In this document: positions 1-64,000 of the stretch, in pieces
Layout of the letters: every line of letters starts with the position of its first letter
Numbering within the stretch: the stretch's first letter is position 1
Assembly (NCBI GenBank): GCA_030144965.1
Contig: JAMPUU010000012.1
Coordinates: 310,001 to 374,000, forward strand
DNA: 64,000 nt
Source of the DNA: Nitrospira sp. BO4
GTDB lineage: Bacteria > Nitrospirota > Nitrospiria > Nitrospirales > Nitrospiraceae
Direction of reading: 5' to 3'
Program-made: the position numbers and the translations under genes
Notes under the pieces: model-generated
Database searches by the model: none
What the model saw: the letters and a program-made list of their open reading frames with translations, nothing else
What the model was told of the DNA's origin: nothing

Positions 1-795
1 TCAGAGAATCGAGCGAATGGTACCACCGTCCACACGAAGCGCTGCACCGTTGGTCGCGGAGGACAGCGGGCTGGCGACAAACGCTACGAGAGCGGCCACT
101 TCCTCAGTGGAGGCAAACCGTTTGAGCAACGAGCTTGGACGGACCGTCTCAAAGAATTCCCTTTCCACCACCGAAGGCTCAACGTGGCGCGACTTCGCCA
201 GATCGCCGACGAACTTCTCGACGCCTTCGGACTTCGTCGGTCCCGCCAGGATCGAATTGACCGTCACAGCCGTGCCGGCGGTGGTTTCCGCCAGGCCTCG
301 CGCCAGCGCCAGTTGCATAGTTTTCGTCACACCATAATGGATCATTTCCACCGGGATATTGACGCCGGATTCGCTCGAGATAAAAATGATCCTCCCCCAG
401 TTTTTTGTCCTCATCTTCGGCAAGTAATGGCGGCTCAGTCGCACGCCACTCATGAAATTGGTTTCGATAAGCGTTTGCCAGTCTTCATCGGAGATCTCCT
501 CAAAAGGCTTTGGCTCATACGAACCCAAGTTGTTGATCAAAATGTCGACCTGAGGAAAGGCATTCACGGCTTGCGTCACCGCCTTCGCTGCACTTAGATC
601 GGCGATGAGCGGTTCGAGCTTCACGTGAGGATATTTCTGCCGGACCTTTCCGATTGCCTCGGTTACCCGCTCTTTCGATCGACCATTGATAATCACCGCC
701 GCGCCCTCCCCGGCCAGAGCCGCAGCAATAGCCAAACCGATACCTCCGGTCGAACCGGTCACGAGCGCGAGCTTGCCCGACAGTTGTAAGTCCAT
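1..795 (-). CDS. SDR family NAD(P)-dependent oxidoreductase
   Basis: Short-chain dehydrogenase/reductase of about 264 residues, a normal classical-SDR length. The cofactor motif TGSTGGIGLA lies near the N-terminus, followed by NNLG (usually NNAG), a catalytic serine in FISSESG, the YGVTK active-site Tyr/Lys pair, and a C-terminal VDGG before the end. I start at the ATG at 795 because an AGGGG sequence lies 8 nt upstream; the frame extends to a TTG at 813 that lacks this. The stop codon is the first three bases of the window, so the gene is complete. Substrate cannot be told from sequence. It heads a run of small minus-strand metabolic genes but is not overlapped by the next one. Confidence 0.9.
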   Translation of the reverse strand: MDLQLSGKLALVTGSTGGIGLAIAAALAGEGAAVIINGRSKERVTEAIGKVRQKYPHVKLEPLIADLSAAKAVTQAVNAFPQVDILINNLGSYEPKPFEEISDEDWQTLIETNFMSGVRLSRHYLPKMRTKNWGRIIFISSESGVNIPVEMIHYGVTKTMQLALARGLAETTAGTAVTVNSILAGPTKSEGVEKFVGDLAKSRHVEPSVVEREFFETVRPSSLLKRFASTEEVAALVAFVASPLSSATNGAALRVDGGTIRSIL

Positions 796-827
796 GCGTG
801 GAACCCCTCTCAATCAATGAAATGAAC

Positions 828-1274
828 TTATAAATTCAGCGGCTTGATCCGCGCCATCACCGACGCCGGATTGTTTCGCCACACCGATTCGTCCGCATCC
901 ACATAGAGCTCAACCTCATTCCCATCGGGATCTTTGAGATAGAGACTTTGGCTGACCGTGTGATCGCTCATGCCATCGATCGGAACTCCTGCCTGCTCCA
1001 AGTCCCGTTTTGCCTGACGCAGTTCGTCAAGACTGTCTCCCACTTTGATCCCGATATGGTAGAGGCCACGGCGTCGCCCACTCGGCGGCCCAGGGACATC
1101 GCCGACTTGAATCAGCAGCAATTCGTGATGCGTCCGACCGGATGTCAGCGCAGCGGCTGCCCCATTAAAGATCCGTGCGACTTCCTTGAAGCCCAACAGA
1201 TCCCGGTAAAAGCCGAGCGATCGATCAAGCTCTTTGACGTAGAAGACCACGTGGCCCAAATACTGTGCTTTCAT
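828..1274 (-). CDS. VOC family protein (glyoxalase/dioxygenase fold)
   Basis: Single vicinal-oxygen-chelate domain of about 148 residues, beginning with LGHVVFYVKELDRSLGFYRD, the usual first beta-alpha unit. Metal-ligand-like positions are the His in LGHVVFY, a His in LYHIGIKV and a Glu in GNEVELYVD. The KDPDGNEVELY block is typical of the family. The ATG at 1274 has a GGAGGG ribosome site just upstream. It overlaps the stop of the upstream histidine phosphatase gene by 4 nt (ATGA), so the two are probably translationally coupled. The reaction is unknown; extradiol dioxygenase-like or glyoxalase-like activity are both possible. Confidence 0.85.
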   Translation of the reverse strand: MKAQYLGHVVFYVKELDRSLGFYRDLLGFKEVARIFNGAAAALTSGRTHHELLLIQVGDVPGPPSGRRRGLYHIGIKVGDSLDELRQAKRDLEQAGVPIDGMSDHTVSQSLYLKDPDGNEVELYVDADESVWRNNPASVMARIKPLNL

Positions 1275-1870
1275 AGTCCCTCCTCGTGTGGAAGGTTCCA
1301 ACGTGTGATGACGCGCGTTTCACGCTCAAAGCCGAGCACGCTTATCGAAGCAGTGCGGAGGACGAACAACCGTCCCGCGTCAGGTGACAGACCGAGCCAG
1401 CAGGCGGCGAGTATGCGTAGGATATGGGCATGCGCGAACAGCACCACGTCGCCGTCCGCCGCCAGCGCCCGCTGGATCACCCGTTGGGCTCGGTGCCCGA
1501 CCAGCTCGATCGACTCACCCTTGGGAACAGATGCCGTCCAGATCGACCAATCAGGCTGTTCCGACCTGATCTCCGATGTCGTTCTTCCCTCATAGACACC
1601 ATAATCCCATTCGAGCAGGTCATCGCTCATACTCGCTGCCTCGCCGAAACCGGCCAGCCGGCAGGTCTCGCGTGCCCGACGTAGCGGGCTGCAGAGCACC
1701 AAGGCAAATCGTCGGCTGGCCAGAGATCGACCCAGGGTGGCCGCCTGGCGCTCACCCGTCGAAGTCAGCGCAATGTCGGTCCGCCCCGTATGCCGCTTCG
1801 CCACGCTCCATTCAGTCTCACCGTGCCGGATCATCCACAGTTCCTGGCTCGGCTCACTCATGTTTTCCAC
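1271..1870 (-). CDS. histidine phosphatase family protein
   Basis: Phosphoglycerate-mutase-like phosphatase of up to 199 residues. The catalytic RHGE motif is in WMIRHGETEWS near the N-terminus; LTSTGERQA and the second histidine (in LFAHAHILRILAACWLG) follow as expected of branch-1 enzymes. The longest frame starts at GTG 1870; ATG 1861 (MSEPSQ) is an alternative. The gene overlaps the downstream VOC gene by 4 nt. Substrates in this family range from sugar phosphates to alpha-ribazole phosphate and cannot be decided here; no cobalamin genes are nearby. Confidence 0.88.
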   Translation of the reverse strand: MENMSEPSQELWMIRHGETEWSVAKRHTGRTDIALTSTGERQAATLGRSLASRRFALVLCSPLRRARETCRLAGFGEAASMSDDLLEWDYGVYEGRTTSEIRSEQPDWSIWTASVPKGESIELVGHRAQRVIQRALAADGDVVLFAHAHILRILAACWLGLSPDAGRLFVLRTASISVLGFERETRVITRWNLPHEEGL

Positions 1871-1939
1871 TTGCTGCTCTCACAATTTAATTTGATCTTC
1901 TGCACACCCTGGCCTAGTCGGACACTAACTATTCGGAGA

Positions 1940-3775
1940 TTAGGTCTTCCTCTCCAATGCGCGATCAAGATTGAACGCGGCACTGATCAGCGCCAGGTGT
2001 GTGAAGGCTTGAGGGAAATTACCGAGCGCTTCCCCGCGAGTTCCAATCTCTTCGGCATACAGCCCTACGTGGTTGGAATAGCCCAACATCCGTTCGAACA
2101 GGAAGCGTGCCTCTTCAAGTTTGGCTCGATCGACACGTCCCGCCCGCGCCAGTGCTTCCACCAGCCAAAACGTGCACATGTTGAACGTTCCCTCTTTCCC
2201 ATGCAGACCGTCTTCACCCGTTTCGCTGTCGTACCGATACACCAACCCATCCGACATCAGCCCACCGAATTTCGGTGAGCGAGTAATCGCCGCCAGAGTA
2301 TCGAGCATCCTCGGATCGTTCGGCGAAAGGAAGAACACGAGCGGCATGATGAGATTCGAGGCGTCCAACGAATCGCTGTCGTAGTGTTGGACGAACGCCC
2401 GACGCTTGGCATTCCATCCCTTCTGCATGATCTCTTCGTAAATCTGATCCCGAACGCGCAGCCAACGAGTGCGATCGGCTGGAAATGAGCGTTTGTCTGC
2501 CAAGCGAAGGCCCCGATCCATCGCCACCCAGCACATCAATTTTGAGTAGACGAACTGCCGGCGCCCGCCCCTGGTTTCCCAAATCCCTTCATCCGGCTGC
2601 TGCCAGTTGTCGCACAGCCAATCGAGCCGATGCTTGATTCTCATCCAGGTGTCGTGACCGATCGGCAACGCGTATTTGTTATAGAGATATGCGGCGTCGA
2701 GCAGTTCGCCGTAGATATCCAGCTGCAGCTGATTGTACGCACCGTTGCCGATCCGGACAGGCTTTGCGCCGCAGTAGCCATCCAGATGGTCGAGCGTCTG
2801 CTCCGTCAAGTCATGACGACCATCGATTCCATACACGATTTGAAGTGAGCCATCCGCCTCGACCTCCTTGGTGCGCGCCGCCAGCCAATTCATGAAGCGG
2901 TCTGCTTCCTCGGTGAACCCGAGTTTCAGAAAGCCATAGACAGTGAAGGCCGCGTCACGCATCCAAGTGTATCGGTAGTCCCAATTGCGGACGCCCCCAG
3001 GGGTTTCGGGCAGACTGCAGGTCGGTGCGGCCACAATGGCCCCGGTCGGCTCGAAGGTCAGGAGTTTCAGGCAAAGTGCGGATCGATGGACCATTTCCCG
3101 CCATCGCCCTGTGTAGGTGCATCGCGACAACCAGTGGCGCCAATACTTCACAGTCTGCTCGAACAATTCATCGGCTTCGCTCGACGACGGACAAGAACCG
3201 CAGCTTTCGTCGGATTCGATGGGTCTGAGAACGAAGACGGCTGACTCACCCTCCTGCAGAACAAAGACCGACCGGACTCCCCGATCATCCTGGGTGAGGG
3301 GAATATCTGTGGCCAGTCCTAGGCTGAGATCCGGTGAATGAAAACAGGCTCCTTGCTTCGTCAGCCGCGTACGATGAGGAGTCCGAGCGTAGTTGAAGGC
3401 CGGATGGCAGCGAACCTGAAACTTCATACTCCCCTGCGTCACACGAACCCGCCGAATGAGCTGATTCTGCCATGGGGATTCCGGAGACAGACCGACCGGC
3501 ATGAAGTCCAGAATCTCGGCGACGCCGTTCGCCGCATGGAACCGGGTCACAAGCACGTTGGTTTCCGGCCAGTAGAGCTGCTTCGGGGAAATGTCCGTGT
3601 CGACGGCGGTGATCTCAAACCGACCGCCTTTCTCATCGTCGAGAATGGCGGCGAACACACTGGGTGAGTCGAAATGGGGAAAGCACAGCCAATCGATCGA
3701 TCCGTTCAGACCGATCAGCGCCGCCGTCCGCATATTGCCGATCAAGCCATGGTCTTTAATCGGTAGATAGGCCAT
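1940..3775 (-). CDS. glycoside hydrolase family 15 protein (glucoamylase/trehalase-like)
   Basis: Cytoplasmic-looking GH15 enzyme of 611 residues with no signal peptide. The N-terminal segment [20 protein letters not shown] is the usual start of bacterial GH15 proteins, followed by a beta-sandwich. The alpha/alpha-barrel contains [14 protein letters not shown] and, near the C-terminus, [19 protein letters not shown] with the acidic residues expected at the active site. Members hydrolyse alpha-glucosidic bonds (glucans, or trehalose in some). The start ATG at 3775 fits the conserved N-terminus [14 protein letters not shown]. It stands alone between a phosphatase and a VOC gene. Together with the island alpha-amylase it points to alpha-glucan turnover in this organism. 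Confidence 0.93.
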
Positions 3776-3830
3776 GGTCTCACACCGGATTGCTTGCTAC
3801 ACGTTGTTGGAAGCTCTGAGATGGCATCTG

Positions 3831-4259
3831 CTAGCCCCTTCTATTTTTCTTTGACGCGAAGACAAGCCCGGTTTTCTGCACTTCCTGGTAAGGTAGAAGC
3901 CATACCAACGATTCATCGCTGAGATCCCCAACCTGAATACGATTGCCCCAAGGATCTCGAAAGTCGCAGCGGAAATTCGGCTGGAGCTTCAGCTTGTACT
4001 TGTTGGTCAGCTTACGTCGCACCTCTTGAATCTGCTCCGCATCGCGGACCATGAGACCGAAGTGCTTCGTGCGATCCGGCTGGAGCGTATCCACTTCGAA
4101 AATGGCCATAAATTGGTGCTCGCCCAGCTTGCACCATGCGGCCCCCTCGCCACCTTTCAGCATTTTCAGACCGAATACATCCGAGTAGAACTTCACCGCT
4201 TTCTTAGCATCGGTGACTTCGATCACGACGTGATTGCAGCCATACACCTGCACCGCCAT
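3831..4259 (-). CDS. VOC family protein
   Basis: Second vicinal-oxygen-chelate protein of the region, 142 residues, not closely similar to the one at 828-1274. It begins with YGCNHVVIEVTDAKKAVKFY and has FRDPWGNRIQVGDLSDES near the C-terminus, where VOC proteins place the last metal ligand region. The ATG at 4259 is preceded by an AAGGAGGG ribosome site. It lies between the GH15 gene and an ankyrin-repeat gene with no overlap. The reaction is unknown; the family includes glyoxalase I, fosfomycin resistance enzymes and dioxygenases. Confidence 0.85.
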   Translation of the reverse strand: MAVQVYGCNHVVIEVTDAKKAVKFYSDVFGLKMLKGGEGAAWCKLGEHQFMAIFEVDTLQPDRTKHFGLMVRDAEQIQEVRRKLTNKYKLKLQPNFRCDFRDPWGNRIQVGDLSDESLVWLLPYQEVQKTGLVFASKKNRRG

Positions 4260-4304
4260 GCATACCCTCCTTATGGTCGACAGAGCCCCGGGCGCCTGCT
4301 TCCC

Positions 4305-4982
4305 CTATCGCGCACCGCCTGACTCCAGTATACGGATGATCTCATTGAACCCTTTTCGCCGGGCATGCTGTAGTGGTGTGACCCCTTGGCCATCCGGGAG
4401 GTTCACGTTGGCCTTGGCAGACACCAATAAGCGCACGATCTCCTGGTGCCTTGGTCCGCCATCGCTGAGCACGATTGCCTCCAAGAGCGCCGTCCAACCC
4501 AACTTGTTGACATGATCGACGTCGATATCCGTCTTGAGCAGGGCTTCAACCGTTTCGACGTGTCCGCGCTCACAGGCCGGAATCAGAGCCGTCCCGCCAA
4601 AACGGTTATAGACTTTGAAATTCGGAGCGGCCTGCAGCGTGAGCGTGAGAATTTCGAGATAGCCATTGGCGCCTGCCAGGAGCAGCGGGCTATCGAGCTT
4701 ATCGTCCTGTACGTTGACATCCGCGCCGGCGGCAATCAGCAGTTTGGCGCTTTCAATATGATTGTGCGCAGTGGCCGCAAGTAACGGCGTACGCCTATGG
4801 GCATCTCGAACACGGACGTCGGCCCCCGCCTCCAACAGTCGTCGCATGGTTGGGATGTCGTTATGTTCTGCCGCAACAATCAACGCACGATCGTCTGCTG
4901 CCTTTCCGACTTGGCTATACACATCAGCCGCGGCGGCAACAAGCGTCAAACACGCTAACCCGGTTCTTTGCACGGCAGTCAT
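4305..4982 (-). CDS. exported ankyrin-repeat protein
   Basis: Protein of 225 residues with an N-terminal export signal (TGLACLTLVAAAADVYSQ) followed by about six ankyrin repeats recognisable from the A..G...TPLL.A...GH.E....L(L/I).AGADV pattern. Ankyrin repeats mediate protein-protein contacts; here they would be periplasmic or secreted. There is no other domain, so the partner is unknown. The repeat array continues almost to the C-terminus. Neighbours give no functional clue. Confidence 0.88.
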   Translation of the reverse strand: MTAVQRTGLACLTLVAAAADVYSQVGKAADDRALIVAAEHNDIPTMRRLLEAGADVRVRDAHRRTPLLAATAHNHIESAKLLIAAGADVNVQDDKLDSPLLLAGANGYLEILTLTLQAAPNFKVYNRFGGTALIPACERGHVETVEALLKTDIDVDHVNKLGWTALLEAIVLSDGGPRHQEIVRLLVSAKANVNLPDGQGVTPLQHARRKGFNEIIRILESGGAR

Positions 4983-5024
4983 TGCTCACTCAACCAGTTT
5001 GGCCTCATCGTGGAGAGCACGCGA

Positions 5025-5687
5025 TCATCTCCGTTGCGGCTCACCCTCCGCACGATCGGCTTTTTCCCGTTGAAAGGCCGAAAGAAATATTCCAGGCGGT
5101 TGTGCACCGGAGATTCCATAGGTTCCGTCGATCACGAAGTAAGGCACTCCTCGAATGCCCAACCGGTGACCAATCGACTCTTCGGCCTTGACCTCAGCGG
5201 CTCCCGCTTCGTTCGTCAGAAACTCGTCCGCTCGCACTCCTGCTCGCTCGGCCAACTCGACCAGTGTCGACAGAGAGCCGATATCGAGACCTTCTTCGAA
5301 ATAGCCTTTGAATAGTTGATCGACCACCGCGTCTTGGTGACCCTGCGTCCCGGAATACCAAAGCAACCGATGGGCCAAGAGGGTGTTCGGCGTTCTCGCG
5401 ATCTTCTCAAAGGCAAACGGTATCTCCTCCTGGTTTCCAGCCTCCAACAAGCGCTGCTCCATCTCCCTAAATCTATCCAGGCTGCCGAACTTGGTTTGAA
5501 GGTATATCGTTCGATCCATCCCGTCTTTTGGCATCGTCGGATTCAATTGAAACGGCTTCCATTTTATGTCGACCGGGGAATCATCACCCCATTCCTTGAG
5601 CGCCCGTTCGAGCCGTCGCTTGCCGACATAGCACCAGGGGCAGATGACATCGGAATACACCTCGATCCGGAGAGTCTGATGGGTCAC
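5025..5687 (-). CDS. DsbA family oxidoreductase (FrnE-like)
   Basis: Thioredoxin-fold protein of 220 residues starting VYSDVICPWCYVGKRRLE, with a CPWC redox motif near residue 18. The helical insertion and the late cis-proline loop GIRGVPYFVIDG match the DsbA/FrnE/2-hydroxychromene-2-carboxylate isomerase-like family. There is no signal peptide, so it is probably cytoplasmic, as FrnE is. Translation starts at GTG 5687, which overlaps the stop of the upstream pirin gene (GTGA). The coupling to a pirin suggests a shared oxidative or electrophile-stress role, by inference. Confidence 0.9.
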   Translation of the reverse strand: MTHQTLRIEVYSDVICPWCYVGKRRLERALKEWGDDSPVDIKWKPFQLNPTMPKDGMDRTIYLQTKFGSLDRFREMEQRLLEAGNQEEIPFAFEKIARTPNTLLAHRLLWYSGTQGHQDAVVDQLFKGYFEEGLDIGSLSTLVELAERAGVRADEFLTNEAGAAEVKAEESIGHRLGIRGVPYFVIDGTYGISGAQPPGIFLSAFQREKADRAEGEPQRR

Positions 5688-6568
5688 GATAGGTGCCCCA
5701 TCCTGCCGGCTTGGTAATCCTCCACCGCCTGAACGAGTTCAGCTTTCGTATTCATGACAAATGGGCCATAGCGAGCGACTGGTTCATCGATGGGCACTCC
5801 ACCCATGACCAGAAGCCGACTCTCTGCTTGCGCATCGATTGTCACCAGAGAGCCATTGCGCGCGCAGACGATCAATTCCGATTCGCCTGCCTCACGCGAT
5901 CCGTTTACTGAGGCTCGGCCTTGCAAAACAAAGATCAAGGTGTTGTGCCGTTCCGGCAGATTGAGCTCGATCCGACCACGCGCAACCAGACGCAGATCAT
6001 AGAGCTCGATCGGAGTAAAGGTACGAGCGGGCCCTCTTCGACCTTGAAATGACCCTGCAATGACCCGGAGCTGTCCGGCCCCGCCGTCCAGTTCGACGGC
6101 TGGAATATCGGCGTTGAGAATCTCCTGGTACCCCGGTGCCGACATTTTCTCGGCACGTGGCAGATTCACCCATAGTTGGATGGCCTGCAAAGTCCCACCT
6201 TCCTTGGCCCACTTTTTTTCGTGCATCTCTTCGTGCACGACGCCTGACGCTGCCGTCATCCACTGGACGTCGCCCGGCCCGATCACGCCGGCATTTCCCG
6301 CCGAATCTCGATGGGCCACAACACCCTCATAGATGATCGTGACTGTTTCAAACCCTCGATGCGGATGTTCCCCTACCCCTCGAGGATGATCGGTGGATGG
6401 GAAATGCTGAGGCCCGGCATAATCCAGCAGGAGAAACGGGCTGACCGCTCGATCGAGATCGTTGCTCGGGAACAGATTCCGCACGGGAAATCCATCGCCA
6501 ACCATGTGGGTTGAGCCAGGCTGATAGACGCCGACGACTTCCTTGTTAGCCACCGTTCCTATTGCCAT
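5684..6568 (-). CDS. pirin family protein
   Basis: Bicupin protein of 294 residues. The N-terminal cupin carries the metal-binding HPHRGFETVTIIYEG segment and a later EEMHE, as in quercetinase-type pirins; the C-terminal cupin ends in the typical VARYGPFVMNTKAEL stretch. Pirins are non-haem iron or nickel proteins; some degrade quercetin and others are redox sensors. A strong AAAGGAGG site precedes the ATG at 6568. The stop overlaps the start of the DsbA-type gene by 4 nt, so the two form an operon, and the NmrA-type gene ends only 12 nt upstream. Confidence 0.93.
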   Translation of the reverse strand: MAIGTVANKEVVGVYQPGSTHMVGDGFPVRNLFPSNDLDRAVSPFLLLDYAGPQHFPSTDHPRGVGEHPHRGFETVTIIYEGVVAHRDSAGNAGVIGPGDVQWMTAASGVVHEEMHEKKWAKEGGTLQAIQLWVNLPRAEKMSAPGYQEILNADIPAVELDGGAGQLRVIAGSFQGRRGPARTFTPIELYDLRLVARGRIELNLPERHNTLIFVLQGRASVNGSREAGESELIVCARNGSLVTIDAQAESRLLVMGGVPIDEPVARYGPFVMNTKAELVQAVEDYQAGRMGHLS

Positions 6569-6579
6569 GACAGCCTCCT

Positions 6580-7440
6580 TTACACCATCCCCCGTAACGC
6601 TTCCGACAAGGTGATCGTTCCACGCACAAGCTTGCCGGGCTCCTCATAGCCGATCGTCCCTTTCCCAAAGGCGGCGTACATCTCCTCGAATAACCTCGCT
6701 GCCTCGTCAGAGAACCCAAATGATTTGAACGTCGGCACAACGGCACTCAAGGGCGCATATTGGGCCGTCACCTTCTTTCCCAGAATGTGACCAAGCGCTT
6801 CAGCCACATCATTCGGACTGTACTCCTCCGGACCAGCCATTTCCACGATCCGCTTGCCCAATCCACCGGCTATCAGATGCTCTACTCCAATCCTGCCGAT
6901 ATCCTTGGTCGAAATCATGGGAACCTTAGCTTGAGGCGCCAGAAATGTCGGAAGAACTCCATCTGCCTTCGCCACACCGATCACCGGCGCCCAGTTCTCC
7001 ATAAAATAGGAAGGGCGAAGAATGGTCAGGCGCTTGGCGGTACAACCAAGTGCGTGTTCGCCATAAGTCGCGGCTCGAATCGGACCCGTCCCTCCGGTCA
7101 TATGTCCTCCGACCGACGATAGAAAAACAACATGCGGTACCCCACTCATTTGAACGGCTTTGGCGGCGCGATCCATCCGTGCTCGTTGATCCGCCGACCA
7201 GGCCTCGGATCCATAATTCGGCGGCACCAACAAGTAGACTCCTTTCCCTCCTTCAAGCGCCGTGGTTAATGACGAAACATCGTCGAGAGAGGCAACGGCA
7301 ACCTCAGCCCCTTTTGCTTTCCAGCCAGCTCCCTTCTCAACCGAGCGAACGATCACCCGCACCCGCTGTTTCTTGCTGAGTAATGTCTCCACAACCGCCG
7401 ATCCCGTATTTCCAGTGGCGCCGATCACAACAAACATCAT
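6580..7440 (-). CDS. NmrA-type NAD(P)H-binding protein
   Basis: Atypical SDR of 286 residues beginning MMFVVIGATGNTGSAVVETL, which contains the GATGNTG dinucleotide-binding loop of the NmrA/isoflavone-reductase group. It continues with VYLLVPPNYGS and VVFLSSVGGHMTGGTG. There is no classical YxxxK catalytic pair in the usual place, so it may sense NAD(P) rather than catalyse. The start has a GAGGAGGG ribosome site and overlaps the stop of an upstream open frame (7437-7681). Likely co-transcribed with the pirin and DsbA-type genes downstream. Confidence 0.88.
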   Translation of the reverse strand: MMFVVIGATGNTGSAVVETLLSKKQRVRVIVRSVEKGAGWKAKGAEVAVASLDDVSSLTTALEGGKGVYLLVPPNYGSEAWSADQRARMDRAAKAVQMSGVPHVVFLSSVGGHMTGGTGPIRAATYGEHALGCTAKRLTILRPSYFMENWAPVIGVAKADGVLPTFLAPQAKVPMISTKDIGRIGVEHLIAGGLGKRIVEMAGPEEYSPNDVAEALGHILGKKVTAQYAPLSAVVPTFKSFGFSDEAARLFEEMYAAFGKGTIGYEEPGKLVRGTITLSEALRGMV

Positions 7441-7681
7441 GAACCCTCCTCTTGTTGCTGAGCAGTCAAGCGATCGTACTTCTCATGGATCATGGCGTCA
7501 CGATGTTGAGCTGTAAAGCGATACATCCCGCCAAGAGCGACCGCATCTTCATAGTAACAATGCCCTGGCAAATCGCGTTCCACTGAAACACCGTGCGTGC
7601 GAAAGTCTCCGATGCTGCTGAAATTAGTGAGGATTGGTTGTGTTGGAACCTGGATTTGAGAGAATGGAGCGGACGCGGATC
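7437..7681 (-). pseudogene. possible remnant open frame upstream of the NmrA-type gene
   Basis: A minus-strand frame is open from an in-frame stop near 7684 to a TGA at 7437-7439 that overlaps the NmrA-type start. It has no ATG before the middle; a GTG at 7583 would give only 48 codons. The translation includes VERDLPGHCYYEDAVALGG and ends QQQEEGS. The overlap with the next start and the ribosome site inside its tail look like an operon junction, so this may be the 3' end of a truncated gene. I do not recognise it. Confidence 0.25.
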
Positions 7682-7752
7682 AGTGGCGAAGTAGCGTCAC
7701 CGTGCCGAATGGTCGGCTCCTGCGGAAAATCATCCTCAGCGAGAGACTCATC

Positions 7753-8244
7753 ATGACGGCTTATGACTTTCGAGCTTGTCTGCCAATCCTTATCGCAATC
7801 ACCACGTGGGTGTTCTTCCCACATTCAGAAGCCGCATCGGATGACTTACGTCAGTCCTCACGGGTCGGAGCATTGAGAATTCCGCTCGTCTCTTATGAAC
7901 GAATTCCAATCGCCACGGTCCTAGCGCATCCGGACCGTTATCAGATGAGAGAAATCAGACTGACCGGAACCGTCATGACGATTCAGACAGAGACCGTCAC
8001 CAATAAACTGATTTGCGGGCGAGCGCATGAACGGACGACACTCACCGTTGAGGATGACAGTGGACAGATCGAGATTGTCGATCAAGGAGCTTGTGGCAGG
8101 AATGTCAGTTCGCTGAAAGCGCCTATGCTGGAGGTGGGTCAACAGATCGATTTGCTGGTGCTGATCGTCATTCCAGCCAGTTCTGCCTCTGCCGGTTCAT
8201 CGGTAGAAGCAATGATCCGCTTTTTAGATCTGGCCCGAAACTGA
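7753..8244 (+). CDS. exported OB-fold-like protein of unknown function
   Basis: About 163 residues from ATG 7753. The N-terminus FRACLPILIAITTWVFFPHSEA is a signal peptide. The mature part has the segment IRLTGTVMTIQTETV followed by TLTVEDDSGQIEIVDQG, the strand pattern of small OB-fold domains. This suggests a periplasmic ligand- or surface-binding protein, but no enzyme motif is visible. It is the only plus-strand gene among minus-strand neighbours. The frame runs upstream to 7702, but the signal peptide favours 7753. Confidence 0.7.
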   Translation: MTAYDFRACLPILIAITTWVFFPHSEAASDDLRQSSRVGALRIPLVSYERIPIATVLAHPDRYQMREIRLTGTVMTIQTETVTNKLICGRAHERTTLTVEDDSGQIEIVDQGACGRNVSSLKAPMLEVGQQIDLLVLIVIPASSASAGSSVEAMIRFLDLARN

Positions 8245-8272
8245 CGGCCATCATGCCTCACATCGTTGCACG

Positions 8273-8713
8273 TTACTCCCACCCGCTGACCTCATAGCCT
8301 TTTTCTTTCAGGCAGCGGGTGACCGCATCAGCGTACGGAGGTTCCGGTTCGAGCGGTTTAAACGTCCCTCCGGCCAAACCGACGACCAGCCCCAGACCGC
8401 TGCCGGCGGCAGCTCCAATCGCGATTCCCGCTAATCCACCGACAATCCCGGCGGACGCGCCAACCGCACCGCCAAGCGTCAGCCCGAGCACGGCCCCGGT
8501 CGCGGCATTCGCGCTTTGGTTTGTCCCAGGACGCAACCCGGTCTCTTCAACTTTCTTCCGGCAGGATGCAATCTCTTGTTGGGCCATCTGCCGGCCATAC
8601 AAATTAAGCTGCTTATTAGACCGCAAGATCGGCTGTGGCCCAGCGCAGGCGGTAAGGCTTATCAGTGCCACATACACAACGAGACGATGCCATGACCGAT
8701 TGACCACAAACAT
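8273..8713 (-). CDS. glycine-zipper lipoprotein
   Basis: Protein of 146 residues with a lipoprotein signal (VALISLTACAGPQP, lipobox LTAC) and a central glycine-zipper segment rich in GxxxG and GxxxA steps (residues about 70-110), flanked by a conserved C-terminal stretch RCLKEKGYEVSGW. Glycine zippers pack in membranes and are common in outer-membrane lipoproteins such as SlyB-like proteins. A paralogue with the same plan and ending lies at 9009-9440. Export to the cell envelope is clear; the function is not. Confidence 0.8.
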   Translation of the reverse strand: MFVVNRSWHRLVVYVALISLTACAGPQPILRSNKQLNLYGRQMAQQEIASCRKKVEETGLRPGTNQSANAATGAVLGLTLGGAVGASAGIVGGLAGIAIGAAAGSGLGLVVGLAGGTFKPLEPEPPYADAVTRCLKEKGYEVSGWE

Positions 8714-9008
8714 CCCTTCGAATGCGTGCTTTCCCTTTCTTCACTTCTCACCCTTTAGCGGAAATGTCGAGGGTTTTCCGATTGTGCACATCGTCCAGTC
8801 ACTGCTCCCGCTCTCCCCTTACCTTCTCTCGCGGAGGGGATGGGTGGGTGCTCCACTGCGCGCATTGTCCGAGCACATTCCTCCTTGCACTGCTCGCCCA
8901 CTCAGATTGGGTGTCGAGGTCGTTTCCATTGCGCGCATCCAACGAGGGCCTTCTGAGGCCGCGCGTTGGGCGAGCATCGAAACGATCTCGATGCCCAATT
9001 CCTCCCCC
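8714..9008. repeat. non-coding gap with a long imperfect inverted repeat
   Basis: No gene is visible between the two glycine-zipper genes. 8906-8926 and 8979-8999 are 21-nt inverted arms matching at 18 of 21 positions, with inner palindromes such as GGCC-TTCTGA-GGCC at the tip. The sequence TGCGCGCAT followed by CCGAGCAC at 8857-8876 recurs at 32583-32602 with three mismatches. This looks like a dispersed REP-type element that can fold into a hairpin. Confidence 0.5.
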
Positions 9009-9440
9009 TCACTGCCACCCTGTCACCTCATATCCTTTCTCTTGCAAACATCGGTTGACGAAATTCGTGTACGCCTGGTTGGGTTGCGAAGGACCGGCAG
9101 CGTGGAACAAACCGGTCAGAAGGCCCCAGACCGCTCCGCTCGCGGCCCCGATCATCGATCCTCGCCCTACTCCCCCGAAAATCGCTCCGCCCACTGCTCC
9201 GCTTGCGGCCCCGACTCCGGTTCCGACAGCCGTATTCGTCGCAACGCGCCCCCCTTTGCCTCCACTGCCCTCTTCCGCTCCGGCCGACTCTGCCAATTGC
9301 CGACAGGCTTCGATATCCCGCTCCGCAGCTTCCTTTCCAATTTTCTCCAGATGCGCGTTGGGATAGAGCACTGGGCGTGCGCTGGAACAAGCCGAGAGCA
9401 TCAATATGGCGATCGCAGCGCCTATTCGTAATCCGTTCAT
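9009..9440 (-). CDS. glycine-zipper lipoprotein (paralogue)
   Basis: About 143 residues from ATG 9440, which has an AAAGGAG site upstream. Lipoprotein signal AAIAILMLSACSSARP (lipobox LSAC), then a conserved EAAERDIEACRQLAE helix, a glycine-zipper segment (GVGAASGAVGGAIFGG), and the ending RCLQEKGYEVTGWQ shared with the protein at 8273-8713. The two genes are probably an old duplication. The start overlaps the stop of the DUF167 gene, so it is the last gene of the CbbQ, DUF167, lipoprotein run. Confidence 0.8.
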   Translation of the reverse strand: MNGLRIGAAIAILMLSACSSARPVLYPNAHLEKIGKEAAERDIEACRQLAESAGAEEGSGGKGGRVATNTAVGTGVGAASGAVGGAIFGGVGRGSMIGAASGAVWGLLTGLFHAAGPSQPNQAYTNFVNRCLQEKGYEVTGWQ

Positions 9441-9781
9441 ATCTGCTCCGCTCCTTTCCCACCCCGTGGCAGCAACCGAGCCAACAGCACCCGGGCCGGA
9501 ACCCCTTTCACGCACAGTCGTTTATGTCGAGACTGAGCTCCCGCATAAATGCGCACGTTCGCACGTGGGACCGCACAGCGATCGGCAATGAAACGGATCA
9601 GTTCCTCGTTGGCGGCGCCGTCAATTGGACGAGCGGCCAGACGGATCTTCACTGCATCGCCGTGAATGCCGACACATTCGGTACACGAAGTGCTGGGTTG
9701 GACATGCACGGTGAGGAGCGCGCCGCGCTCACTGTCCCGTACGATGACAGGAAGGGAATCCACAAGAATCGATGGATTCAA
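9437..9781 (-). CDS. DUF167 family protein
   Basis: 114 residues. The motif [22 protein letters not shown] and the ending ..[11 protein letters not shown] are diagnostic of the DUF167 (YggU) family, a small alpha/beta fold protein of unknown biochemical role often linked to cell-division or RNA-related genes. It starts at TTG 9781, overlapping the stop of the CbbQ-type ATPase gene (TTGA), and its own stop overlaps the next lipoprotein start. The three therefore form a coupled operon. Confidence 0.88.
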
Positions 9782-10593
9782 AAGATCGCTTTGACAAATT
9801 CCAGTATGGTGCGTTGCATGTCCGCATCATCGGTAATCGGACGTGCAACGGCGACATCACAGGCCCGTTCCGGCGGCACGCCTTGCTTGATCAGTGTGCC
9901 GGCATAGATCAAGAGTCTGGTGCTGACTCCCTCCTCCAGCCCGTGATTTCTGAGGTTACGCACTTTTCTGCCGAGCTTGACGAGATTCCCGGCAATCACA
10001 GACTCCACACCCGCCTCACGCTGAACCACAATTGTTTCGATCTCAGGCGCGGGGTAGTCAAATTCAATCGCCAGAAATCGTTGTTTCGTGCTTTGTTTCA
10101 GATCTTTGAGGACACTTTGATACCCCGGGTTATAGGAGATCACCAACATGAAATCGTCGGCAGCTTCCAGGATTTGGCCTTTTTTCTCGAGCGGCAGCAC
10201 CCGCCGGTCATCGCTGAGCGGATGGATGATGACGGTAGTGTCCTTCCGGGCTTCCACCACCTCGTCAAGATAGACAATGGCCCCATGCTTCACGCCGATG
10301 GTCAGCGGCCCATCCATCCAGACCGTATCCTGTCCCTTGAGAAGATAGCGACCGACCAAGTCGGACGCAGTGAGATCCTCGTGACACGCGACGGTGATCA
10401 GCGGTCGGCCGAGCTTATAGGCCATGTATTGGACAAAGCGGGTTTTCCCGCAGCCGGTCGGTCCCTTGAGCATGACCGGTAGCTTTTTCTCGGCCGCAAT
10501 GGTGAACAGACCGACCTCTCCGCAGACTTCGGCATAAAACGGCTCCTGGGCGATGCGATAGTGTGCCACATCGATTTCGCGTATCTGTTGCAT
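9778..10593 (-). CDS. CbbQ/NirQ/NorQ-type MoxR AAA+ ATPase
   Basis: About 271 residues. Walker A is [12 protein letters not shown]; Walker B is [10 protein letters not shown]; a sensor-1-like [10 protein letters not shown] follows, and the C-terminal CbbQ extension is present ([11 protein letters not shown]). Members work with a von Willebrand factor A partner (CbbO, NorD) as activases for RuBisCO, nitric oxide reductase or other metalloenzymes. No vWA gene or target enzyme lies next to it; downstream are DUF167 and a lipoprotein. The ATG at 10593 or the GTG before it can be the start. Identity of the family is firm; the target is unknown. Confidence 0.9.
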
Positions 10594-10710
10594 CACCCCA
10601 TCATTCCTGGTCGTGACATGAATCTGTTCGGCTGACCACAGCAGGCTTCAAGTACCGCCACAATAGACGGAATAAACCGCGAAGATCAAGCGATGGGAGG
10701 GCCTGGCAAT

Positions 10711-13700
10711 CTAGGCAACCTTCTTCCCGTCGAGGACTTCACGAACTTTTTGCGTGAGGATATTCGGTGTGAATGGTTTCTGGAGAAACGCCGTATCTCG
10801 TTTCACTCCTCCTTGCGCGAACACCGGATGATCGGGATATCCAGACATATACAAAACTTTGATCTCCGGCCGTACAACCGTCAGCTTTTCCGCCACCTCA
10901 GGCCCGCTCATCTGCGGCATTGCAACGTCGGTCAGCAACAAATGAATCGGACCCATGTGCTTCGCGCCGGTCAGGAGCGCTTCGATGCCGTGACGCGCCA
11001 CCAAGACCTCATACCCGTTCAAGCGAAGTGCATCCTGTACAAGCCCACGAACCGACGGGTCGTCCTCGACTACGAGGATCGTTTCTCGTCCGATTGCCCG
11101 GCCTACGTTTCCGCTGCCTACCGGCACGGCCTGCACGGCCTCTTCGACTCTTGGGAAAAAGATCTTGCAGGTGGTTCCCAACCCCAGTTTGCTCTCAATC
11201 CCAATCGTTCCACCGCTTTGCTTCACGATACCGTACACGGTTGACAATCCGAGCCCCGTCCCCTTCCCCTTTTCTTTCGTGGTAAAGAAGGGTTCAAACA
11301 AATGCGATTGGGTTTCTTCACTCATACCCTGCCCCGTATCCCGAATCGCCAAGAGCACGTAGGAGCCTTGATCGAGCATCATCGTTTCGCGCCGAGGGCC
11401 TTTCCCGATCGTGACGTTCCGGGTCTCGATCGTCACCTTACCTCCCGTCGGCATGGCATCCCGAGCGTTGACGGCAAGATTCATGATCACCTGCTCGATC
11501 TGCCCCGGATCGGCCTTGATCGATCCCAATTTCGTTTGGAGGTCGGCGCACAGTTCAATGATGTCCTCACCCAACAATCGGCGGAGCATTCCGTCCATGT
11601 TCATGACAATCGCGTTCAGGTCCACGACCTTTGTGGTCACGAATTGCCGTCGGCTAAAGGCCAGCAGCTGGCTGGTGAGGCCGGCCGCCCGGTCAGCGGC
11701 TTTTTTCACCTCTTCCATTTCACGTCGCGAAGCATCGCCCTGCGCCAAGCGGCTGAGGATCAGCTCACTATATCCACGGATCACGGTCAGCAGATTGTTG
11801 AAGTCATGGGCCACGCCGCCGGCGAGCCGTCCCACCGCTTCCATCTTCTGCGCTTGGCGAAGTTGCGCCTCAGTCTGGCGCAACGCCTCTTCGGCTCTGG
11901 TGCGCTCCCCGAATTGCCCGATCTTGAGGGCAACATCGGCGATCATGCTCAGCAGCTCTCCATCCGGCTCGCGTATCTGATGGCTGAAGAACTCGATGAC
12001 GCCTTCGATTTCACCTCCGATACGAATCGGAAACCCAAAGGCTCCGTGAAGCCCCGTCTTGGCCGCCAGATCCGCTCGAACAAAGGTGGGATCGAGCGCT
12101 ACATCTCTGATCCATACCGGCCGTCCGCATTCCCAAATCCGACCCGGCAACCCTATCCCTGGTTTAAAGCTCTGACCCTGGTCCATGGCCACGAACTCAT
12201 CGGCAGAGATCGCCCCTGTTTGCCAATGATGGAGACACCGTAATGTCCCCGTGTGTTTGTCCACCCGCCAAAAGACACCCAAATCCCATTCAAGACTCTC
12301 TCCGACAGCTTCGATGATTCTTGGGACCGCTTCCTCCATTGTCACGGCCTCGGAGAGGACGCGCGTGACCGCATACTGCGAGGCGAGGCGACGTTCTGCC
12401 CAGCGGCGGTCCGTAATATCGCGGACGAAGGCGCTGAACATATACGTTTCGCCGATGCGCGCCGGCGAGACAGCGAGCTCGACCGGAAACTCGTGACCAT
12501 CTTTGTGCCGGGCAGCAATCTCAATCCGTCGATTCAGCACAGGACCGACCCCGGTCCTGAGATACTCCCGAATCCCTTGGGCATGGGCCTCTCGATCACG
12601 CTCAGGGATGATGGTTTCTGAAAGCAACTTCCCAAGCGCTTCATCGCGGGTCCACCCAAAGATAGCTGTGGCCTGGGCGTTCCACTCCGTCACGATCCCG
12701 GCAGCATCGATGGTGATCACTCCGTCGAGCGCCGTATCGACAATCGCTCGATTCCGTTCCTCACTTTGCCGCAACGCCGCTTCCGCGGCTCTCGCCCATG
12801 CACTTTCCTGTTGGGCTTGGCGATATTCTGCGCGCAATCGCGCCGTCGTCCACAGGAGGAACACGACCAAGGCCAACCAGACGATGATACCGACTGTCCC
12901 GACCTTCCACAGCACAGATCGGATCGGGAGGAGCACATCTTCGCGATCCATCCGCATCAACACCGTCCAGTTGAGACCGGGGAAATCCCTGAACCCCTTG
13001 GACGAGGCAAATCCAGTGACAGCCCGCACATGCCGCCGCAGGTGATCCTCTTCGAGAAATCCCGTCCGGCCGTCCCGGCTCACCACGGCGGAGGGCAGCC
13101 CCATCTCCCGCAGATTCACGTTGCCCTTGTATGCCAAGTCAGAATCCACGAAGGCGTCACCGTGCCGGGTGATCATCTGATATTCAACCGACCCCACAAA
13201 CCCTGCGCGGAGTTCCAGGGATCGGATAGTCCGGAGGGCGATCTCTTCGACCGTGGTCACCGCGATCCGGCTGATCACCACGCCCAAGAAGTTGCCTTCC
13301 GGGTCGAGCATCGGCGCGGTGAAGGCCACTGTTTCGATTCCATTGTCCGCCTGATGGCCCCCGACGTCGTCGGCCACAATTTTCCGATCCACCCGAGCCG
13401 ACTCAAACCATGCGTTCTTGCTGAAATCTTGCCCGACCAGTGAGCTTTCCGTCGAAGCCGTCATGATGCCTTGCCGGTTTGTCACCCCCAACCAGGCATA
13501 AACCGGTACGTAGCTCAATTTGATCGACTTGAGATAGTCGGTTAGGTAGGGCTGGTCGGCGATATGATTGGCCAGCGTCCGGGCTATCATCCGGGTATCG
13601 CCGTAGCGTTCATAAAGCAGCTGATCCAGCTTGTCCGACACACAGGCCGCCGCCAGCATCAGCTCTTCTCCGGAGGCGGCGACGAGGCGACGCTCGACGG

Positions 13701-13842
13701 CACCGAGGAGAATGATGCCGTTCCCCAGCGCGAACACGCTGATCCAGACGATCAGAAACGTGAGCCAGCTATACCGGTGGGGTGTGCCGTCCGCTTGTAC
13801 CTCCACTTGCACATCCGGTGGCGAAGCCTTCGGCAATGTCAT
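10711..13842 (-). CDS. hybrid sensor histidine kinase/response regulator
   Basis: About 1,043 residues. In order: a transmembrane helix near residues 25-45, an extracytoplasmic dCache-like sensor (with LTDYLKSIKLSYVPVYAWLG), a second transmembrane helix near 325-345, a PAS domain (about 370-480), a GAF domain (about 495-640), HisKA with VAHDFNNLLTVIRGYSELI (His about 679), HATPase with the GTGLGLSTVYGIVKQSGG box, and a C-terminal receiver with phosphoacceptor Asp in LLLTDVAMP (about 970). I start at ATG 13842 because it overlaps the stop of the upstream gene (ATGA). The autonomous receiver suggests output through phosphotransfer or diguanylate-type partners elsewhere. Confidence 0.93.
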   Translation of the reverse strand: MTLPKASPPDVQVEVQADGTPHRYSWLTFLIVWISVFALGNGIILLGAVERRLVAASGEELMLAAACVSDKLDQLLYERYGDTRMIARTLANHIADQPYLTDYLKSIKLSYVPVYAWLGVTNRQGIMTASTESSLVGQDFSKNAWFESARVDRKIVADDVGGHQADNGIETVAFTAPMLDPEGNFLGVVISRIAVTTVEEIALRTIRSLELRAGFVGSVEYQMITRHGDAFVDSDLAYKGNVNLREMGLPSAVVSRDGRTGFLEEDHLRRHVRAVTGFASSKGFRDFPGLNWTVLMRMDREDVLLPIRSVLWKVGTVGIIVWLALVVFLLWTTARLRAEYRQAQQESAWARAAEAALRQSEERNRAIVDTALDGVITIDAAGIVTEWNAQATAIFGWTRDEALGKLLSETIIPERDREAHAQGIREYLRTGVGPVLNRRIEIAARHKDGHEFPVELAVSPARIGETYMFSAFVRDITDRRWAERRLASQYAVTRVLSEAVTMEEAVPRIIEAVGESLEWDLGVFWRVDKHTGTLRCLHHWQTGAISADEFVAMDQGQSFKPGIGLPGRIWECGRPVWIRDVALDPTFVRADLAAKTGLHGAFGFPIRIGGEIEGVIEFFSHQIREPDGELLSMIADVALKIGQFGERTRAEEALRQTEAQLRQAQKMEAVGRLAGGVAHDFNNLLTVIRGYSELILSRLAQGDASRREMEEVKKAADRAAGLTSQLLAFSRRQFVTTKVVDLNAIVMNMDGMLRRLLGEDIIELCADLQTKLGSIKADPGQIEQVIMNLAVNARDAMPTGGKVTIETRNVTIGKGPRRETMMLDQGSYVLLAIRDTGQGMSEETQSHLFEPFFTTKEKGKGTGLGLSTVYGIVKQSGGTIGIESKLGLGTTCKIFFPRVEEAVQAVPVGSGNVGRAIGRETILVVEDDPSVRGLVQDALRLNGYEVLVARHGIEALLTGAKHMGPIHLLLTDVAMPQMSGPEVAEKLTVVRPEIKVLYMSGYPDHPVFAQGGVKRDTAFLQKPFTPNILTQKVREVLDGKKVA

Positions 13843-15329
13843 CGTAGAAAATCCGTCATGGTCCAATTTTCGATGACGGCCATGGGGCGATACCCCAGCT
13901 TAGCCCTGCGCAGCCCGGGAAGGCCTGCATCGTCCATGGCATTGATATAGACTGCCCCTTTGGCCATCGCAGTTCGACAGGTTTCGCGGAAAACCCACTG
14001 CGCCAGACCCGCGATCGAGCGATCTGCAACTTCCAACAAGATGGCCCAGGTGTGAGGAGTCAGCCAGTAACCGAAGGTATAGGCTGCAACGTCATTGTTG
14101 ATTTTGACCACTGTACCCGACAGTCCAATTTGCTCGTGTTCTCGAAAAACACGACTATGGGCGGCTTCGGCGTCCTCCAACAGCAGCTTCCCCATGCAAT
14201 CGAGATTCCCCTGACGCTTCTGGTCTGCCCACCGTCGGTGCAGGAGCGCGCAATCACCTCCATATTCAGCACGATACGGTTCGATCGCGATGGCGTAGTC
14301 TCGGCCGGCTCGATTGCAAAGCGCCCGTTGGGATTTATAGTGGTCTCCTGCCAATGCAGCAAGCGCAGCGGCGGAGTATAGATAATCCCCATCCTTTTTC
14401 CTGAACGAAACCCCGTCGCGTTCCAAGAAGCGCTTTTGTGACTCAGTCACGTTTTCGATTCGACTCACCGGCGATCGCCCATTCCACTGACGCATCAATG
14501 CAAAGGCTTGATCGACCGCCTGATCCAAAGGACCAGGCCCGAGCGGTGGCAGCAGCATGAACCACCCGTCTGGAGATTTCGCGAAGAGGAACAACGTATC
14601 ATTGGATTCCATCCACCATGAGGGGAGCAGCGACGTCCATATGTAATGGTACGGGAATGCGAAAGCGGCCGGCGTGTCATGGCGGAGCACCTGAGCTCGT
14701 TCGAGCGCCTCCGTGATATACGGCGCGTCCGAGGCCGTCAATGGGCGGAGCCGAGAATCAATTTGCCTTGGCGCGAGACGGGCGGTCAGGTGCGGAAGTG
14801 TTCGGAGAACGACCACATCGTCCTGAAAGGGGCCAATCAGACGAGGGTGAGCAACAATCCTCTCAACAATGGTGTCAGACTCCAAGAAACTTGCCATATG
14901 CTCGGCATAGACGCGAATCGCACTGGAAGACTCTTCGCGCATAAAGGGGCACTTGGTATCCCAGCCAAGAAGGATTTCCTGTCCCAATGCATCCCACATC
15001 AGTGCCAGCGGATAGAGTTGACAATCCAACGGGCGCACGTCGTAGATTCCACACCGGCCGGACTCTCCATCAAAAGCAGGACAGAGATATCCCTCGCCCG
15101 CTGAATTCTTGACGAGATCGACTTGCGTGCCGGACTTGTCGGGAAAGAACGAATCGGACACTCCATGCATCACGGCATCGGCGATTTCTTGGCGCGTAAA
15201 GTACGGGCGCAAAAAACTGTCCGCTTCCGGAAAACGGCAGCAGACATCACAGCGTAAACACGTTGAATCAGGCACCAACTGGGGCAGCGTCCTCATAAGA
15301 AGTTTGGAATCCAATGTAATGAGATTCAT
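13839..15329 (-). CDS. YkgJ cysteine-cluster plus DUF2156-like protein
   Basis: About 496 residues from ATG 15329. The N-terminal third has a CLRCDVCC cluster and further cysteines (CPAF, CGIYDVRPLDCQLYP), typical of YkgJ metal-binding proteins. The C-terminal part resembles the GNAT-related DUF2156 domain of phosphatidylglycerol lysyltransferases, with the signature GLPGLRRAKLGYRP. The combination suggests an acyl- or aminoacyl-transferase with a metal-cluster N-domain, by inference. Its stop overlaps the sensor kinase start, and it is divergent from the plus-strand gene at 15452, with about 120 nt between them for two promoters. The frame extends upstream to 15470 but would overlap that gene. 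Confidence 0.75.
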   Translation of the reverse strand: MNLITLDSKLLMRTLPQLVPDSTCLRCDVCCRFPEADSFLRPYFTRQEIADAVMHGVSDSFFPDKSGTQVDLVKNSAGEGYLCPAFDGESGRCGIYDVRPLDCQLYPLALMWDALGQEILLGWDTKCPFMREESSSAIRVYAEHMASFLESDTIVERIVAHPRLIGPFQDDVVVLRTLPHLTARLAPRQIDSRLRPLTASDAPYITEALERAQVLRHDTPAAFAFPYHYIWTSLLPSWWMESNDTLFLFAKSPDGWFMLLPPLGPGPLDQAVDQAFALMRQWNGRSPVSRIENVTESQKRFLERDGVSFRKKDGDYLYSAAALAALAGDHYKSQRALCNRAGRDYAIAIEPYRAEYGGDCALLHRRWADQKRQGNLDCMGKLLLEDAEAAHSRVFREHEQIGLSGTVVKINNDVAAYTFGYWLTPHTWAILLEVADRSIAGLAQWVFRETCRTAMAKGAVYINAMDDAGLPGLRRAKLGYRPMAVIENWTMTDFLR

Positions 15330-15451
15330 CGGCTTCCAATCATACGACGCAAGGCGAAAGGTAGCAAGGATGGTTCGTTTCCGATCAACGCCCTCCGTGT
15401 CCCCGCGCCTCACTTCTGCACCCGAGAAAGTTGCGGACCCCTTGTCCGCCC

Positions 15452-17008
15452 ATGAGCTACGTGCTAGCATTTAAATTTTTGAATCATCCGACGCCGCATT
15501 TCCGATTTGCCGGAATATCCAAGGATATTTTATTGGCACAGACTGAAGCCATCTGCCAGACGCTCTCCACCGAGGCTGCGCGCGATCGCTGTGCCGCCAT
15601 CCGCACGCAGCTGTCTCTTGCCAATCTGTTTGGAGCTTCATCCACCGCCCCTCCTAAAGAAACAGCCTCAGACGTATCGGTGGTCAATTCCTGGCGAATC
15701 AGCCCCTGCCCGTTTTTCCTGTCTTCTGATCAGCTACAGTTCTTCACACAATTGGGCCCGCAACTCCTGTCGTTCTATCGAGGACTGAATCGGCTTTACA
15801 ACGAGAGCGTCAAAGGAATTCAACCGGGCTGGGTCGCCGGCTACCTGGATCAGGGCAAGCCGGAAGCATTGGTCCAGTACAGCCGGATGAAACGATTTCG
15901 GGACGCATTGCCCGCCGTCATCCGGCCGGATATCATTCCGACCCAAGACGGCATGGTCATTACCGAGCTCGATTCAGTTCCAGGGGGTATCGGGCTCACC
16001 GCCTGTCTCTCCCGCATCTATCACGATCTTGACGGAGGTCGCTCCCAGATCATCGGCGGACGGGACGGCATGGTACGGGGCTTTGCCCGCATGCTGCGTT
16101 CCTACCGTGATCAGCGTGAGGGATGCGTTGCAATTCTCGTCTCTGAAGAATCCAAAGACTATCGGCCGGAAATGTCTTGGCTAGCCGCTCAACTCCGCGA
16201 AGACGGAATTTCCGCTTGGTGCGTCGAACCACGGGACATTCGATTTACGGAAGACGGGCTTCGGCTCCAGACTGACCGTAGCGAGCAACCCATCGGCGTG
16301 GTCTACCGCTTTTACGAATTGTTCGACCTGCTGAACATTCCCAAGGCCGAGCTCGTCCAATATGCCGCCAAGAAAGGGTTGGTCTCCATGACACCACCCT
16401 ACAAGCCGGCCCTGGAGGAAAAATCAGCCTTTGCGCTGCTCCACCATCCCATGCTTCGGCCTTTTTGGGAAAAGGAACTCGGAGCCGACGGCATGCTCCA
16501 TTTGAGTACGATCATGCCGAAGACCTGGGTGCTTGACCCAACCCCGCTTCCCGCCATCGCGACGATTCCCGACCTTCATGTGGGGAACCGTCCAGTGGCG
16601 AATTGGGCTGCTCTCGAGACGGCCACGCAGAAGGAACGGCATTTCGTCATCAAGCCTTCCGGATTTTCAGAACTGGCGTGGGGGAGTCGAGGCGTCTCGA
16701 TCGGGCACGACATGCCGCAGGCCGAATGGACGCAAGCACTTCGCGAGGCGCTTACATCATTTTCTAGGACACCCTATATTTTGCAAGAATTTCATAAGGG
16801 GCGATTGTTTGAGATGAGCTTTATGGACGAGGACCGAGGCACGATCGCACCTATGTCAGGCCGAGCGAGACTCTCTCCCTACTATTTTGTCTCAGAGGGG
16901 AGGACAGAACTAGCCGGTATTCTCGCGACGATCTGCCCTTCCGACAAAAAGATTCTTCATGGCATGAAGGACGCGATCATGGCTCCCTGCGCCCTTCTTC
17001 CCGACTGA
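15452..17008 (+). CDS. uncharacterised protein, ATP-grasp-like
   Basis: About 518 residues from ATG 15452; no clear ribosome site. I do not recognise a named family with certainty. The segment GMVITELDSVPGGIGLTA in the middle and HFVIKPSGFSELAWGSRGVS with YILQEFHKGRLFEMSF later resemble the nucleotide- and metal-binding segments of ATP-grasp ligases in circularly permuted or glutathionylspermidine-synthetase-like arrangement. There are no membrane segments or signal peptide. It is divergent from the YkgJ/DUF2156 gene and followed after 73 nt by a thiol-transfer domain and a KamA-type gene, so peptide or amino-acid modification is a reasonable guess. Confidence 0.6.
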   Translation: MSYVLAFKFLNHPTPHFRFAGISKDILLAQTEAICQTLSTEAARDRCAAIRTQLSLANLFGASSTAPPKETASDVSVVNSWRISPCPFFLSSDQLQFFTQLGPQLLSFYRGLNRLYNESVKGIQPGWVAGYLDQGKPEALVQYSRMKRFRDALPAVIRPDIIPTQDGMVITELDSVPGGIGLTACLSRIYHDLDGGRSQIIGGRDGMVRGFARMLRSYRDQREGCVAILVSEESKDYRPEMSWLAAQLREDGISAWCVEPRDIRFTEDGLRLQTDRSEQPIGVVYRFYELFDLLNIPKAELVQYAAKKGLVSMTPPYKPALEEKSAFALLHHPMLRPFWEKELGADGMLHLSTIMPKTWVLDPTPLPAIATIPDLHVGNRPVANWAALETATQKERHFVIKPSGFSELAWGSRGVSIGHDMPQAEWTQALREALTSFSRTPYILQEFHKGRLFEMSFMDEDRGTIAPMSGRARLSPYYFVSEGRTELAGILATICPSDKKILHGMKDAIMAPCALLPD

Positions 17009-17081
17009 TGCATTCCCCGACAATAAACCTCAAAAAATGGGCGTTTCACTTTCCGGCTTTTCCTGGTAGCCTTATACGATT

Positions 17082-17420
17082 GTGACACTAACGCTTTTCC
17101 ATGTTGATTGGTGTCCGGAGTGCGACGTCGTCCGCGAAAAGCTGGCCGAGTTGGGAGTGGCTTATGAAGCTGTCGTCGTGCCCGACATCAGACGAATGCG
17201 GACGCAAGTCTACGACGCGTCTGGTCAATATTATGTGCCGGTCATCAAGGACGGAGATCTCGTTCTGACGGAAACCGCCGACATTCTGGCCTATCTGGAT
17301 GAGCGATACGGAGCCCGCGCCGAAGGAGCCGCATCATCGACACAGTTTCAGTCGCAGGCTCGAACGACGCCCGACGCGTCGGGCCCAGAGGACGAATTCC
17401 CTTCTTGCAGGATCAACTGA
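17082..17420 (+). CDS. glutaredoxin / glutathione S-transferase N-terminal domain protein
   Basis: 112 residues starting at GTG 17082. FHVDWCPECDVVREKLAELG places a CPEC redox motif at residues about 10-13, and YVPVIKDGDLVLTETADILAYLDERYG contains the cis-proline and the acidic glutathione-binding position. Only the thioredoxin-like half of a GST is present; the C-terminal 35 residues are low complexity. It precedes the KamA-type gene by 17 nt and is probably in one transcript with it and the dCTP deaminase gene. Confidence 0.85.
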   Translation: MTLTLFHVDWCPECDVVREKLAELGVAYEAVVVPDIRRMRTQVYDASGQYYVPVIKDGDLVLTETADILAYLDERYGARAEGAASSTQFQSQARTTPDASGPEDEFPSCRIN

Positions 17421-17437
17421 TTACCAAAGGACGATTC

Positions 17438-18631
17438 ATGGAAGACTGGAGACAAGTCCTAGCGGAAAGTATCGTAAAGGCCAAAGATCTGGCGGATCGG
17501 TTCGGCCTCGACGAGAAGGAGGTGGAAGCGATCGTCGGTCCGTATCCTATGCGGATCACGCCAACCGTACTCGAGACGATCAAATCACCGGGGGATGCCA
17601 TCTGGAAGCAGGTGATCCCAGACGCGGCGGAGTTGGACGACCTTGAAGCCGACGATGACCCACTCGAAGAAGATCTCATGAGCCCGGTACCCCATCTCGT
17701 GCACCGCTATCCGGACCGGGTCCTACTGATGGTCACCAACCAATGTCCGATCTACTGCCGGTTCTGCACCAGGAAACGGTTGGTCGGCAAACCTGGCTTC
17801 CTCAAGAAAGGCGAATTGGACCGCGCCATCCAGTATCTTCGCGAACACACGGAGGTGCGCGACGTCATTCTCTCGGGCGGTGACCCGCTCTTGCTCCCTG
17901 ACCATCTTCTTGAACGTGTGCTGAAAGCGCTTCGGACAATTCCGCACCTGGAGCTCATACGGATTGGGTCACGAGTCCCCGGAACGTTGCCACAACGGAT
18001 CACGCCGAAGCTCTGTGAGTTGGTAAAACAGTACCATCCGATCTATATGAACCTACACTTCAACCATCCCGACGAACTCACCCCTGAAGTCAAAGCGGCC
18101 TGTGGCAGGCTCGCTGATGCCGGCGTCCCGTTGGGTGCCCAAACGGTTCTCCTCAAAGGGGTGAACGACGATCCGGAAATCATGAAACGCCTCGTCCATC
18201 AGCTGCTCCTCGCACGGGTGAAGCCCTATTACCTGTATCAAGCGGACCTGACGAAGGGCACCAATCATTTCCGGACCACGGTCGAAACCGGGCTGAATAT
18301 CATTAAAGCCCTGCAAGGCCACACGAGTGGAATGGCCGTGCCTCATTTTGTGATCGATGCACCCGGCGGCGGAGGGAAGATCCCCTTATTACCGAACAAT
18401 TACTTGGTACATCTTGATAAAGATGGCGCGCTTCTCCGTAATTACGAGAACAAATCGTTCCACTATCCGCAGCCCAAGACTGAGCACGGGCGTGAACTTC
18501 CGATGCTTGGTGCACGATCATCGCGTGATGATTCAGAAGAGGCCTATGTGGCCTGCGGTGATAGTTACCCTGATCGCGATGGCTATGCCGCCTGGGGCAA
18601 CAGCTGCGGCGGAGATTCGGACGACCTGTGA
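17438..18631 (+). CDS. KamA family radical SAM protein (lysine 2,3-aminomutase-like)
   Basis: About 397 residues from ATG 17438, preceded by AAAGGA. The radical-SAM cluster motif CPIYCRFC lies near residues 103-110, followed by ILSGGDPLLLPDHLL and the PLP-type region ending VIDAPGGGGKIPLLPNNY. This fits the lysine 2,3-aminomutase/EF-P beta-lysylation (EpmB-like) family; which of the two is unclear since no EpmA or EF-P gene is here. After YPQPKTEHGRELPMLG the last 40 or so residues are acidic, Gly/Ser/Asp-rich and unlike the family, and another frame of the same bases reads as a signal peptide. The stop overlaps the dCTP deaminase start (GTGA). Confidence 0.9.
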   Translation: MEDWRQVLAESIVKAKDLADRFGLDEKEVEAIVGPYPMRITPTVLETIKSPGDAIWKQVIPDAAELDDLEADDDPLEEDLMSPVPHLVHRYPDRVLLMVTNQCPIYCRFCTRKRLVGKPGFLKKGELDRAIQYLREHTEVRDVILSGGDPLLLPDHLLERVLKALRTIPHLELIRIGSRVPGTLPQRITPKLCELVKQYHPIYMNLHFNHPDELTPEVKAACGRLADAGVPLGAQTVLLKGVNDDPEIMKRLVHQLLLARVKPYYLYQADLTKGTNHFRTTVETGLNIIKALQGHTSGMAVPHFVIDAPGGGGKIPLLPNNYLVHLDKDGALLRNYENKSFHYPQPKTEHGRELPMLGARSSRDDSEEAYVACGDSYPDRDGYAAWGNSCGGDSDDL

Positions 18632-19785
18632 CAACTCATTCACGCCGGGCCGGTATTCTTCCCTATCAAGACATCAAACGGCTGATCGCGAACAAAGCCA
18701 TCAGTGCCTCTCCCGCAGTTGAAGACAGGCAGATCCAACCGGCCAGCCTTGATCTCCGTCTGGGCCGTAAAGCCTATCGGCTTATCAGCAGCTTCTTGCC
18801 GGAACTCTCGGCCATTTCTTCCAGATTGAATGTGCTGGATTTCTATCAATCGGACCTCGTGATGTATGAGATGGACCTGACCGACGGTGCCATTCTGGAA
18901 AAGGGCCATGTCTATCTCGTTCCGTTGCTGGAACAGTTGGCTCTGCCGAAGACAATTCGTGCACGGGCAAATCCAAAAAGCACGACGGGTCGTCTGGATG
19001 TGTTCACTCGTGTGGTCACCGATCTCACGGCCGGATTTGATGAAATCCGGGCCGGCTACCGGGGCCGGCTCTTCCTGGAAGTGGTTCCACGCTCGTTTGC
19101 CATCAAGGTGCGCACTGGGCAGTCGCTGAACCAAATTCGATTTGTCTGTGGCGAGTCTACCGTTTCGGACCGAACTCTTCAGACGCTTCATCGGAGCACG
19201 CCGTTGCTGTATCACAATGTGACCTCCGGTAAGATCATCAGCAGCCGAGACTTTCGCGCTGAACGAGGCTTGTTCCTCCGCATCGATCTGAAAGGCACGG
19301 ATCAAGCCGACTCCCGTGTGATCGGATACCGCGCGAAAAAGAACAGCCACGTTATCGACCTTGCCAAAGTCGGCCACTATGCGGCGGCCGATTTTTGGGA
19401 ACCGCTCCATCGTCATCGCCATGACAGTTTGCTATTGGAGCCGGAAGAGTTCTATATCCTTGCTTCGAAGGAGCGCATCTGCGTGCCTGCCGGCTATGCG
19501 GCTGAAATGGTTGCCTATGAAGCAGCCTGTGGAGAGCTGCGGACCCACTATGCCGGTTTCTTCGACCCAGGCTTCGGCTATGGGTCGAATGGAGAGATCA
19601 AAGGCACACAAGTCGTGCTGGAGGTTCGCCCCCACGACGTGCCATTCTTGATCCATGACGGACAGACTTTTTTCAAGGTCGTCTATGACAAGATGATGGG
19701 ACTGCCAACACAACTCTACGGATCATTACTGGGATCATCCTATCAACAACAAACGTTGACGCTCAGTAAGCATTTCAAAGTCTGA
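18628..19785 (+). CDS. 2'-deoxycytidine 5'-triphosphate deaminase (two-domain)
   Basis: 385 residues, roughly twice the length of E. coli Dcd, because the dUTPase/Dcd fold is present in two tandem copies. The first half has IQPASLDLRLG and RANPKSTTGRLDVFTR; the second half has HYAGFFDPGFGYG and GQTFFKVVYDKM. It deaminates dCTP to dUTP for thymidylate synthesis. Double-length forms are known in alphaproteobacteria and others. Translation starts at GTG 18628, overlapping the KamA-type stop. It is followed after 2 nt by a small membrane protein gene. Confidence 0.88.
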   Translation: MTTHSRRAGILPYQDIKRLIANKAISASPAVEDRQIQPASLDLRLGRKAYRLISSFLPELSAISSRLNVLDFYQSDLVMYEMDLTDGAILEKGHVYLVPLLEQLALPKTIRARANPKSTTGRLDVFTRVVTDLTAGFDEIRAGYRGRLFLEVVPRSFAIKVRTGQSLNQIRFVCGESTVSDRTLQTLHRSTPLLYHNVTSGKIISSRDFRAERGLFLRIDLKGTDQADSRVIGYRAKKNSHVIDLAKVGHYAAADFWEPLHRHRHDSLLLEPEEFYILASKERICVPAGYAAEMVAYEAACGELRTHYAGFFDPGFGYGSNGEIKGTQVVLEVRPHDVPFLIHDGQTFFKVVYDKMMGLPTQLYGSLLGSSYQQQTLTLSKHFKV

Positions 19786-19787
19786 TC

Positions 19788-20201
19788 ATGACTCCATCCG
19801 ACCTGCCACCTCATCAAGATGAGTCGCTGAAGCCGTCGCCTCCGACCGAACCGGGCGAGCAAGATGGTGGGAGCGATCACCAAGTGCATGTCATCGGCTT
19901 GATGGTCGGCACGGCGTTAATGTTTATCGGCTTTCTCAATGTGTTTCTGTCCATCAGCGGCGGCTTCGAAATCAATGTCGTCCCGTTTCTCATTTATTTC
20001 TGCGGCTTGACGATATGGGCGAATGCGGCCATCGAAACCCCGACTATCCGTTACGGAGTCATGGGCCTTGCGATCGCGTTAGCCTTGGGCCTTTTTCAGT
20101 ATGGGGAAGTCCTATTTTGGCATAAGCAGGTCATCTTCTGGGCAACCATCATCATTGTCATGTACTTCATGTTCGTCGAGCCCAAGAAACCTACAACGTG
20201 A
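19788..20201 (+). CDS. small integral membrane protein
   Basis: 137 residues. A hydrophilic proline-rich N-terminus (about 35 residues) is followed by four hydrophobic helices: VIGLMVGTALMFIGFLNVFL, VVPFLIYFCGLTIWANAA, YGVMGLAIALALGLFQYG and VIFWATIIIVMYFMFV. No motif identifies a function. It starts 2 nt after the dCTP deaminase stop and is probably the last intact gene before the decayed glycosyltransferase stub. Confidence 0.75.
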   Translation: MTPSDLPPHQDESLKPSPPTEPGEQDGGSDHQVHVIGLMVGTALMFIGFLNVFLSISGGFEINVVPFLIYFCGLTIWANAAIETPTIRYGVMGLAIALALGLFQYGEVLFWHKQVIFWATIIIVMYFMFVEPKKPTT

Positions 20202-20209
20202 TCTCCTCG

Positions 20210-20314
20210 ATGACGTTATCCGTCATCATTCCAACTTGGAACGAAGAGAGCACACTCCCCCGGACTCCGGCATGCCCATCGGCCTCGGATATTCACGAAA
20301 TGATCAGTGAGTAG
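20210..20314 (+). pseudogene. remnant of a family-2 glycosyltransferase (N-terminal stub)
   Basis: ATG at 20210 opens a 34-codon frame starting MTLSVIIPTWNEESTLPRT, which is the beginning of a GT-2 glycosyltransferase (SVIIPT.NE). After about 19 residues the similarity ends and a TAG follows at 20312-20314. In many genomes the TIGR04283 glycosyltransferase that starts this way sits beside a TIGR04282 protein, and that partner begins here at 20321. The stub is therefore best read as a gene reduced by an internal deletion. Confidence 0.7.
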
Positions 20315-20320
20315 AAACGA

Positions 20321-21094
20321 ATGCCGAACCCTCGTCTCAGCACTCAGCCCGTATCGTCCGCTCAGCGAGACGAGCATCCGACGCTCCGTACTGCATTGGT
20401 GATATTCGCCAAGGCACCGATTCCCGGCCAGGTAATGACGCGCCTCTGTCCGCCACTCACTGCCGACGAAGCGGGTACCCTGCACGGCAGTTTCGTACTC
20501 GACACACTCGAACGTACAAAGACCGCGGTCGGGAAACTGCCGATCGTACGTTATCTAGTCTGTGCGCCATCCTCCGCCCACGTGTTTTTCAAAATTCTGG
20601 AGGAGCGGCACGGTGTGAAGTTGATCGACCAAGTCGGCCACGACCTCGGTACACGCATGAACCAGGCTGTTGCAACACTGTTCGCCGGAGGATACCGGCG
20701 GGTCATCGTGATCGGGACGGACGTGCCGACGCTTCCGCTCGACCGTTTCAAACAGTCACTTACCCTGCTGGAGAATCATGATGTCGTGTTCGGTCCCGCA
20801 TTTGACGGAGGTTATTATCTCATCGGCCTAAAACAGACATGCCCCGAGCTCTTCGCTGATATTCCCTGGTCTACTGAGCACGTGCTCAGACTCACCCAAG
20901 AGAAAGCGGCCACGCTCGGACTCACGACCGCCTTGATCGAGCCTTGGCGTGAGATCGATACTGTTGACGATCTTCAGGCCCTCATCGAGACAAGCATCGT
21001 TGACAGCAAGAAGCCCAAGAATGATCGGGCCTTTTCAAGTCGTACCACCGGCGTACTGCAACTACTCGCCAAACGACTGAGTTTAAGAGCATAA
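20321..21094 (+). CDS. TIGR04282-type (DUF2064) glycosyltransferase-like protein
   Basis: 257 residues with a GT-A/nucleotidyltransferase-like fold. LVIFAKAPIPGQVMTRLCPPL is the family signature at the N-terminus, followed by VIVIGTDVPTLPLD and VVFGPAFDGGYYLIGLK. TIGR04282 proteins are named for a proposed role in arsenosugar biosynthesis, usually next to a TIGR04283 partner, which here is only a stub just upstream. The C-terminal 30 residues are basic and variable. No arsenic-methylation gene is present in the window, so the pathway assignment rests on the family name only. Confidence 0.87.
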   Translation: MPNPRLSTQPVSSAQRDEHPTLRTALVIFAKAPIPGQVMTRLCPPLTADEAGTLHGSFVLDTLERTKTAVGKLPIVRYLVCAPSSAHVFFKILEERHGVKLIDQVGHDLGTRMNQAVATLFAGGYRRVIVIGTDVPTLPLDRFKQSLTLLENHDVVFGPAFDGGYYLIGLKQTCPELFADIPWSTEHVLRLTQEKAATLGLTTALIEPWREIDTVDDLQALIETSIVDSKKPKNDRAFSSRTTGVLQLLAKRLSLRA

Positions 21095-21127
21095 TGCGCG
21101 AGGTCTTCATCGGCCAAAGGTGTTCTT

Positions 21128-21862
21128 ATGGATGAACGTGTAGCACTCATTACCGGAGGGGCTAAAGGCATCGCACGCGGGATCGCGCTCGACCTCGCCG
21201 CCCGGCATTGGAAGATTGCCTTCTGCTATCGGAACAGCGAAGCAGCGGCACAGACAACGGCACAGGATATCACGCGGCAAGGAGGGCAGGCGCTGGCGAT
21301 TCGCTGCGATGTCTCAGACCCCATAGCCGCCAAGAATCTGGTAGCACAGGTAGAAAAAGACTGGGGGCGGATCGACGTCCTGGTCAACGGAGCCGGTCCT
21401 TATCACCGAGTGAACATATTCGACGAGACGATCGAGGGGTGGAACGAGATGTTCGACGGCAATCTGCACCCTATTTTCTATCTTGCGCAAGCTGTCGCGC
21501 CAGGCATGAAAGCCCGCAAAACCGGTCGGATCATCAGTTTCAGTATGGCCAATGCGGACCAGATGGAAGCGCAGGCCGACGTCACCGCCCACTATATCGC
21601 CAAAGCCGGAGTGCTCATCCTCACGCGCACGTTGGCCAAACTATTGGCGCCATATGGCATTACTGTCAATGCCATCTCGCCCGGCTTCATCGACTCGGGC
21701 AGCGCACCGCCGCAGGAACTTGCAGCCATGACGAAACGCATTCCGGCCGGCTACATCGGTACAGTTGAGGACACCGTTGCAGCTGTCCGTTACCTGCTCA
21801 GCGAGGACGCACGGTATGTGAATGGTGCGAATATTCAAATCAGCGGGGCGTGGGGAATCTAG
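21128..21862 (+). CDS. SDR family oxidoreductase
   Basis: 244 residues, a FabG-like classical SDR. The cofactor loop is TGGAKGIARGIA; VLVNGAGPYH replaces NNAG; the active site is the serine in ISFSMANADQ and YIAKAG; the tail VNGANIQISGAWGI replaces the common VDGG. The sequence differs from the SDR at 1-795. The substrate is unknown. The start ATG at 21128 is followed downstream, after 13 nt, by the zinc-ribbon gene with a strong ribosome site, so the two are likely co-transcribed. Confidence 0.9.
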   Translation: MDERVALITGGAKGIARGIALDLAARHWKIAFCYRNSEAAAQTTAQDITRQGGQALAIRCDVSDPIAAKNLVAQVEKDWGRIDVLVNGAGPYHRVNIFDETIEGWNEMFDGNLHPIFYLAQAVAPGMKARKTGRIISFSMANADQMEAQADVTAHYIAKAGVLILTRTLAKLLAPYGITVNAISPGFIDSGSAPPQELAAMTKRIPAGYIGTVEDTVAAVRYLLSEDARYVNGANIQISGAWGI

Positions 21863-21875
21863 AAGGGAGGCCTGG

Positions 21876-22280
21876 ATGCTATCGGATCAGGAACGGGAGA
21901 AGCATCGTCGATTCGTTCAGGCACTCCAACATGAGCATCTCACGTGTACCAAACCCGGCTGCGGGGGAGCGATGGCGATCACCGATCATACTCCGCACAG
22001 CGCCCGCATCAAGACATACGAAGCGGCATGCGAGCGTTGTCACACGATCGAGAAAATCACCGGCAAGGAAGAACACCAGCCGTCGTGGGACGTGGCCTCC
22101 ATCACCTTGATGGCGGAAACGCATCTCCTTCACGAACAACCGGCGTGCCCCTACGACGATACACCCATCACTTTCATTTCCTTACCCAATCCTCGCCGAA
22201 AAGCCCGATACCGTCTCTTGTGCTACTACTGTGGCCGCCACACTGAAATGAACTGGCCGCCACCGGAAGCGAAAGGGTAA
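21876..22280 (+). CDS. zinc-ribbon protein of unknown function
   Basis: 134 residues from ATG 21876, which follows an AGGGAGG site. Four cysteine pairs or near-pairs are spread along it: CTKPGC, CERC, CPYDD and CYYCGRH, enough for two zinc ribbons. The middle reads KTYEAACERCHTIEKITGK. No enzymatic motif is present. It may bind nucleic acid or be a small metal-structured adaptor. I do not recognise the family. Confidence 0.7.
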   Translation: MLSDQEREKHRRFVQALQHEHLTCTKPGCGGAMAITDHTPHSARIKTYEAACERCHTIEKITGKEEHQPSWDVASITLMAETHLLHEQPACPYDDTPITFISLPNPRRKARYRLLCYYCGRHTEMNWPPPEAKG

Positions 22281-22365
22281 CAAATACTCGCAGCTAGCGA
22301 CGTGGTCCAAGGGAGATGGCGGTGCCACGTTGGCCATCCATCTCCCCTGAAACCATAGCTGGAGT

Positions 22366-22845
22366 CTACCGGTCCGCAATTCCTGGCGCGAGGACCAAGT
22401 TGACCGGAAGCTTCTCGTCTAGCGTATATGGGCTAGCTCTGTTTTCCTTGACCCATCGCTTCTCCGCCACAGATTCGAAGGGGGCAGGCAGCTCCCCTTG
22501 AAGCGACCACAGGTCAAAGGGTGTCTCATCTATGGATATCTCCCAGTCATATCCTCTGTCCTTCACAAAGGGAGCAATCACTTTATCCAGTGTCTTGACC
22601 CACCATTCTCTCAGAATCGGACCGGGCAGCGTCCTGGCGATTTGATCGACCTTGAATCGCACAAATCGGTCATTCGGTTCGCCGCCCACAAAGCACGAAC
22701 CCTTGGGTACTTCCTCGAAGATATGGACGACATAGAACTTCGGTAAGGGAATGCTTGCGTACACCTCCGTGATGCGCTTAGCCATTTCCCTCTTGTCTTC
22801 AGCCGTATACGCTCCCGCCGGATGATAGACTTTCCACAATGGCAT
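22366..22845 (-). CDS. tautomerase-like protein (cis-CaaD/MIF superfamily)
   Basis: 159 residues from ATG 22845, which has a GGGAGGAAG site. The protein begins MPLWKVYHPAGAYT, so a catalytic Pro-2 would sit at position 1 after methionine removal, as in the tautomerase superfamily. FYVVHIFEEVPKGSCFVGG and NDRFVRFKVDQIART fit the longer cis-3-chloroacrylic-acid-dehalogenase-like or oxalocrotonate-tautomerase-like proteins. It is divergent from a MarR gene, and the gap between them carries a near-perfect palindrome, so MarR control is plausible. Confidence 0.75.
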   Translation of the reverse strand: MPLWKVYHPAGAYTAEDKREMAKRITEVYASIPLPKFYVVHIFEEVPKGSCFVGGEPNDRFVRFKVDQIARTLPGPILREWWVKTLDKVIAPFVKDRGYDWEISIDETPFDLWSLQGELPAPFESVAEKRWVKENRASPYTLDEKLPVNLVLAPGIADR

Positions 22846-23034
22846 CGTTCTTCCCTCCTCATCTGTTGAGCACATGATATATCAACGGTGGCCTCGTAAA
22901 AGCTCACCTGTCCCTCTTCAACTAAACGACTCTTCTAGGTCGCTCACTTATTGATGATGTCTCCTCAACCGAGAGCGTTTCTTTCCTGACAAGAACTCTA
23001 GCCATTGCTCGCTTATCAATTGCGAAGCCTCTCC

Positions 23035-23060
23035 TATATATGGGCATATGCCCCTATATA
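23035..23060. promoter_or_regulatory. palindrome between the tautomerase and marR genes, possible operator
   Basis: A perfect 12-bp palindrome GGGCATATGCCC (23042-23053) is flanked on each side, one base away, by TATATA, giving a symmetric 26-bp site. It lies in the 327-bp gap between two divergent genes, one of which codes for a MarR-type regulator; such regulators usually bind palindromes like this in their own promoters. A sequence with full anti-16S complementarity (AGGAGGTGAT, about 23096-23105) lies between it and marR but is too far from the marR start to serve it. Confidence 0.5.
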
Positions 23061-23172
23061 TCACCGTGTATTTGCCGTGTCAAACTCTTTATGTAGGAGG
23101 TGATTCAGTCATATAATGGTGTGGCATGTTTGGGCCGGCTTAGAATAGACCATCGATTGACGCGTATGAACA

Positions 23173-23526
23173 ATGACTGATCATCTGCCGTTTCAATCTC
23201 CCTGCTACTGCGCTGAATTGCGAAAGGCCTCACGTCGTGTCTCGCTCATCTATGACGCTCGGCTGAAGGCGAGCGGGCTCAGAACGAGTCAGTTTTCTTT
23301 ACTCGCTGAAATTGCCCGAGATCGTCCTGTACCTCCGACCATGAATGAACTGTCAAATTATCTTGTGATGGACCGTTCAACGCTGGGGCATAACCTGCGT
23401 CCTCTTCTACGTAAGGGACTTGTGGCCTTGCAGCAGGAATATGAGCAAGCATTGGGAGAAGGAGAAGCCGTATCACTCAGGACTACGCTCCACAAATTAT
23501 GTAGATCGAGACTCCTAAAAAGTTGA
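23173..23526 (+). CDS. MarR family regulator with internal deletion
   Basis: 117 residues; MarR proteins are usually 140-150. The dimerisation helix (CAELRKASRRVSLIYDARLK), the helix-turn-helix with MNELSNYLVMDRSTLGHNLRPL, and the C-terminal dimer helix (ALGEGEAVSLRTTLHKL) are all present. The stretch that should form the wing and the DRR..LT..G segment, about 30 residues after KGLVAL, is missing without a frameshift. DNA recognition by the helix may remain but wing contacts cannot. Possibly a recent in-frame deletion that disabled the repressor. Confidence 0.8.
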   Translation: MTDHLPFQSPCYCAELRKASRRVSLIYDARLKASGLRTSQFSLLAEIARDRPVPPTMNELSNYLVMDRSTLGHNLRPLLRKGLVALQQEYEQALGEGEAVSLRTTLHKLCRSRLLKS

Positions 23527-23599
23527 ACTCACGCGAGCGCCATTCTTTCCGCACGAGAAAGGTTGATGACGGAAGCGTCGCTCTTACTCGCCTTCTGAG

Positions 23600-24364
23600 C
23601 TAAGCTGATAGGGATTTTTTGACGAATTCTCCGAGCCGGCGGAAGTAGGTTTTGCCACCCACTGCATATGTGTCGTTGTGGTCGGCCCCTTGGATCACAT
23701 ACCATTCTTTGGGTGGCTTAGCAGCGTCGAACACTTGGCGTCCCAATTCAACAGGGATGATGTCATCCTTATCCCCGTGAATGATCAGCTTCGGCAGTGA
23801 GAGATACGGCAGCCGATCGATCAACCGAAATTCAGCCCCAAGGAACCAATGCATCGGCAAACCGCTGTAATGGAATTTAGCCACTGCCTCAATAGAGGGA
23901 AACGACGACTCGAGAATCAACGCTGAGGCGGGTCGTTGGGCCGCAAGGTCACCTGCCACGGAAGCCCCAAGCGATCGCCCAAACAGGACGACTCGTTCAG
24001 GGCGAATCTTTCTGGTTCGCGTGAGATGATCGTACGCTCCGCTCGCATCTTCGTAGAGCCCTTTCTCACTGGGACGGATATTCTGGCTCTTCCCATAGCC
24101 CCTGTAGTCGAACAAGAACACGGACAACCCCATCTGGTACAGGAGCCTGAGATTATCAAGGCGGTTGATGATATTCCCCGCATTGCCGTGACACCAGAGC
24201 ATAACAGGACGATCAGCTGCTGCCTCGACATACCAGCCGAAAAGTTGGACACCGTCGGATGATTGAAACCACACCTCCTCAAGCGGTAACCCGCTCTGCC
24301 GTGCCCAATCGCGATCTTGCCAAGGTTCCGGATGATAGACGAAGAATTGATCGAGGATGCTCAC
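23600..24364 (-). CDS. alpha/beta hydrolase
   Basis: 254 residues from GTG 24364. MLWCHGNAGNI is the oxyanion-hole region, GRSLGAS holds the nucleophile serine, KLIIHGDKDDIIPVELG holds the acid, and GADHNDTY the histidine, completing a Ser-Asp-His triad. The layout matches the BEM46/YqkD-type hydrolases that often have one N-terminal membrane anchor; here an anchor is not visible in the frame as read, so it may be cytoplasmic. The substrate is unknown. Confidence 0.88.
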   Translation of the reverse strand: MSILDQFFVYHPEPWQDRDWARQSGLPLEEVWFQSSDGVQLFGWYVEAAADRPVMLWCHGNAGNIINRLDNLRLLYQMGLSVFLFDYRGYGKSQNIRPSEKGLYEDASGAYDHLTRTRKIRPERVVLFGRSLGASVAGDLAAQRPASALILESSFPSIEAVAKFHYSGLPMHWFLGAEFRLIDRLPYLSLPKLIIHGDKDDIIPVELGRQVFDAAKPPKEWYVIQGADHNDTYAVGGKTYFRRLGEFVKKSLSA

Positions 24365-24442
24365 CGAAAGAGAATAGCGGAACCGCCTTTGAGAAGGAAG
24401 AGCTCTCTCTCCTCACCACCCACATGTGCTCAATTCATTGAA

Positions 24443-26383
24443 TCAGAAAAATCTTTGGACGCTGAATAGGACATCATTGTCGCGATCGCGGTGGTTGTAC
24501 TCCAGCCTCATCGACCAATTTCGAGCCAACGTGAAGCGCGATCCCACATACCACCGAAAATCGTCGGATTTATCTCCCAACGGATACTTCAAATACGACC
24601 CCGTCGCCATCAGTTTCCAACGCTCCGTGACATCAGCCAACATCCCAACCGTTGCCCCACCTCCAACTCGATGCATCTCATCATAGGCCTTGCTGAGGTT
24701 CGCCTCTACTTCCGCAAAGGCGAATAGCACTTCCCGTTTCAGCAAGCGAAATTCCTTTGCTCCTCCGATGCCGCCGTTGAAGAAGCCGTTGCTGCACAGT
24801 TGACAATCGTTGTGGCGGATCGTGTTCATACCGATGTTCAGTTTCCATGAGGGTGCGTGAAAGACGGAGTCCATCGGGGAAAGCGAGAGGAGGTTCAGCA
24901 ACGTGGCCCGTTCTACCCGCGTCTGATCCGCGCGGTTGTAGTGTCGTACCGTGATGGAAGCCATTTCAATTTGCGCATCGGGAGTATAGCCGACCTCAGG
25001 ATCCAGCAAAGTGTGGTAGCCTCCTCGAAACGTCGCTTCTTCAAAGGTATCGTTATTCCGCCAGCCTCCCCCGATGGCAGCCTGTAACATCTTGTGGCCG
25101 AGTTCGGGCTGTCTCGCGAAGGGACGCACGGTAAACTCTTCAGACGGGATGCGGAGCTGACTGCGGGCTGTCAGAACCGCTCGGTTTCGCTCCTTCCACT
25201 CTGGTTTTTGAGAGTCCGTCGTCTCAATCCGATAACGCAAATAATCTGATGCCAAGTCCAGCACGAATGCCTGCTTCGCAGGAACCAATCGGGTGAACGT
25301 CGGCGAGTTAAGCTCCCCAAGATCCTGTGTAATCCGGTGAGCCAGATCTCGCTCCACAGGAGGTAAGGACTCTCGCTTTCGCTTGATGACGGTACTACGG
25401 GAAGGGCGATAGGTGATATTCGATACCAAGCCTGGCTTTGACACAATCAATCTGACGGTGTCAGCTGGAACAGTCCAAAACATGAACTCGTCGGTCAAAT
25501 GCAAATCGGGGTCGGCATAATCCAACAGCGCAAGGAGATGGTAAGAACAATTCTCCTTGAAGAAAAAATAGTCGAAGTACGCATTCCCGAGTTCCCACGC
25601 ATGCATCAAGAATCGCCGCAGCTGGTCTTCCGTGAGATTTAGACGATATTCCCAAATATCCCGGTTTTCGATGTCCCGATACTGCTGTACCTTGAGGTAA
25701 TAGGGAATCGTCGAAAAGTATCCCTTATAGCTTCCGAAGATACCCCGAATAGGATAGGCAAGGCCGGCGCCGGGAGGTACGTCGGCTGCATAGTTGATAG
25801 TGTAAGCAAGGATGCGGGTCTGCTCGGTCTGCCCCTTCTGGTCGACGCGAAACAACGTATGGCCGAACATCGACGCTGGATTATTAAGGAAGGCCGAAGG
25901 AAAAATCAGGGAAATAGATTGAACCTCGAAATCTTCGTACCATCGATCAAACCGCTCGCAGGCGAGAGGCGGAAGACGGGTCGGATCAAACTTCAGTAGC
26001 TCCTTGAGCCAGTGGTAGCGGGCGATGAAGGCACATTGAGCCGGCTGTCGAGAGCGACCGACCAGTTCGGTGGAAAAGAATCGCGTAAGCGTGGCCGCGA
26101 GTTCGGCAGAAGGATCCGTCTTCCCTTGAGAGGATAAGAAAAATCCTGGATCATCCTGTTCGCTCTCATATCCTCCAAAGATTCCCTTGCGATAGTGCAA
26201 CAACAGATGCCATTCACGCCGATCCGCAAGTTTTTCTTGCTCAGCTTGGTCGATCAGTTGAGCGAGATACTGCTCATGATCCGATTGTTGCGCACTGGAA
26301 GGAAACGGAGCGAACAAACATGCTAGAAGCGCAAGGAGGGAAACCAACACGGTGTAAGAAAGAGACAACAAGGGCTCTGGCAT
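24443..26383 (-). CDS. DUF4105 (Lnb N-terminal periplasmic domain) protein
   Basis: 646 residues. The signal sequence VLVSLLALLACLFAPFPSSAQ is followed by a helical region and then the DUF4105/Lnb domain with SLIFPSAFLNNPASMFGHTLFRVD, a papain-fold segment found in bacterial envelope proteins. The C-terminal 250 residues are beta-rich with alternating aromatic residues and end in ..DNDVLFSVQRFF, an aromatic C-terminus typical of an outer-membrane barrel. So it is likely an outer-membrane protein with a periplasmic catalytic-like domain. The ATG at 26383 lies at the edge of a perfect hairpin loop, which may restrict its translation; TTG and GTG codons a few residues downstream are alternatives. 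Confidence 0.85.
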   Translation of the reverse strand: MPEPLLSLSYTVLVSLLALLACLFAPFPSSAQQSDHEQYLAQLIDQAEQEKLADRREWHLLLHYRKGIFGGYESEQDDPGFFLSSQGKTDPSAELAATLTRFFSTELVGRSRQPAQCAFIARYHWLKELLKFDPTRLPPLACERFDRWYEDFEVQSISLIFPSAFLNNPASMFGHTLFRVDQKGQTEQTRILAYTINYAADVPPGAGLAYPIRGIFGSYKGYFSTIPYYLKVQQYRDIENRDIWEYRLNLTEDQLRRFLMHAWELGNAYFDYFFFKENCSYHLLALLDYADPDLHLTDEFMFWTVPADTVRLIVSKPGLVSNITYRPSRSTVIKRKRESLPPVERDLAHRITQDLGELNSPTFTRLVPAKQAFVLDLASDYLRYRIETTDSQKPEWKERNRAVLTARSQLRIPSEEFTVRPFARQPELGHKMLQAAIGGGWRNNDTFEEATFRGGYHTLLDPEVGYTPDAQIEMASITVRHYNRADQTRVERATLLNLLSLSPMDSVFHAPSWKLNIGMNTIRHNDCQLCSNGFFNGGIGGAKEFRLLKREVLFAFAEVEANLSKAYDEMHRVGGGATVGMLADVTERWKLMATGSYLKYPLGDKSDDFRWYVGSRFTLARNWSMRLEYNHRDRDNDVLFSVQRFF

Positions 26384-26400
26384 CTCTGCCAGAGCCCTTG
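26369..26400 (-). terminator. 13-bp perfect hairpin overlapping the DUF4105 start
   Basis: CAAGGGCTCTGGC at 26369-26381 is exactly complementary to 26388-26400, with a six-base loop. On the minus strand it lies 11 nt after the DUF3015 stop and is followed by a T-rich stretch (CTTGTTGTCTCTTTCTT), as in an intrinsic terminator for that gene. It also holds the DUF4105 initiation codon: A and T in the loop, G in the stem. Confidence 0.7.
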
Positions 26401-26411
26401 CAATAACTTAG

Positions 26412-26921
26412 TTAGCGTACCGATGCTTGTGCGAGGACTGGATGGCCCGCAATGGCATCATTGAGGGACTTCACCAATGCTACCGGAGAAGCTTCTCCAG
26501 CTTGTACCAGGGACGTATAGCGCTCCTGGGTCATGGCAAAGAACTGTGCGTGGCGCTCGGCCGGCACACCCATCAGAGTCGCGAGTGAGGCCAGGTGTTC
26601 ACCCTGCCCCTGAGCCATCTCCGCCGTGAGGGCATCGAAGTTCAGCGACGCGAACATCGTCGTCTTGTGCTCGCTCATGATCTTGCCATCGTTGGTGCAT
26701 CCGGAGGTGCCAAAACTGATGCCGAAGGTCTGGCTGCCAAAGGTACCATTCGTGGTTGCCTGCAGCACCTGAGGGGCAATTTCCTTCTGGCCCTTATATT
26801 CGCCCCACGCCAGTTTCCCCAGCCCGCAGCCTGGACCGGTGTCTGGATTTGCCGCCATTGCCAGACCCGCCTGGGCGCCGAACAATACGGCGATAGACAA
26901 CAAGAGCACTTTCTTCGACAT
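26412..26921 (-). CDS. DUF3015 family exported protein
   Basis: 169 residues from ATG 26921 (MSKKVLLLSIAVLFGAQAGLAMA, a clear signal peptide), with a GGAGGA ribosome site upstream. The mature protein begins NPDTGPGCGLGKLAWG and has TFGISFGTSGCTNDG, the conserved cysteine- and glycine-containing core of DUF3015. These are small periplasmic proteins of unknown function, often next to DUF4105 proteins, as here. Both are minus-strand, but a strong hairpin separates them, so DUF4105 may be read through only partly. Confidence 0.88.
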   Translation of the reverse strand: MSKKVLLLSIAVLFGAQAGLAMAANPDTGPGCGLGKLAWGEYKGQKEIAPQVLQATTNGTFGSQTFGISFGTSGCTNDGKIMSEHKTTMFASLNFDALTAEMAQGQGEHLASLATLMGVPAERHAQFFAMTQERYTSLVQAGEASPVALVKSLNDAIAGHPVLAQASVR

Positions 26922-27146
26922 AAGTCCTCCTCCGTTAGAATTGATTAAGTACCCACCGATATTGTGATATTGCCAAGACACCGACCCGAAGTATAACCGA
27001 ATTCATCTCCGATGTTGACAAAAAAGTTCTCGCACCGAAATCATCAAGCCCACTTAAGTGAGGCGGATGATTATAGACAAATCACATGAGCGCAACAACT
27101 TTTTCTTGGCGCCGTCTTTCTTACGCGAACCCAACCGATGTCCGCC

Positions 27147-27752
27147 TTATAATCTCTTCCAGATCTCCAACTCGCTCGGCATCGACGGACCACCGTGAGC
27201 AATGGATTCCAGCTGTCCCACGCTTAACTGCTTGACCACTCGGCAATCTCCGTCCAGGAAGCGGATGTTGCCGTCAGCATCGTGCTCTGTCTCTGACAGT
27301 ATACGTCCGTTTTCATCAAGGAGGCGATACCCGGTTGCGCCGGCTACGATGGTCGCACGGTGTTCGACGATCCCATGGCGCTCGTATGTCACGGTTGCAC
27401 CATCATCTGTCGGCGCCCATCGGATGGTGGTTTCACCCAGAGTGGCCACCTTCATATCATCACTTCCCGAAGCCGACCCCTTAATCGGACTTTCTCCGGT
27501 CCAAAAATGCATCGCGTTGAAGATGAACGTATCCAGCAAGGCCGAGAACATATACGCGGGGATAATCAGCATGCCGAAAAACACAATTTCCCTCATCCAT
27601 TTGTCATTGATTTGACCGCTGCCTTTGACGTTGCTGTTCCAGTGATAGACATTCTTCGTGAGATTGAACGGGCCATAGCATGCGGTGCTCACGGTTACGA
27701 AAGACATCAACACCACTGCGGTAACTAGCCTGCGAAATAATCTGCTCATCAT
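27147..27752 (-). CDS. DUF3332 family membrane protein
   Basis: 201 residues from ATG 27752. The signal or first membrane segment is LVTAVVLMSFVTVSTACYG, with a cysteine at the end of a lipobox-like stretch, followed by FNLTKNVYHWNSNV and a second hydrophobic segment IVFFGMLIIPAYMFSALLDTFIF. The C-terminal half is a soluble beta-rich domain. This pattern is the DUF3332 family, found in the envelope of many Gram-negatives, function unknown. Confidence 0.82.
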   Translation of the reverse strand: MMSRLFRRLVTAVVLMSFVTVSTACYGPFNLTKNVYHWNSNVKGSGQINDKWMREIVFFGMLIIPAYMFSALLDTFIFNAMHFWTGESPIKGSASGSDDMKVATLGETTIRWAPTDDGATVTYERHGIVEHRATIVAGATGYRLLDENGRILSETEHDADGNIRFLDGDCRVVKQLSVGQLESIAHGGPSMPSELEIWKRL

Positions 27753-28174
27753 TTCCCCCTCTCTCGCAACACGGCAAAATAAACGAACGGTCGCGTCCAT
27801 CAAACTGAACACTCATCTAGCACACTGCGCGGGTGAGAACAACTTTTCATAGATGAGAATAGTCTATGGGGCAGAAGTCCAAACACAATTTACACCTGAA
27901 CATTTGTTGGACCTGAGGAACGAGACGAAAGGATAGTTTATCTCTGAGAGTGGTCCGCAAACATAACCAAGAGATCGATAATTTAGGCAGGAGGATCAGC
28001 TAAGATGAAATCAAGCCACGTAGATATCGCCTAACCATTGATTAACAAACACAGAGGGCCAGGGACAATACTGCCCGCCGACCCCGTGTGCTGCTTTCAT
28101 GTCAGTAAGTGACTATGTTGAGTTGCCCGCATGGACCAATCGTCTCCTAATGAGAGACTTTTGCCCCTCCCTAA
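27753..28174. other. intergenic region, no gene seen
   Basis: No frame with coding character is present on either strand. The 5' side should hold the promoter of the DUF3332 gene and the 3' side the end of the decayed lipoprotein gene. I see no strong hairpin. Confidence 0.5.
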
Positions 28175-28603
28175 TCAACACCCTTGAACTTCTCCAGTCC
28201 TATTTAGTTTATTGACCCTCCAGGAATCGACGATCTGCGACGCATTATATGTCGCAATCACGTTGCAAGTTGCATCCTTCATGACGGTCATCTCCATTCG
28301 CCAGAGAATCAATTCGGCCAAACCGAACGTAAAGACATCCGCTCCCGCATAAAGCAGTGCACGCACTTTTGTGGCTTGATGCATTCCTGACTGAAACTCA
28401 AACATGTCCTGCTTACGACCTTGCACATCTGTCTCTGAAAACTGTGGGGGACCCAATCGTGTCAATAGTTCTTGCCTGGGTGTGCCAACACCTAAGCCGT
28501 CGAGATCTTTAGGAGGTGGCTACTTGAGTGCCCAAAATACTGAACAAGCAGTCTGCGCAAACACAAACAACACCAGAGTCGCCATCACGATAAATCGGTT
28601 CAT
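28175..28603 (-). pseudogene. lipoprotein gene interrupted by one amber codon
   Basis: ATG 28603 follows a GGAGG site and encodes a lipoprotein signal, MATLVLFVFAQTACSVFWAL. A TAG at 28520-28522 ends this frame after 27 codons. The same frame continues directly with PPPKDLDGLGVGTPRQELLT and RLGPPQFSETDVQGRKQDMF to a stop at 28175, 114 codons in all. GVGTPRQELLTRLGPPQ is the start of a small conserved envelope-lipoprotein fold (SmpA/OmlA-like). A single C-to-T change in a CAG codon would explain it. The gene is either inactivated or read through. Confidence 0.75.
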
Positions 28604-28728
28604 GAAATGCACCCTCCTTTCGTGAGTGATGAAGATTAGCAACCCGCATAGCCGCTCAACTTTCGTAGCGATTGTGTTGAAACAAGCCGACAATCGGTTT
28701 TGTCGGACATAATGCGACCATAGTTGTG

Positions 28729-29379
28729 TCAGAGTGGCGACCAACTAAAGTCAGCGAGTACGTGCTCGGTGAAATCCACTGCGCCCTTCGACTCCGCCGA
28801 GATCTTCTTGAGTCGGTTTAACGCCTCTGCTTTTTCCACAGCTGGAACATTCAACATGGCGAGGACACTCGATAGATACTCACCTTCACCTCTGACAAGG
28901 TCTCCTTGAATATGAGGGTACCCAACCAAGAGAAAATTGCGCACCCACCGTGTCTTTGCATAGTATCGCTGTTGTTCAAGTGACGACTTCCTCGGCAGCA
29001 TATTGATGTAGTACGTGGTCGGATCCAGCTGTACAACCGCACCATCGCCATAATCGATGGCAGAGCCTATAAGGCCACCAAAGACAAAGTTCCCCCAAAA
29101 CCAGTGATTGAAGTGCTGCGTGAGATGAATCTGTTGGTCTTCGAAGCCTTCCTTTTTTGCGATGATAAACAAGTCCTTAGATCGTTCAATTTTCTTCGCG
29201 AACGGAGTTTCTCCAAGCGGCCTCGTCCCATTCAAAAAGAGCTTCACACCAGGCGGATCTGAGTTGAATGATATTTTCTGCTCCAGTCCGTCCTCCGTCG
29301 CCAATGCCATAAAACTTGCACAACCGGTGGAACCCAGAACGAGAAAAGCCAAAAGTACAGACATGAAGAGTGTTCGCAT
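28729..29379 (-). CDS. PEGA-domain lipoprotein
   Basis: 216 residues from ATG 29379, preceded by GGAGGA. The signal VLLAFLVLGSTGCASFMAL has a lipobox (STGC). A PEGA-type segment follows: ISFNSDPPGVKLFLNGTRPLG, ETPFAKKI, then a GFEDQQIHL strand pair, as in surface-carbohydrate or envelope-associated PEGA proteins. A hydrophobic glycine stretch (FWGNFVFGGLIGSAIDYG) comes next. The C-terminal third is helical. It lies upstream of the amber-interrupted lipoprotein gene in the same direction, and the two may once have formed an operon. Confidence 0.8.
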   Translation of the reverse strand: MRTLFMSVLLAFLVLGSTGCASFMALATEDGLEQKISFNSDPPGVKLFLNGTRPLGETPFAKKIERSKDLFIIAKKEGFEDQQIHLTQHFNHWFWGNFVFGGLIGSAIDYGDGAVVQLDPTTYYINMLPRKSSLEQQRYYAKTRWVRNFLLVGYPHIQGDLVRGEGEYLSSVLAMLNVPAVEKAEALNRLKKISAESKGAVDFTEHVLADFSWSPL

Positions 29380-29918
29380 GACGAGTCCTCCCTGCGCCCA
29401 GAATATCGCCTCGTTCATTCCGCTCCCGAGCAAACTCTGACGAATGGGATACGTAGGACTAGATTCTCAGGAAGAACTTCCGCTGAATACGTTGGTGGTG
29501 CCTGGTCCAGAGAAGGTGAGTGTGGGCGTGCAAACCCAAAGTAACTCGCCGAAAAGTAGCACGGCATTCGCGACCAACTTGCTCCACAGGGCCCCTCAAG
29601 ATATTACTTATGTAAATCTAATACCCTAGGTGTCATGCTTTTACATATTTCTACCCATAGTTGTAAATCCTAAATATATTTACCCATTCTTGAAAGTTAC
29701 AGGTCGCGCAGTGCCTTCGATTATGATGGAGTCGATGTTAGGCTGGACAAAGAGTTGGCGAGCGTCGAACAATTCGTCATGAGACACTGACCAAACTACC
29801 TTCTAGAGTTCGGTCACAAGCCCTTGAAATTCTCGCAACTTCAGAAATTGTTACTCGATCGTGAGCCGCAAGTTTTCTGGCAACAATGCACAGTCAATGT
29901 GACGGACATGTGCTTCAG
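29380..29918. other. intergenic region, AT-rich, no convincing gene
   Basis: Between the PEGA lipoprotein start and the phosphoesterase stop. Several short frames exist but none has a ribosome site with conserved-looking sequence. The part near 29640-29700 is distinctly AT-rich. No inverted repeat worth naming was found. Confidence 0.45.
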
Positions 29919-30458
29919 TCATCGCGCGTGGCGACTCTCCGCTGATGGAATAGACTTCCATGCACGATCTGCGAGTGTGATGTGGTGGGTACTGACTTTG
30001 CCTCCTCTAACTGTGAGAAGTGCCAGCTTTCGTGGAAGTTTGAACCGTCTTGGACCGGCCGATCCCGGGTTGAATAAAAGCGTCTCTCCCAGCCGTTCGT
30101 TTCTCGGCTGATGGGTGTGTCCGAAAATACAAATGTCCGGATGCGTACGATCCAAGAAAGCTCTTCCCTCTTTGGTGAGCTTTCCGCCTTCGTACAGAAT
30201 GTGGCGGATGGCAATCCTAATGCCGGCCAACTCGATCACTGTCTCACGTGGGAATCCGCTTCGTTCATATTCGTCGACATTACCGGAAACGGCGGTTACT
30301 GGAGCAATCGTCTTGAGCTGCTCGATCACGGATTGTCCGCCGATGTCGCCTGCGTGAACGATATGATCGACACGACGAAAGTGCTGCTCAAGCACCGCAT
30401 CGAAGAGGCCATGAGTGTCCGCCAGGACACCGATACGAAACGTACGGGAGGCACTCAT
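29919..30458 (-). CDS. YfcE/MJ0936-type metallophosphoesterase
   Basis: 179 residues from ATG 30458. It has the calcineurin-like metal motifs GVLADTHG, DHIVHAGDIG, VSGNVDE and IFGHTHQP, in the order and spacing of the YfcE/MJ0936 phosphodiesterase family, and ends NPGSAGPRR.. as they do. Two divalent metals are expected. The start overlaps the stop of the M48 protease gene by 4 nt (ATGA), so translation is coupled to it. The natural substrate is not known. Confidence 0.92.
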   Translation of the reverse strand: MSASRTFRIGVLADTHGLFDAVLEQHFRRVDHIVHAGDIGGQSVIEQLKTIAPVTAVSGNVDEYERSGFPRETVIELAGIRIAIRHILYEGGKLTKEGRAFLDRTHPDICIFGHTHQPRNERLGETLLFNPGSAGPRRFKLPRKLALLTVRGGKVSTHHITLADRAWKSIPSAESRHAR

Positions 30459-31597
30459 GAGCCCGCACCAACCTGCCCGCCAAGCGATGCTCGGACCTTG
30501 ACCCACTCGAATGTGAAGGGCTCAGGCCGTAACTTCGGCATGGCCGCAATCTCAGCTTTCAACCGCTCGGCCCGAGCGCCACTCATGGGATGGGTGGAGA
30601 GCCACTCGACTCGTCCCTCGTCCTCCTCCGCTAGTCGTTCAAAGAATGTAATCATGCCGGAGGGATCGATCTTGGCGCGATGCAGCAGTTGAAGGCCGGT
30701 CATATCCGCTTCGGTCTCTTGTGCCCGGCCAAACTTCAACGTCATCAATTCGACCCCAAGTTGCTTCATCACCTGGCCGAGGCCTTGCTGATTCCCCAGT
30801 ACGATCGAGACAACGGCCACAAAACCCAGTTGCTTCACGATGCGTTCGAGTCCATGCCGCTGCAGCACATGGTTCAACTCATGAGCCAACACTCCCGCCA
30901 CCTCTTCAGGATTTTCGGCTTTTTTCATCAATCCGGTAAAGACCACGACGTAGCCGCCCGGCAGGGCAAAGGCATTCACGACGTCACTCTTCACGACGGT
31001 CACATCGAATGTGTAGGGGTTATCCGGAATCTGCCTGGCCAAGCGATCAGTCATCTCCTTGACCGCCGCGATAGCCTGGCCGTCTTTCACAATCTCCTGA
31101 CCGGCAAGAAAATCATGATAGGCCGACTCCCCCAGCTTCTGCTCCCATGCTACCGGGATTCGATCAACGGCGAGTTCGACCAGCAGGTCACTCCCAAACC
31201 ACAGCCCCACTACCAAAGCCAAAAGAGTCCCTCCGACGATACTCCACACAATCCGGTGCCGTTGCCGCACATGACGGACTTGTTCCACTGCCTGTTCAAG
31301 CGGAGCGGTTAAATGATCCGGCGCTGCCTGCCGGAACGCACGAATCACATCGGAGCTCTTGAGATACAACGTTCGCTGCCCCATAGGCCCTGCCCATTTT
31401 ATGACGAGTTGGTCGTGGTCCAACCCTCCTGCTGAGACCGCCATACCAGAAAATGGCAGCGCTTCCGACTGCGTGTGATTGGCCTCAGAGGAAAAAGTAA
31501 TCGTAAGCCCATGGCCTTCAACATGGACAAGGCAAGGCGCGCCACTGGCAGGAAATTCTTCTCCAAAACAGAGTGCGTTGGGGTGGAATTCGGTCAT
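30455..31597 (-). CDS. M48 family metalloprotease
   Basis: 380 residues. A non-catalytic N-terminal domain of about 120 residues is followed by one membrane helix (IVWSIVGGTLLALVVGLWFG) and an M48 peptidase domain with zinc motif VLAHELNHVLQRHG and downstream zinc ligand in QETEADMTGLQLLHRA. The topology places the protease in the periplasm, like BepA/YcaL. The segment AFALPGGYVVVFTGLM is typical. It is coupled to the phosphoesterase gene. Likely role: envelope protein quality control. Confidence 0.92.
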   Translation of the reverse strand: MTEFHPNALCFGEEFPASGAPCLVHVEGHGLTITFSSEANHTQSEALPFSGMAVSAGGLDHDQLVIKWAGPMGQRTLYLKSSDVIRAFRQAAPDHLTAPLEQAVEQVRHVRQRHRIVWSIVGGTLLALVVGLWFGSDLLVELAVDRIPVAWEQKLGESAYHDFLAGQEIVKDGQAIAAVKEMTDRLARQIPDNPYTFDVTVVKSDVVNAFALPGGYVVVFTGLMKKAENPEEVAGVLAHELNHVLQRHGLERIVKQLGFVAVVSIVLGNQQGLGQVMKQLGVELMTLKFGRAQETEADMTGLQLLHRAKIDPSGMITFFERLAEEDEGRVEWLSTHPMSGARAERLKAEIAAMPKLRPEPFTFEWVKVRASLGGQVGAGS

Positions 31598-31838
31598 GGT
31601 GTGGGTCTCGATTGATTCATTGGCAGCGGAATGTTCTCGAGCAGATGCTCAAAACCGCCACCAACAAGGCCGCAGGCGTCGTAGTTCTCACCCTTCCGCC
31701 CCGAGCTGCCAAGACAGAGCTCTCTCCTCCTGTGGGGTACATTGAGGATCGCTTCGAACCGAGAACGAACCTTGGGAACTGGCGCGTCTTGGCGCGACTG
31801 GGTTGGGAGGGTGATACCGTAGGCGGCTTCAGCATCCG

Positions 31839-32522
31839 CTATTCAGAGACTGTAATGAACTGTCTCACCCACGCACCGAACCCGCCTGGGTTTCGACTCT
31901 GGATATAGACAACACCCGGCCCGCGAAATCGGCAGACAAACCCTTCGCCGGAAGTGAAACTGGCCACCCACCCGGAAGTGGCTTTTTCGATGTTATACGA
32001 GGTCGTAGTGGACCAGGCCACTAGATGACTATTGTCGACAATATACTCCTGACCAGGTTTCAACTCGATCTTGTGAATGGCCCCGAAACTGTTCAGAACG
32101 AGCATCCCCTTCCCGCTCATCTTCAGAATGAAAAATCCCTCGCCGCCCAGCAGCCCGCGGCTCATACTCTGCATTTGACTGTCAATGTTGATGCTATCCG
32201 CTCCCGCAAGGAATCCATCTTTCTGCACCATATACTCGCTGACCCCATCGAGTTCCAGGACGACGATTTCACCGGGTACGGTGGGAGCAAGCAACGCTTC
32301 TCCGGCGCCTCGGCTGGCACGTAGCGTCTGAAAAAAGAACTTTTCTCCTGTGAGAAACTTCCGCGACAACGCTCCCAGAAACCCTCCTTCCATTTTGCTT
32401 TCAATGTCGATGGTCGGCGAGCACGCCACCATCGCGCCTGACTCGGCCTTGATGTGCTCTCCGTCTGCCAACTCCACACGCACCATCGGGAACGCACCGG
32501 GATAAAGAATTTCACTTTTCAT
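31839..32522 (-). CDS. TIGR00266 (AIM24-like) family protein
   Basis: 227 residues. The conserved start PMVRVELADGEHIKAESGAM and the block GLLGGEGFFILKMSGKGML with VYIQSRN near the end are diagnostic of the TIGR00266/AIM24 family, a beta-helical fold (mitochondrial homologue AIM24). The cellular role in bacteria is unknown. The ATG at 32522 is preceded by AGGAGAGGA. About 240 nt without a gene separates it from the protease gene downstream. Confidence 0.92.
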   Translation of the reverse strand: MKSEILYPGAFPMVRVELADGEHIKAESGAMVACSPTIDIESKMEGGFLGALSRKFLTGEKFFFQTLRASRGAGEALLAPTVPGEIVVLELDGVSEYMVQKDGFLAGADSINIDSQMQSMSRGLLGGEGFFILKMSGKGMLVLNSFGAIHKIELKPGQEYIVDNSHLVAWSTTTSYNIEKATSGWVASFTSGEGFVCRFRGPGVVYIQSRNPGGFGAWVRQFITVSE

Positions 32523-32676
32523 CGTTCCTCTCCTCTTTCTTTCACTTCACCCATCCGCGGGCGGAGCTGGTCGATGTCTCGTTGCGCGCATATACCGAGC
32601 ACCGACCGTCGCCTAGCTCTATAGTCAATCCTGTGTGCGCGGTGCGCGAGCAGGAGACACGACCTGATCCGCCCGT

Positions 32677-34161
32677 TCACCCCACCACCCATCCATAGAC
32701 TCGTTGACTCGGTTTCGGTCCCTCTTCCAGATAGCTCATCCTCAGCCGGCCCAAGGCGTCCTGCGGCACCTCACGTCGTTTCGCCTCGGCGTCGACACCG
32801 AAAATCTTGGCGGCGTTCAACCCGAAAATCCGTTCTTTGACCTGCCTTGTCAAAGGAAGATAGTGATGATTCTCGATCAATTGATCGGGGATCTGGAACC
32901 GCCGGAACGCTTCGATCTGCCATTGCGGTGTCCCATACCAAATCGAATCTGTCCCCCACAACACGTGATCCACACCGAATGCGCGGATGGTCTGTCCAAG
33001 CAGATGCGCGCAGATCAGCGGATATGTCGTCACCAATTGCGCGAAGGTGGAACCCAACTCCATATAGATATTCGAGATCCCCGGCTCCTTTTCTTTCATC
33101 CGGCAGAATTCTGTCGTCCACGGAATCTCGCCTGTTTTCGCAAACACCTGATCGGCAGATGTCACGCCCCGGAGCCCGGCGTGATACACCAAAAAGTCAA
33201 GATCGGGGAAGTCTTTGGCCGCTTTGATCAGATCTCTCGGATGGTTGTAGTCCGGTATGGGACCGAGGGGCAATCCCTTGTGGACGCATACCCGCTTCAC
33301 CCCGAGCTTTCGAGCCTGTTCCAACATCGGATAGGCGATGTGTTCATCGTTCATCCACCAGCCTCGGTCGAATCCCTTCGGGCAAGAACCGGTATAGCAT
33401 TTCCAGGCATCAACCTTAAGGGTTTCAGCCTGCATCGCCATGAATTCCAAATCGGCCGTACCCAGTTGCGGAGTCGCCAATCCATGCGCCAACATCCGTT
33501 GCGAACCAGCCAACCGATTGATCTCATCCCGAATATGAGCCATTTCCTTCGGCGGAACGACGGCTTCTTGCGGATAAGGCCCGGGCGGCGTGCTGATCAA
33601 CCCCAGGGTGGTTTCACTATCGAGAAACACTTCCTTCACAAAATTTTTCCATGACAAATCATCGATGGTTCCTCGATCCCCTGCCAACTTTGGATTCAGC
33701 CCTGCTTCACGGATGTGTCGTCTCAACGAGACCAGGGCCTGCTTAGAAACGGCACCCTTGCGCTTGGTCTCGGCGTCGGACGGATCATAGCCGGCACTCA
33801 CGTAGTGCGTTTGCACGTCAAAAATAAAATAGGGCATCCCCTGTTGCTCGGCAAATGCCGCCGACTCGAATAGCTCAACCTCTGTGATGTTAAAAAAGCG
33901 TCCAAACGCGGCATTCATAGCCAACAATGCGGCCGCCATTCCCCCAGTCGTTGTCAGAAACTCTCGTCGAGTCAACCCTGCTCGAACCGCCGCTATTCCG
34001 GACAGCTCTGTCGCGAGGTGCTCGACGGCCTCTTGCTCCCTAGTCTGAGGAACAGGACAAAACTCTTCATTGGAGACAATCTGGGTAGGAATAGGCGTGG
34101 GACACGTCATCCCCTGCTTCATCGAAAGACGGCAAGAAGATAGGTTGGATGGATACCCCAT
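32677..34161 (-). CDS. exported amidohydrolase family protein
   Basis: About 494 residues from ATG 34161 (AGAGG upstream); the frame is open to a TTG at 34224, and ATGs at 34122 and 34110 are alternatives. A twin-arginine signal begins around TRREFLTTTGGMAAALLAMN, unusually far (about 75 residues) from the first Met. The amidohydrolase-2 (TIM-barrel) domain follows, with the metal-site-like IFDVQTHYV, VCVHKGLPLG, YHAG and GVDHVLWGTDSIWYG. Members decarboxylate or hydrolyse aromatic acids. Export by Tat implies a folded metalloenzyme in the periplasm. Substrate unknown. Confidence 0.85.
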   Translation of the reverse strand: MGYPSNLSSCRLSMKQGMTCPTPIPTQIVSNEEFCPVPQTREQEAVEHLATELSGIAAVRAGLTRREFLTTTGGMAAALLAMNAAFGRFFNITEVELFESAAFAEQQGMPYFIFDVQTHYVSAGYDPSDAETKRKGAVSKQALVSLRRHIREAGLNPKLAGDRGTIDDLSWKNFVKEVFLDSETTLGLISTPPGPYPQEAVVPPKEMAHIRDEINRLAGSQRMLAHGLATPQLGTADLEFMAMQAETLKVDAWKCYTGSCPKGFDRGWWMNDEHIAYPMLEQARKLGVKRVCVHKGLPLGPIPDYNHPRDLIKAAKDFPDLDFLVYHAGLRGVTSADQVFAKTGEIPWTTEFCRMKEKEPGISNIYMELGSTFAQLVTTYPLICAHLLGQTIRAFGVDHVLWGTDSIWYGTPQWQIEAFRRFQIPDQLIENHHYLPLTRQVKERIFGLNAAKIFGVDAEAKRREVPQDALGRLRMSYLEEGPKPSQRVYGWVVG

Positions 34162-34269
34162 GGAGCCTCTTCGTCTGAACAGCACGGGGAGATTGTGTGG
34201 AATACTGGCAGCGCTGTCAAGCAAACGATTCGAGGACAGTTGAAAAGCGACTGTGAGAAGGTACGGACT

Positions 34270-37200
34270 TTATCTGGACTTGGATGAACTAGTCGAAGAT
34301 TTCGTCGGAGGGACTGTCGAATGAGCAACGGGGATTCCCACGACCACGTCCGACTGTGGATCGGCATCCTGATCTTTCCCGTCGTGCCCGACACTGTAGA
34401 ACACACCTTTCTTCATGTTCACCAGCATCGGCAGCCCTGTATAAGGGTCATAGAAATTCTGCCCGGCTTTCGCCATACGAGCGAGAAGATCACCGTCTGC
34501 GGGACCACGGCGGAGCCAGGCCTGTAAACTGGCAAGCCGAAGATGGGCATCGGTGTCGACGACGAATCCATTGTACAAATCCCAAGGCGCAAGCGGTTCA
34601 AGACCCACAACGTTTTCGATCGGATTGGTGAAATAGTCCATCAAGCCGGATGCAGGGAAGTGGATATACTCCTTCCACTTTGGTAAGGAGCCATAGCGTC
34701 CTTCCCCAGCGGCCTTATAAGAGGCTTCGTAATACTCTGCATAGTCGTTGAGACGGCGCTGCTTCGGCAAGGGAAGAGCCGAGGCCACCATTGCGTGAGC
34801 CGCTTGTTCTTCAGCTCTCTCCGCCTTCAACTGTGCGTCGTATGTCTTTGACGCAGAGACCAATTCGCTCTGCATCGGCCAGCGCATCGAGAGTTCACCC
34901 TGGTCAAGCGGTCGAAGGAACTTGGTGACACGTCCGAGGTATTTGCCATCGAAATCGGAACGGACAAGTAGCCCAGAAGCAACTAGAATGTCGTCATTGA
35001 TCGCCTGCAGTGCCAGCATTTTCACTGGAAGGGTCTTTGCCTGGCCTAATACGATACGCCACGCTTCCATGTCCGTTTCAAGTCGGTCAACGCCGACATC
35101 TGTACTTTGCACGAACCCGTCCGCCAGATTGAGCTGGTGAGCAAAGACTATCGCGGCACATGGGGGCGTGACAGTTTGGCCATAGCCCCAATCTTCGAAA
35201 GGAAGCTTTTTCCATTGATCATACCGATTGAGCGCAAGCTGATTCTGACCGACCCATCCTTTGATGGTCTCCTGACGAGATTTGAACTGGTTGATGGGGT
35301 CCGAGCTACGGAACCAGCCACGAATGACGCTTGCCGATGCATTCGATCCATCCATCGACTTCGATCCGGAGTTCCCAAAACAGGCCAATGCTGTCTCACC
35401 ACTTTTGACATCGGGCTTCCGATCAAACCCCGCCTGCACAGGATCTTGATCTGCCGACGCCTCGATCCCTAGCAAGAGCAGATAGCCGTTCTTTTTGTAA
35501 TCAGACAGCGTTCGCTGGGGAGTCGTCGTGAGACTGTGATATCCCGGTGACGGGGCCTCTTCCATGATGAGCCATGTCACCGCAACGACACCGATTCCCA
35601 ACGCGACAAGCGCCCCGGAAAGCACCACGAGGCCCACCAGCGTCGTCACGATGGCACGCGTGGTCGAGAAGCATGAGCTGACAAATCCGGCAATCGCGAT
35701 ACGGATCCGGCTCAGTGTCGAGCCGAGTTTTCGGTTCGGCTTCGGCTCAGCCGGACGTTCTCTCGTCTCTGCTTTCCTAACATTCCGGCTCGATTCGAAG
35801 AGCACGTCCACGGCAGAGGCTGCTGCCGACATCGGCCGGCCGACTTCAACTGGACCCGATAGTGGTGACGCTGCGTGCACAACCGAAGCGACGGAAGGCT
35901 GTTCGACGAATCGAATCGCTTCTTCGGTCCGCACATATTCTTCTTGACGAGGCGCCGGTTCAGGAATGGGCATTCGCGCTTCAACAAATGCTGCTTCCTG
36001 TGGCGGGCTTTCCTGCGGCTGATTCTCGGTCGCTTCCTTTGTGACAGGCGGGAACACCGCTCTCTCGGGTAACGGTTCCCAGGCTGCCTGTTTCTTGAGA
36101 GCTGACGGAGAAGATTGAATTTTGTCAGTATCCTTGTCCGTGATCTCATCAGCAGGTTGTAATGAATGCGTTGGAGGCTCTACCGAGGATTCCTGAAGAG
36201 AGTCCGGGGGTGCGACCGTAGGGACCTCCTCCATTTTCAAGAGCGCATCGGGGCTCTCAGAATGAGGTTCTTCCGGAGGGACCGCCACATTGTCCGCGAT
36301 CGGTTTGTCGGCAAACATCGGCGGTACTGGCTCTGAGACAGATGTTTCCGAGATCGGCTCCTCCATCGCAGGAGCCTCCGCTACGGCAAGTTGCGCAGGC
36401 TCTACGAAAGTAGATTGCTCTCCTTCTGTTTGGACTAGAGCAAGCCCCACATCGCCGGCCGGAATGTCCGGTTCCGGTGACACGAGCGCTTGTGGAGCTT
36501 GACCTATTGAGAAAGAATCCGTTTCTGCAACAGGACTAGCTTGTGAAAGAGGTTCTGGTTGGCTTTCGCCAACCGTTGGTACCATGTCTTGCTCAGCTAC
36601 TTCAGCTGATCGATCTACCGTCGGCTCCACGTTCTCTGCGATCACCTGATCCGTCTGAGCCGGAGGGATCGTGATGACGGATTCCTGAACTTGATCCCAT
36701 GGCATCGGCACAATGGTAAATTCAGAAGCCGGTTTGTCCTCGAGCAAAGGCTCTCGCTTGTCTTCCGGTATCTCAACCGATGGATTCTCAAGCAACGGTT
36801 CCTGAAGAGAAGAAACAGTCGGAACTTGTGCTGTTGCCTCCTCGGCACTAGCCGGTACAAGCTCTGGCTGAGAGGTCTTTGGCGAATCGTCCTTTCCGAA
36901 ATTCCAGGCACTGTTGAATACCGATGCCCATGAAAATCCCGGCTGCTTCCAAGGCTCTGAGATCTCATTCTCTGAAGCTGGTGCCGGGCTTGAGGAGTTA
37001 CCGATACCGGACGGCGTTTCCGCAAGCAACTCGTGAGAATCTGTCTCGATAGGTTGCGGACTGGAGAATCCCGCAGTTTTTTGCGGCTGAATTGGTTCTG
37101 AAGTCAATGGCCCCGTCTCCAAGGACGGAGGTACTCCTTCAACCCGTGGAGAGGGTGTGTTGTCATCATGTGGAACATCCACTGACGTGCTGATCGGAGA

Positions 37201-38382
37201 TTGTTGTGCATTCACCGAATCGGTCAGTACGGAAACCATTGATGCACCGGCAGCATCTGCAGGAGGCTTCGATTGAGACTCACCCGGCAACCTGTCTTGC
37301 TCATAAGCCGGAGCAGGATCGGCTACCAGCACAATTGGATCAGACTCTGCTTGTGTTTCCTGGATCTCACCCACTGAATCAGATAGCGAAACAGATGACG
37401 AGGAATCTGCGGAAATACCCTGTCTGGAAGGATTGCTTGTTTCCGCTCCATCCCGAGCGAGTCTAAATTCCTGAGCTGGACTTTCAGTCGGTGCCTCAGG
37501 GGGCACTTCATCGATCCGGATTTCGGCTGGCTGTAGTAGGGGTGGAGCAGAAGGCGATGCGTCTCCCACTAACGAAAACCCCACGTATGCACGATCATCC
37601 GTACTCGCAGGCGAGTCTGAAATGGACCGAGAATCAGCTGAGGCGGCTGCTTCGGTAGAGAATCCGGCCGCATCTGGAGAGTGCTGAACATCCCATGGCA
37701 TGGTCCCGGTCACCGGCTCCGGCATGGGCGAACCGCCCGGACTCTCTGCCGTCGAAGAAAGGGATGGTGCGGCGGCGGTTTCTCCGGTATTGCCAGGCTG
37801 GCGAGCCAACAATTCGCCGGTTTGCGCGTCAAACAAAGACGCGAGACGGAACGCCACGGGACTCGCGGGAGCGAGTTCCCGTATTTTTACATAGAGCTGA
37901 GAGACATGGTGTGGATTTTCAGTATCAGGATCTTCGATCAAGATATCGACAGCCTTGCCATACTCGGCTACGGCCTCGAGGGCATCACCTTTTTCTTGAT
38001 ACAGCGCCCCAAGCTTTTCTAAGAACGGAACACATCGAGGACCTGCCACTAAGTATTCACGAAGCAGAGATTCCGCAAGCCAGTAGTCTTGACGTTCAAA
38101 GGCTTCGTGAATAAGCGAGTCAAAGGCCTGTCTCGCCGGAATGAGACTCCCAAGTCGAAGATGCAGTGTGGCAAAAAGCCGCCTTGCCTCCATGTTCTGC
38201 GGATCGAGTGCGAGTAATTCTTTGAGAGCAGTGGAGGAACGCCCATATTTCCCGGCGTTCATTTGGGTGATGGCCTCTTCGAGGAGCGCGGTCTTCCTGC
38301 TGTAGCCGACCACACCGCGCTTTTGAGCGCGCATGGCCTGAGTTTTATTCGCTTTTAATGGGGGTTTCTTATTCGACAGCAC
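34270..38382 (-). CDS. large TPR / disordered / transmembrane protein
   Basis: 1,370 residues. Residues about 25-190 hold tetratricopeptide repeats (e.g. ALKELLALDPQNMEARRLFA). Residues 190-880 are low-complexity, rich in Pro, Glu, Ser and Gln, with no fold expected. A membrane segment lies near 905-940 (TTLVGLVVLSGALVALGIGV). The last 430 residues are ordered, with NGYLLLLGIEASADQDP and YGSLPKWKEYIHFPASGLMD, and would be on the other side of the membrane from the TPRs. The C-terminal domain is unknown to me. The architecture suggests a trans-envelope scaffold, by inference. Confidence 0.8.
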   Translation of the reverse strand: MLSNKKPPLKANKTQAMRAQKRGVVGYSRKTALLEEAITQMNAGKYGRSSTALKELLALDPQNMEARRLFATLHLRLGSLIPARQAFDSLIHEAFERQDYWLAESLLREYLVAGPRCVPFLEKLGALYQEKGDALEAVAEYGKAVDILIEDPDTENPHHVSQLYVKIRELAPASPVAFRLASLFDAQTGELLARQPGNTGETAAAPSLSSTAESPGGSPMPEPVTGTMPWDVQHSPDAAGFSTEAAASADSRSISDSPASTDDRAYVGFSLVGDASPSAPPLLQPAEIRIDEVPPEAPTESPAQEFRLARDGAETSNPSRQGISADSSSSVSLSDSVGEIQETQAESDPIVLVADPAPAYEQDRLPGESQSKPPADAAGASMVSVLTDSVNAQQSPISTSVDVPHDDNTPSPRVEGVPPSLETGPLTSEPIQPQKTAGFSSPQPIETDSHELLAETPSGIGNSSSPAPASENEISEPWKQPGFSWASVFNSAWNFGKDDSPKTSQPELVPASAEEATAQVPTVSSLQEPLLENPSVEIPEDKREPLLEDKPASEFTIVPMPWDQVQESVITIPPAQTDQVIAENVEPTVDRSAEVAEQDMVPTVGESQPEPLSQASPVAETDSFSIGQAPQALVSPEPDIPAGDVGLALVQTEGEQSTFVEPAQLAVAEAPAMEEPISETSVSEPVPPMFADKPIADNVAVPPEEPHSESPDALLKMEEVPTVAPPDSLQESSVEPPTHSLQPADEITDKDTDKIQSSPSALKKQAAWEPLPERAVFPPVTKEATENQPQESPPQEAAFVEARMPIPEPAPRQEEYVRTEEAIRFVEQPSVASVVHAASPLSGPVEVGRPMSAAASAVDVLFESSRNVRKAETRERPAEPKPNRKLGSTLSRIRIAIAGFVSSCFSTTRAIVTTLVGLVVLSGALVALGIGVVAVTWLIMEEAPSPGYHSLTTTPQRTLSDYKKNGYLLLLGIEASADQDPVQAGFDRKPDVKSGETALACFGNSGSKSMDGSNASASVIRGWFRSSDPINQFKSRQETIKGWVGQNQLALNRYDQWKKLPFEDWGYGQTVTPPCAAIVFAHQLNLADGFVQSTDVGVDRLETDMEAWRIVLGQAKTLPVKMLALQAINDDILVASGLLVRSDFDGKYLGRVTKFLRPLDQGELSMRWPMQSELVSASKTYDAQLKAERAEEQAAHAMVASALPLPKQRRLNDYAEYYEASYKAAGEGRYGSLPKWKEYIHFPASGLMDYFTNPIENVVGLEPLAPWDLYNGFVVDTDAHLRLASLQAWLRRGPADGDLLARMAKAGQNFYDPYTGLPMLVNMKKGVFYSVGHDGKDQDADPQSDVVVGIPVAHSTVPPTKSSTSSSKSR

Positions 38383-38785
38383 AGTACAACCTTAGCAGAT
38401 TTCGGCGCTGTGGGAGCCTGCAACGGCGACCTGATCCGCTACTCTAAGCTCTCGGAACTGGCTGTTCGCCCAGGCAAACTTGGGAAGAGAATGCAATCTA
38501 GGTGCCTTACGGCTTCAATAAGCCACGCAGAAAATCTTTTTAAAATTAATGGTTTATGTCTTGACTCTTCCATGCATTTGCATCACCCATCCATTATTGG
38601 ACGGTCCCGACTTTGTGAAGAAGGGAAGCGCAAGGCTTCGGATACAACATCGAACGAAGCAGATCAATCAATGATGAAGCCACCATACAAGCGCAGTGCT
38701 GCAAAACAATGGATCTCGGTCTGCGTTCCAGACGTCGAGCCGACTTGTAGGTACATCATCGCCGTCCTAGAGCGTGGATAAGGTT
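38383..38785. other. intergenic region, no convincing gene
   Basis: A plus-strand frame (38410-38781) is open but its translation has no family signal, ribosome site or domain character. An AT-rich stretch at about 38530-38570 may hold the promoter of the large TPR gene on the minus strand. Confidence 0.45.
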
Positions 38786-39169
38786 TTAGGTACAGGCTCG
38801 GTAGTCATCACACGGTTCAGAGGTCAATCGTGGCCCAATTTCGAAAATATACCCTGGAACAAACGTTTCTTCTCGCTGATGACAATCTCTGGCCAAAACC
38901 TTTCCACATCGAAGGCAATGTTGAATTCCCTCCCATGAGACATCCCCGATAAGATGCTGAGTAGGTATCTGGGGCTCGCTTGTGCTGTCCGGCATCAGAA
39001 CATGGCGTACTTCGAGCATGAGGCGCCAAGCATGATCTGGTGACGGAAGCTCTGCCCCATCCAAAACGAGGACCAAGAGCCCCAAGGCGCGTATTGGGTC
39101 ACCCTTCGCCTCATGAAGCAGTTGCTGAGTAAATGCCGCAACTTTATCCTGTATGGCCCTAGGATCCAT
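38786..39169 (-). CDS. hypothetical small protein
   Basis: 127 residues from ATG 39169 (frame open to 39190). It starts MDPRAIQDKVAAFTQQLLHE and has a C-terminal CxxC (HCLRCGKVLARDCHQ). Composition is soluble, helical at the N-terminus. No family recognised. It faces away from the secretin gene, leaving about 270 nt for promoters of both. Confidence 0.5.
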   Translation of the reverse strand: MDPRAIQDKVAAFTQQLLHEAKGDPIRALGLLVLVLDGAELPSPDHAWRLMLEVRHVLMPDSTSEPQIPTQHLIGDVSWEGIQHCLRCGKVLARDCHQREETFVPGYIFEIGPRLTSEPCDDYRACT

Positions 39170-39436
39170 CGTTGGACTCGCCCCCTTCACCTCTCCTATC
39201 GGCTATTTTGTGGAAGGAATTAACAGGCATGGAAACCGGCCTGTCCCTCACCCCGTGCGCCGTTGCCGGGACTATGGAGAGCATTAAAAGACGTTCAAGT
39301 CGTCGGGAACTATGGCAGAATCCGCAAGACAATCATTGAGTAAGAATCCTTTCCATTCGCAGTTTTGCCTCAGATCCTCCCTCAAAAAATTGCATCCTGG
39401 TTGTGTCATTCGATATGCCTATGATACGGTCAAACT

Positions 39437-41065
39437 TTGTTATCTGACTCAGCTGATATCACGGAATCACTAACCACCACCGTGCTACATCGTTCAAGCT
39501 TGAAACGTGCATTGGGAACGACCAGGGGATTTGGAATCTGCCTGGCCTTGTTCCTCCTATTCCCTTTCGTCTTCCCTTCTGATCTTTTTTCGCAAGGAAC
39601 AGGAGCTCAATCGACCAAAGTCGCCCTTGATTTCAACGATGTTGATATCCCCGTTTTTGTTCGTTTTATCAGCGAGCTCACCGGAAAAAACTTTGTGTTG
39701 GATGAAACCATCAAGAAACAAGGGGGGAAGATTTCGGTCTTCTCACCCAGCAAAGTTTCCGCAGATCAGGCGTTTAACATGTTTGTGGCCGCATTAGAAG
39801 CAGCCCGCATGGCCGTTGTCCCCAAAGGAGGAAACCTCTATCAGATCGTGCCGATGGGCGACCTTCCCCCCGAACGCGGCGTGTTTGTGTATAAGCTCAA
39901 ACATGCCAATGCGACAGACCTGGCTGCGGTGCTGACAAATCTGGTGGCTCGCTCACAAACCGTTGCACAAGTCACTCCTGGCGTTCGGCCTCCGATCAGG
40001 CCCCTGACGGAATTTGAAGCCCCCGTTCAAGTGTTTGCCGATAAGGCAACAAACTCTATCGTCATCAGCTCGACCAAAGCCGCCTGGAGTCGTCTTCAAA
40101 CCGTGATTCGTGATTTAGACATACGGCGTAAGCAGGTCTTTGTGGAGGCAGTTATTTTGGAGGTTCAGGTTGACCGCCTGCGACAAATCGGCACTGACCC
40201 CACGCAAGTTCTGGGTGCAGGGAAGTCAGGATTTTTGCAGGGAATCGGCGGATTCAACAGGACACCCGAAGACCTTGCCACCGTGGCCCAGGCCATCAGT
40301 GGGGTTGCTGCGGGCGGGGCCACCGGTGGCGCAGTTACCGTGTTAAACACGATCAACGTCCGAGCCTTCTTAAACTTACTGATGAACCTAACCGATACGA
40401 ATGTTCTGTCCACACCTCAAGTCCTCGCCGCCGACAATCAAAAAGCCAAGATTGTCGTCGGTGAGAATCGTCCATTCCCGACCGGGCAAGCTCAGGGCAT
40501 CACCGGTGGAACCCTCGTAACAATTGAACGAAAAGATGTCGGCGTGACGTTAGAGTTGACTCCGCAGGTGCTTGAAGATGACTTGATTCGCCTTGAAATC
40601 AAGCAAGAGATTACGGCCATCGCAGAAAATGTAGCTCAGACGATTGGGTCTGGTACGGCATCTATCCCCGTTGGACCCACCACGACGAAGCGATCCATGG
40701 AAACAACAACGATTGCCCAGGACAAACAGACACTCGTGGTTGGAGGGCTGGTACGTGATAACGTCACGCTCAGCGAAAAGAAGATTCCTCTCCTAGGAGA
40801 TATTCCTTGGTTAGGTTGGCTGTTTAAATCCCAGTCTCGCCAAACTGAGAAGCTTAATCTTCTCGTCTTTCTTACTCCCCATCTTGTTCGGGACGATGCG
40901 GATATGATCGAATTGAACGCCAGAAAAGCTAAAGAAGTCAATATCTTACAACGAGATAACCGCATTGAGGAACCTACAAAACTCAAGCAGGATGTGATTG
41001 AACGTCTGGAACTTTCTCCGACAGTCCCCCCTCCCTCGCCTGCTGAAGGGCCCAACAAGCCATAA
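39437..41065 (+). CDS. secretin-type outer membrane protein (GspD/PilQ-like)
   Basis: 542 residues from a TTG at 39437; the true start may be later, before the signal-like segment CLALFLLFPFVFPSDLFSQ. An N0-like domain (VALDFNDVDIPVFVRFISEL) and one N-domain precede the secretin core, which contains VEAVILEVQVD, the LSTPQVLAADNQKAKIVVGE block and LVVGGLVRDNVTLSEKKIPLLGDIPWLGWLF, the secretin signature. It would form the outer-membrane ring of a type II secretion or type IV pilus system. No other secretion gene is in the window, and the next gene encodes PilZ, so the rest of the machine is elsewhere. Confidence 0.92.
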   Translation: MLSDSADITESLTTTVLHRSSLKRALGTTRGFGICLALFLLFPFVFPSDLFSQGTGAQSTKVALDFNDVDIPVFVRFISELTGKNFVLDETIKKQGGKISVFSPSKVSADQAFNMFVAALEAARMAVVPKGGNLYQIVPMGDLPPERGVFVYKLKHANATDLAAVLTNLVARSQTVAQVTPGVRPPIRPLTEFEAPVQVFADKATNSIVISSTKAAWSRLQTVIRDLDIRRKQVFVEAVILEVQVDRLRQIGTDPTQVLGAGKSGFLQGIGGFNRTPEDLATVAQAISGVAAGGATGGAVTVLNTINVRAFLNLLMNLTDTNVLSTPQVLAADNQKAKIVVGENRPFPTGQAQGITGGTLVTIERKDVGVTLELTPQVLEDDLIRLEIKQEITAIAENVAQTIGSGTASIPVGPTTTKRSMETTTIAQDKQTLVVGGLVRDNVTLSEKKIPLLGDIPWLGWLFKSQSRQTEKLNLLVFLTPHLVRDDADMIELNARKAKEVNILQRDNRIEEPTKLKQDVIERLELSPTVPPPSPAEGPNKP

Positions 41066-41274
41066 CACTGACGAATCTTGGCTGCCAAGTGAGTGCGAGA
41101 CAGAGGCATTCTCTTGGAGGCTGACCAGCTACTGACCGGAGCGTCCTCCTGGTTTTCAAGAACATTGCGGGAATTGTTGCACTGCCTACTTCGTATGCCC
41201 TTAGGCCCCTCCTCCGAGGAATGGCCCCATTCCATCCCTCTCGATAGACTCCGTACCTAACGGAGGGTATTGGA

Positions 41275-41628
41275 ATGGTGGACACAACTGTCAACTGGCG
41301 AATACATCCTCGGCTTCCTGTGGCATATCCTGTGATATTTGGAGGCGCCCCATTTGTAGGAGAGGGGACTGTCTCCGACCTTTCCCTTTCCGGCTGTGCA
41401 GTGACCTGTGATCGGACAGTCCTGTCCGGGAGCTATATTAAACTGAGCGTCCTCTTACCCGATCCAGCCTCTTCTCTATTTATCGAGTTGGGAAAGATCC
41501 GCTGGGTTCGCGAAAATACCTTCGGCGTGGAGTTCATTCGCTTGCCGACCATCGCCCGTCACCGACTTGATCGAGTGATGACTGGAGGGCTGGCCACAGA
41601 TCAAAACCTCCTCCCAGCGTTGACCTAA
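41275..41628 (+). CDS. PilZ domain protein
   Basis: 117 residues with a GGAGGG ribosome site. NWRIHPRLPVAYPV corresponds to the RxxxR c-di-GMP-binding loop (R..PR) and VSDLSLSGCAV to the second half of the site (D/NxSxxG). It is a single-domain PilZ receptor for cyclic di-GMP. Its position after a secretin gene suggests control of pilus or secretion function, by inference. Confidence 0.88.
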   Translation: MVDTTVNWRIHPRLPVAYPVIFGGAPFVGEGTVSDLSLSGCAVTCDRTVLSGSYIKLSVLLPDPASSLFIELGKIRWVRENTFGVEFIRLPTIARHRLDRVMTGGLATDQNLLPALT

Positions 41629-41764
41629 CCATCAAGTCTTGCTTCCAAATACTCCTCACAAACATCCCGCATTTCGGCGTGCCGCCTCTCAGAAATCCAT
41701 GATTCAATCCATACCGCATGGTACAGTGAAGGCGGATACTGGATTTTGAAGATTGGCGGCCGGT

Positions 41765-42967
41765 ATGAAATCGATGCACAACCTTCCTTTCAATCTCTCC
41801 GATTACGACATTTCGCCGGAGCGAGGCTTTCTTCCCGAAGATCCTCTTAAGGACCTTCCTAACTCTCCTGAGATAAACTTTGTCGGTGAGGAATTACCGA
41901 AGCTGCTCGTTGCGCGAGCAGTTCGGCGATTCATCGACGAGCAATTTCAGCAGAGCCCAGTCATTCCCCAGACATGGCAACGTGAACATTATAAGGCCGC
42001 GATGCGGATTCTTTCGTTCGCAAGTCATGCCTATGTGTGGGAAATTCCGGATCGACCGGCTCCGATATTACCCCCCCAATTAGCGCAATCCTGGTTTGAG
42101 GTCGCCCAGAAGCTCGGCCGGCCACCGGTACTATCGTACGCGTCTTATGCCCTCGACAACTGGCGAAGGCTCGATCCTGAAAAGCCGATCCAACTCGATA
42201 ACATCGTCTTGTTACAGAATTTTCTCGGCGGTCAGGACGAAGAATGGTTTGTCGTTGTCCATATCCAAATCGAACAACAAGCCGGCTTAGCATTGGCTGG
42301 ACTTCTTCTCGCGATGCGAAGCGCAGTTGAGGACAAGGAAGACGAAGTCTTGTCGGGCCTTCAATCGCTAGCGACAGCCCAAACCGCCATGCGCGATACG
42401 CTGATCAGGATGAAAGAGCGCTGCGATCCCTATGTTTACTATACGCGTGTGCGACCCTACATCCATGGGTGGAAGAACAGTCCTGCCTTGCCATCCGGTC
42501 TCGTATACCAGGGCGTCGCAGCCTTTAACGGTACCCCGCAGCAATTTCGCGGTGAAACCGGCGCACAAAGCTCTATCGTGCCCTGCCTTGACGCCGGGCT
42601 GGGTATCGTTCACGCCCCGGGTCTTCTGACTCTGTATCTGCAAGAAATGCGTGAGTACATGCCTCCGCGTCATCGGGCATTCCTGGAAGCATTGGAGCAA
42701 GCCACCGATGATCTGGGCCGGCCGGTGCTCCTCGGTTACGTTCGGGATCGAAAGCACCGACATCCTGCTCTCTGGGCCGCTTACCGAATCTGCATCGAAC
42801 TTCTCGCGCAGTTTCGCGAGATCCATATCGGATATGCCGATAGCTACATCCATCGCCAGCACCAATCGCACACGAGCAATCCCACCGCCGTGGGAACAGG
42901 CGGCACGCCCTTCATGGCGTACCTACAAAAGCATCTCGACGAGACACGGCAGGTCTTGGTTGAGTAA
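41765..42967 (+). CDS. indoleamine 2,3-dioxygenase-like haem protein
   Basis: 400 residues from ATG 41765 (frame open to a TTG at 41753). The sequence follows the indoleamine 2,3-dioxygenase family throughout: RPYIHGWKNSPALPSGLVYQ, then QQFRGETGAQSSIVPCLDAGLGI with the family RGxTGAQSS motif, EMREYMPPRHRAFLE, and FREIHIGYADSYIHRQ, whose histidine fits the haem ligand, followed by HTS and GTGGTPFMAYLQKHLDETR. It would open the indole ring of tryptophan with O2. No kynurenine-pathway gene is adjacent; the next gene downstream, 5 nt away, is the interrupted DUF72 gene. Confidence 0.88.
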   Translation: MKSMHNLPFNLSDYDISPERGFLPEDPLKDLPNSPEINFVGEELPKLLVARAVRRFIDEQFQQSPVIPQTWQREHYKAAMRILSFASHAYVWEIPDRPAPILPPQLAQSWFEVAQKLGRPPVLSYASYALDNWRRLDPEKPIQLDNIVLLQNFLGGQDEEWFVVVHIQIEQQAGLALAGLLLAMRSAVEDKEDEVLSGLQSLATAQTAMRDTLIRMKERCDPYVYYTRVRPYIHGWKNSPALPSGLVYQGVAAFNGTPQQFRGETGAQSSIVPCLDAGLGIVHAPGLLTLYLQEMREYMPPRHRAFLEALEQATDDLGRPVLLGYVRDRKHRHPALWAAYRICIELLAQFREIHIGYADSYIHRQHQSHTSNPTAVGTGGTPFMAYLQKHLDETRQVLVE

Positions 42968-42972
42968 TCGGT

Positions 42973-43416
42973 ATGCCCAAGATCTCCATCGGCCTGTCCG
43001 GTTATTCCTATAAAGCATGGCAAGGTTTACACAGGTTTTATCCACCGGATATCAAGCCCGCTGAATTTCTCCGCTACTATGCTTCTCGGTACTCGACCGT
43101 TGAACTCGACGGTGTCTGGTACAGGCTCCCAACCGAGAAGACAGTAGAGACCTGGTCTCAAATAGCACCACCGGATTTTATTTACGCTCCGAAAGCACAT
43201 CGAGAGATCACACACATCCGCCGCCTGAAACCTGAAGGATTGACGACGCTGAACGCGATGCTTCAACGACTCGAACCGCTTCGTGAGATGGGCAAGCTGG
43301 GTCCGATCCTGCTCCAGCTGCCTCCTAACTTGAAGCGCGATGACGGACGGTTGGAGACGTTTCTCGAATCTCTGCCAACCACACATCGGTGGGCCATAGA
43401 ATCTACCGCCTTGTGA
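42973..43416 (+). pseudogene. DUF72 protein, 5' part (interrupted by the island)
   Basis: The first 143 residues are a normal DUF72 N-terminal half (ISIGLSGYSYKAWQGLHRFYP; LKPEGLTTLNAML; GPILLQLPPNLKRD). At TTHRWAIE the frame runs out of the 25-bp junction sequence and ends after four foreign residues. Full DUF72 proteins have about 240-300 residues. The missing half lies at 59690-60057 and begins with the same TTHRWAIE. Whether the truncated product is stable is unknown. Confidence 0.9.
43378..43402 (+). repeat. attL-like direct repeat
   Basis: 25 bp, of which the first 17 (ACCACACATCGGTGGGC) are identical to 59692-59708 and the last 7 (ATAGAAT) also match, with one C/T difference between. 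CCAC and GTGG form small inverted arms around ACATCG, the layout of a tyrosine-recombinase core. It lies inside the DUF72 reading frame (TTHRWAIE). Confidence 0.88.
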
Positions 43417-43437
43417 CCCACCAAATAAATTAACAAC

Positions 43438-44124
43438 TTAGGCGGATACCAGCGTGGTCAGATGTTCAGAATGGAGAGTTGGTGTTAACCCGGGGTTATT
43501 CCGATCCCCGGCATCGAGGATATTGACCCTGTGGACCTGTCCACTGGGAATCCAGCGAGCATAGTACTTCAATGTCATTGTCGGTTTGGCGTGTCCTAAC
43601 TGATGGCTTACATACAGCAGTGGAATATTCGAGGAGAGCAGTAAGGACGCAAAGGTGTGCCGAAGGTCATAGACACGGAATCTCGGCAATCCCGCTGCAT
43701 CCAATACGCGATGAAACGTCCGTACTACATGGGATTCATCAAGCAGCGTTCCTGCCTTTGAGGGGAACAACCACAGAGATTCTCTACCCTGTGCTATGTC
43801 CTCAACATGCCGCAGGGTGAGATATGTTTTTAGATCGGATAATAATCCATCACTAAGATCTACCCAGCGTGTCTCGCCAGTCTTCGTACTCTTAATTGCA
43901 CCGCTAAGAGTAGCCGCGCGTTCAACGCGTAACCGCCTTGCCATGAAATCAATATCTCCGACCTGTAAGGCCCGTCCTTCACTGGGGCGAAGTCCTGCCT
44001 TTAGATAGGTGGAGAGCAACATGGAATAAGCAGGGGAAAGAAGTCCACTCGACTCCAGTTCCCGAAGTTTTGATTCAAACGCCTGCTTCTGCTCCCATGT
44101 CAGTGGGGATAAATCGGGTTGCAT
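43438..44124 (-). CDS. tyrosine integrase, C-terminal catalytic part
   Basis: 228 residues. It has the phage-integrase catalytic residues: Arg in GLRPSEGRAL, the YDLRHTFASLL box (Tyr in place of the usual first His), LGHA and the tyrosine in LKYYARWIP. Its N-terminal half is encoded by the overlapping frame at 44100-44717, shifted by one base. ATG 44124 might allow separate translation; otherwise the product exists only if ribosomes shift frame. The gene ends 35 nt from the attL core. Confidence 0.85.
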   Translation of the reverse strand: MQPDLSPLTWEQKQAFESKLRELESSGLLSPAYSMLLSTYLKAGLRPSEGRALQVGDIDFMARRLRVERAATLSGAIKSTKTGETRWVDLSDGLLSDLKTYLTLRHVEDIAQGRESLWLFPSKAGTLLDESHVVRTFHRVLDAAGLPRFRVYDLRHTFASLLLSSNIPLLYVSHQLGHAKPTMTLKYYARWIPSGQVHRVNILDAGDRNNPGLTPTLHSEHLTTLVSA

Positions 44125-44717
44125 GTTCTGACTAGCTCGTCATTTTTCCTGCGTTGCCCCAAAATTGGATTAGTCGTAATCATCCCATCCTCGGCGGCAT
44201 CGGTTAGCATAGTCGATATAACGGCCCTTATCATCCGAACCGTATTGGACGACAATCCATCTTGTTGCTTTTGGTTTAACAGAGTACGAATATCGGCCCA
44301 TGTGAGGGAGGGTAACGTTCGATCTCCCAATGAGGGAAGGACATACAATTCAAGCGTCTGTCGATAGTTGGCTAACGTCTTAACCGCCAAGAACTTCGTG
44401 GCGGTTTCCAGCCACTGGTGGGCGTATTCCTTCAAAGACAAATTGACCACTGGTCGTTCAGTGACGAGCGGTTGCCCTTCAAGAAGCTGGCCTTTGATTA
44501 TGGCTTCCTGCTGACGTGCGATGCCCTTGTTGTCACAGGGAACCCGCCATCGCTTAAGTTTTGCCCCTGGTCCCTTGGCGCTGAGAGTGCGAGTATTAGC
44601 GGTCTCTTGAACATAAAATTCTACATAGTATGACCACACCTTCGGACAGGGACAGCTAAGACCCTCGCGCCCACGTTCACAGCGCCTACTGCATTTGCCT
44701 CGTCTGGTCAGTCCCAT
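44100..44717 (-). CDS. tyrosine integrase, N-terminal part (frameshifted)
   Basis: 205 residues with the SAM-like core-binding domain (LKEYAHQWLETATKFLAVKT; ADIRTLLNQKQQDGLSSNTV; NPILGQ), preceded by a cysteine-rich N-terminus (CSRRCERGREGLSCPCPKVW) likely to bind metal or the arm sites. It ends at a TGA at 44100, 24 codons after the frame should continue into the catalytic part. The junction contains a run of A (GGAAAAATGAC). Either a mutation has split the gene or a -1 shift joins the parts. Confidence 0.82.
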   Translation of the reverse strand: MGLTRRGKCSRRCERGREGLSCPCPKVWSYYVEFYVQETANTRTLSAKGPGAKLKRWRVPCDNKGIARQQEAIIKGQLLEGQPLVTERPVVNLSLKEYAHQWLETATKFLAVKTLANYRQTLELYVLPSLGDRTLPSLTWADIRTLLNQKQQDGLSSNTVRMIRAVISTMLTDAAEDGMITTNPILGQRRKNDELVRTCNPIYPH

Positions 44718-44722
44718 AGAGA

Positions 44723-44935
44723 CTACCTACCTTTCTGTGGCTTCTTGGCCACACCTATAAGTTGATTGGGAGTGATATTTAGTGCCTGACCCAGCTTGAG
44801 GAGTGTTGAAAGCTGCGGATCAAGATTCCCTGCTTCTAGCCTGGCGATTGAGACGTAATGCACTCCTGAAAGGTCTCCAAGCTGTTTGAGGGTCATTCCC
44901 CGCTTCTTTCGCCACTCCCTTAGCCGCGTCGTCAT
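44723..44935 (-). CDS. XRE-family HTH regulator
   Basis: 70 residues, essentially one Cro/C1-type helix-turn-helix (GMTLKQLGDLSGVHYVSIAR then LEAGNLDPQLSTLLKLGQAL). It ends just before the integrase gene and begins 32 nt after the excisionase stop. Expected to repress integration/excision or the ATPase operon. Confidence 0.9.
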   Translation of the reverse strand: MTTRLREWRKKRGMTLKQLGDLSGVHYVSIARLEAGNLDPQLSTLLKLGQALNITPNQLIGVAKKPQKGR

Positions 44936-44967
44936 TGGCCGAGTTTAGCTTTAGAGCTAAACTAGTG

Positions 44968-45177
44968 TCAACCCCATTTTGGCACCGGCATGACCGTCTG
45001 TTGCTTGATCCACTTATCCAGCGTCGCTAGGTCAAACTTGGTCAGGCGACCGACCTTCACATGGGGAATCCGTCGTTGGCTGGTCATTGTGTAGAGGGTA
45101 TGGACTGATAAGCCGGTATATTGTGCGGCTTCACGTATCGTCAGCAGTCTTCGAGTTATAGATGTGTCACAAGTCAT
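44968..45177 (-). CDS. excisionase / MerR-like helix-turn-helix protein
   Basis: 69 residues from ATG 45177. LLTIREAAQYTGLSVHTLYT, RIPHVKVGRLTKFDLATLDK and W are the winged-helix excisionase (HTH_17) pattern. The frame is open to 45291 but the extra residues are not helical or conserved-looking. Its place between the integrase and the replication-like ATPase fits a directionality factor for the island. Confidence 0.85.
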   Translation of the reverse strand: MTCDTSITRRLLTIREAAQYTGLSVHTLYTMTSQRRIPHVKVGRLTKFDLATLDKWIKQQTVMPVPKWG

Positions 45178-45464
45178 TGATTTTCCTTTCTTATTGTGAG
45201 CATCCCCACAATCTATTGAAATTACAGGGATCCCATTTCCCCTTTTGTAATATTCAGAGCCAGGGGGTAAACGCATCATTTCAAGGCTCATTGATGGAGT
45301 TATTAGCCATATTTCTAGGACTGTGCCTCATATTCTTAGATCCCAAGCCATTGTCAGAGGAAAGGGAGGATGTTTTTCGTACTTGTCAACGTGCTTTTCC
45401 CCCCTCTCCTCGATGACAATCGATTCATCCATGCCCTCTCCTCAGAGTTGCTACCTGGACGAAT

Positions 45465-46526
45465 CTAATTCCTGGAAAAGAGATAGGGGTCCCCTCGGTG
45501 TCCGCCCCCTTCTCGGTGTACTTGGTCGCCTAGGGACTGTAAGGCTCTTGATACGTCCTGTTTTGAAAGGTCTGTTTCTTTGGCCAGTTGATCTATGGTT
45601 TTGCCTTCTGGGGTGAGGGCCTCCCAGACCTTATTCGTTTTTGCCAGGGAAGCCATATCCTGAGGTGATCCGAGCTTCCTGTAACAACCCTCCGCATACT
45701 CAATCACCAGGTTGTTGGGGGTGTCGTCATATCGAGACACGGCTTCTAACATCCGCTGATTCCCGCCGCTCTGGGTTCGCTTCATCGAAACGGCAATATC
45801 GACAAGCCCCACGAACGCCGATGAACCTCGAATATCTGACCCATGGCCTCCCCCGCTTTTTCTTGTGTGCGCCAGACCCAGCCAAGCTGCATTGGTTCCT
45901 CGGATGACGTTGAGGAAGGGATACCCCTTTTTCAGGACTTCAGAGGCATCGTTCTCGTCTTTGAGATTCCACCAGGCAGGAATAGTATCGATCACGACCA
46001 AGCCGATGTCCTCTCGCATGATGTAATCCGCTATCTCCATATGGATTTTTGGTGAGAAGGGTAGTTGACCACAGACCACCTTAACGCGCCCCTTTAATGC
46101 TTCCTCAGATCGACGGCGAAGGCGGGCGATCATGTCTCTCCGGTGCTCTTCCAGTCCCAGCAGAAGAACTTTCTCTTCTGTAACCGCTTCCCCCAAAAAC
46201 TCTTCCCCCAAGGCGATTCGTTCAATTAGCTCATACGCGTAGGTGGATTTGCCCACCTTGGGATCTCCTGCCAGGACGGTCAGCCCCCCACGGACCAGAA
46301 AGCCTCTGTAGATCCATGGCACGTCTTCTTCTGACTCCGCGAATAGCTCCGCTATGTCTTGAGGTTGAAAGGGGGAACAGTAATTCGATTCGTCCAAGTA
46401 CCCTTTGTGGGGGGCAGGGGTTGGATAAATCGAATTGTGGCTATCAGGAAGGCCCTCCGGATTAGTCCACCCATTGCCATCGCCTGAACCTTCATGAAAA
46501 TCGCCCCCCGTTAGAACATGCGTCAT
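45465..46526 (-). CDS. RecA-like AAA ATPase (RepA/DnaB-type)
   Basis: 353 residues from ATG 46526, chosen because GGAGGA lies 5-6 nt before it; the frame is open to 46763 and would otherwise overlap the upstream gene by more than 100 nt. Walker A is AGDPKVGKSTYAYE, Walker B is IGLVVIDTIPAWW, then HTRKSGG and GSSAFVGLVDIAV as in plasmid RepA hexameric helicases. The C-terminus has a winged-helix-like segment (LAKETDLSKQDVSRALQSLG). Probably acts in island replication or maintenance. Confidence 0.85.
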   Translation of the reverse strand: MTHVLTGGDFHEGSGDGNGWTNPEGLPDSHNSIYPTPAPHKGYLDESNYCSPFQPQDIAELFAESEEDVPWIYRGFLVRGGLTVLAGDPKVGKSTYAYELIERIALGEEFLGEAVTEEKVLLLGLEEHRRDMIARLRRRSEEALKGRVKVVCGQLPFSPKIHMEIADYIMREDIGLVVIDTIPAWWNLKDENDASEVLKKGYPFLNVIRGTNAAWLGLAHTRKSGGGHGSDIRGSSAFVGLVDIAVSMKRTQSGGNQRMLEAVSRYDDTPNNLVIEYAEGCYRKLGSPQDMASLAKTNKVWEALTPEGKTIDQLAKETDLSKQDVSRALQSLGDQVHREGGGHRGDPYLFSRN

Positions 46527-46650
46527 AAGTCCTCCACCAACACCAACCCACCACACAAAATGTGCAGTCTTGGGTGTTATACCCATGTGGAGGTCTCTCA
46601 AAAAGTCGGGAGATTTTTTCCGAAACAAGAATGGGGGGCTAGAATGCGCC

Positions 46651-47844
46651 CTATTCGTCGGCTTCCGTGTCGGAAAGATCGATGTCGACGGGGTAAAGAT
46701 CATTTGGACCGAAGTCGTCAGGTATCCGGCTACCTTGTGTAACTGAGGGGAGGCTGGACTCATATTTCTTCATCCACTGTGTGATGGTCGGACATGATAA
46801 CGGGCAGTCTTGCCCATGCACGTCACATTGATAGGCTGGCATTTCTAGTGGGACTGCTGTGGTTCGAGTGTGGCGAATCCCTTTGAAGGGGCGAAGATAG
46901 ATACCTTCGAAAATGCGCTTGATCGACTCCCAGACCCCACTTTCACCAGGAATCTTATGCTTAATGCTTGGCGGAACGTCCTGCGCAATCAGTCGCTTGC
47001 CTTTCAGTTGTTGTTGTTCGAGAAACGCAATCTGTCGGAAGGATAGCCTCTCCTTCTCAAAGAGTGTATAGCGTCTCAGGTCCTGCTCTAGGGCCTTCTC
47101 CTGACAATGGAGCAGAAATGCTCGTTCAGGGGGAACGCTATCTGCCATGGCTGGAGCTTCTTCCTTTGTTGGGGCATTGTTCAGGGCATGCTGGAGAACA
47201 CGCTTAATGTCCTGCATGGTATTATCCAACCCCCACTGTTTCATCTGGGTGATGGGAACTACAAAAGTCACCGCTGCCGGTAAACCTGAGGGCAAGGCGA
47301 ATTCATTCGTGCAAGGCACCTCGTCTTCCGTACATTCTTGGGGTTCTTTATCAGGAAAAGAGTCGCGCCACTCCTTTCGTTCTGATTTCAGATAGGGCGT
47401 CCAGTTATAGCGAACCGTGATTGGGAAGACCTTCACCATAAACTCGGTGAGGAGATGAGTTCCGGTATAGGCTTGGTCATTGATTTTGGCCTTTTTCGAT
47501 ACAAATTGACGAAGGTCATGAACCATATCTCGTAGAATCAGGTCTTGAGGTTCATATCCTTGATCAATCCATGAAGCTAGCCGAGTCGGTTCAACTCCAA
47601 ACCACGGTAGCTGAGCCATACTGATGATGGCCTCTACACCGGAATAATCCTCGTTCAGAGATGTAAGCTTCTCGACTCTCTCGATATACCGTGACCAATC
47701 CTGAGGCACAGAATAGACAATATCCTGGTGATCATGCCCTTCGAATCTCACATATTTACGGTTGGGACCTTGAAAAGAGGAACGCTTGAGTGGAGGTTTA
47801 GACTGTCTGCGGGGTCTCAGTCGGGCCTTTTCCCCTTTGCTCAC
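46651..47844 (-). CDS. unknown island protein
   Basis: 397 residues. No recognisable domain. A basic N-terminus (RLRPRRQSKPPLKR) suggests nucleic-acid contact; the middle is helical; a late stretch has cysteines (CDVHGQDCPLSCPTI); the C-terminus is acidic. The start overlaps the DUF72 stop by 4 nt, and the ATPase gene follows about 125 nt after its stop, so it belongs to the ATPase operon. A primase or replication accessory role is possible but unproven. Confidence 0.7.
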   Translation of the reverse strand: MSKGEKARLRPRRQSKPPLKRSSFQGPNRKYVRFEGHDHQDIVYSVPQDWSRYIERVEKLTSLNEDYSGVEAIISMAQLPWFGVEPTRLASWIDQGYEPQDLILRDMVHDLRQFVSKKAKINDQAYTGTHLLTEFMVKVFPITVRYNWTPYLKSERKEWRDSFPDKEPQECTEDEVPCTNEFALPSGLPAAVTFVVPITQMKQWGLDNTMQDIKRVLQHALNNAPTKEEAPAMADSVPPERAFLLHCQEKALEQDLRRYTLFEKERLSFRQIAFLEQQQLKGKRLIAQDVPPSIKHKIPGESGVWESIKRIFEGIYLRPFKGIRHTRTTAVPLEMPAYQCDVHGQDCPLSCPTITQWMKKYESSLPSVTQGSRIPDDFGPNDLYPVDIDLSDTEADE

Positions 47845-48725
47845 AACATCTCCACCAATGCCTGAATAGTGGTAGGGGCATTTCCCTCTGACCGGTTATT
47901 CACCAGGACATAACCAGGTTTGGCGAGCTTGACCGATTGTTGAATGAGTGCAACCGCATCTCTTCGCATGTCGGGCAGTTCACCCACGATCTTGTTGTAT
48001 GGCTCGGCTCGCTTTTTGGCTGCCTCATAGGACATCTTTAAAGGTGTCAGGAGTCGCAGTACGGAAAAGGGAGCTGTGAAAGTTTCTCCCATGCGCTTGT
48101 GTTGTTCAGCCAAGGAGGGCATATAGCACCAATGGTTGTAGACATGCGCCACCCCATGGCGCTCCAACACCTGCCGATAGCCTGGACCCAATAAGCCAGG
48201 GTTTCGAATCTCCACGGCGTACTTGAACGCTTTCGGAAGTTGACCAAAGAACCCATCCAGTTTCGAGATAAATTCATCAGCCGGTACCCCATGCCGCTGA
48301 AACTCAAACAGGAACGGTCCCAGGTGTGACTCAAACTTCGCTTCTCGATAGGGAGTCAGTACGAGTTCATTGAACAACTTGGCGTTCAGGAAACGAGGAT
48401 TCGGCTTGCCAGCCTCCAGACCATAGCGTCGTTGTAGCGCATACACTGGAATCGTGATTTCCTCCCACACCTTAAAACACATCTCAAAGTCTTCGGGGAT
48501 CTGCGTCAGGTACTTGCGGAGTTGGTTCGGGGTTGGTGGACGGTAGAACGTAGAATCATTGCCAACTGTTCGGAATAACGGCTGACCGTTATAGAGATAC
48601 TGGCAATACTCGCCTAAACATTCCCTGGCAAAGGTCGTCTTCGCGTACTGCTTGAGGTAGACCTGGCCTTGCCAGCCTTCATAGGTCCACGTGGAAGTCC
48701 CAAATCTGACAAGTGGTGAAACCAT
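47841..48725 (-). CDS. DUF72 family protein (island-encoded)
   Basis: 294 residues from ATG 48725. FGTSTWTYEGWQGQVY is the DUF72 opening; VEIRNPGLLGPGYRQVLERH and a late YVLVNNRSEGNAPTTIQALVEML complete the TIM-barrel-like fold. It is complete and quite different from the host DUF72 gene the island has cut. DUF72 proteins have no agreed function. It is the first gene of an operon with the unknown protein and the ATPase, so it seems part of the element core rather than cargo. Confidence 0.88.
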   Translation of the reverse strand: MVSPLVRFGTSTWTYEGWQGQVYLKQYAKTTFARECLGEYCQYLYNGQPLFRTVGNDSTFYRPPTPNQLRKYLTQIPEDFEMCFKVWEEITIPVYALQRRYGLEAGKPNPRFLNAKLFNELVLTPYREAKFESHLGPFLFEFQRHGVPADEFISKLDGFFGQLPKAFKYAVEIRNPGLLGPGYRQVLERHGVAHVYNHWCYMPSLAEQHKRMGETFTAPFSVLRLLTPLKMSYEAAKKRAEPYNKIVGELPDMRRDAVALIQQSVKLAKPGYVLVNNRSEGNAPTTIQALVEML

Positions 48726-48764
48726 TGCGCCGTACTGTAATACCAACAATATCTCTGTGCAATG

Positions 48765-49085
48765 TCATACCCTCCTAGCCTTCTGTGGGACCAATCGCAT
48801 GTCCCCGATGAGACCACCGAAGGGATAAATTCTCGCTTCTGCCCACGTTCCAAGCCGAGCGTAATGGTCTGTTATTGCACTCATGCCATACAAGACCGCC
48901 TGCTCACGTGCCTCAGCGTCGTCACGTGCGGGGTAGGAGTATCGGGAACCGTACCGATACTCAATCACAGTGTGTAATGTTGGATGGATGCCGAGGTAGT
49001 TGCTACCTCTGGCAAAGAGGATCACCTGATAGCCGAGAGCGGGTCTCAGATAGAACTGGATATCCTTGTACTCCCACGAATACAT
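48765..49085 (-). CDS. hypothetical protein
   Basis: 106 residues from ATG 49085 (frame open to 49178, where a hydrophobic N-terminus FLTYTILTLHTNIVTIGIMY would be added). FYLRPALGYQVILFARGSNY and YRYGSRYSYPARDDAEAREQ are notable for Tyr and Arg. No family recognised. It lies upstream of the island DUF72 gene in the same direction with a 39-nt gap. Confidence 0.5.
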   Translation of the reverse strand: MYSWEYKDIQFYLRPALGYQVILFARGSNYLGIHPTLHTVIEYRYGSRYSYPARDDAEAREQAVLYGMSAITDHYARLGTWAEARIYPFGGLIGDMRLVPQKARRV

Positions 49086-49210
49086 GATGCCAATGGTTAC
49101 AATGTTTGTATGCAAGGTCAATATGGTATAAGTGAGGAAGTAATAGGCCCACTTAGGAACCTTGCGCTTTAAATACACACAATATTAGAATATGCCCTCG
49201 TCGAGGTGCT

Positions 49211-49954
49211 ATGCCCGCCTCTCGAAATCTTCTAGCCCCGCCTTGTGTAAGGATATTCTTAACCCTATTCATCCTGTTTCTAACGGTAAGCTATTCCTAT
49301 GCTCTATGTATCCCCTCAATAGAAGAAAGCATAGAGGAACCGTACCATTATCTTAGGGCGTTCATCGATTCAATGAGTTACGCCCACGAAGCAAAAAGTC
49401 GATTAGACCGGAAGCGAGAGGGTCAGGAGTCCGACCCATTTGTGGATTTGATGTACGATTTGAAGTTGGCCAAGGCCGATTTTGAATGTGCTGCAGCACT
49501 TGTCTCATCATACAAAACCAGCACGAGCGAGGCCATCAAGCTCAGTGCAGGTGCTGCCGAACAGTCATTTACTCAATTAGCAGACCTGCAAAGCGAAACC
49601 GTAGCCGATCTAAATCACGTGCTCAACGCTGGGGAAAGGGAGATTCCGAAGGGGACTCTTATTGAGCGTAGAGCACAACGGGCGGTGTCAGCTGATAACG
49701 CGTGGAAGCTTATTCCTCAGGCTGCCATTGCAGCAACCTATTCGGTTGTTGAGGAAGATAAAGAAACAAAGTTGATGTCCCGGTTAGCTTTAACAAAGAC
49801 GCAGCAGGATGAAATCTTGAGGAGACTACGTGCGTTATCTGGGGATGACGTGACCAATGGTATTCGGGCAGGGCAGCATTCTTTGGTGGCAGCAGCATCA
49901 GTCCTCTACGAAGTGGTAGGTAAACAGGGTCGCAAGACCAGGGATGCTAAATGA
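49211..49954 (+). CDS. exported hypothetical protein
   Basis: 247 residues with a signal peptide (FLTLFILFLTVSYSYALC). The mature part is almost all helix, with charged heptad-like stretches (AKSRLDRKREGQESDP; TLIERRAQRAVSADNAWKLI). No catalytic motif. Found between two island operons, on the plus strand, followed by a nuclease gene. Confidence 0.6.
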   Translation: MPASRNLLAPPCVRIFLTLFILFLTVSYSYALCIPSIEESIEEPYHYLRAFIDSMSYAHEAKSRLDRKREGQESDPFVDLMYDLKLAKADFECAAALVSSYKTSTSEAIKLSAGAAEQSFTQLADLQSETVADLNHVLNAGEREIPKGTLIERRAQRAVSADNAWKLIPQAAIAATYSVVEEDKETKLMSRLALTKTQQDEILRRLRALSGDDVTNGIRAGQHSLVAAASVLYEVVGKQGRKTRDAK

Positions 49955-50031
49955 TTGAGGTAATGTACCGCTTTTCCAACTTATTCTGGTTCTTGTTGGA
50001 TGGTCGAAACTCTTACTTCCACCGCTAGAGT

Positions 50032-50538
50032 ATGGCTGTTTCTCTTTATGCCTCTCCAATTCTGTGGCTCGTTCTCAATATAGGTTCCTCTTATGCAAGT
50101 GATTTCGTGGGGAAGGTAGTTTCCATCAAAGACGGTGACACCATCGAAGTTCTCCACAACAAGAAAGCGGAACGTATACGCCTCACCGGTATCGATTGCC
50201 CTGAAAAGAAGCAAGCCTTTGGTCAACAAGCGAAGCAAGCCACGTCCAGCTTAAGCTTTGGTCAATACGTCACGATTCAAAGAATCGGCACAGATCGTTA
50301 TGGACGCACACTTGCGACGGTGATTCTACGAGATGGAAAGAATCTGAACCATGAGTGGGTGAGCCAAGGTCGGTGCTGGTGGTATCGGAAATATGCGCCT
50401 GGGGATATGGCCCTTGAGGGGTTGGAGAATGAGGCACGACGGGCCAGGAGAGGATTATGGGTTGATTCTCGACCAGTACAGCCGTGGGAGTGTAGAAAGT
50501 TTAGACATCCTCAACTTTCATCGGTGGTAAACGGATGA
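50032..50538 (+). CDS. thermonuclease (SNase) family protein
   Basis: 168 residues with a signal peptide (LYASPILWLVLNIGSSYAS). The SNase core is VVSIKDGDTIEVLH, then the catalytic Arg/Glu region RLTGIDCPEKKQAFGQQAK and DRYGRTLATVIL, closing with RCWWYRKYAPGDMALEGLE. It should be a secreted or periplasmic calcium-dependent nuclease. Such nucleases are common mobile-element cargo. The stop overlaps the start of the next gene. Confidence 0.92.
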   Translation: MAVSLYASPILWLVLNIGSSYASDFVGKVVSIKDGDTIEVLHNKKAERIRLTGIDCPEKKQAFGQQAKQATSSLSFGQYVTIQRIGTDRYGRTLATVILRDGKNLNHEWVSQGRCWWYRKYAPGDMALEGLENEARRARRGLWVDSRPVQPWECRKFRHPQLSSVVNG

Positions 50539-51284
50539 AAGCCATAGCCGAAACGATTCTAAATCATCTGGATACGTGCCCCATACCGAGTTCGAACAGT
50601 AAGTGGCGTTATGCCTATGAGCTAGTTTTGGGGGCAGCAGTGTCGCTTATCAGTGCTGAAAAATATTTTGTGGGGACAAGTCATTACCATCAAAAGGAGC
50701 CTTACGATTATCTATTGAGCGCTCTACCGAAGCTCGTACGAAAGGCGCACCAAGAGGCAGCCGATAAACCCATCGATCTCTACCATGAAGGGTTAGAAAT
50801 CTGGACCGCCGGTTATTTTTTCAATTCAGGCGTTATCAGAATTGCATGCGCATATGAGTATGCAATACATACGGCTTGTGGTGATGATCCGTACGATAAC
50901 CTGGACTTTAAAGAAGCTTCGATATATTTAAGGTCTATTAAACAGGAGTTTCCCCCTGAAATAGTAAATCATTTAGCTGCGTTTGAGTCAGTTACTGGAC
51001 GAGACAAGTTGCACCAACAGGTCGATCAATTAGTGGGGCGCCTTGTAGCAGAAGGGTGTCCAGATGATGAAAAGTTTTACGAATGGCTACAGAAGAATGA
51101 TGATGAGTTTTTTAGGACTGCTTTTTATTATGTATGGTGTGATTACAACTGGTTTAAGCATCGACCCATGGGCTATCCGGCGGGCAATCATCCACGAAAA
51201 GCCCATCACGTTCAGTTTGCGCTGGCAGCACGTGCCTATTGTGCTCTATGCGATTTCTATTCTTGGTGCTACAGACTCCCCTGA
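50535..51284 (+). CDS. hypothetical protein
   Basis: 249 residues, soluble, alpha-helical, with many Tyr/Trp/Cys near the end (YYVWCDYNWFKHRPMGYPAG; CDFYSWCYRL). Overlaps the nuclease stop by 4 nt, so the two are coupled; an immunity or partner role is conceivable but nothing in the sequence shows it. No family recognised. Confidence 0.65.
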   Translation: MKAIAETILNHLDTCPIPSSNSKWRYAYELVLGAAVSLISAEKYFVGTSHYHQKEPYDYLLSALPKLVRKAHQEAADKPIDLYHEGLEIWTAGYFFNSGVIRIACAYEYAIHTACGDDPYDNLDFKEASIYLRSIKQEFPPEIVNHLAAFESVTGRDKLHQQVDQLVGRLVAEGCPDDEKFYEWLQKNDDEFFRTAFYYVWCDYNWFKHRPMGYPAGNHPRKAHHVQFALAARAYCALCDFYSWCYRLP

Positions 51285-51370
51285 CTCCATTTCTCGTCTG
51301 TATGGGGGTCTCAGTAGGACCTAGTGGCTGAATACAAAGCACTCATCGTTTGATCCGTGCGGCTTTCCTT

Positions 51371-51416
51371 AAAAGAGTCCCCTGACTATGTCGTGTCGGA
51401 GGGTGTGCCGATCATT
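51371..51416 (+). repeat. module-boundary repeat, copy 1 (most diverged)
   Basis: 46 bp resembling the 3' half of the repeats at 55804 and 59464, e.g. GTGTGCCGATCAT here against GTGCGCCGATCAT there, and AAAAGAGTCCCCTGACTATG against AAAGGAGTCTCAGGACCATG (15 of 20). It lies in the 317-nt gap between the helical hypothetical gene and the first TIR gene. No gene is visible in the rest of that gap. Confidence 0.55.
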
Positions 51417-51601
51417 CTAGGATGTGCATGCGGAGGATGAGGTGGGCTTGGGCACAAAATGAGCACAATTATGATGTCGTTCAATTAATTTGGCAGAATT
51501 GAGCCAGAGAGCTTGAGAGATTGTGGAGTATCCAATGTTGCAGTCTAGCCGCACGCAGCAAGGAACGAAGGTTATCAGTGCCTTTTAGCTCTAACCGTAG
51601 G

Positions 51602-51830
51602 TTAGATATTCGCATTACGCACCGGACGAATCAGCCTCTCACTCGACTCGGCCATTGCTTGAAGCGCATAGTCGGGAATGAATGATGGGTTGAAGAATGT
51701 GCTTCTTCGGCTGGTTTTCTCTTGCAGAGTTTCCCTATTCCATGGTCCCTTATCCATGGTGCCCGTCCTGGGTGTAAAGATTTTGGAGTACAAGGTCACG
51801 GGTGGTGGGATGTAGCCTTCCATCGCAGTT
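51602..51830 (-). pseudogene. frameshifted C-terminal tail of the TIR/DUF1566 gene
   Basis: The minus-strand frame beginning QTAMEGYIPPPVTLYSKI continues the DUF1566 domain exactly where the upstream frame leaves it (RAEVSEL), and ends with RLIRPVRNANI, typical of a DUF1566 C-terminus. One missing C near 51830 (GAGCTC-AAACTG instead of GAGCTCCAAACTG) accounts for the shift. Confidence 0.7.
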
Positions 51831-52473
51831 TGAGCTCGGAAACCTCTGCGCGAGTTGGTAGTCGCCATCCTGTATGCCCATGTGGCTTGGCGGCAAGGAC
51901 CGCAGCTACCTTTTCCATTGGATATTCGCGTTCATCGTGAGGGAGTCCCCAGACAAGTCCTGTTGTTGTATCAGTGACGCTTCCATCACTATTCTTCGAA
52001 AATCGCACCACCGCAACTGGAGGCGCTGGTGTGGATTTCCCAAGTAATCGTGATGAGAGATGTAAATAACTCGACTGGAAGTACGAATCTTCGCTGAAAT
52101 CAATGTAAAACGTTCCAAGAAGCCAGGATGGCGCCGCTTCTTCCCACAACCCTTTACGCAAGAGAGGGATGAACTTGCGACGATTACCGGAAACAAAGAC
52201 TTCTCCGGTCATGATGTCGCCCTCGTACCCGACGCCGCCCTTTCTCGCATTCGACTTGTTTCGGTAGGACGGCGTACAAATCAAGAGCACGAAATCGGAG
52301 TCGCGAACAGAGGACTCCATGAACTGAGGGAGCTGATCGCCAGGGATGGCGTGCCAGCGATCGAGAATCGTCTCAATACCATCGGTTCGGAGTTGCGCTG
52401 CCAACGAGCGAACCCACTCTCTATGTGCTTCGTCTTCCCATGTATAGGACAAGAATGCCTTGGGGTTGCTCAT
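51796..52473 (-). CDS. TIR/SEFIR-domain protein with partial DUF1566 domain
   Basis: 225 residues from ATG 52473. The N-terminal 150 form a TIR/SEFIR domain: KAFLSYTWEDEAHREWVRSL, LDRWHAIPGDQLPQFMESSV and FVLLICTPSYRNKSNARKGG. A DUF1566 (Lcl C-terminal) domain begins at DGSVTDTTTGLVWGLPH and GWRLPTRAEVSEL, then the frame shifts and stops at 51796; its proper end is in the next frame down to 51602. The TIR half is complete and could act alone. DUF1566 domains bind surfaces or other proteins. First of three adjacent TIR genes. Confidence 0.8.
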   Translation of the reverse strand: MSNPKAFLSYTWEDEAHREWVRSLAAQLRTDGIETILDRWHAIPGDQLPQFMESSVRDSDFVLLICTPSYRNKSNARKGGVGYEGDIMTGEVFVSGNRRKFIPLLRKGLWEEAAPSWLLGTFYIDFSEDSYFQSSYLHLSSRLLGKSTPAPPVAVVRFSKNSDGSVTDTTTGLVWGLPHDEREYPMEKVAAVLAAKPHGHTGWRLPTRAEVSELKLRWKATSHHP

Positions 52474-52652
52474 ACGACCATCCACATGGTTGATCTGAGA
52501 TGCTTAGCCACGTTGGCTACTGACTGGCACAATTCGCACAAGCTAGATTGGACACCGGGTAATGATTCTTGCGTTTATCCAATTACTTGTCAATCAGTAC
52601 CAGCGCAATGCTTGTTGTTGACAGGACAGCATCGCTAATCGTCCAGCGCCCA

Positions 52653-53573
52653 CTAGTCCAAGAAATCCTCCCTCCGAAGGACAGACCTAACTTCATCGAA
52701 CGACGAAGCAATCTTACCCTTCGAAAACGTGATGTGGCCAAGTCCATGGATGTTCGAGAATGTTTCGCAGCCTTCCTCCAACAACAGGATCGCCCTATGA
52801 AATCCGAGGCGTCCCTGCACGAGCCCTGCCTCGTGGACGACGTTGCTTCGAGCTCTTATCCTGCCATCCTTCTGTTCATCCTCAGCCGTCATCACTAGGA
52901 AGGCGATTCCAGCTTCGTCGAGCATTTGTGTAAGGCGTTGTACAGTCGTTACTCCCGCTACCGGGATACGGCTAAATTCATCATGGGATAGGTGCAGTGT
53001 GTCTTCAATATAGTTCCGAAGATCCTTCCACGCGGGAGAGTGACCGTGTCCAATGAACACCCGTCTCTCGCGGTGGATCCGTGAGTGCTTTTCCACGTCC
53101 TCGGACCATCGGATGAACGCCCGCATAAAATCGCTCTGGCTTACCCACTCCCGATTTGAAGCCCGCGGCATTCTCACCACCTCATGAGTTGTGCCCTCAG
53201 AGACGATGCCGCGATCCTGTACTCCCTCCTCTCGCACTACCAGGAGCGGGAGATCATGTGCGATTGCCAGACCGCCCTCAAGATGGTTGCCCTCAGAGAT
53301 CTTCAAACCATTCTCATGACTCCTCGGTCCCAAACCTTTGCATTCCCATTGAGCAAACGCGAGCACGAGTGTACCGTCTGCCTTTCCCATCGCCTCGTTT
53401 GCCTTTTCAAACCCCCAGCCCTTGCGCAAAGGGCCTTTCTCGAAGGATCTCCATGGTTCAAATCCTCGGGCAACTTCAAGTTCATGGAGAATTGAGTGCT
53501 TAACCTCCAACTGATTCTCATCGAGATGGTGGTCATCAGAAGCGCTGATAAACACTCGTGGCCTATTGCGCAT
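52653..53573 (-). CDS. twin Rossmann-like TIR protein (TIR_2, CAP12/PycTIR-like C-terminus)
   Basis: 306 residues from ATG 53573, with GGAGG 7 nt before it. The C-terminal domain RRVFIGHGHSPAWKDLRNYI, MLDEAGIAFLVMTAEDEQKD and ARSNVVHEAGLVQGRLGFHR matches the PF10137-type TIR domain of CBASS/Pycsar effectors, with the glutamate of VHEAG in the NAD-site position. The N-terminal domain (RVFISASDDHHLDE; NHLEGGLAIAHDLPLLVVRE) has the TIR/nucleoside-deoxyribosyltransferase-like pattern too, so the protein may carry two NAD-cleaving-type folds. No cyclase or Pycsar partner is adjacent. Confidence 0.8.
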   Translation of the reverse strand: MRNRPRVFISASDDHHLDENQLEVKHSILHELEVARGFEPWRSFEKGPLRKGWGFEKANEAMGKADGTLVLAFAQWECKGLGPRSHENGLKISEGNHLEGGLAIAHDLPLLVVREEGVQDRGIVSEGTTHEVVRMPRASNREWVSQSDFMRAFIRWSEDVEKHSRIHRERRVFIGHGHSPAWKDLRNYIEDTLHLSHDEFSRIPVAGVTTVQRLTQMLDEAGIAFLVMTAEDEQKDGRIRARSNVVHEAGLVQGRLGFHRAILLLEEGCETFSNIHGLGHITFSKGKIASSFDEVRSVLRREDFLD

Positions 53574-53813
53574 GTCCATTCCTCCCTTCGAAAAGATTTC
53601 CTTTCGGAGAGAGGGATGATGGCCCAAAAACCATATTATTTCAATGATTCGAAGTACAGTTAAATATGCGGGATTTGAGGGGCTAGAGTACGAGGTTCAA
53701 AACAACTGATTGTGATTACCATGCTAATACTTGGTTAACTAAGTGTGTTTCTTGACTCCGGTCGTCCATTAACCGAATCGAGTTTCGCGGTAGGCCTGCC
53801 TTGACCTTTTAGC

Positions 53814-55553
53814 CTAATCCCTTGGTCGTCGGGCTTCTCTTATCAGAGAAACAAATCTACGGCGGGAAGTATCCGTCAATTCACCACCAGGAGCATGTTC
53901 CGGCGTTATGTCATAGAACAGATTGTCGGTCGAGGCAGTGTACTCCTTGTATACGAACTTTTGATCTACGATCACAGGAATAATATATTCGCTTCTCACA
54001 GTCACTGTTTGGGCCAAGGCCAAGTCCCAGTGTTTTACCAGCTCAAGGAAACCTCTAGTCGATCCCACTTTCGAAATCAGCGGAATGAAGTAACGACTGT
54101 GCAGGATAGTGTTAGTGACATCACTGGTGTCCACAGGTTCGAAGCTAGAAACAGGAAGAAGCACAATCTCTTTGTCTGCAACCCCTAACTTGGAAAGCTC
54201 TTGAACAAATGCTTGGGCGGACTGCTCATCGTCTTCACGACTAAAGCTAATACAAAACATACGGCCACTAAATTCCTCAGACGAAAGCGTAAGCGCGGCA
54301 TCCCAACGTCTTCGGAGCTCTGTTACAAAGGTTTCGGCGGGGCCATCCCAAATCATTTTCTCAATCACTCCGTGCCGATCGCTTACGAATGCTCCCGCTT
54401 TGTCTGGAATCGGAATTGATGCCAAATTATTAGAAAGCCCCTCTGCAGATAGCGTGCGAATAAGAGTGCGTAGGAGTAGTTCAGGAAAGTCGCAACCAAT
54501 GAAAAGCAACGTGTGCATATTAAATGTCTTGAAAAATTCTGGTAAGAGCAGGTGTCCTTGTCTTATAAGCATTCGTAAATATTCTGCGATCTCGTAGTCG
54601 TCAATGGCGAATATTGGATATGGTCTTGCTTTTCCAAACAGGTATAACACCTGAACACAGTCTTCATCTCTCCAATCAATACTGAGATCTCTGGTCTCTG
54701 ATGTTGGCAGGCGAGGAGAAAAAGCGGAAATACAAACGGGGCGTGATTCAGCTATGCTACGTTCACAAAAGTCATCAGGGGTTGTTGTGATGAAGAGCTT
54801 AAAGTCAGTAATCCCTGAGAGCTGTCGTAGAGGTTCAGGAGTCTTTGTCTCAATTTCCCGAACTAGAGTTTTTAACTGCTTGTAGACCTCGTCGTACAAT
54901 TCGTCGGTTAGTGAAACTTTAAATTGTGACTGCTGTTTTAGGACTGTGATCGCATCATGTAGCTCACGGAAAGGCTGTAACTGCCAGAGATTAGGATCGA
55001 TGCCATGGCTCTTTAAGAGTGCCGCTGCAGCCCCGTGCATTAGCGAGCTACGTCCGTCCAATGATACAAGTAGCCGGCGTCCCACTACAGGAATAACATA
55101 GCCTTCCTTAATCCGTGCTAATAATCGCTTCCATGCACGATCATCAAGCGTACGTTCAATACGAGGTACCAGCTTTGATATCGCCTCTAAGAGAGCAGCG
55201 AATGCGGCGTTTGGAGTCGATGGAGTCCAGCCCTCAAGCTTAGCTGCTTGTAGTCCTTTAAATCCGAACGGGATACGAGCATCATTATCAAGCATTGCTG
55301 GCACGAGAACGCCTCTCCCTTGGCCCTCTTCAGCTTCATCTAACACCCACTGCTTATCTACGGACTTCTTCGACCAGAGAACAAGAACACATCGAGATTG
55401 AGATAATTCGCGCAATATCTCGGTGCGAAATGTGGTGCCTGGAGCGATCTTCATGTCCCACCAGACGCTCCAACCTCGTGCTATTAATGCTTCAGCAATA
55501 GGGGCTACTCGATCCTTATCTTCGGACGCATAGCTCACAAAGATATCTGCCAT
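53814..55553 (-). CDS. TIR - SIR2-like - TIR protein
   Basis: 579 residues from ATG 55553 (or two codons earlier); no good ribosome site. Residues 1-130: TIR domain (IFVSYASEDKDRVAPIAEAL; GWSVWWDMKIAPGTTF; WVLDEAEEGQGRGVLVP), with the catalytic-type Glu in WVLDEAEEG. Residues 150-400: SIR2-like region (VIPVVGRRLLV; LFITTTPDDFCERSI; LYLFGKARPYPI; LLFIGCDFPELLLRTL). Residues 440-560: a second, divergent TIR-type domain (MFCISFSREDDEQSAQAFVQ; YFIPLISKVGSTRGFLELV). TIR and SIR2 domains of bacterial defence proteins both degrade NAD. It is the first gene of the TIR group and is not coupled to the next. Confidence 0.85.
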   Translation of the reverse strand: MADIFVSYASEDKDRVAPIAEALIARGWSVWWDMKIAPGTTFRTEILRELSQSRCVLVLWSKKSVDKQWVLDEAEEGQGRGVLVPAMLDNDARIPFGFKGLQAAKLEGWTPSTPNAAFAALLEAISKLVPRIERTLDDRAWKRLLARIKEGYVIPVVGRRLLVSLDGRSSLMHGAAAALLKSHGIDPNLWQLQPFRELHDAITVLKQQSQFKVSLTDELYDEVYKQLKTLVREIETKTPEPLRQLSGITDFKLFITTTPDDFCERSIAESRPVCISAFSPRLPTSETRDLSIDWRDEDCVQVLYLFGKARPYPIFAIDDYEIAEYLRMLIRQGHLLLPEFFKTFNMHTLLFIGCDFPELLLRTLIRTLSAEGLSNNLASIPIPDKAGAFVSDRHGVIEKMIWDGPAETFVTELRRRWDAALTLSSEEFSGRMFCISFSREDDEQSAQAFVQELSKLGVADKEIVLLPVSSFEPVDTSDVTNTILHSRYFIPLISKVGSTRGFLELVKHWDLALAQTVTVRSEYIIPVIVDQKFVYKEYTASTDNLFYDITPEHAPGGELTDTSRRRFVSLIREARRPRD

Positions 55554-55803
55554 CACCACACCATTAGAGGAGGTTTTATTACAGCTGTAGGCTCTTTACC
55601 CATTAGGTTGGAGTTCATGTGCAACGCAAGTGACTTATGGGTTAATGTCCCTATCTCGAAAATGAGTAATCTCAAAAGCATTTCTTTTTGGATCTGCGAA
55701 AGGATGGTCGATACCCACAAATAAATCAAGCCGAAGTGTGACAGCAACTTACAGGAACGGGGTTTTAACAGACTCTGTTCTGCTGCAATTCCCCATGCCC
55801 CCC

Positions 55804-55872
55804 TTTTGTCCTGGTGTTGCAAAGCCAAAAGGAGTCTCAGGACCATGACGGGTGGGGAGTGCGCCGATCATG
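55804..55872 (+). repeat. module-boundary repeat, copy 2
   Basis: 69 bp aligning without gaps with 59464-59532; the ends TTTTGTCCTGGTG and GTGCGCCGATCATG are identical and the middle is diverged. It lies in the 650-nt region without a gene between the TIR genes and the amylase module (55554-56215). The region also has a hairpin at 55992-56026 and nothing else I can name. Confidence 0.65.
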
Positions 55873-55991
55873 GGGGGAGTAAGGTGTGTGTTATTTGCGT
55901 GTTTTTAGGAGAGGCAAATCAGTATGAAACAGGATGACATGGACTTAATTGAAACAAAGCGCCTAACATGTTTTTGTGCAGTAAAGAGAAG

Positions 55992-56026
55992 GGATTGCCC
56001 AAATCGTCAATGACTTAAGCAATCCC
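55992..56026 (+). repeat. hairpin repeat, copy 1
   Basis: GGATTGC at 55992 pairs with GCAATCC at the end of a 35-bp segment; the whole segment recurs at 59648-59682 at the same distance (185-190 bp) from the module-boundary repeat. No T-run follows this copy, so termination is doubtful here. Confidence 0.55.
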
Positions 56027-56215
56027 TCTCGATACAATCCCGCCTTCGGCACCATCTCCCAATCTTTACTCTCAACTTGCATTTCTAGCGTTTCAATCCG
56101 TCCTTTTTTTTTCACCACGCCTCAAAGATGATGAGTAAGATCGGGACTGAGATACGGGTCTAGAACCATGATAGAGCCATAGGAATGACCTCGCGGTTGT
56201 GCATTCGAATGAACT

Positions 56216-56590
56216 TCATGTCTGCGGGTGATGGAGCCAGATATTGGCGACTAAAAGATAGTCGGTCCCGCTCGGTACTATTTGCAAAATATTAGGAAAC
56301 GGTAAGCCCAAATAGCCTACGGAAAACGAAGACCCCGGAATTACAATAGAGACAGGTTCATAATCTACTACAAAATGGTTTGTCCACGGACGGGGCTCGA
56401 TCCATCCGATCTGCATTCCGTTCAGGCGAACTTGGGCCCGTTGTGGGTACGTGTAACTAGTCTTGACTTCCATGATTAGCAATGATGGACGTCCCCTATC
56501 CACCCTGATTAGAAAGAAGGGTTTGTTGAAGGGAAAGCTATTGTTTACGAATGCAGACCCATTATGGATGATTGAAATATCGCTGGCCAT
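56216..56590 (-). CDS. hypothetical beta-rich protein
   Basis: 124 residues; AAGGAGAAG precedes the ATG at 56590. Almost entirely short strands (AQVRLNGMQIGWIEPRPWTN; LQIVPSGTDYLLVANIWLHH) as in small jelly-roll or lectin-like domains. No signal peptide. It may be a structural or sugar-binding partner of the amylase module, but no family is recognised. Confidence 0.6.
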   Translation of the reverse strand: MASDISIIHNGSAFVNNSFPFNKPFFLIRVDRGRPSLLIMEVKTSYTYPQRAQVRLNGMQIGWIEPRPWTNHFVVDYEPVSIVIPGSSFSVGYLGLPFPNILQIVPSGTDYLLVANIWLHHPQT

Positions 56591-56640
56591 CTTGCTTCTC
56601 CTTACTTAGAAGAAAAAATAAGGCATACGGAAAACCGTGG

Positions 56641-56919
56641 TTATTTTCTCACTTGCAGCACTTTCATTAGATGCTCTTGTATCTTGGCCGACTCATCGAA
56701 CTCTGCTCGTCGGTTGGCATTGGCAAGAGCCGCCTCCAGCTCTAAAGTTTCGTCAAATGCATCATTGACAGCGATACCTAACGCGGTGGCGATCGCGGCC
56801 ACCATGACGCCTAAGTCCTCCTGGGGCAATTCTCTGACTTTCTCCTGCCAATTGACATTCCGCTGCTTTCCGAGGGCGACTAGTTGGTCATATCTTGCGC
56901 GAAGAGTAGATTGGTCCAT
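56641..56919 (-). CDS. hypothetical small helical protein
   Basis: 92 residues, ATG 56919 with AAGGAG just upstream. LEAALANANRRAEFDESAKI suggests coiled-coil; no cysteine, no signal. It is 50 nt upstream of the beta-rich gene in the same direction, and the two probably share a transcript. Function unknown. Confidence 0.55.
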   Translation of the reverse strand: MDQSTLRARYDQLVALGKQRNVNWQEKVRELPQEDLGVMVAAIATALGIAVNDAFDETLELEAALANANRRAEFDESAKIQEHLMKVLQVRK

Positions 56920-57272
56920 AACAGCTCCTTTGTGAGTACATTAAGTCTCAGCTATTCACCTCATAGCAAATCGCACGCCTTGAATGTGAACTTAGTATTG
57001 TTGCTGGGTTCTATATGGTGTGCGGACGAAGTACTGAATCAGAAAAGATTCGAAGTGTATCCTTTGGATTCATATGAGTCGGTGTGCCGGTTCTGCTAAA
57101 TAGCTGACGAGAGCTAGCTTCCCGTTGCCTCGACACCTGCGCAGGGTAGCAGGTCTTATCATTATCCTTCGTCCGACTCCTCAGTATGACCTCACTCTGG
57201 CACCAGCATTGCTTCCGTAGTGAATCGAAGGTAGGTCTAAAGTTCTCAACAATGTATCAAGGAAGGTCTCCT

Positions 57273-57494
57273 ATGAAATGCACAAGGTGCTCCGGGCTGA
57301 TGATCGTGGATCATCTACTGGACATGCAGGAGAGTTATCTGTCGATGTGGATGCGGGCACACCGGTGTGTCACGTGCGGCAATATCGTTGATCCTGTTAT
57401 CCAGCACAATCGAATGGTTCGGCGCGCCCAGAGTGCCGAGCGGCTTGCATCACGGTTAGCCCGCACGGCAGCTCAACCGGCACAGGCAGCATAA
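57273..57494 (+). CDS. small zinc-ribbon protein
   Basis: 73 residues from ATG 57273 (AAGGTCTCC upstream). KCTRCSGLMIVDHL and CVTCGNIVD give two CxxC knuckles, then a basic Ala/Arg-rich tail (MVRRAQSAERLASRLARTAA). Suggests nucleic-acid binding; frequent in Nitrospira-like genomes by recollection only. The 298 nt after it hold no gene. Confidence 0.6.
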   Translation: MKCTRCSGLMIVDHLLDMQESYLSMWMRAHRCVTCGNIVDPVIQHNRMVRRAQSAERLASRLARTAAQPAQAA

Positions 57495-57792
57495 GGAATA
57501 TTTAGATTCCTTGGTCGTAGTGGACTGCTTTCGGAAAGCACATTGTTGGAGTTGTCTATCCGCTTGCGCGGTAGATGGGGGCTGTTAACTTATTATGAAT
57601 ATGTCGAGTGGACGGCTTTCACCGATGTAGTTTCACGCGGTGGATAGCTTGGCCAGGTGAACAAAGCAATAGTTTACACTATTGTCACCTCAATCAGTGT
57701 GGGTATGAGACGCTTTTGTCGCATGCTCGGCAGTGTCGACGCCAAAGTGCGGAATCATCAAAGCACTACCGTTCATTGGTAGGAGACTGATC

Positions 57793-59331
57793 ATGAAATT
57801 GAAACCTCAGACCCGAACGCCATGTCAATGGCAGGTTCTCTCCTGTGTGGTTCTCATCATCGCCACCGTTTCATGGTTACCGGCGTATGGCCAAAGCGGG
57901 TTTGACGATGACCGCGTCATGCTTCAAGGCTTCTATTGGGAATCCTATCGTCATGGACACCCTGAAAAGCCTCAGTTCAGCTCGTTCGGCAATGCCCATT
58001 GGTACAGCCTCGTGCAACAACAGGCCTCGACCATCAACATGGGGCGGTTCGATCTCATCTGGCTGCCCCCACCCTCGTACGCTGGGCAGTACAGCGCAGG
58101 CTACAATCCGAAGGAATATTTCAGGCTGGACAATAGCTATGGCACTTTTGATGAACACCGGGCGATGTTGGAAGCGCTGCTTCAGTATGGCGTCGAACCC
58201 ATTGCCGATATCGTTATTAACCATCGGGATGGCTCACAGAAATGGGCTGATTTTCAGAATCCGACCTGGGACACGAAGGCGATTACAAAATACGACGAAG
58301 CGTTTTATAACACCGAATCCGAAGTGTACAACACACCGGAAAGCAAGAGAGGAGCGGACGAAGAATCCACTAACGAGTATGCTCCCATGAGAAGGACCGC
58401 ATATGGCTATGGCGACTTTCGAGATCTGGACCATACGAATGTGACGGTGCAACAGGACATCGTGAAATACCTGTTACAGCTTCGCTCGATGGGCTACCGC
58501 GGCTGGCGTTATGACATGGTGCATGGGTATCACGCGCGAAGGCTCGCGTATTACAACACAATGACGAACCCGACCTTTTCCGTCGGCGAATATGACTGGG
58601 GCGCGCACAATGAGCAACGGGGCTGGATGTGGTATACGGCCACAGATACCGCTTCAGCGAAGGGGAATGATCATATAAAGAGTTCCAGTTCAGTCTTCGA
58701 TTTCACGACGTTCTTCACCCTGAAAGCCAACAAAGGCATGGGCCAGTATTTTGTTTGGTATGGGTTCGGCAATGGCATCGGGATGGTCGGTGATACGACC
58801 GACAACCTCAGTTGGAAAAATCGCTCCGTGACGTTCCTGGAGAACCATGATACGGGCTATCGCACCAATGAGGACGGAACGCCTCAGGCGGGACACGAAT
58901 ATGACAGCTTCCAGAACGGATGGGAAGTTGAACAGGCGTACGCACAGATTCTGACGCATCCTGGGATTCCTACGGTGTACTGGAAGCATTATTTCGATTG
59001 GGGGCAGGGCCTCACAAACAAGATACAGGCCTTGATTAATGCTCGAAAAGTCGCTGGGGTCCATGCGGGTAGCACACTGCTCCTTCAGGACAATGCGAGG
59101 GGAAAAGGGGTCTATGCGGCACGCATCCAGGGACGAAACGGCGATTTATACATGCGCGTTGGTGGAAGTGATGCCGACTGGCAACCGAGTGATTCGAATT
59201 ATCGTGATTATCGTGAGTACGCACAAGGAACTGGCTGGAAGGTGTGGGTCAGCCTCCCCGGCAATCCCACCGTTCAGCAAGCCCCACGAAAGACAGCCTT
59301 GCCTGTGCCGACATATGTTCCTCCCGATTAG
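57793..59331 (+). CDS. secreted alpha-amylase (GH13)
   Basis: 512 residues from ATG 57793, with TAGGAG upstream. Signal peptide VLSCVVLIIATVSWLPAYGQ. The mature enzyme starts VMLQGFYWESYRHG, the opening of the GH13 subfamilies 6/7 (plant and archaeal-type alpha-amylases). Conserved regions are DIVINHRDG, GWRYDMVHGY (nucleophile Asp), FSVGEYDWG (acid Glu) and FLENHDTGY (stabiliser Asp). A C-terminal beta domain (GVHAGSTLLLQ) ends in a proline tail. It would cut starch or glycogen outside the cytoplasm. It is clear metabolic cargo of the island. Confidence 0.93.
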   Translation: MKLKPQTRTPCQWQVLSCVVLIIATVSWLPAYGQSGFDDDRVMLQGFYWESYRHGHPEKPQFSSFGNAHWYSLVQQQASTINMGRFDLIWLPPPSYAGQYSAGYNPKEYFRLDNSYGTFDEHRAMLEALLQYGVEPIADIVINHRDGSQKWADFQNPTWDTKAITKYDEAFYNTESEVYNTPESKRGADEESTNEYAPMRRTAYGYGDFRDLDHTNVTVQQDIVKYLLQLRSMGYRGWRYDMVHGYHARRLAYYNTMTNPTFSVGEYDWGAHNEQRGWMWYTATDTASAKGNDHIKSSSSVFDFTTFFTLKANKGMGQYFVWYGFGNGIGMVGDTTDNLSWKNRSVTFLENHDTGYRTNEDGTPQAGHEYDSFQNGWEVEQAYAQILTHPGIPTVYWKHYFDWGQGLTNKIQALINARKVAGVHAGSTLLLQDNARGKGVYAARIQGRNGDLYMRVGGSDADWQPSDSNYRDYREYAQGTGWKVWVSLPGNPTVQQAPRKTALPVPTYVPPD

Positions 59332-59463
59332 GTCGCAAGCGCAACCTTGTACCGGCTCATTCATTATCTTAGCGAATCCAAAAGATCTACAGAATCCTTA
59401 CTAGCTAAAAGGCTATCAGGACAGGTACAGCGAACCATGGCATCCCGCACTAATCAGTCCTCA

Positions 59464-59532
59464 TTTTGTCCTGGTGATGCAAACCGAATATGGTACCTAA
59501 ACCCATGACGGGTGGGGGGTGCGCCGATCATG
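59464..59532 (+). repeat. module-boundary repeat, copy 3
   Basis: 69 bp, best match to 55804-55872, about 160 bp inside attR. In both copies a short frame opens at MTGGxCADH but differs afterwards. The 59332-59645 gap holds this repeat and the following hairpin and no gene. Confidence 0.65.
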
Positions 59533-59644
59533 TCTGGGTGGCAGGTGTTCACCCGGTGTTACTGCGAGCGACAAGCGAGGCTAAAGTGAAATGAAATGGT
59601 ACGAACTCAAAGTACAAGGAAATGCACTCTGTGATTGAAGGAAG

Positions 59645-59687
59645 AGGGGATTGCCCAAATCTTCGAGGACTTGAGCAACCCCTTTTT
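59645..59687 (+). terminator. hairpin repeat, copy 2, terminator-like
   Basis: GGGGATTGC pairs with GCAACCCC (one bulged A) and is followed by TTTTT at 59682-59686, the form of an intrinsic terminator on the plus strand, some 310 nt after the amylase stop and immediately before attR. The stem is shared with 55992-56026. Confidence 0.6.
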
Positions 59688-59689
59688 AT

Positions 59690-60057
59690 CTACCACACAT
59701 CGGTGGGCTATAGAATTTCGCCATGAGAGTTGGCACACGGACGAGATCGAACAACTCCTTCTCCGACATGCTATCGCGTGGGCAGCAGTTGAGACGGATG
59801 AACGAGAGGCGGAGCATCGAGACACGGCAGACTTTCGGTATGTGCGGCTTCGAAAAAGCGCCTATAGCGAAAGCCAGCTCAATCGATGGGCGGCACATCT
59901 TCAGGAGGCGTCACAGAAGGGAAAAGACTGCTTTATTTACTGCAAGCACGAAGACGAAGGTTCGCCCTGGCTCTGGGCAGATACACTGATACGACTTCTG
60001 AATCTGTCGAGGGCTTCAACCGACACAGTGGAGGAGAAAAACAACGGACAGCTCTAG
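59690..60057 (+). pseudogene. DUF72 protein, 3' part (displaced by the island)
   Basis: 122 codons continuing the host DUF72 gene: AIEFRHESWHTDEIEQLLLR, DTADFRYVRLRKSAYSESQL and KDCFIYCKHEDEGSPWLWAD, then a normal end. In this copy the frame is preceded by island sequence (EGIAQIFEDLSNP) with only TTG codons and no ribosome site, so it is probably not expressed. Joined at TTHRWAIE with the part at 42973, the gene would be about 265 residues. Confidence 0.9.
59692..59716 (+). repeat. attR-like direct repeat
   Basis: Matches 43378-43402 at 24 of 25 bases (17 identical, T/C, 7 identical). It restores the reading frame into the second half of the DUF72 gene (TTHRWAIEFRHESW). Confidence 0.88.
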
Positions 60058-60130
60058 AAGTTGTCCAGAGCCGGCCGGCTGAGCCTTTCGCTAGCACTGA
60101 GTGACAAACCAGTGTGTTACGTCTGCAGGC

Positions 60131-61018
60131 TTATGGCTTGATGTCCCAGTGAATCGACATGCCCGCATGCGCGAAGATCGTATCGATGTTGGATGAATAG
60201 CGATTCACAACAAGAGTCCCTTGCGATATAAGATCATCGCCAAAGGCTTGGCCAGAGTTCCCGTACCGATCCGAGGTCAGCCCGGTGTGATGGGCATGGA
60301 TATACTTCGCCTCCACAAACACGGCCACGTACTTGAAGAGATGCGCCTTGATTCCGCCTACACCCATAAACCCAACCGTCGTATCCCGTTCTTCGGTGAT
60401 GGCGCGGAAAAAACCCGTCGCCCGTTGTCCACCTGGCTTCATCGCCATCTGATGCGCGCCCACGCCGATCCCGACGTACGGAAACCACCGCCCGTTGGGA
60501 TAGGCCTCGGAAATCGCCAGGGGGTAGCGAATCAGGAAATTGGGGCCGACGTAGATGCCATTAACTTCAGTCGTGGTACCCCGATTGGCGATACCATCCT
60601 GTTGAAAATTCCCCGTGGGGTCATTGTTATAAAAGTCCTTACAGCAGGCCACATCCGCATACCACAGCATGCCGGCGATTTCGAAGCCGAGATCGAACCC
60701 CGCCAACTTGTTTCTGGTGGGAAACCAGATCCCCGCGTTACCCCCGAATGAGTGTTTCGTCTGATAGTCGACATCCTTGACCACCGTCGGCTGGGTCCCA
60801 TCCGTAAACGTGGCGTCCGCACTGCGCGGAATTGCGACGCCCGCGAAAAAAGACAGATAGGGCTCGATCGTCCCGGAGGACATGGTCGGGGGAGCGGCAC
60901 TCATCGATATCGCATAGGGATCGGCGATCCGTTGGCTGGAGGGATCCTCCGCCCTGGTAAGATCCGCAGAGCCGAAAACAGAGAGGAGACAAATTATCGC
61001 CGAAATTCTCGCTTTCAT
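60131..61018 (-). CDS. outer membrane beta-barrel protein, copy 1
   Basis: 295 residues. Signal peptide AIICLLSVFGSADLTRA. Alternating strands through the whole mature part (FPYVGIGVGAHQMAMKPG; DTTVGFMGVGGIKAHLFKYV; HAGMSIHWDIKP), an eight- to twelve-strand barrel by appearance, with a conserved CC pair (ADVACCKDF). First of three tandem paralogues. 138 nt separate it from the next, far less than the leaders of the other two copies. Confidence 0.82.
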   Translation of the reverse strand: MKARISAIICLLSVFGSADLTRAEDPSSQRIADPYAISMSAAPPTMSSGTIEPYLSFFAGVAIPRSADATFTDGTQPTVVKDVDYQTKHSFGGNAGIWFPTRNKLAGFDLGFEIAGMLWYADVACCKDFYNNDPTGNFQQDGIANRGTTTEVNGIYVGPNFLIRYPLAISEAYPNGRWFPYVGIGVGAHQMAMKPGGQRATGFFRAITEERDTTVGFMGVGGIKAHLFKYVAVFVEAKYIHAHHTGLTSDRYGNSGQAFGDDLISQGTLVVNRYSSNIDTIFAHAGMSIHWDIKP

Positions 61019-61156
61019 TCATCGTCCTCCTACAGTAAAGCAACCATGTTCTGCAACGAATGTGGGTTGCACACTCTGAGTTCCGTCAGTCGATCGTTGA
61101 GGGTCAATGCGGTGAGGCGAGTGTGTCTTCATGCGACTCGACTCGACCCCCCGACC

Positions 61157-62044
61157 CTACGGCTTGACGTCAAAGTGAATCGACAAGCCCGCATGCACCA
61201 GGACCGTTTGGATCGTGGATGAATAGGGATTCACAATTGGACCAGGGCAATCTGACCCGGTACCAAAACATAGACTGCCAGAGCCCGAATTCCCGAACCG
61301 ATCCGACGACAGCCCGTTGTGATGGGCATAGAGATACTTCGCTTCCGCAAACGCCGCCACGTACTTGAAGAGATGCACTTTGATGCCGCCCAAGCCCTGA
61401 AACCCGATCGTCGTATCCCGTTGGGTAATGTCGAAGCCGAAAAGGGACCCCCCCCGGAATCCACCATTCCTCATCCCCATCTGATGCGCGCCCACGCCGA
61501 CCCCGACGTACGGATGCCACCGCCCGTTGGGATAAGCTTCGGAAATCGCCATGGGGTAGCGAATCAGGAAATTGGGGCCAACATAGACGCCATTGCCTTC
61601 AGTCGTGGTGCCTTGATTGGCGAGCCCTTGACTATTCTGACTCCCCGTGGGGTCATTGTTAAAAAAGTCCCGACAGCAGCGCACGTCCGGATACCACACA
61701 TAGCCGGTGATTTCGAAGCCGAGATCGAATCCTGCCAACTTGTTTCTGGTGGGAAACCAGATCCCCGCGCTGCCCCCCCATGAGTGTGACATCCCATAGT
61801 CGACATTCGGGATTACCGTCGGCTGAGTCCCATCCTGAAACGTGGCATCCTGACTGAATGGAAGTGCCACGCCCGCCATCATGGAAAAATAGAGCTCTGG
61901 CGTCCCGGAGGACATGGCTGGGGGATCAGGCGAGATCGCATAGGGATCGGCGACCCGTTGGCTGTACGGATCTTCCGCCCGGGTGAGATCCGCAGAGCCG
62001 AGGACACAGAGAAGGCAAACGATCGCCGAAATTCTCGTTTTCAT
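61157..62044 (-). CDS. outer membrane beta-barrel protein, copy 2
   Basis: 295 residues, same plan as the neighbours: signal peptide AIVCLLCVLGSADLTRA, barrel strands, CC pair (PDVRCCRDF), and C-terminus HAGLSIHFDVKP. It keeps distinctive stretches (PTVIPNVDYGMSHSWGGSAG; CFGTGSDCPGPIVNPY) that copies 1 and 3 lack. A 426-bp leader precedes it. Its role is unknown; such single-domain barrels are often adhesins or porins. Confidence 0.82.
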   Translation of the reverse strand: MKTRISAIVCLLCVLGSADLTRAEDPYSQRVADPYAISPDPPAMSSGTPELYFSMMAGVALPFSQDATFQDGTQPTVIPNVDYGMSHSWGGSAGIWFPTRNKLAGFDLGFEITGYVWYPDVRCCRDFFNNDPTGSQNSQGLANQGTTTEGNGVYVGPNFLIRYPMAISEAYPNGRWHPYVGVGVGAHQMGMRNGGFRGGSLFGFDITQRDTTIGFQGLGGIKVHLFKYVAAFAEAKYLYAHHNGLSSDRFGNSGSGSLCFGTGSDCPGPIVNPYSSTIQTVLVHAGLSIHFDVKP

Positions 62045-62470
62045 TCATCGTCCTCCAAAGATAAAGCAACCATGTTCTTCGACGAATGTGGGTCGCGCAA
62101 TCTGAGATCCGTCAATCGATCGTCGTTGGTCAGTGTGGCGAGACGAGTGCGTCTGCATGCGACTCGACTCGACCCCCGCTTCGGCGGTTGCGGTGCTTGG
62201 CATGAACGTCCATCTCTCCGCCTCTCAGAGCGATCAGGAGGGGAATACTCTTCTCGCATCGTAGGGGCGAACGGCGCCCACAGTAGCAACCCCGCGTTCA
62301 GTTTTGAAAATAGATAAAACGGATTGAAGCTATCGGTAAATCCAATAGCCCATCTGACGTGCGGACAGGGCTGTGGCGCTGGCTGAATTGACTCTGTCTC
62401 CTGCCGTCACGCACCGTCATCACACGTCGCGCTTTATCTATGGCACTGCCACACGCCAGCAAACACATCT
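62045..62470 (-). repeat. repeated leader upstream of barrel gene copy 2
   Basis: About 425 bp almost the same as 63590-64000, upstream of copy 3 (offset about 1,545 bp), with small indels. A shorter version (138 bp, 61019-61156) precedes copy 1. It includes a GCGACTCGACTCGACCCC block common to copies 1 and 2, and ends near an ATCTATGGCACTGCC stretch. It should contain the promoter of the barrel gene. 62471-62591 contains no gene I can identify. Confidence 0.7.
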
Positions 62471-62591
62471 TCGAAGGATCTGACCATCGTCATACCGACG
62501 TCACGGAGTGGAGGCAATGGACATTCCATCGAGATGACATCGACGACGTCATGACGGAGGAGGATGCCAACGGAAGAATGGACCTGAGGAA

Positions 62592-62713
62592 CTACCGTCC
62601 CAGCGCCTGTTTGACCGCCGCGCCGATCTCAGCTAGATTCTTAATGATTTTGCCCCAGCCGCTTCCAGGGCATTCATCTTTTCGGCTGCGGTAACCCTTG
62701 CCGCCGGAGATCC
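62592..62713 (-). pseudogene. 3' remnant of a succinyl-CoA ligase alpha-subunit (sucD-like) gene
   Basis: On the minus strand one frame reads ISGGKG, then after a one-base shift TAAEKMNALEAAGAK, then back to IIKNLAEIGAAVKQALGR and a TAG at 62592-62594. Together this is the C-terminal end of a SucD-type CoA ligase (ISGGKGTAxxKxxALExAG). At least two frameshifts and the absence of the rest of the gene show decay. It starts about 10 bp downstream of the copy 3 barrel stop, so it marks a recombination junction. Confidence 0.6.
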
Positions 62714-62722
62714 GCTACAAGC

Positions 62723-63589
62723 CTACGGTTTGACGTCAAAGTGAATCGACAAGCCCACATGCACCACGATCGTATTGATCGAGGATGAATATTGATTCAC
62801 AACTAGAGGAGCTCCCGCTGCAATGATTGCGGAATTCCCGAACCGATCCGACGTCAACCCGTCGTGATGGGCATGGATATACTTCGCTTCCGCAAACGCC
62901 GCCACGTACTTGAAGAGATGGGCCTTGACTCCTCCCACTCCCAAAAAGCCGACGGTCGTATCTCGTTGGTCGGAGATGACATTTCCATTTCCAAAAATAT
63001 CAGAATTCGCTCCCCTGGATCCACCTGGCCTCATCGCCATCTGATGCATGCCCACGCCGATCCCGACGTACGGAAACCACCGCCCGTTGGGATAGGCCTC
63101 GGAAATCGCCAGGGGGTAGCGAACTAAGAAATTGGGGCCGATGTAGAGACCTTGGACCTCAGTGGTGGTGCCTTGAAATTGTCCGCCTGAATCAGTTTTC
63201 CCATTAAAATTTTCCTGACAGCAGCCCGCGTCCGCTTGCCAAAGAAAGCCGGCGAGTTCCATGCCGAGATCGAATCCCGCCAACTTGTTTCTGGTTGGAA
63301 ACCAGACCCCCAGGTTGCCTCCGACCGAGAAATTCTGTCTATAGTCGACATCCTTAACCACCGTGGGCTGGGTCCCGTCCGTAAACGTGGCGTCCGCACT
63401 AGAAGTATGCGCATAGCCCGTCAGAAAGGAAATATAGAACTCGGGCGTCCCGGAGGACATGGTGGGGGGATCAGGCGAGAGGGCATAGGGGTCGGCGACC
63501 CGTTGGCTGTACGGATCTTCCGCCCGGGTGAGATCCGCAGAGCCGAAGACACAGAGGAGACACATCATCGCCGAAATTCTCACTTTCAT
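62723..63589 (-). CDS. outer membrane beta-barrel protein, copy 3
   Basis: 288 residues. The signal peptide and first 40 residues resemble copy 2 (EDPYSQRVADPYALSPDPPT), but the next part resembles copy 1 (TFTDGTQPTVVKDVDY; NGRWFPYVGIGVG). The CC pair is present (ADAGCCQENF) and the end is HVGLSIHFDVKP. A mosaic made by recombination between copies is the simplest reading. The leader upstream reaches the window edge. Confidence 0.82.
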   Translation of the reverse strand: MKVRISAMMCLLCVFGSADLTRAEDPYSQRVADPYALSPDPPTMSSGTPEFYISFLTGYAHTSSADATFTDGTQPTVVKDVDYRQNFSVGGNLGVWFPTRNKLAGFDLGMELAGFLWQADAGCCQENFNGKTDSGGQFQGTTTEVQGLYIGPNFLVRYPLAISEAYPNGRWFPYVGIGVGMHQMAMRPGGSRGANSDIFGNGNVISDQRDTTVGFLGVGGVKAHLFKYVAAFAEAKYIHAHHDGLTSDRFGNSAIIAAGAPLVVNQYSSSINTIVVHVGLSIHFDVKP

Positions 63590-64000
63590 TCAGCGTCCTC
63601 CCACGGTAATGCAACCATGTTCTTCGACGAATTTGGGTCGCGCAATCTGAGATCCATCAGCCGATCGTCGTTGGTCAGTGCGGCAAGACGAGTGCGTCTG
63701 CGTACGACTCGACTCCCGCTTCGGCGGTTGCGGTGCTTGGCATGAACCTCCATCGATCCGCCTCCCAGAGCGATCAGGAGAGGATACTCTTCTCGCATCG
63801 TAGAGGCGAACGGCGCCCACAGTAGCAACCCCGCGTTCAGTTTTGAAAATAGATAAAACGGATTGGAGCTATCGGTAAATCCAATATCCCATCGGACAGG
63901 GATATGGTGCTGGAGGAATCGACTCTGTCTAAAGTCTGTACTCACCCTCATCACACGTCGCGTCTATCTATGGCACTGCCGTACACCAGCACACAACCCA
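63590..64000 (-). repeat. repeated leader upstream of barrel gene copy 3
   Basis: Second long copy of the 62045-62470 leader, ending at the window edge in the same ATCTATGGCACTGCC sequence, so the repeat unit may continue beyond it. No gene in it. Confidence 0.7.

Follow-up and report, generated by a model that had tools for sequence, protein, structure and literature searches.

The gene at positions 53814..55553 of the analysed DNA (a stretch of 64,000 nucleotides, referred to here as the window) encodes a protein where a TIR domain, a SIR2-like domain and a second TIR domain follow one another in a single chain. On balance, we favour the reading that this protein is a defence effector with NADase activity, an orphan put together by domain shuffling. 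A TIR of foreign lineage was fused at the N-terminus of a SIR2-like-TIR protein, the original C-terminal TIR no longer has its catalytic Glu and BB-loop, and there is no nSTAND1 partner. The fusion, the loss in the C-terminal TIR and the missing partner can be read directly from the sequences compared here, and the order of these events is one that we infer.

Anatomy of the three-domain protein

The gene and its domains are as follows.

53814..55553, minus strand: gene of the 579-aa TIR/pseudo-SIR2/pseudo-TIR protein, stop codon included
55170..55553, minus strand: N-terminal TIR domain (aa 1-128), matching TIR_2, with W69/E73 and the BB-loop intact
54294..55142, minus strand: SIR2-like domain (aa 138-420), with Asn replaced by Thr258 and His by Phe306, predicted inactive
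53829..54266, minus strand: C-terminal TIR domain (aa 430-575), with Glu replaced by His508 and the BB-loop degraded, predicted inactive

The reading frame of 579 codons runs uninterrupted from the ATG at 55553 (a GTG at 55559 is an alternative start) to the stop at 53814. The domain order had been proposed correctly in a sequence-only reading of the window, with boundaries that differ from ours by about 20 residues or less. Three segments were searched separately against Pfam and gave matches consistent with this order. The first (aa 1-138) matched TIR_2 (PF13676) at 2.4e-23, while the matches of aa 139-423 to SIR2_2 (PF13289; 0.0017, 18.9 bits against a cut-off of 24.5) and of aa 424-579 to TIR_2 (5.3e-4, 20.9 bits against a cut-off of 28) were weak. 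Both weak matches were accepted because relatives of the protein match the two profiles: SIR2_2 was found in 17 of the 18 aligned family members (best 1.6e-7) and TIR_2 likewise in 17 of 18 (best 6.4e-19). In addition, a profile-profile comparison of the family with canonical SIR2_2 domains gave a probability of 96.6%. The AlphaFold2 models were moderate (mean pLDDT of 72.5 for this protein, whose alignment depth was zero over the N-terminal TIR, and 77.3 for a second model). Foldseek placed the SIR2 structures of ThsA, Avs5, KomC and DSR2 on the core, which upholds the proposed SIR2-like middle, and TIR structures were matched as well. Since the whole-chain TM-scores are low and the models moderate, they back the folds only. 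Taken together, we are highly confident in the anatomy of the protein as described.

The N-terminal TIR retains Trp69 and Glu73 (WxxxE) and the BB-loop WWDxxIxPG, and thus has the sequence features of a catalytic TIR NADase; it would be the sole NADase of the protein. A tree built from 35 TIR domains groups this one with TIRs of the same genus and the C-terminal TIR with the SIR2-like-TIR family, the split being supported at 100/100. The chain is therefore a fusion of two lineages, and internal duplication of a single TIR is ruled out. The closest relatives of the N-terminal TIR are TIR-FGE-sulfatase-type proteins of the same genus (48% identity, one clade), and many of the same-genus TIRs in this lineage head FGE-sulfatase-type proteins, as read from their sequences.

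Defence sirtuins carry the motifs GAGxS, TTNxD and HG, the last of which may be NG in Avs5 (PMC12931631). Our alignments show GxRLL, TxTPD and FG in place of these motifs throughout the family to which the core belongs, with few exceptions, none of which restores a canonical motif. For comparison, the Asn and His motifs are kept in 13 canonical SIR2_2 proteins of related genomes. Neither the protein nor its family thus has the motif set of an active SIR2 NADase (GAGxS, TTNxD, HG/NG), and the SIR2-like domain is a pseudo-sirtuin across the whole family, predicted to be inactive.

In the C-terminal TIR, the Glu conserved among relatives aligns with Glu77 of SPARTA, where the E77A mutant serves as a catalytic control (PMC10474274), and is replaced by His508. 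The BB-loop WFDxxxIEPG of the relatives is also replaced, which leaves this domain without the two features (Glu and BB-loop) expected of a catalytic TIR NADase. A joint alignment of all TIRs was misregistered at the W/E motif and was left out of this residue assignment. At 5.83, the end branch leading to the protein is very long in the C-terminal TIR, compared with 2.21 in the SIR2-like part. With Glu lost at the C-terminus, the SIR2 motifs lost and W69/E73 kept at the N-terminus, the single predicted NADase site has changed ends, from the C-terminus of the chain to its N-terminus.

These residues decide most of what the sequence-only reading had said of the domains. Its first TIR indeed retains a Glu (Glu73) and its last TIR is diverged in Glu, BB-loop and branch length alike; its suggestion that the latter is a sensor is possible. 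The description of three NAD-binding folds in one chain stands as a statement about folds only, because the SIR2-like domain is without catalytic and NAD motifs family-wide and the last TIR is without Glu and BB-loop, so that one catalytic site is left. The architecture was also called unusual: no second copy was found in the genomes searched, where one genome carries it, yet the SIR2-like-TIR part recurs as a unit, the N-terminal TIR being the sole novelty. No open-access literature on TIR-SIR2-TIR, SIR2-TIR or TIR-SIR2 architectures was found. The protein has no NCBIfam or PADLOC match that exceeds a curated cut-off or spans the entire chain; there were partial TIR matches only, and the NCBIfam matches lay far under their cut-offs.

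The SIR2-like-TIR family and its nSTAND1 partner

Residues 130-579 belong to an uncharacterised SIR2-like-TIR family found in a sister genus, Proteobacteria and Myxococcota, with members in Nitrospira, Rubrivivax, Thauera, Aromatoleum, Nitrosomonas, Paraburkholderia and Myxococcales. This region is co-linear with the relatives from end to end at 30-36% identity, shares their pseudo-SIR2 signature and matches them at full length with E-values of 1e-60 to 1e-66. Relatives were found in five sister-genus genomes of the same taxonomic family, on one Paraburkholderia caribensis replicon and at 18 loci of a contig collection, which overlap the sister-genus genomes so that at least 2 of them are repeats. 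The 18 loci came from an alignment-based pattern scan, a scan with this protein alone giving nothing. Pattern-based scans miss distant members, and the full-profile searches covered genome collections of one phylum. No family relatives were found in phages, viral contigs or E. coli.

The relatives are about 455-470 aa long and start at the SIR2-like domain; an N-terminal TIR was observed in none of the 20-odd proteins. The catalytic Glu of their C-terminal TIR is conserved, and of the family's domains this TIR alone is likely to cleave NAD+. An nSTAND1 NTPase gene lies directly downstream on the same strand in all 22 relatives with readable downstream sequence. nSTAND1 has been named as a conflict-system NTPase (PMC8195603). 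In these neighbourhoods nSTAND1 occurs with WD40 repeats, TPR-S and patatin genes are often nearby, and a CHAT gene is present in Paraburkholderia. The partner context that had been suggested for TIR-SIR2 pairs, namely Thoeris-type or short-Argonaute, is therefore not the one seen here, where the partner of the relatives is the NTPase. No nSTAND1 relative was found downstream of our gene, elsewhere in the window or in its own genome, and the same search recovered nSTAND1 in two sister-genus genomes as a positive control.

A distant relative from another family of the phylum (L094 and L095, genome G202) is a pseudo-SIR2-TIR protein with GPEAS, TTPD and YG motifs and an apparently kept TIR Glu. 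Its locus has a CHAT-like protein, the SIR2-like-TIR protein and an nSTAND1-like NTPase in a row, the CHAT-like protein and NTPase being read from sequence. The presence of such an NTPase next to this relative suggests that the two-gene unit predates the family treated here. The unit (pseudo-SIR2-TIR with nSTAND1 NTPase, often accompanied by TPR-S, patatin or CHAT genes) spans several phyla and has no name in the libraries searched.

The integrative element and its cargo

The gene is carried by an integrative element, whose relevant features are listed below.

43378..59716, strand not assigned: integrative element of about 16.3 kb, with 25-bp direct repeats at 43378-43402 and 59692-59716
43438..44717, minus strand: tyrosine integrase, as two overlapping ORFs (44100-44717 and 43438-44124)
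51796..52485, minus strand: bSEFIR-type TIR gene (PADLOC bSEFIR, 7.7e-60) with a truncated tail, cargo of the same element
52653..53627, minus strand: CAP12/Pycsar-type TIR gene with a C-terminal TIR, cargo of the same element

The two copies of the 25-bp att repeat differ by one mismatch. The insertion target is a DUF72 gene, which is split by the insertion, and a genome of the same species has the empty site with flanks that are 99.9% identical. Another DUF72 gene, brought along by the element itself (47841-48749), may compensate for the broken one. As the integrase is split into two overlapping ORFs, the element may no longer move. Its other cargo includes an HTH_17 protein and an AAA_25 protein. 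A dispersed repeat some 220 bp long (59464-59690), of which the genome has about 20 complete or partial copies, ends exactly at the right border of the element, and two fragments of it (55804-55872 and 55987-56027) are located just upstream of the gene. Further on in the window, three tandem paralogues of about 290 aa each with a signal-peptide-like start occupy 60131-63589.

Three TIR-type genes, including the gene studied here, follow one another on the same strand. The N-terminal half of the CAP12-type neighbour is without any Pfam match, and the bSEFIR-type gene, taken over 51602-52485, appears truncated or frameshifted in that its DUF1566/Lcl_C tail is incomplete. No nucleotide cyclase was found among the scanned neighbouring genes. 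A partnership with the two neighbouring TIR genes is not supported: the gaps between the genes are 170-190 bp, and homologues of the CAP12-type gene do not track the family. Carriage as mobile-element cargo fits a defence role of the protein and does not prove it.

Proposed mode of action and comparison with known systems

In the favoured reading, the protein would act against phages or mobile elements as cargo of the integrative element. The pseudo-SIR2 and pseudo-TIR part would sense a trigger and/or drive assembly, like the SIR2 cores of the filament-forming ThsA and Avs5. Assembly would gather the N-terminal TIRs and order their BB-loops, and the gathered TIRs would then cleave NAD+ and halt the growth of the infected cell. 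We infer an NADase role for the N-terminal TIR, a sensor or assembly role for the core and an abortive mode of defence; the assembly model is borrowed from fold relatives and is put forward by analogy. A more far-reaching statement is offered tentatively, as it is rather unlikely to hold in full: a pseudo-sirtuin/TIR effector may have left its STAND partner by gaining a foreign TIR as its enzyme, its own TIR becoming a non-catalytic sensor or assembly module, which would give a self-contained, one-gene defence system. The protein illustrates how bacterial immune NADases may be rebuilt from parts, a sirtuin core that is predicted to be dead being retained as a module and the catalytic TIR changing from one end of the chain to the other.

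The new architecture is represented by a single copy and may not be kept by selection; the protein could be a decaying orphan: a shuffled gene that has lost its nSTAND1 partner, in which the two inactive domains are functionless relics and the N-terminal TIR is at most a stray NADase. The lone copy without a partner, the very long C-terminal TIR branch and the truncated neighbour on the same element agree with this scenario, which we nevertheless consider unlikely given that no stop interrupts the 579 codons and that GC3 is even over all three domains. Furthermore, near-invariant columns were retained in both parts (41 of 61 in the SIR2-like part and 23 of 40 in the C-terminal TIR), which suggests that both parts do something.

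It is more doubtful still that the chain combines a signal maker with a receiver in a Thoeris-like manner, where the N-terminal TIR or the neighbouring TIR proteins would make a signal of the cyclic ADP-ribose type, with the core as receptor for NAD+ or for the signal. In fold the core resembles ThsA most closely, both inactive domains are nucleotide-binding folds and the row of TIR genes on one strand would suit such a system. However, ThsA senses through a SLOG domain that is absent here, the NAD-contacting GAGxS is lost too, and the spacing of the neighbours and the distribution of their homologues speak against a shared system.

The wording of the sequence-only reading would also allow the pseudo-SIR2 to be an enzyme with altered chemistry, all three domains acting on NAD+ or related nucleotides. 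The TTNxD Asp is invariant in the family (D260 in this protein) and Avs5 stays active with Asn in place of the HG His (PMC12931631). This possibility is nonetheless very unlikely. In Avs5 the TTNxD Asn is essential, N110A being dead (PMC12931631), and the family has another residue at this position; the His has given way to Phe, or to Tyr in the distant relative, and the C-terminal TIR of this protein has His in place of Glu. That the fusion results from faulty assembly or annotation, as its occurrence in one genome only might suggest, is scarcely credible: the parts are joined in frame, the composition stays even over the junction, and the gene lies on a contig of 720 kb within an element that is bounded by att repeats and whose empty site is seen in a sister genome.

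Among known systems, Thoeris (ThsA SIR2-SLOG, ThsB TIR) likewise brings SIR2 and TIR folds together, and differs in that our protein has no SLOG, has lost the SIR2 motifs and holds its TIRs in the same chain. Membership in Thoeris was rejected because a SLOG match is absent and the ThsB-type matches are weak and restricted to the TIR. Membership in the short-Argonaute systems (SPARTA/SPARSA) was also rejected, as neither the gene nor the tested neighbours gave an APAZ or Argonaute Pfam match. SPARTA (TIR-APAZ/short Argonaute) differs in having these two modules; its TIR fixes the catalytic Glu in our alignment, and the idea that TIRs become active by assembling is taken over from it. Avs5 (SIR2-nSTAND3) and DSR1/DSR2 are similar in that a SIR2-like core is tied to STAND or sensor modules. 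Their SIR2 is an active NADase, unlike the predicted inactive domain described here, and the NTPase of the relatives is nSTAND1 in a separate gene, which our protein lacks. The SIR2-like-TIR/nSTAND1 family itself differs from the protein in having no N-terminal TIR, a kept C-terminal Glu and an nSTAND1 gene downstream. The TIR-FGE-sulfatase-type proteins share the N-terminal TIR clade, their C-terminal part being FGE-sulfatase-like where that of the three-domain protein is SIR2-like-TIR.
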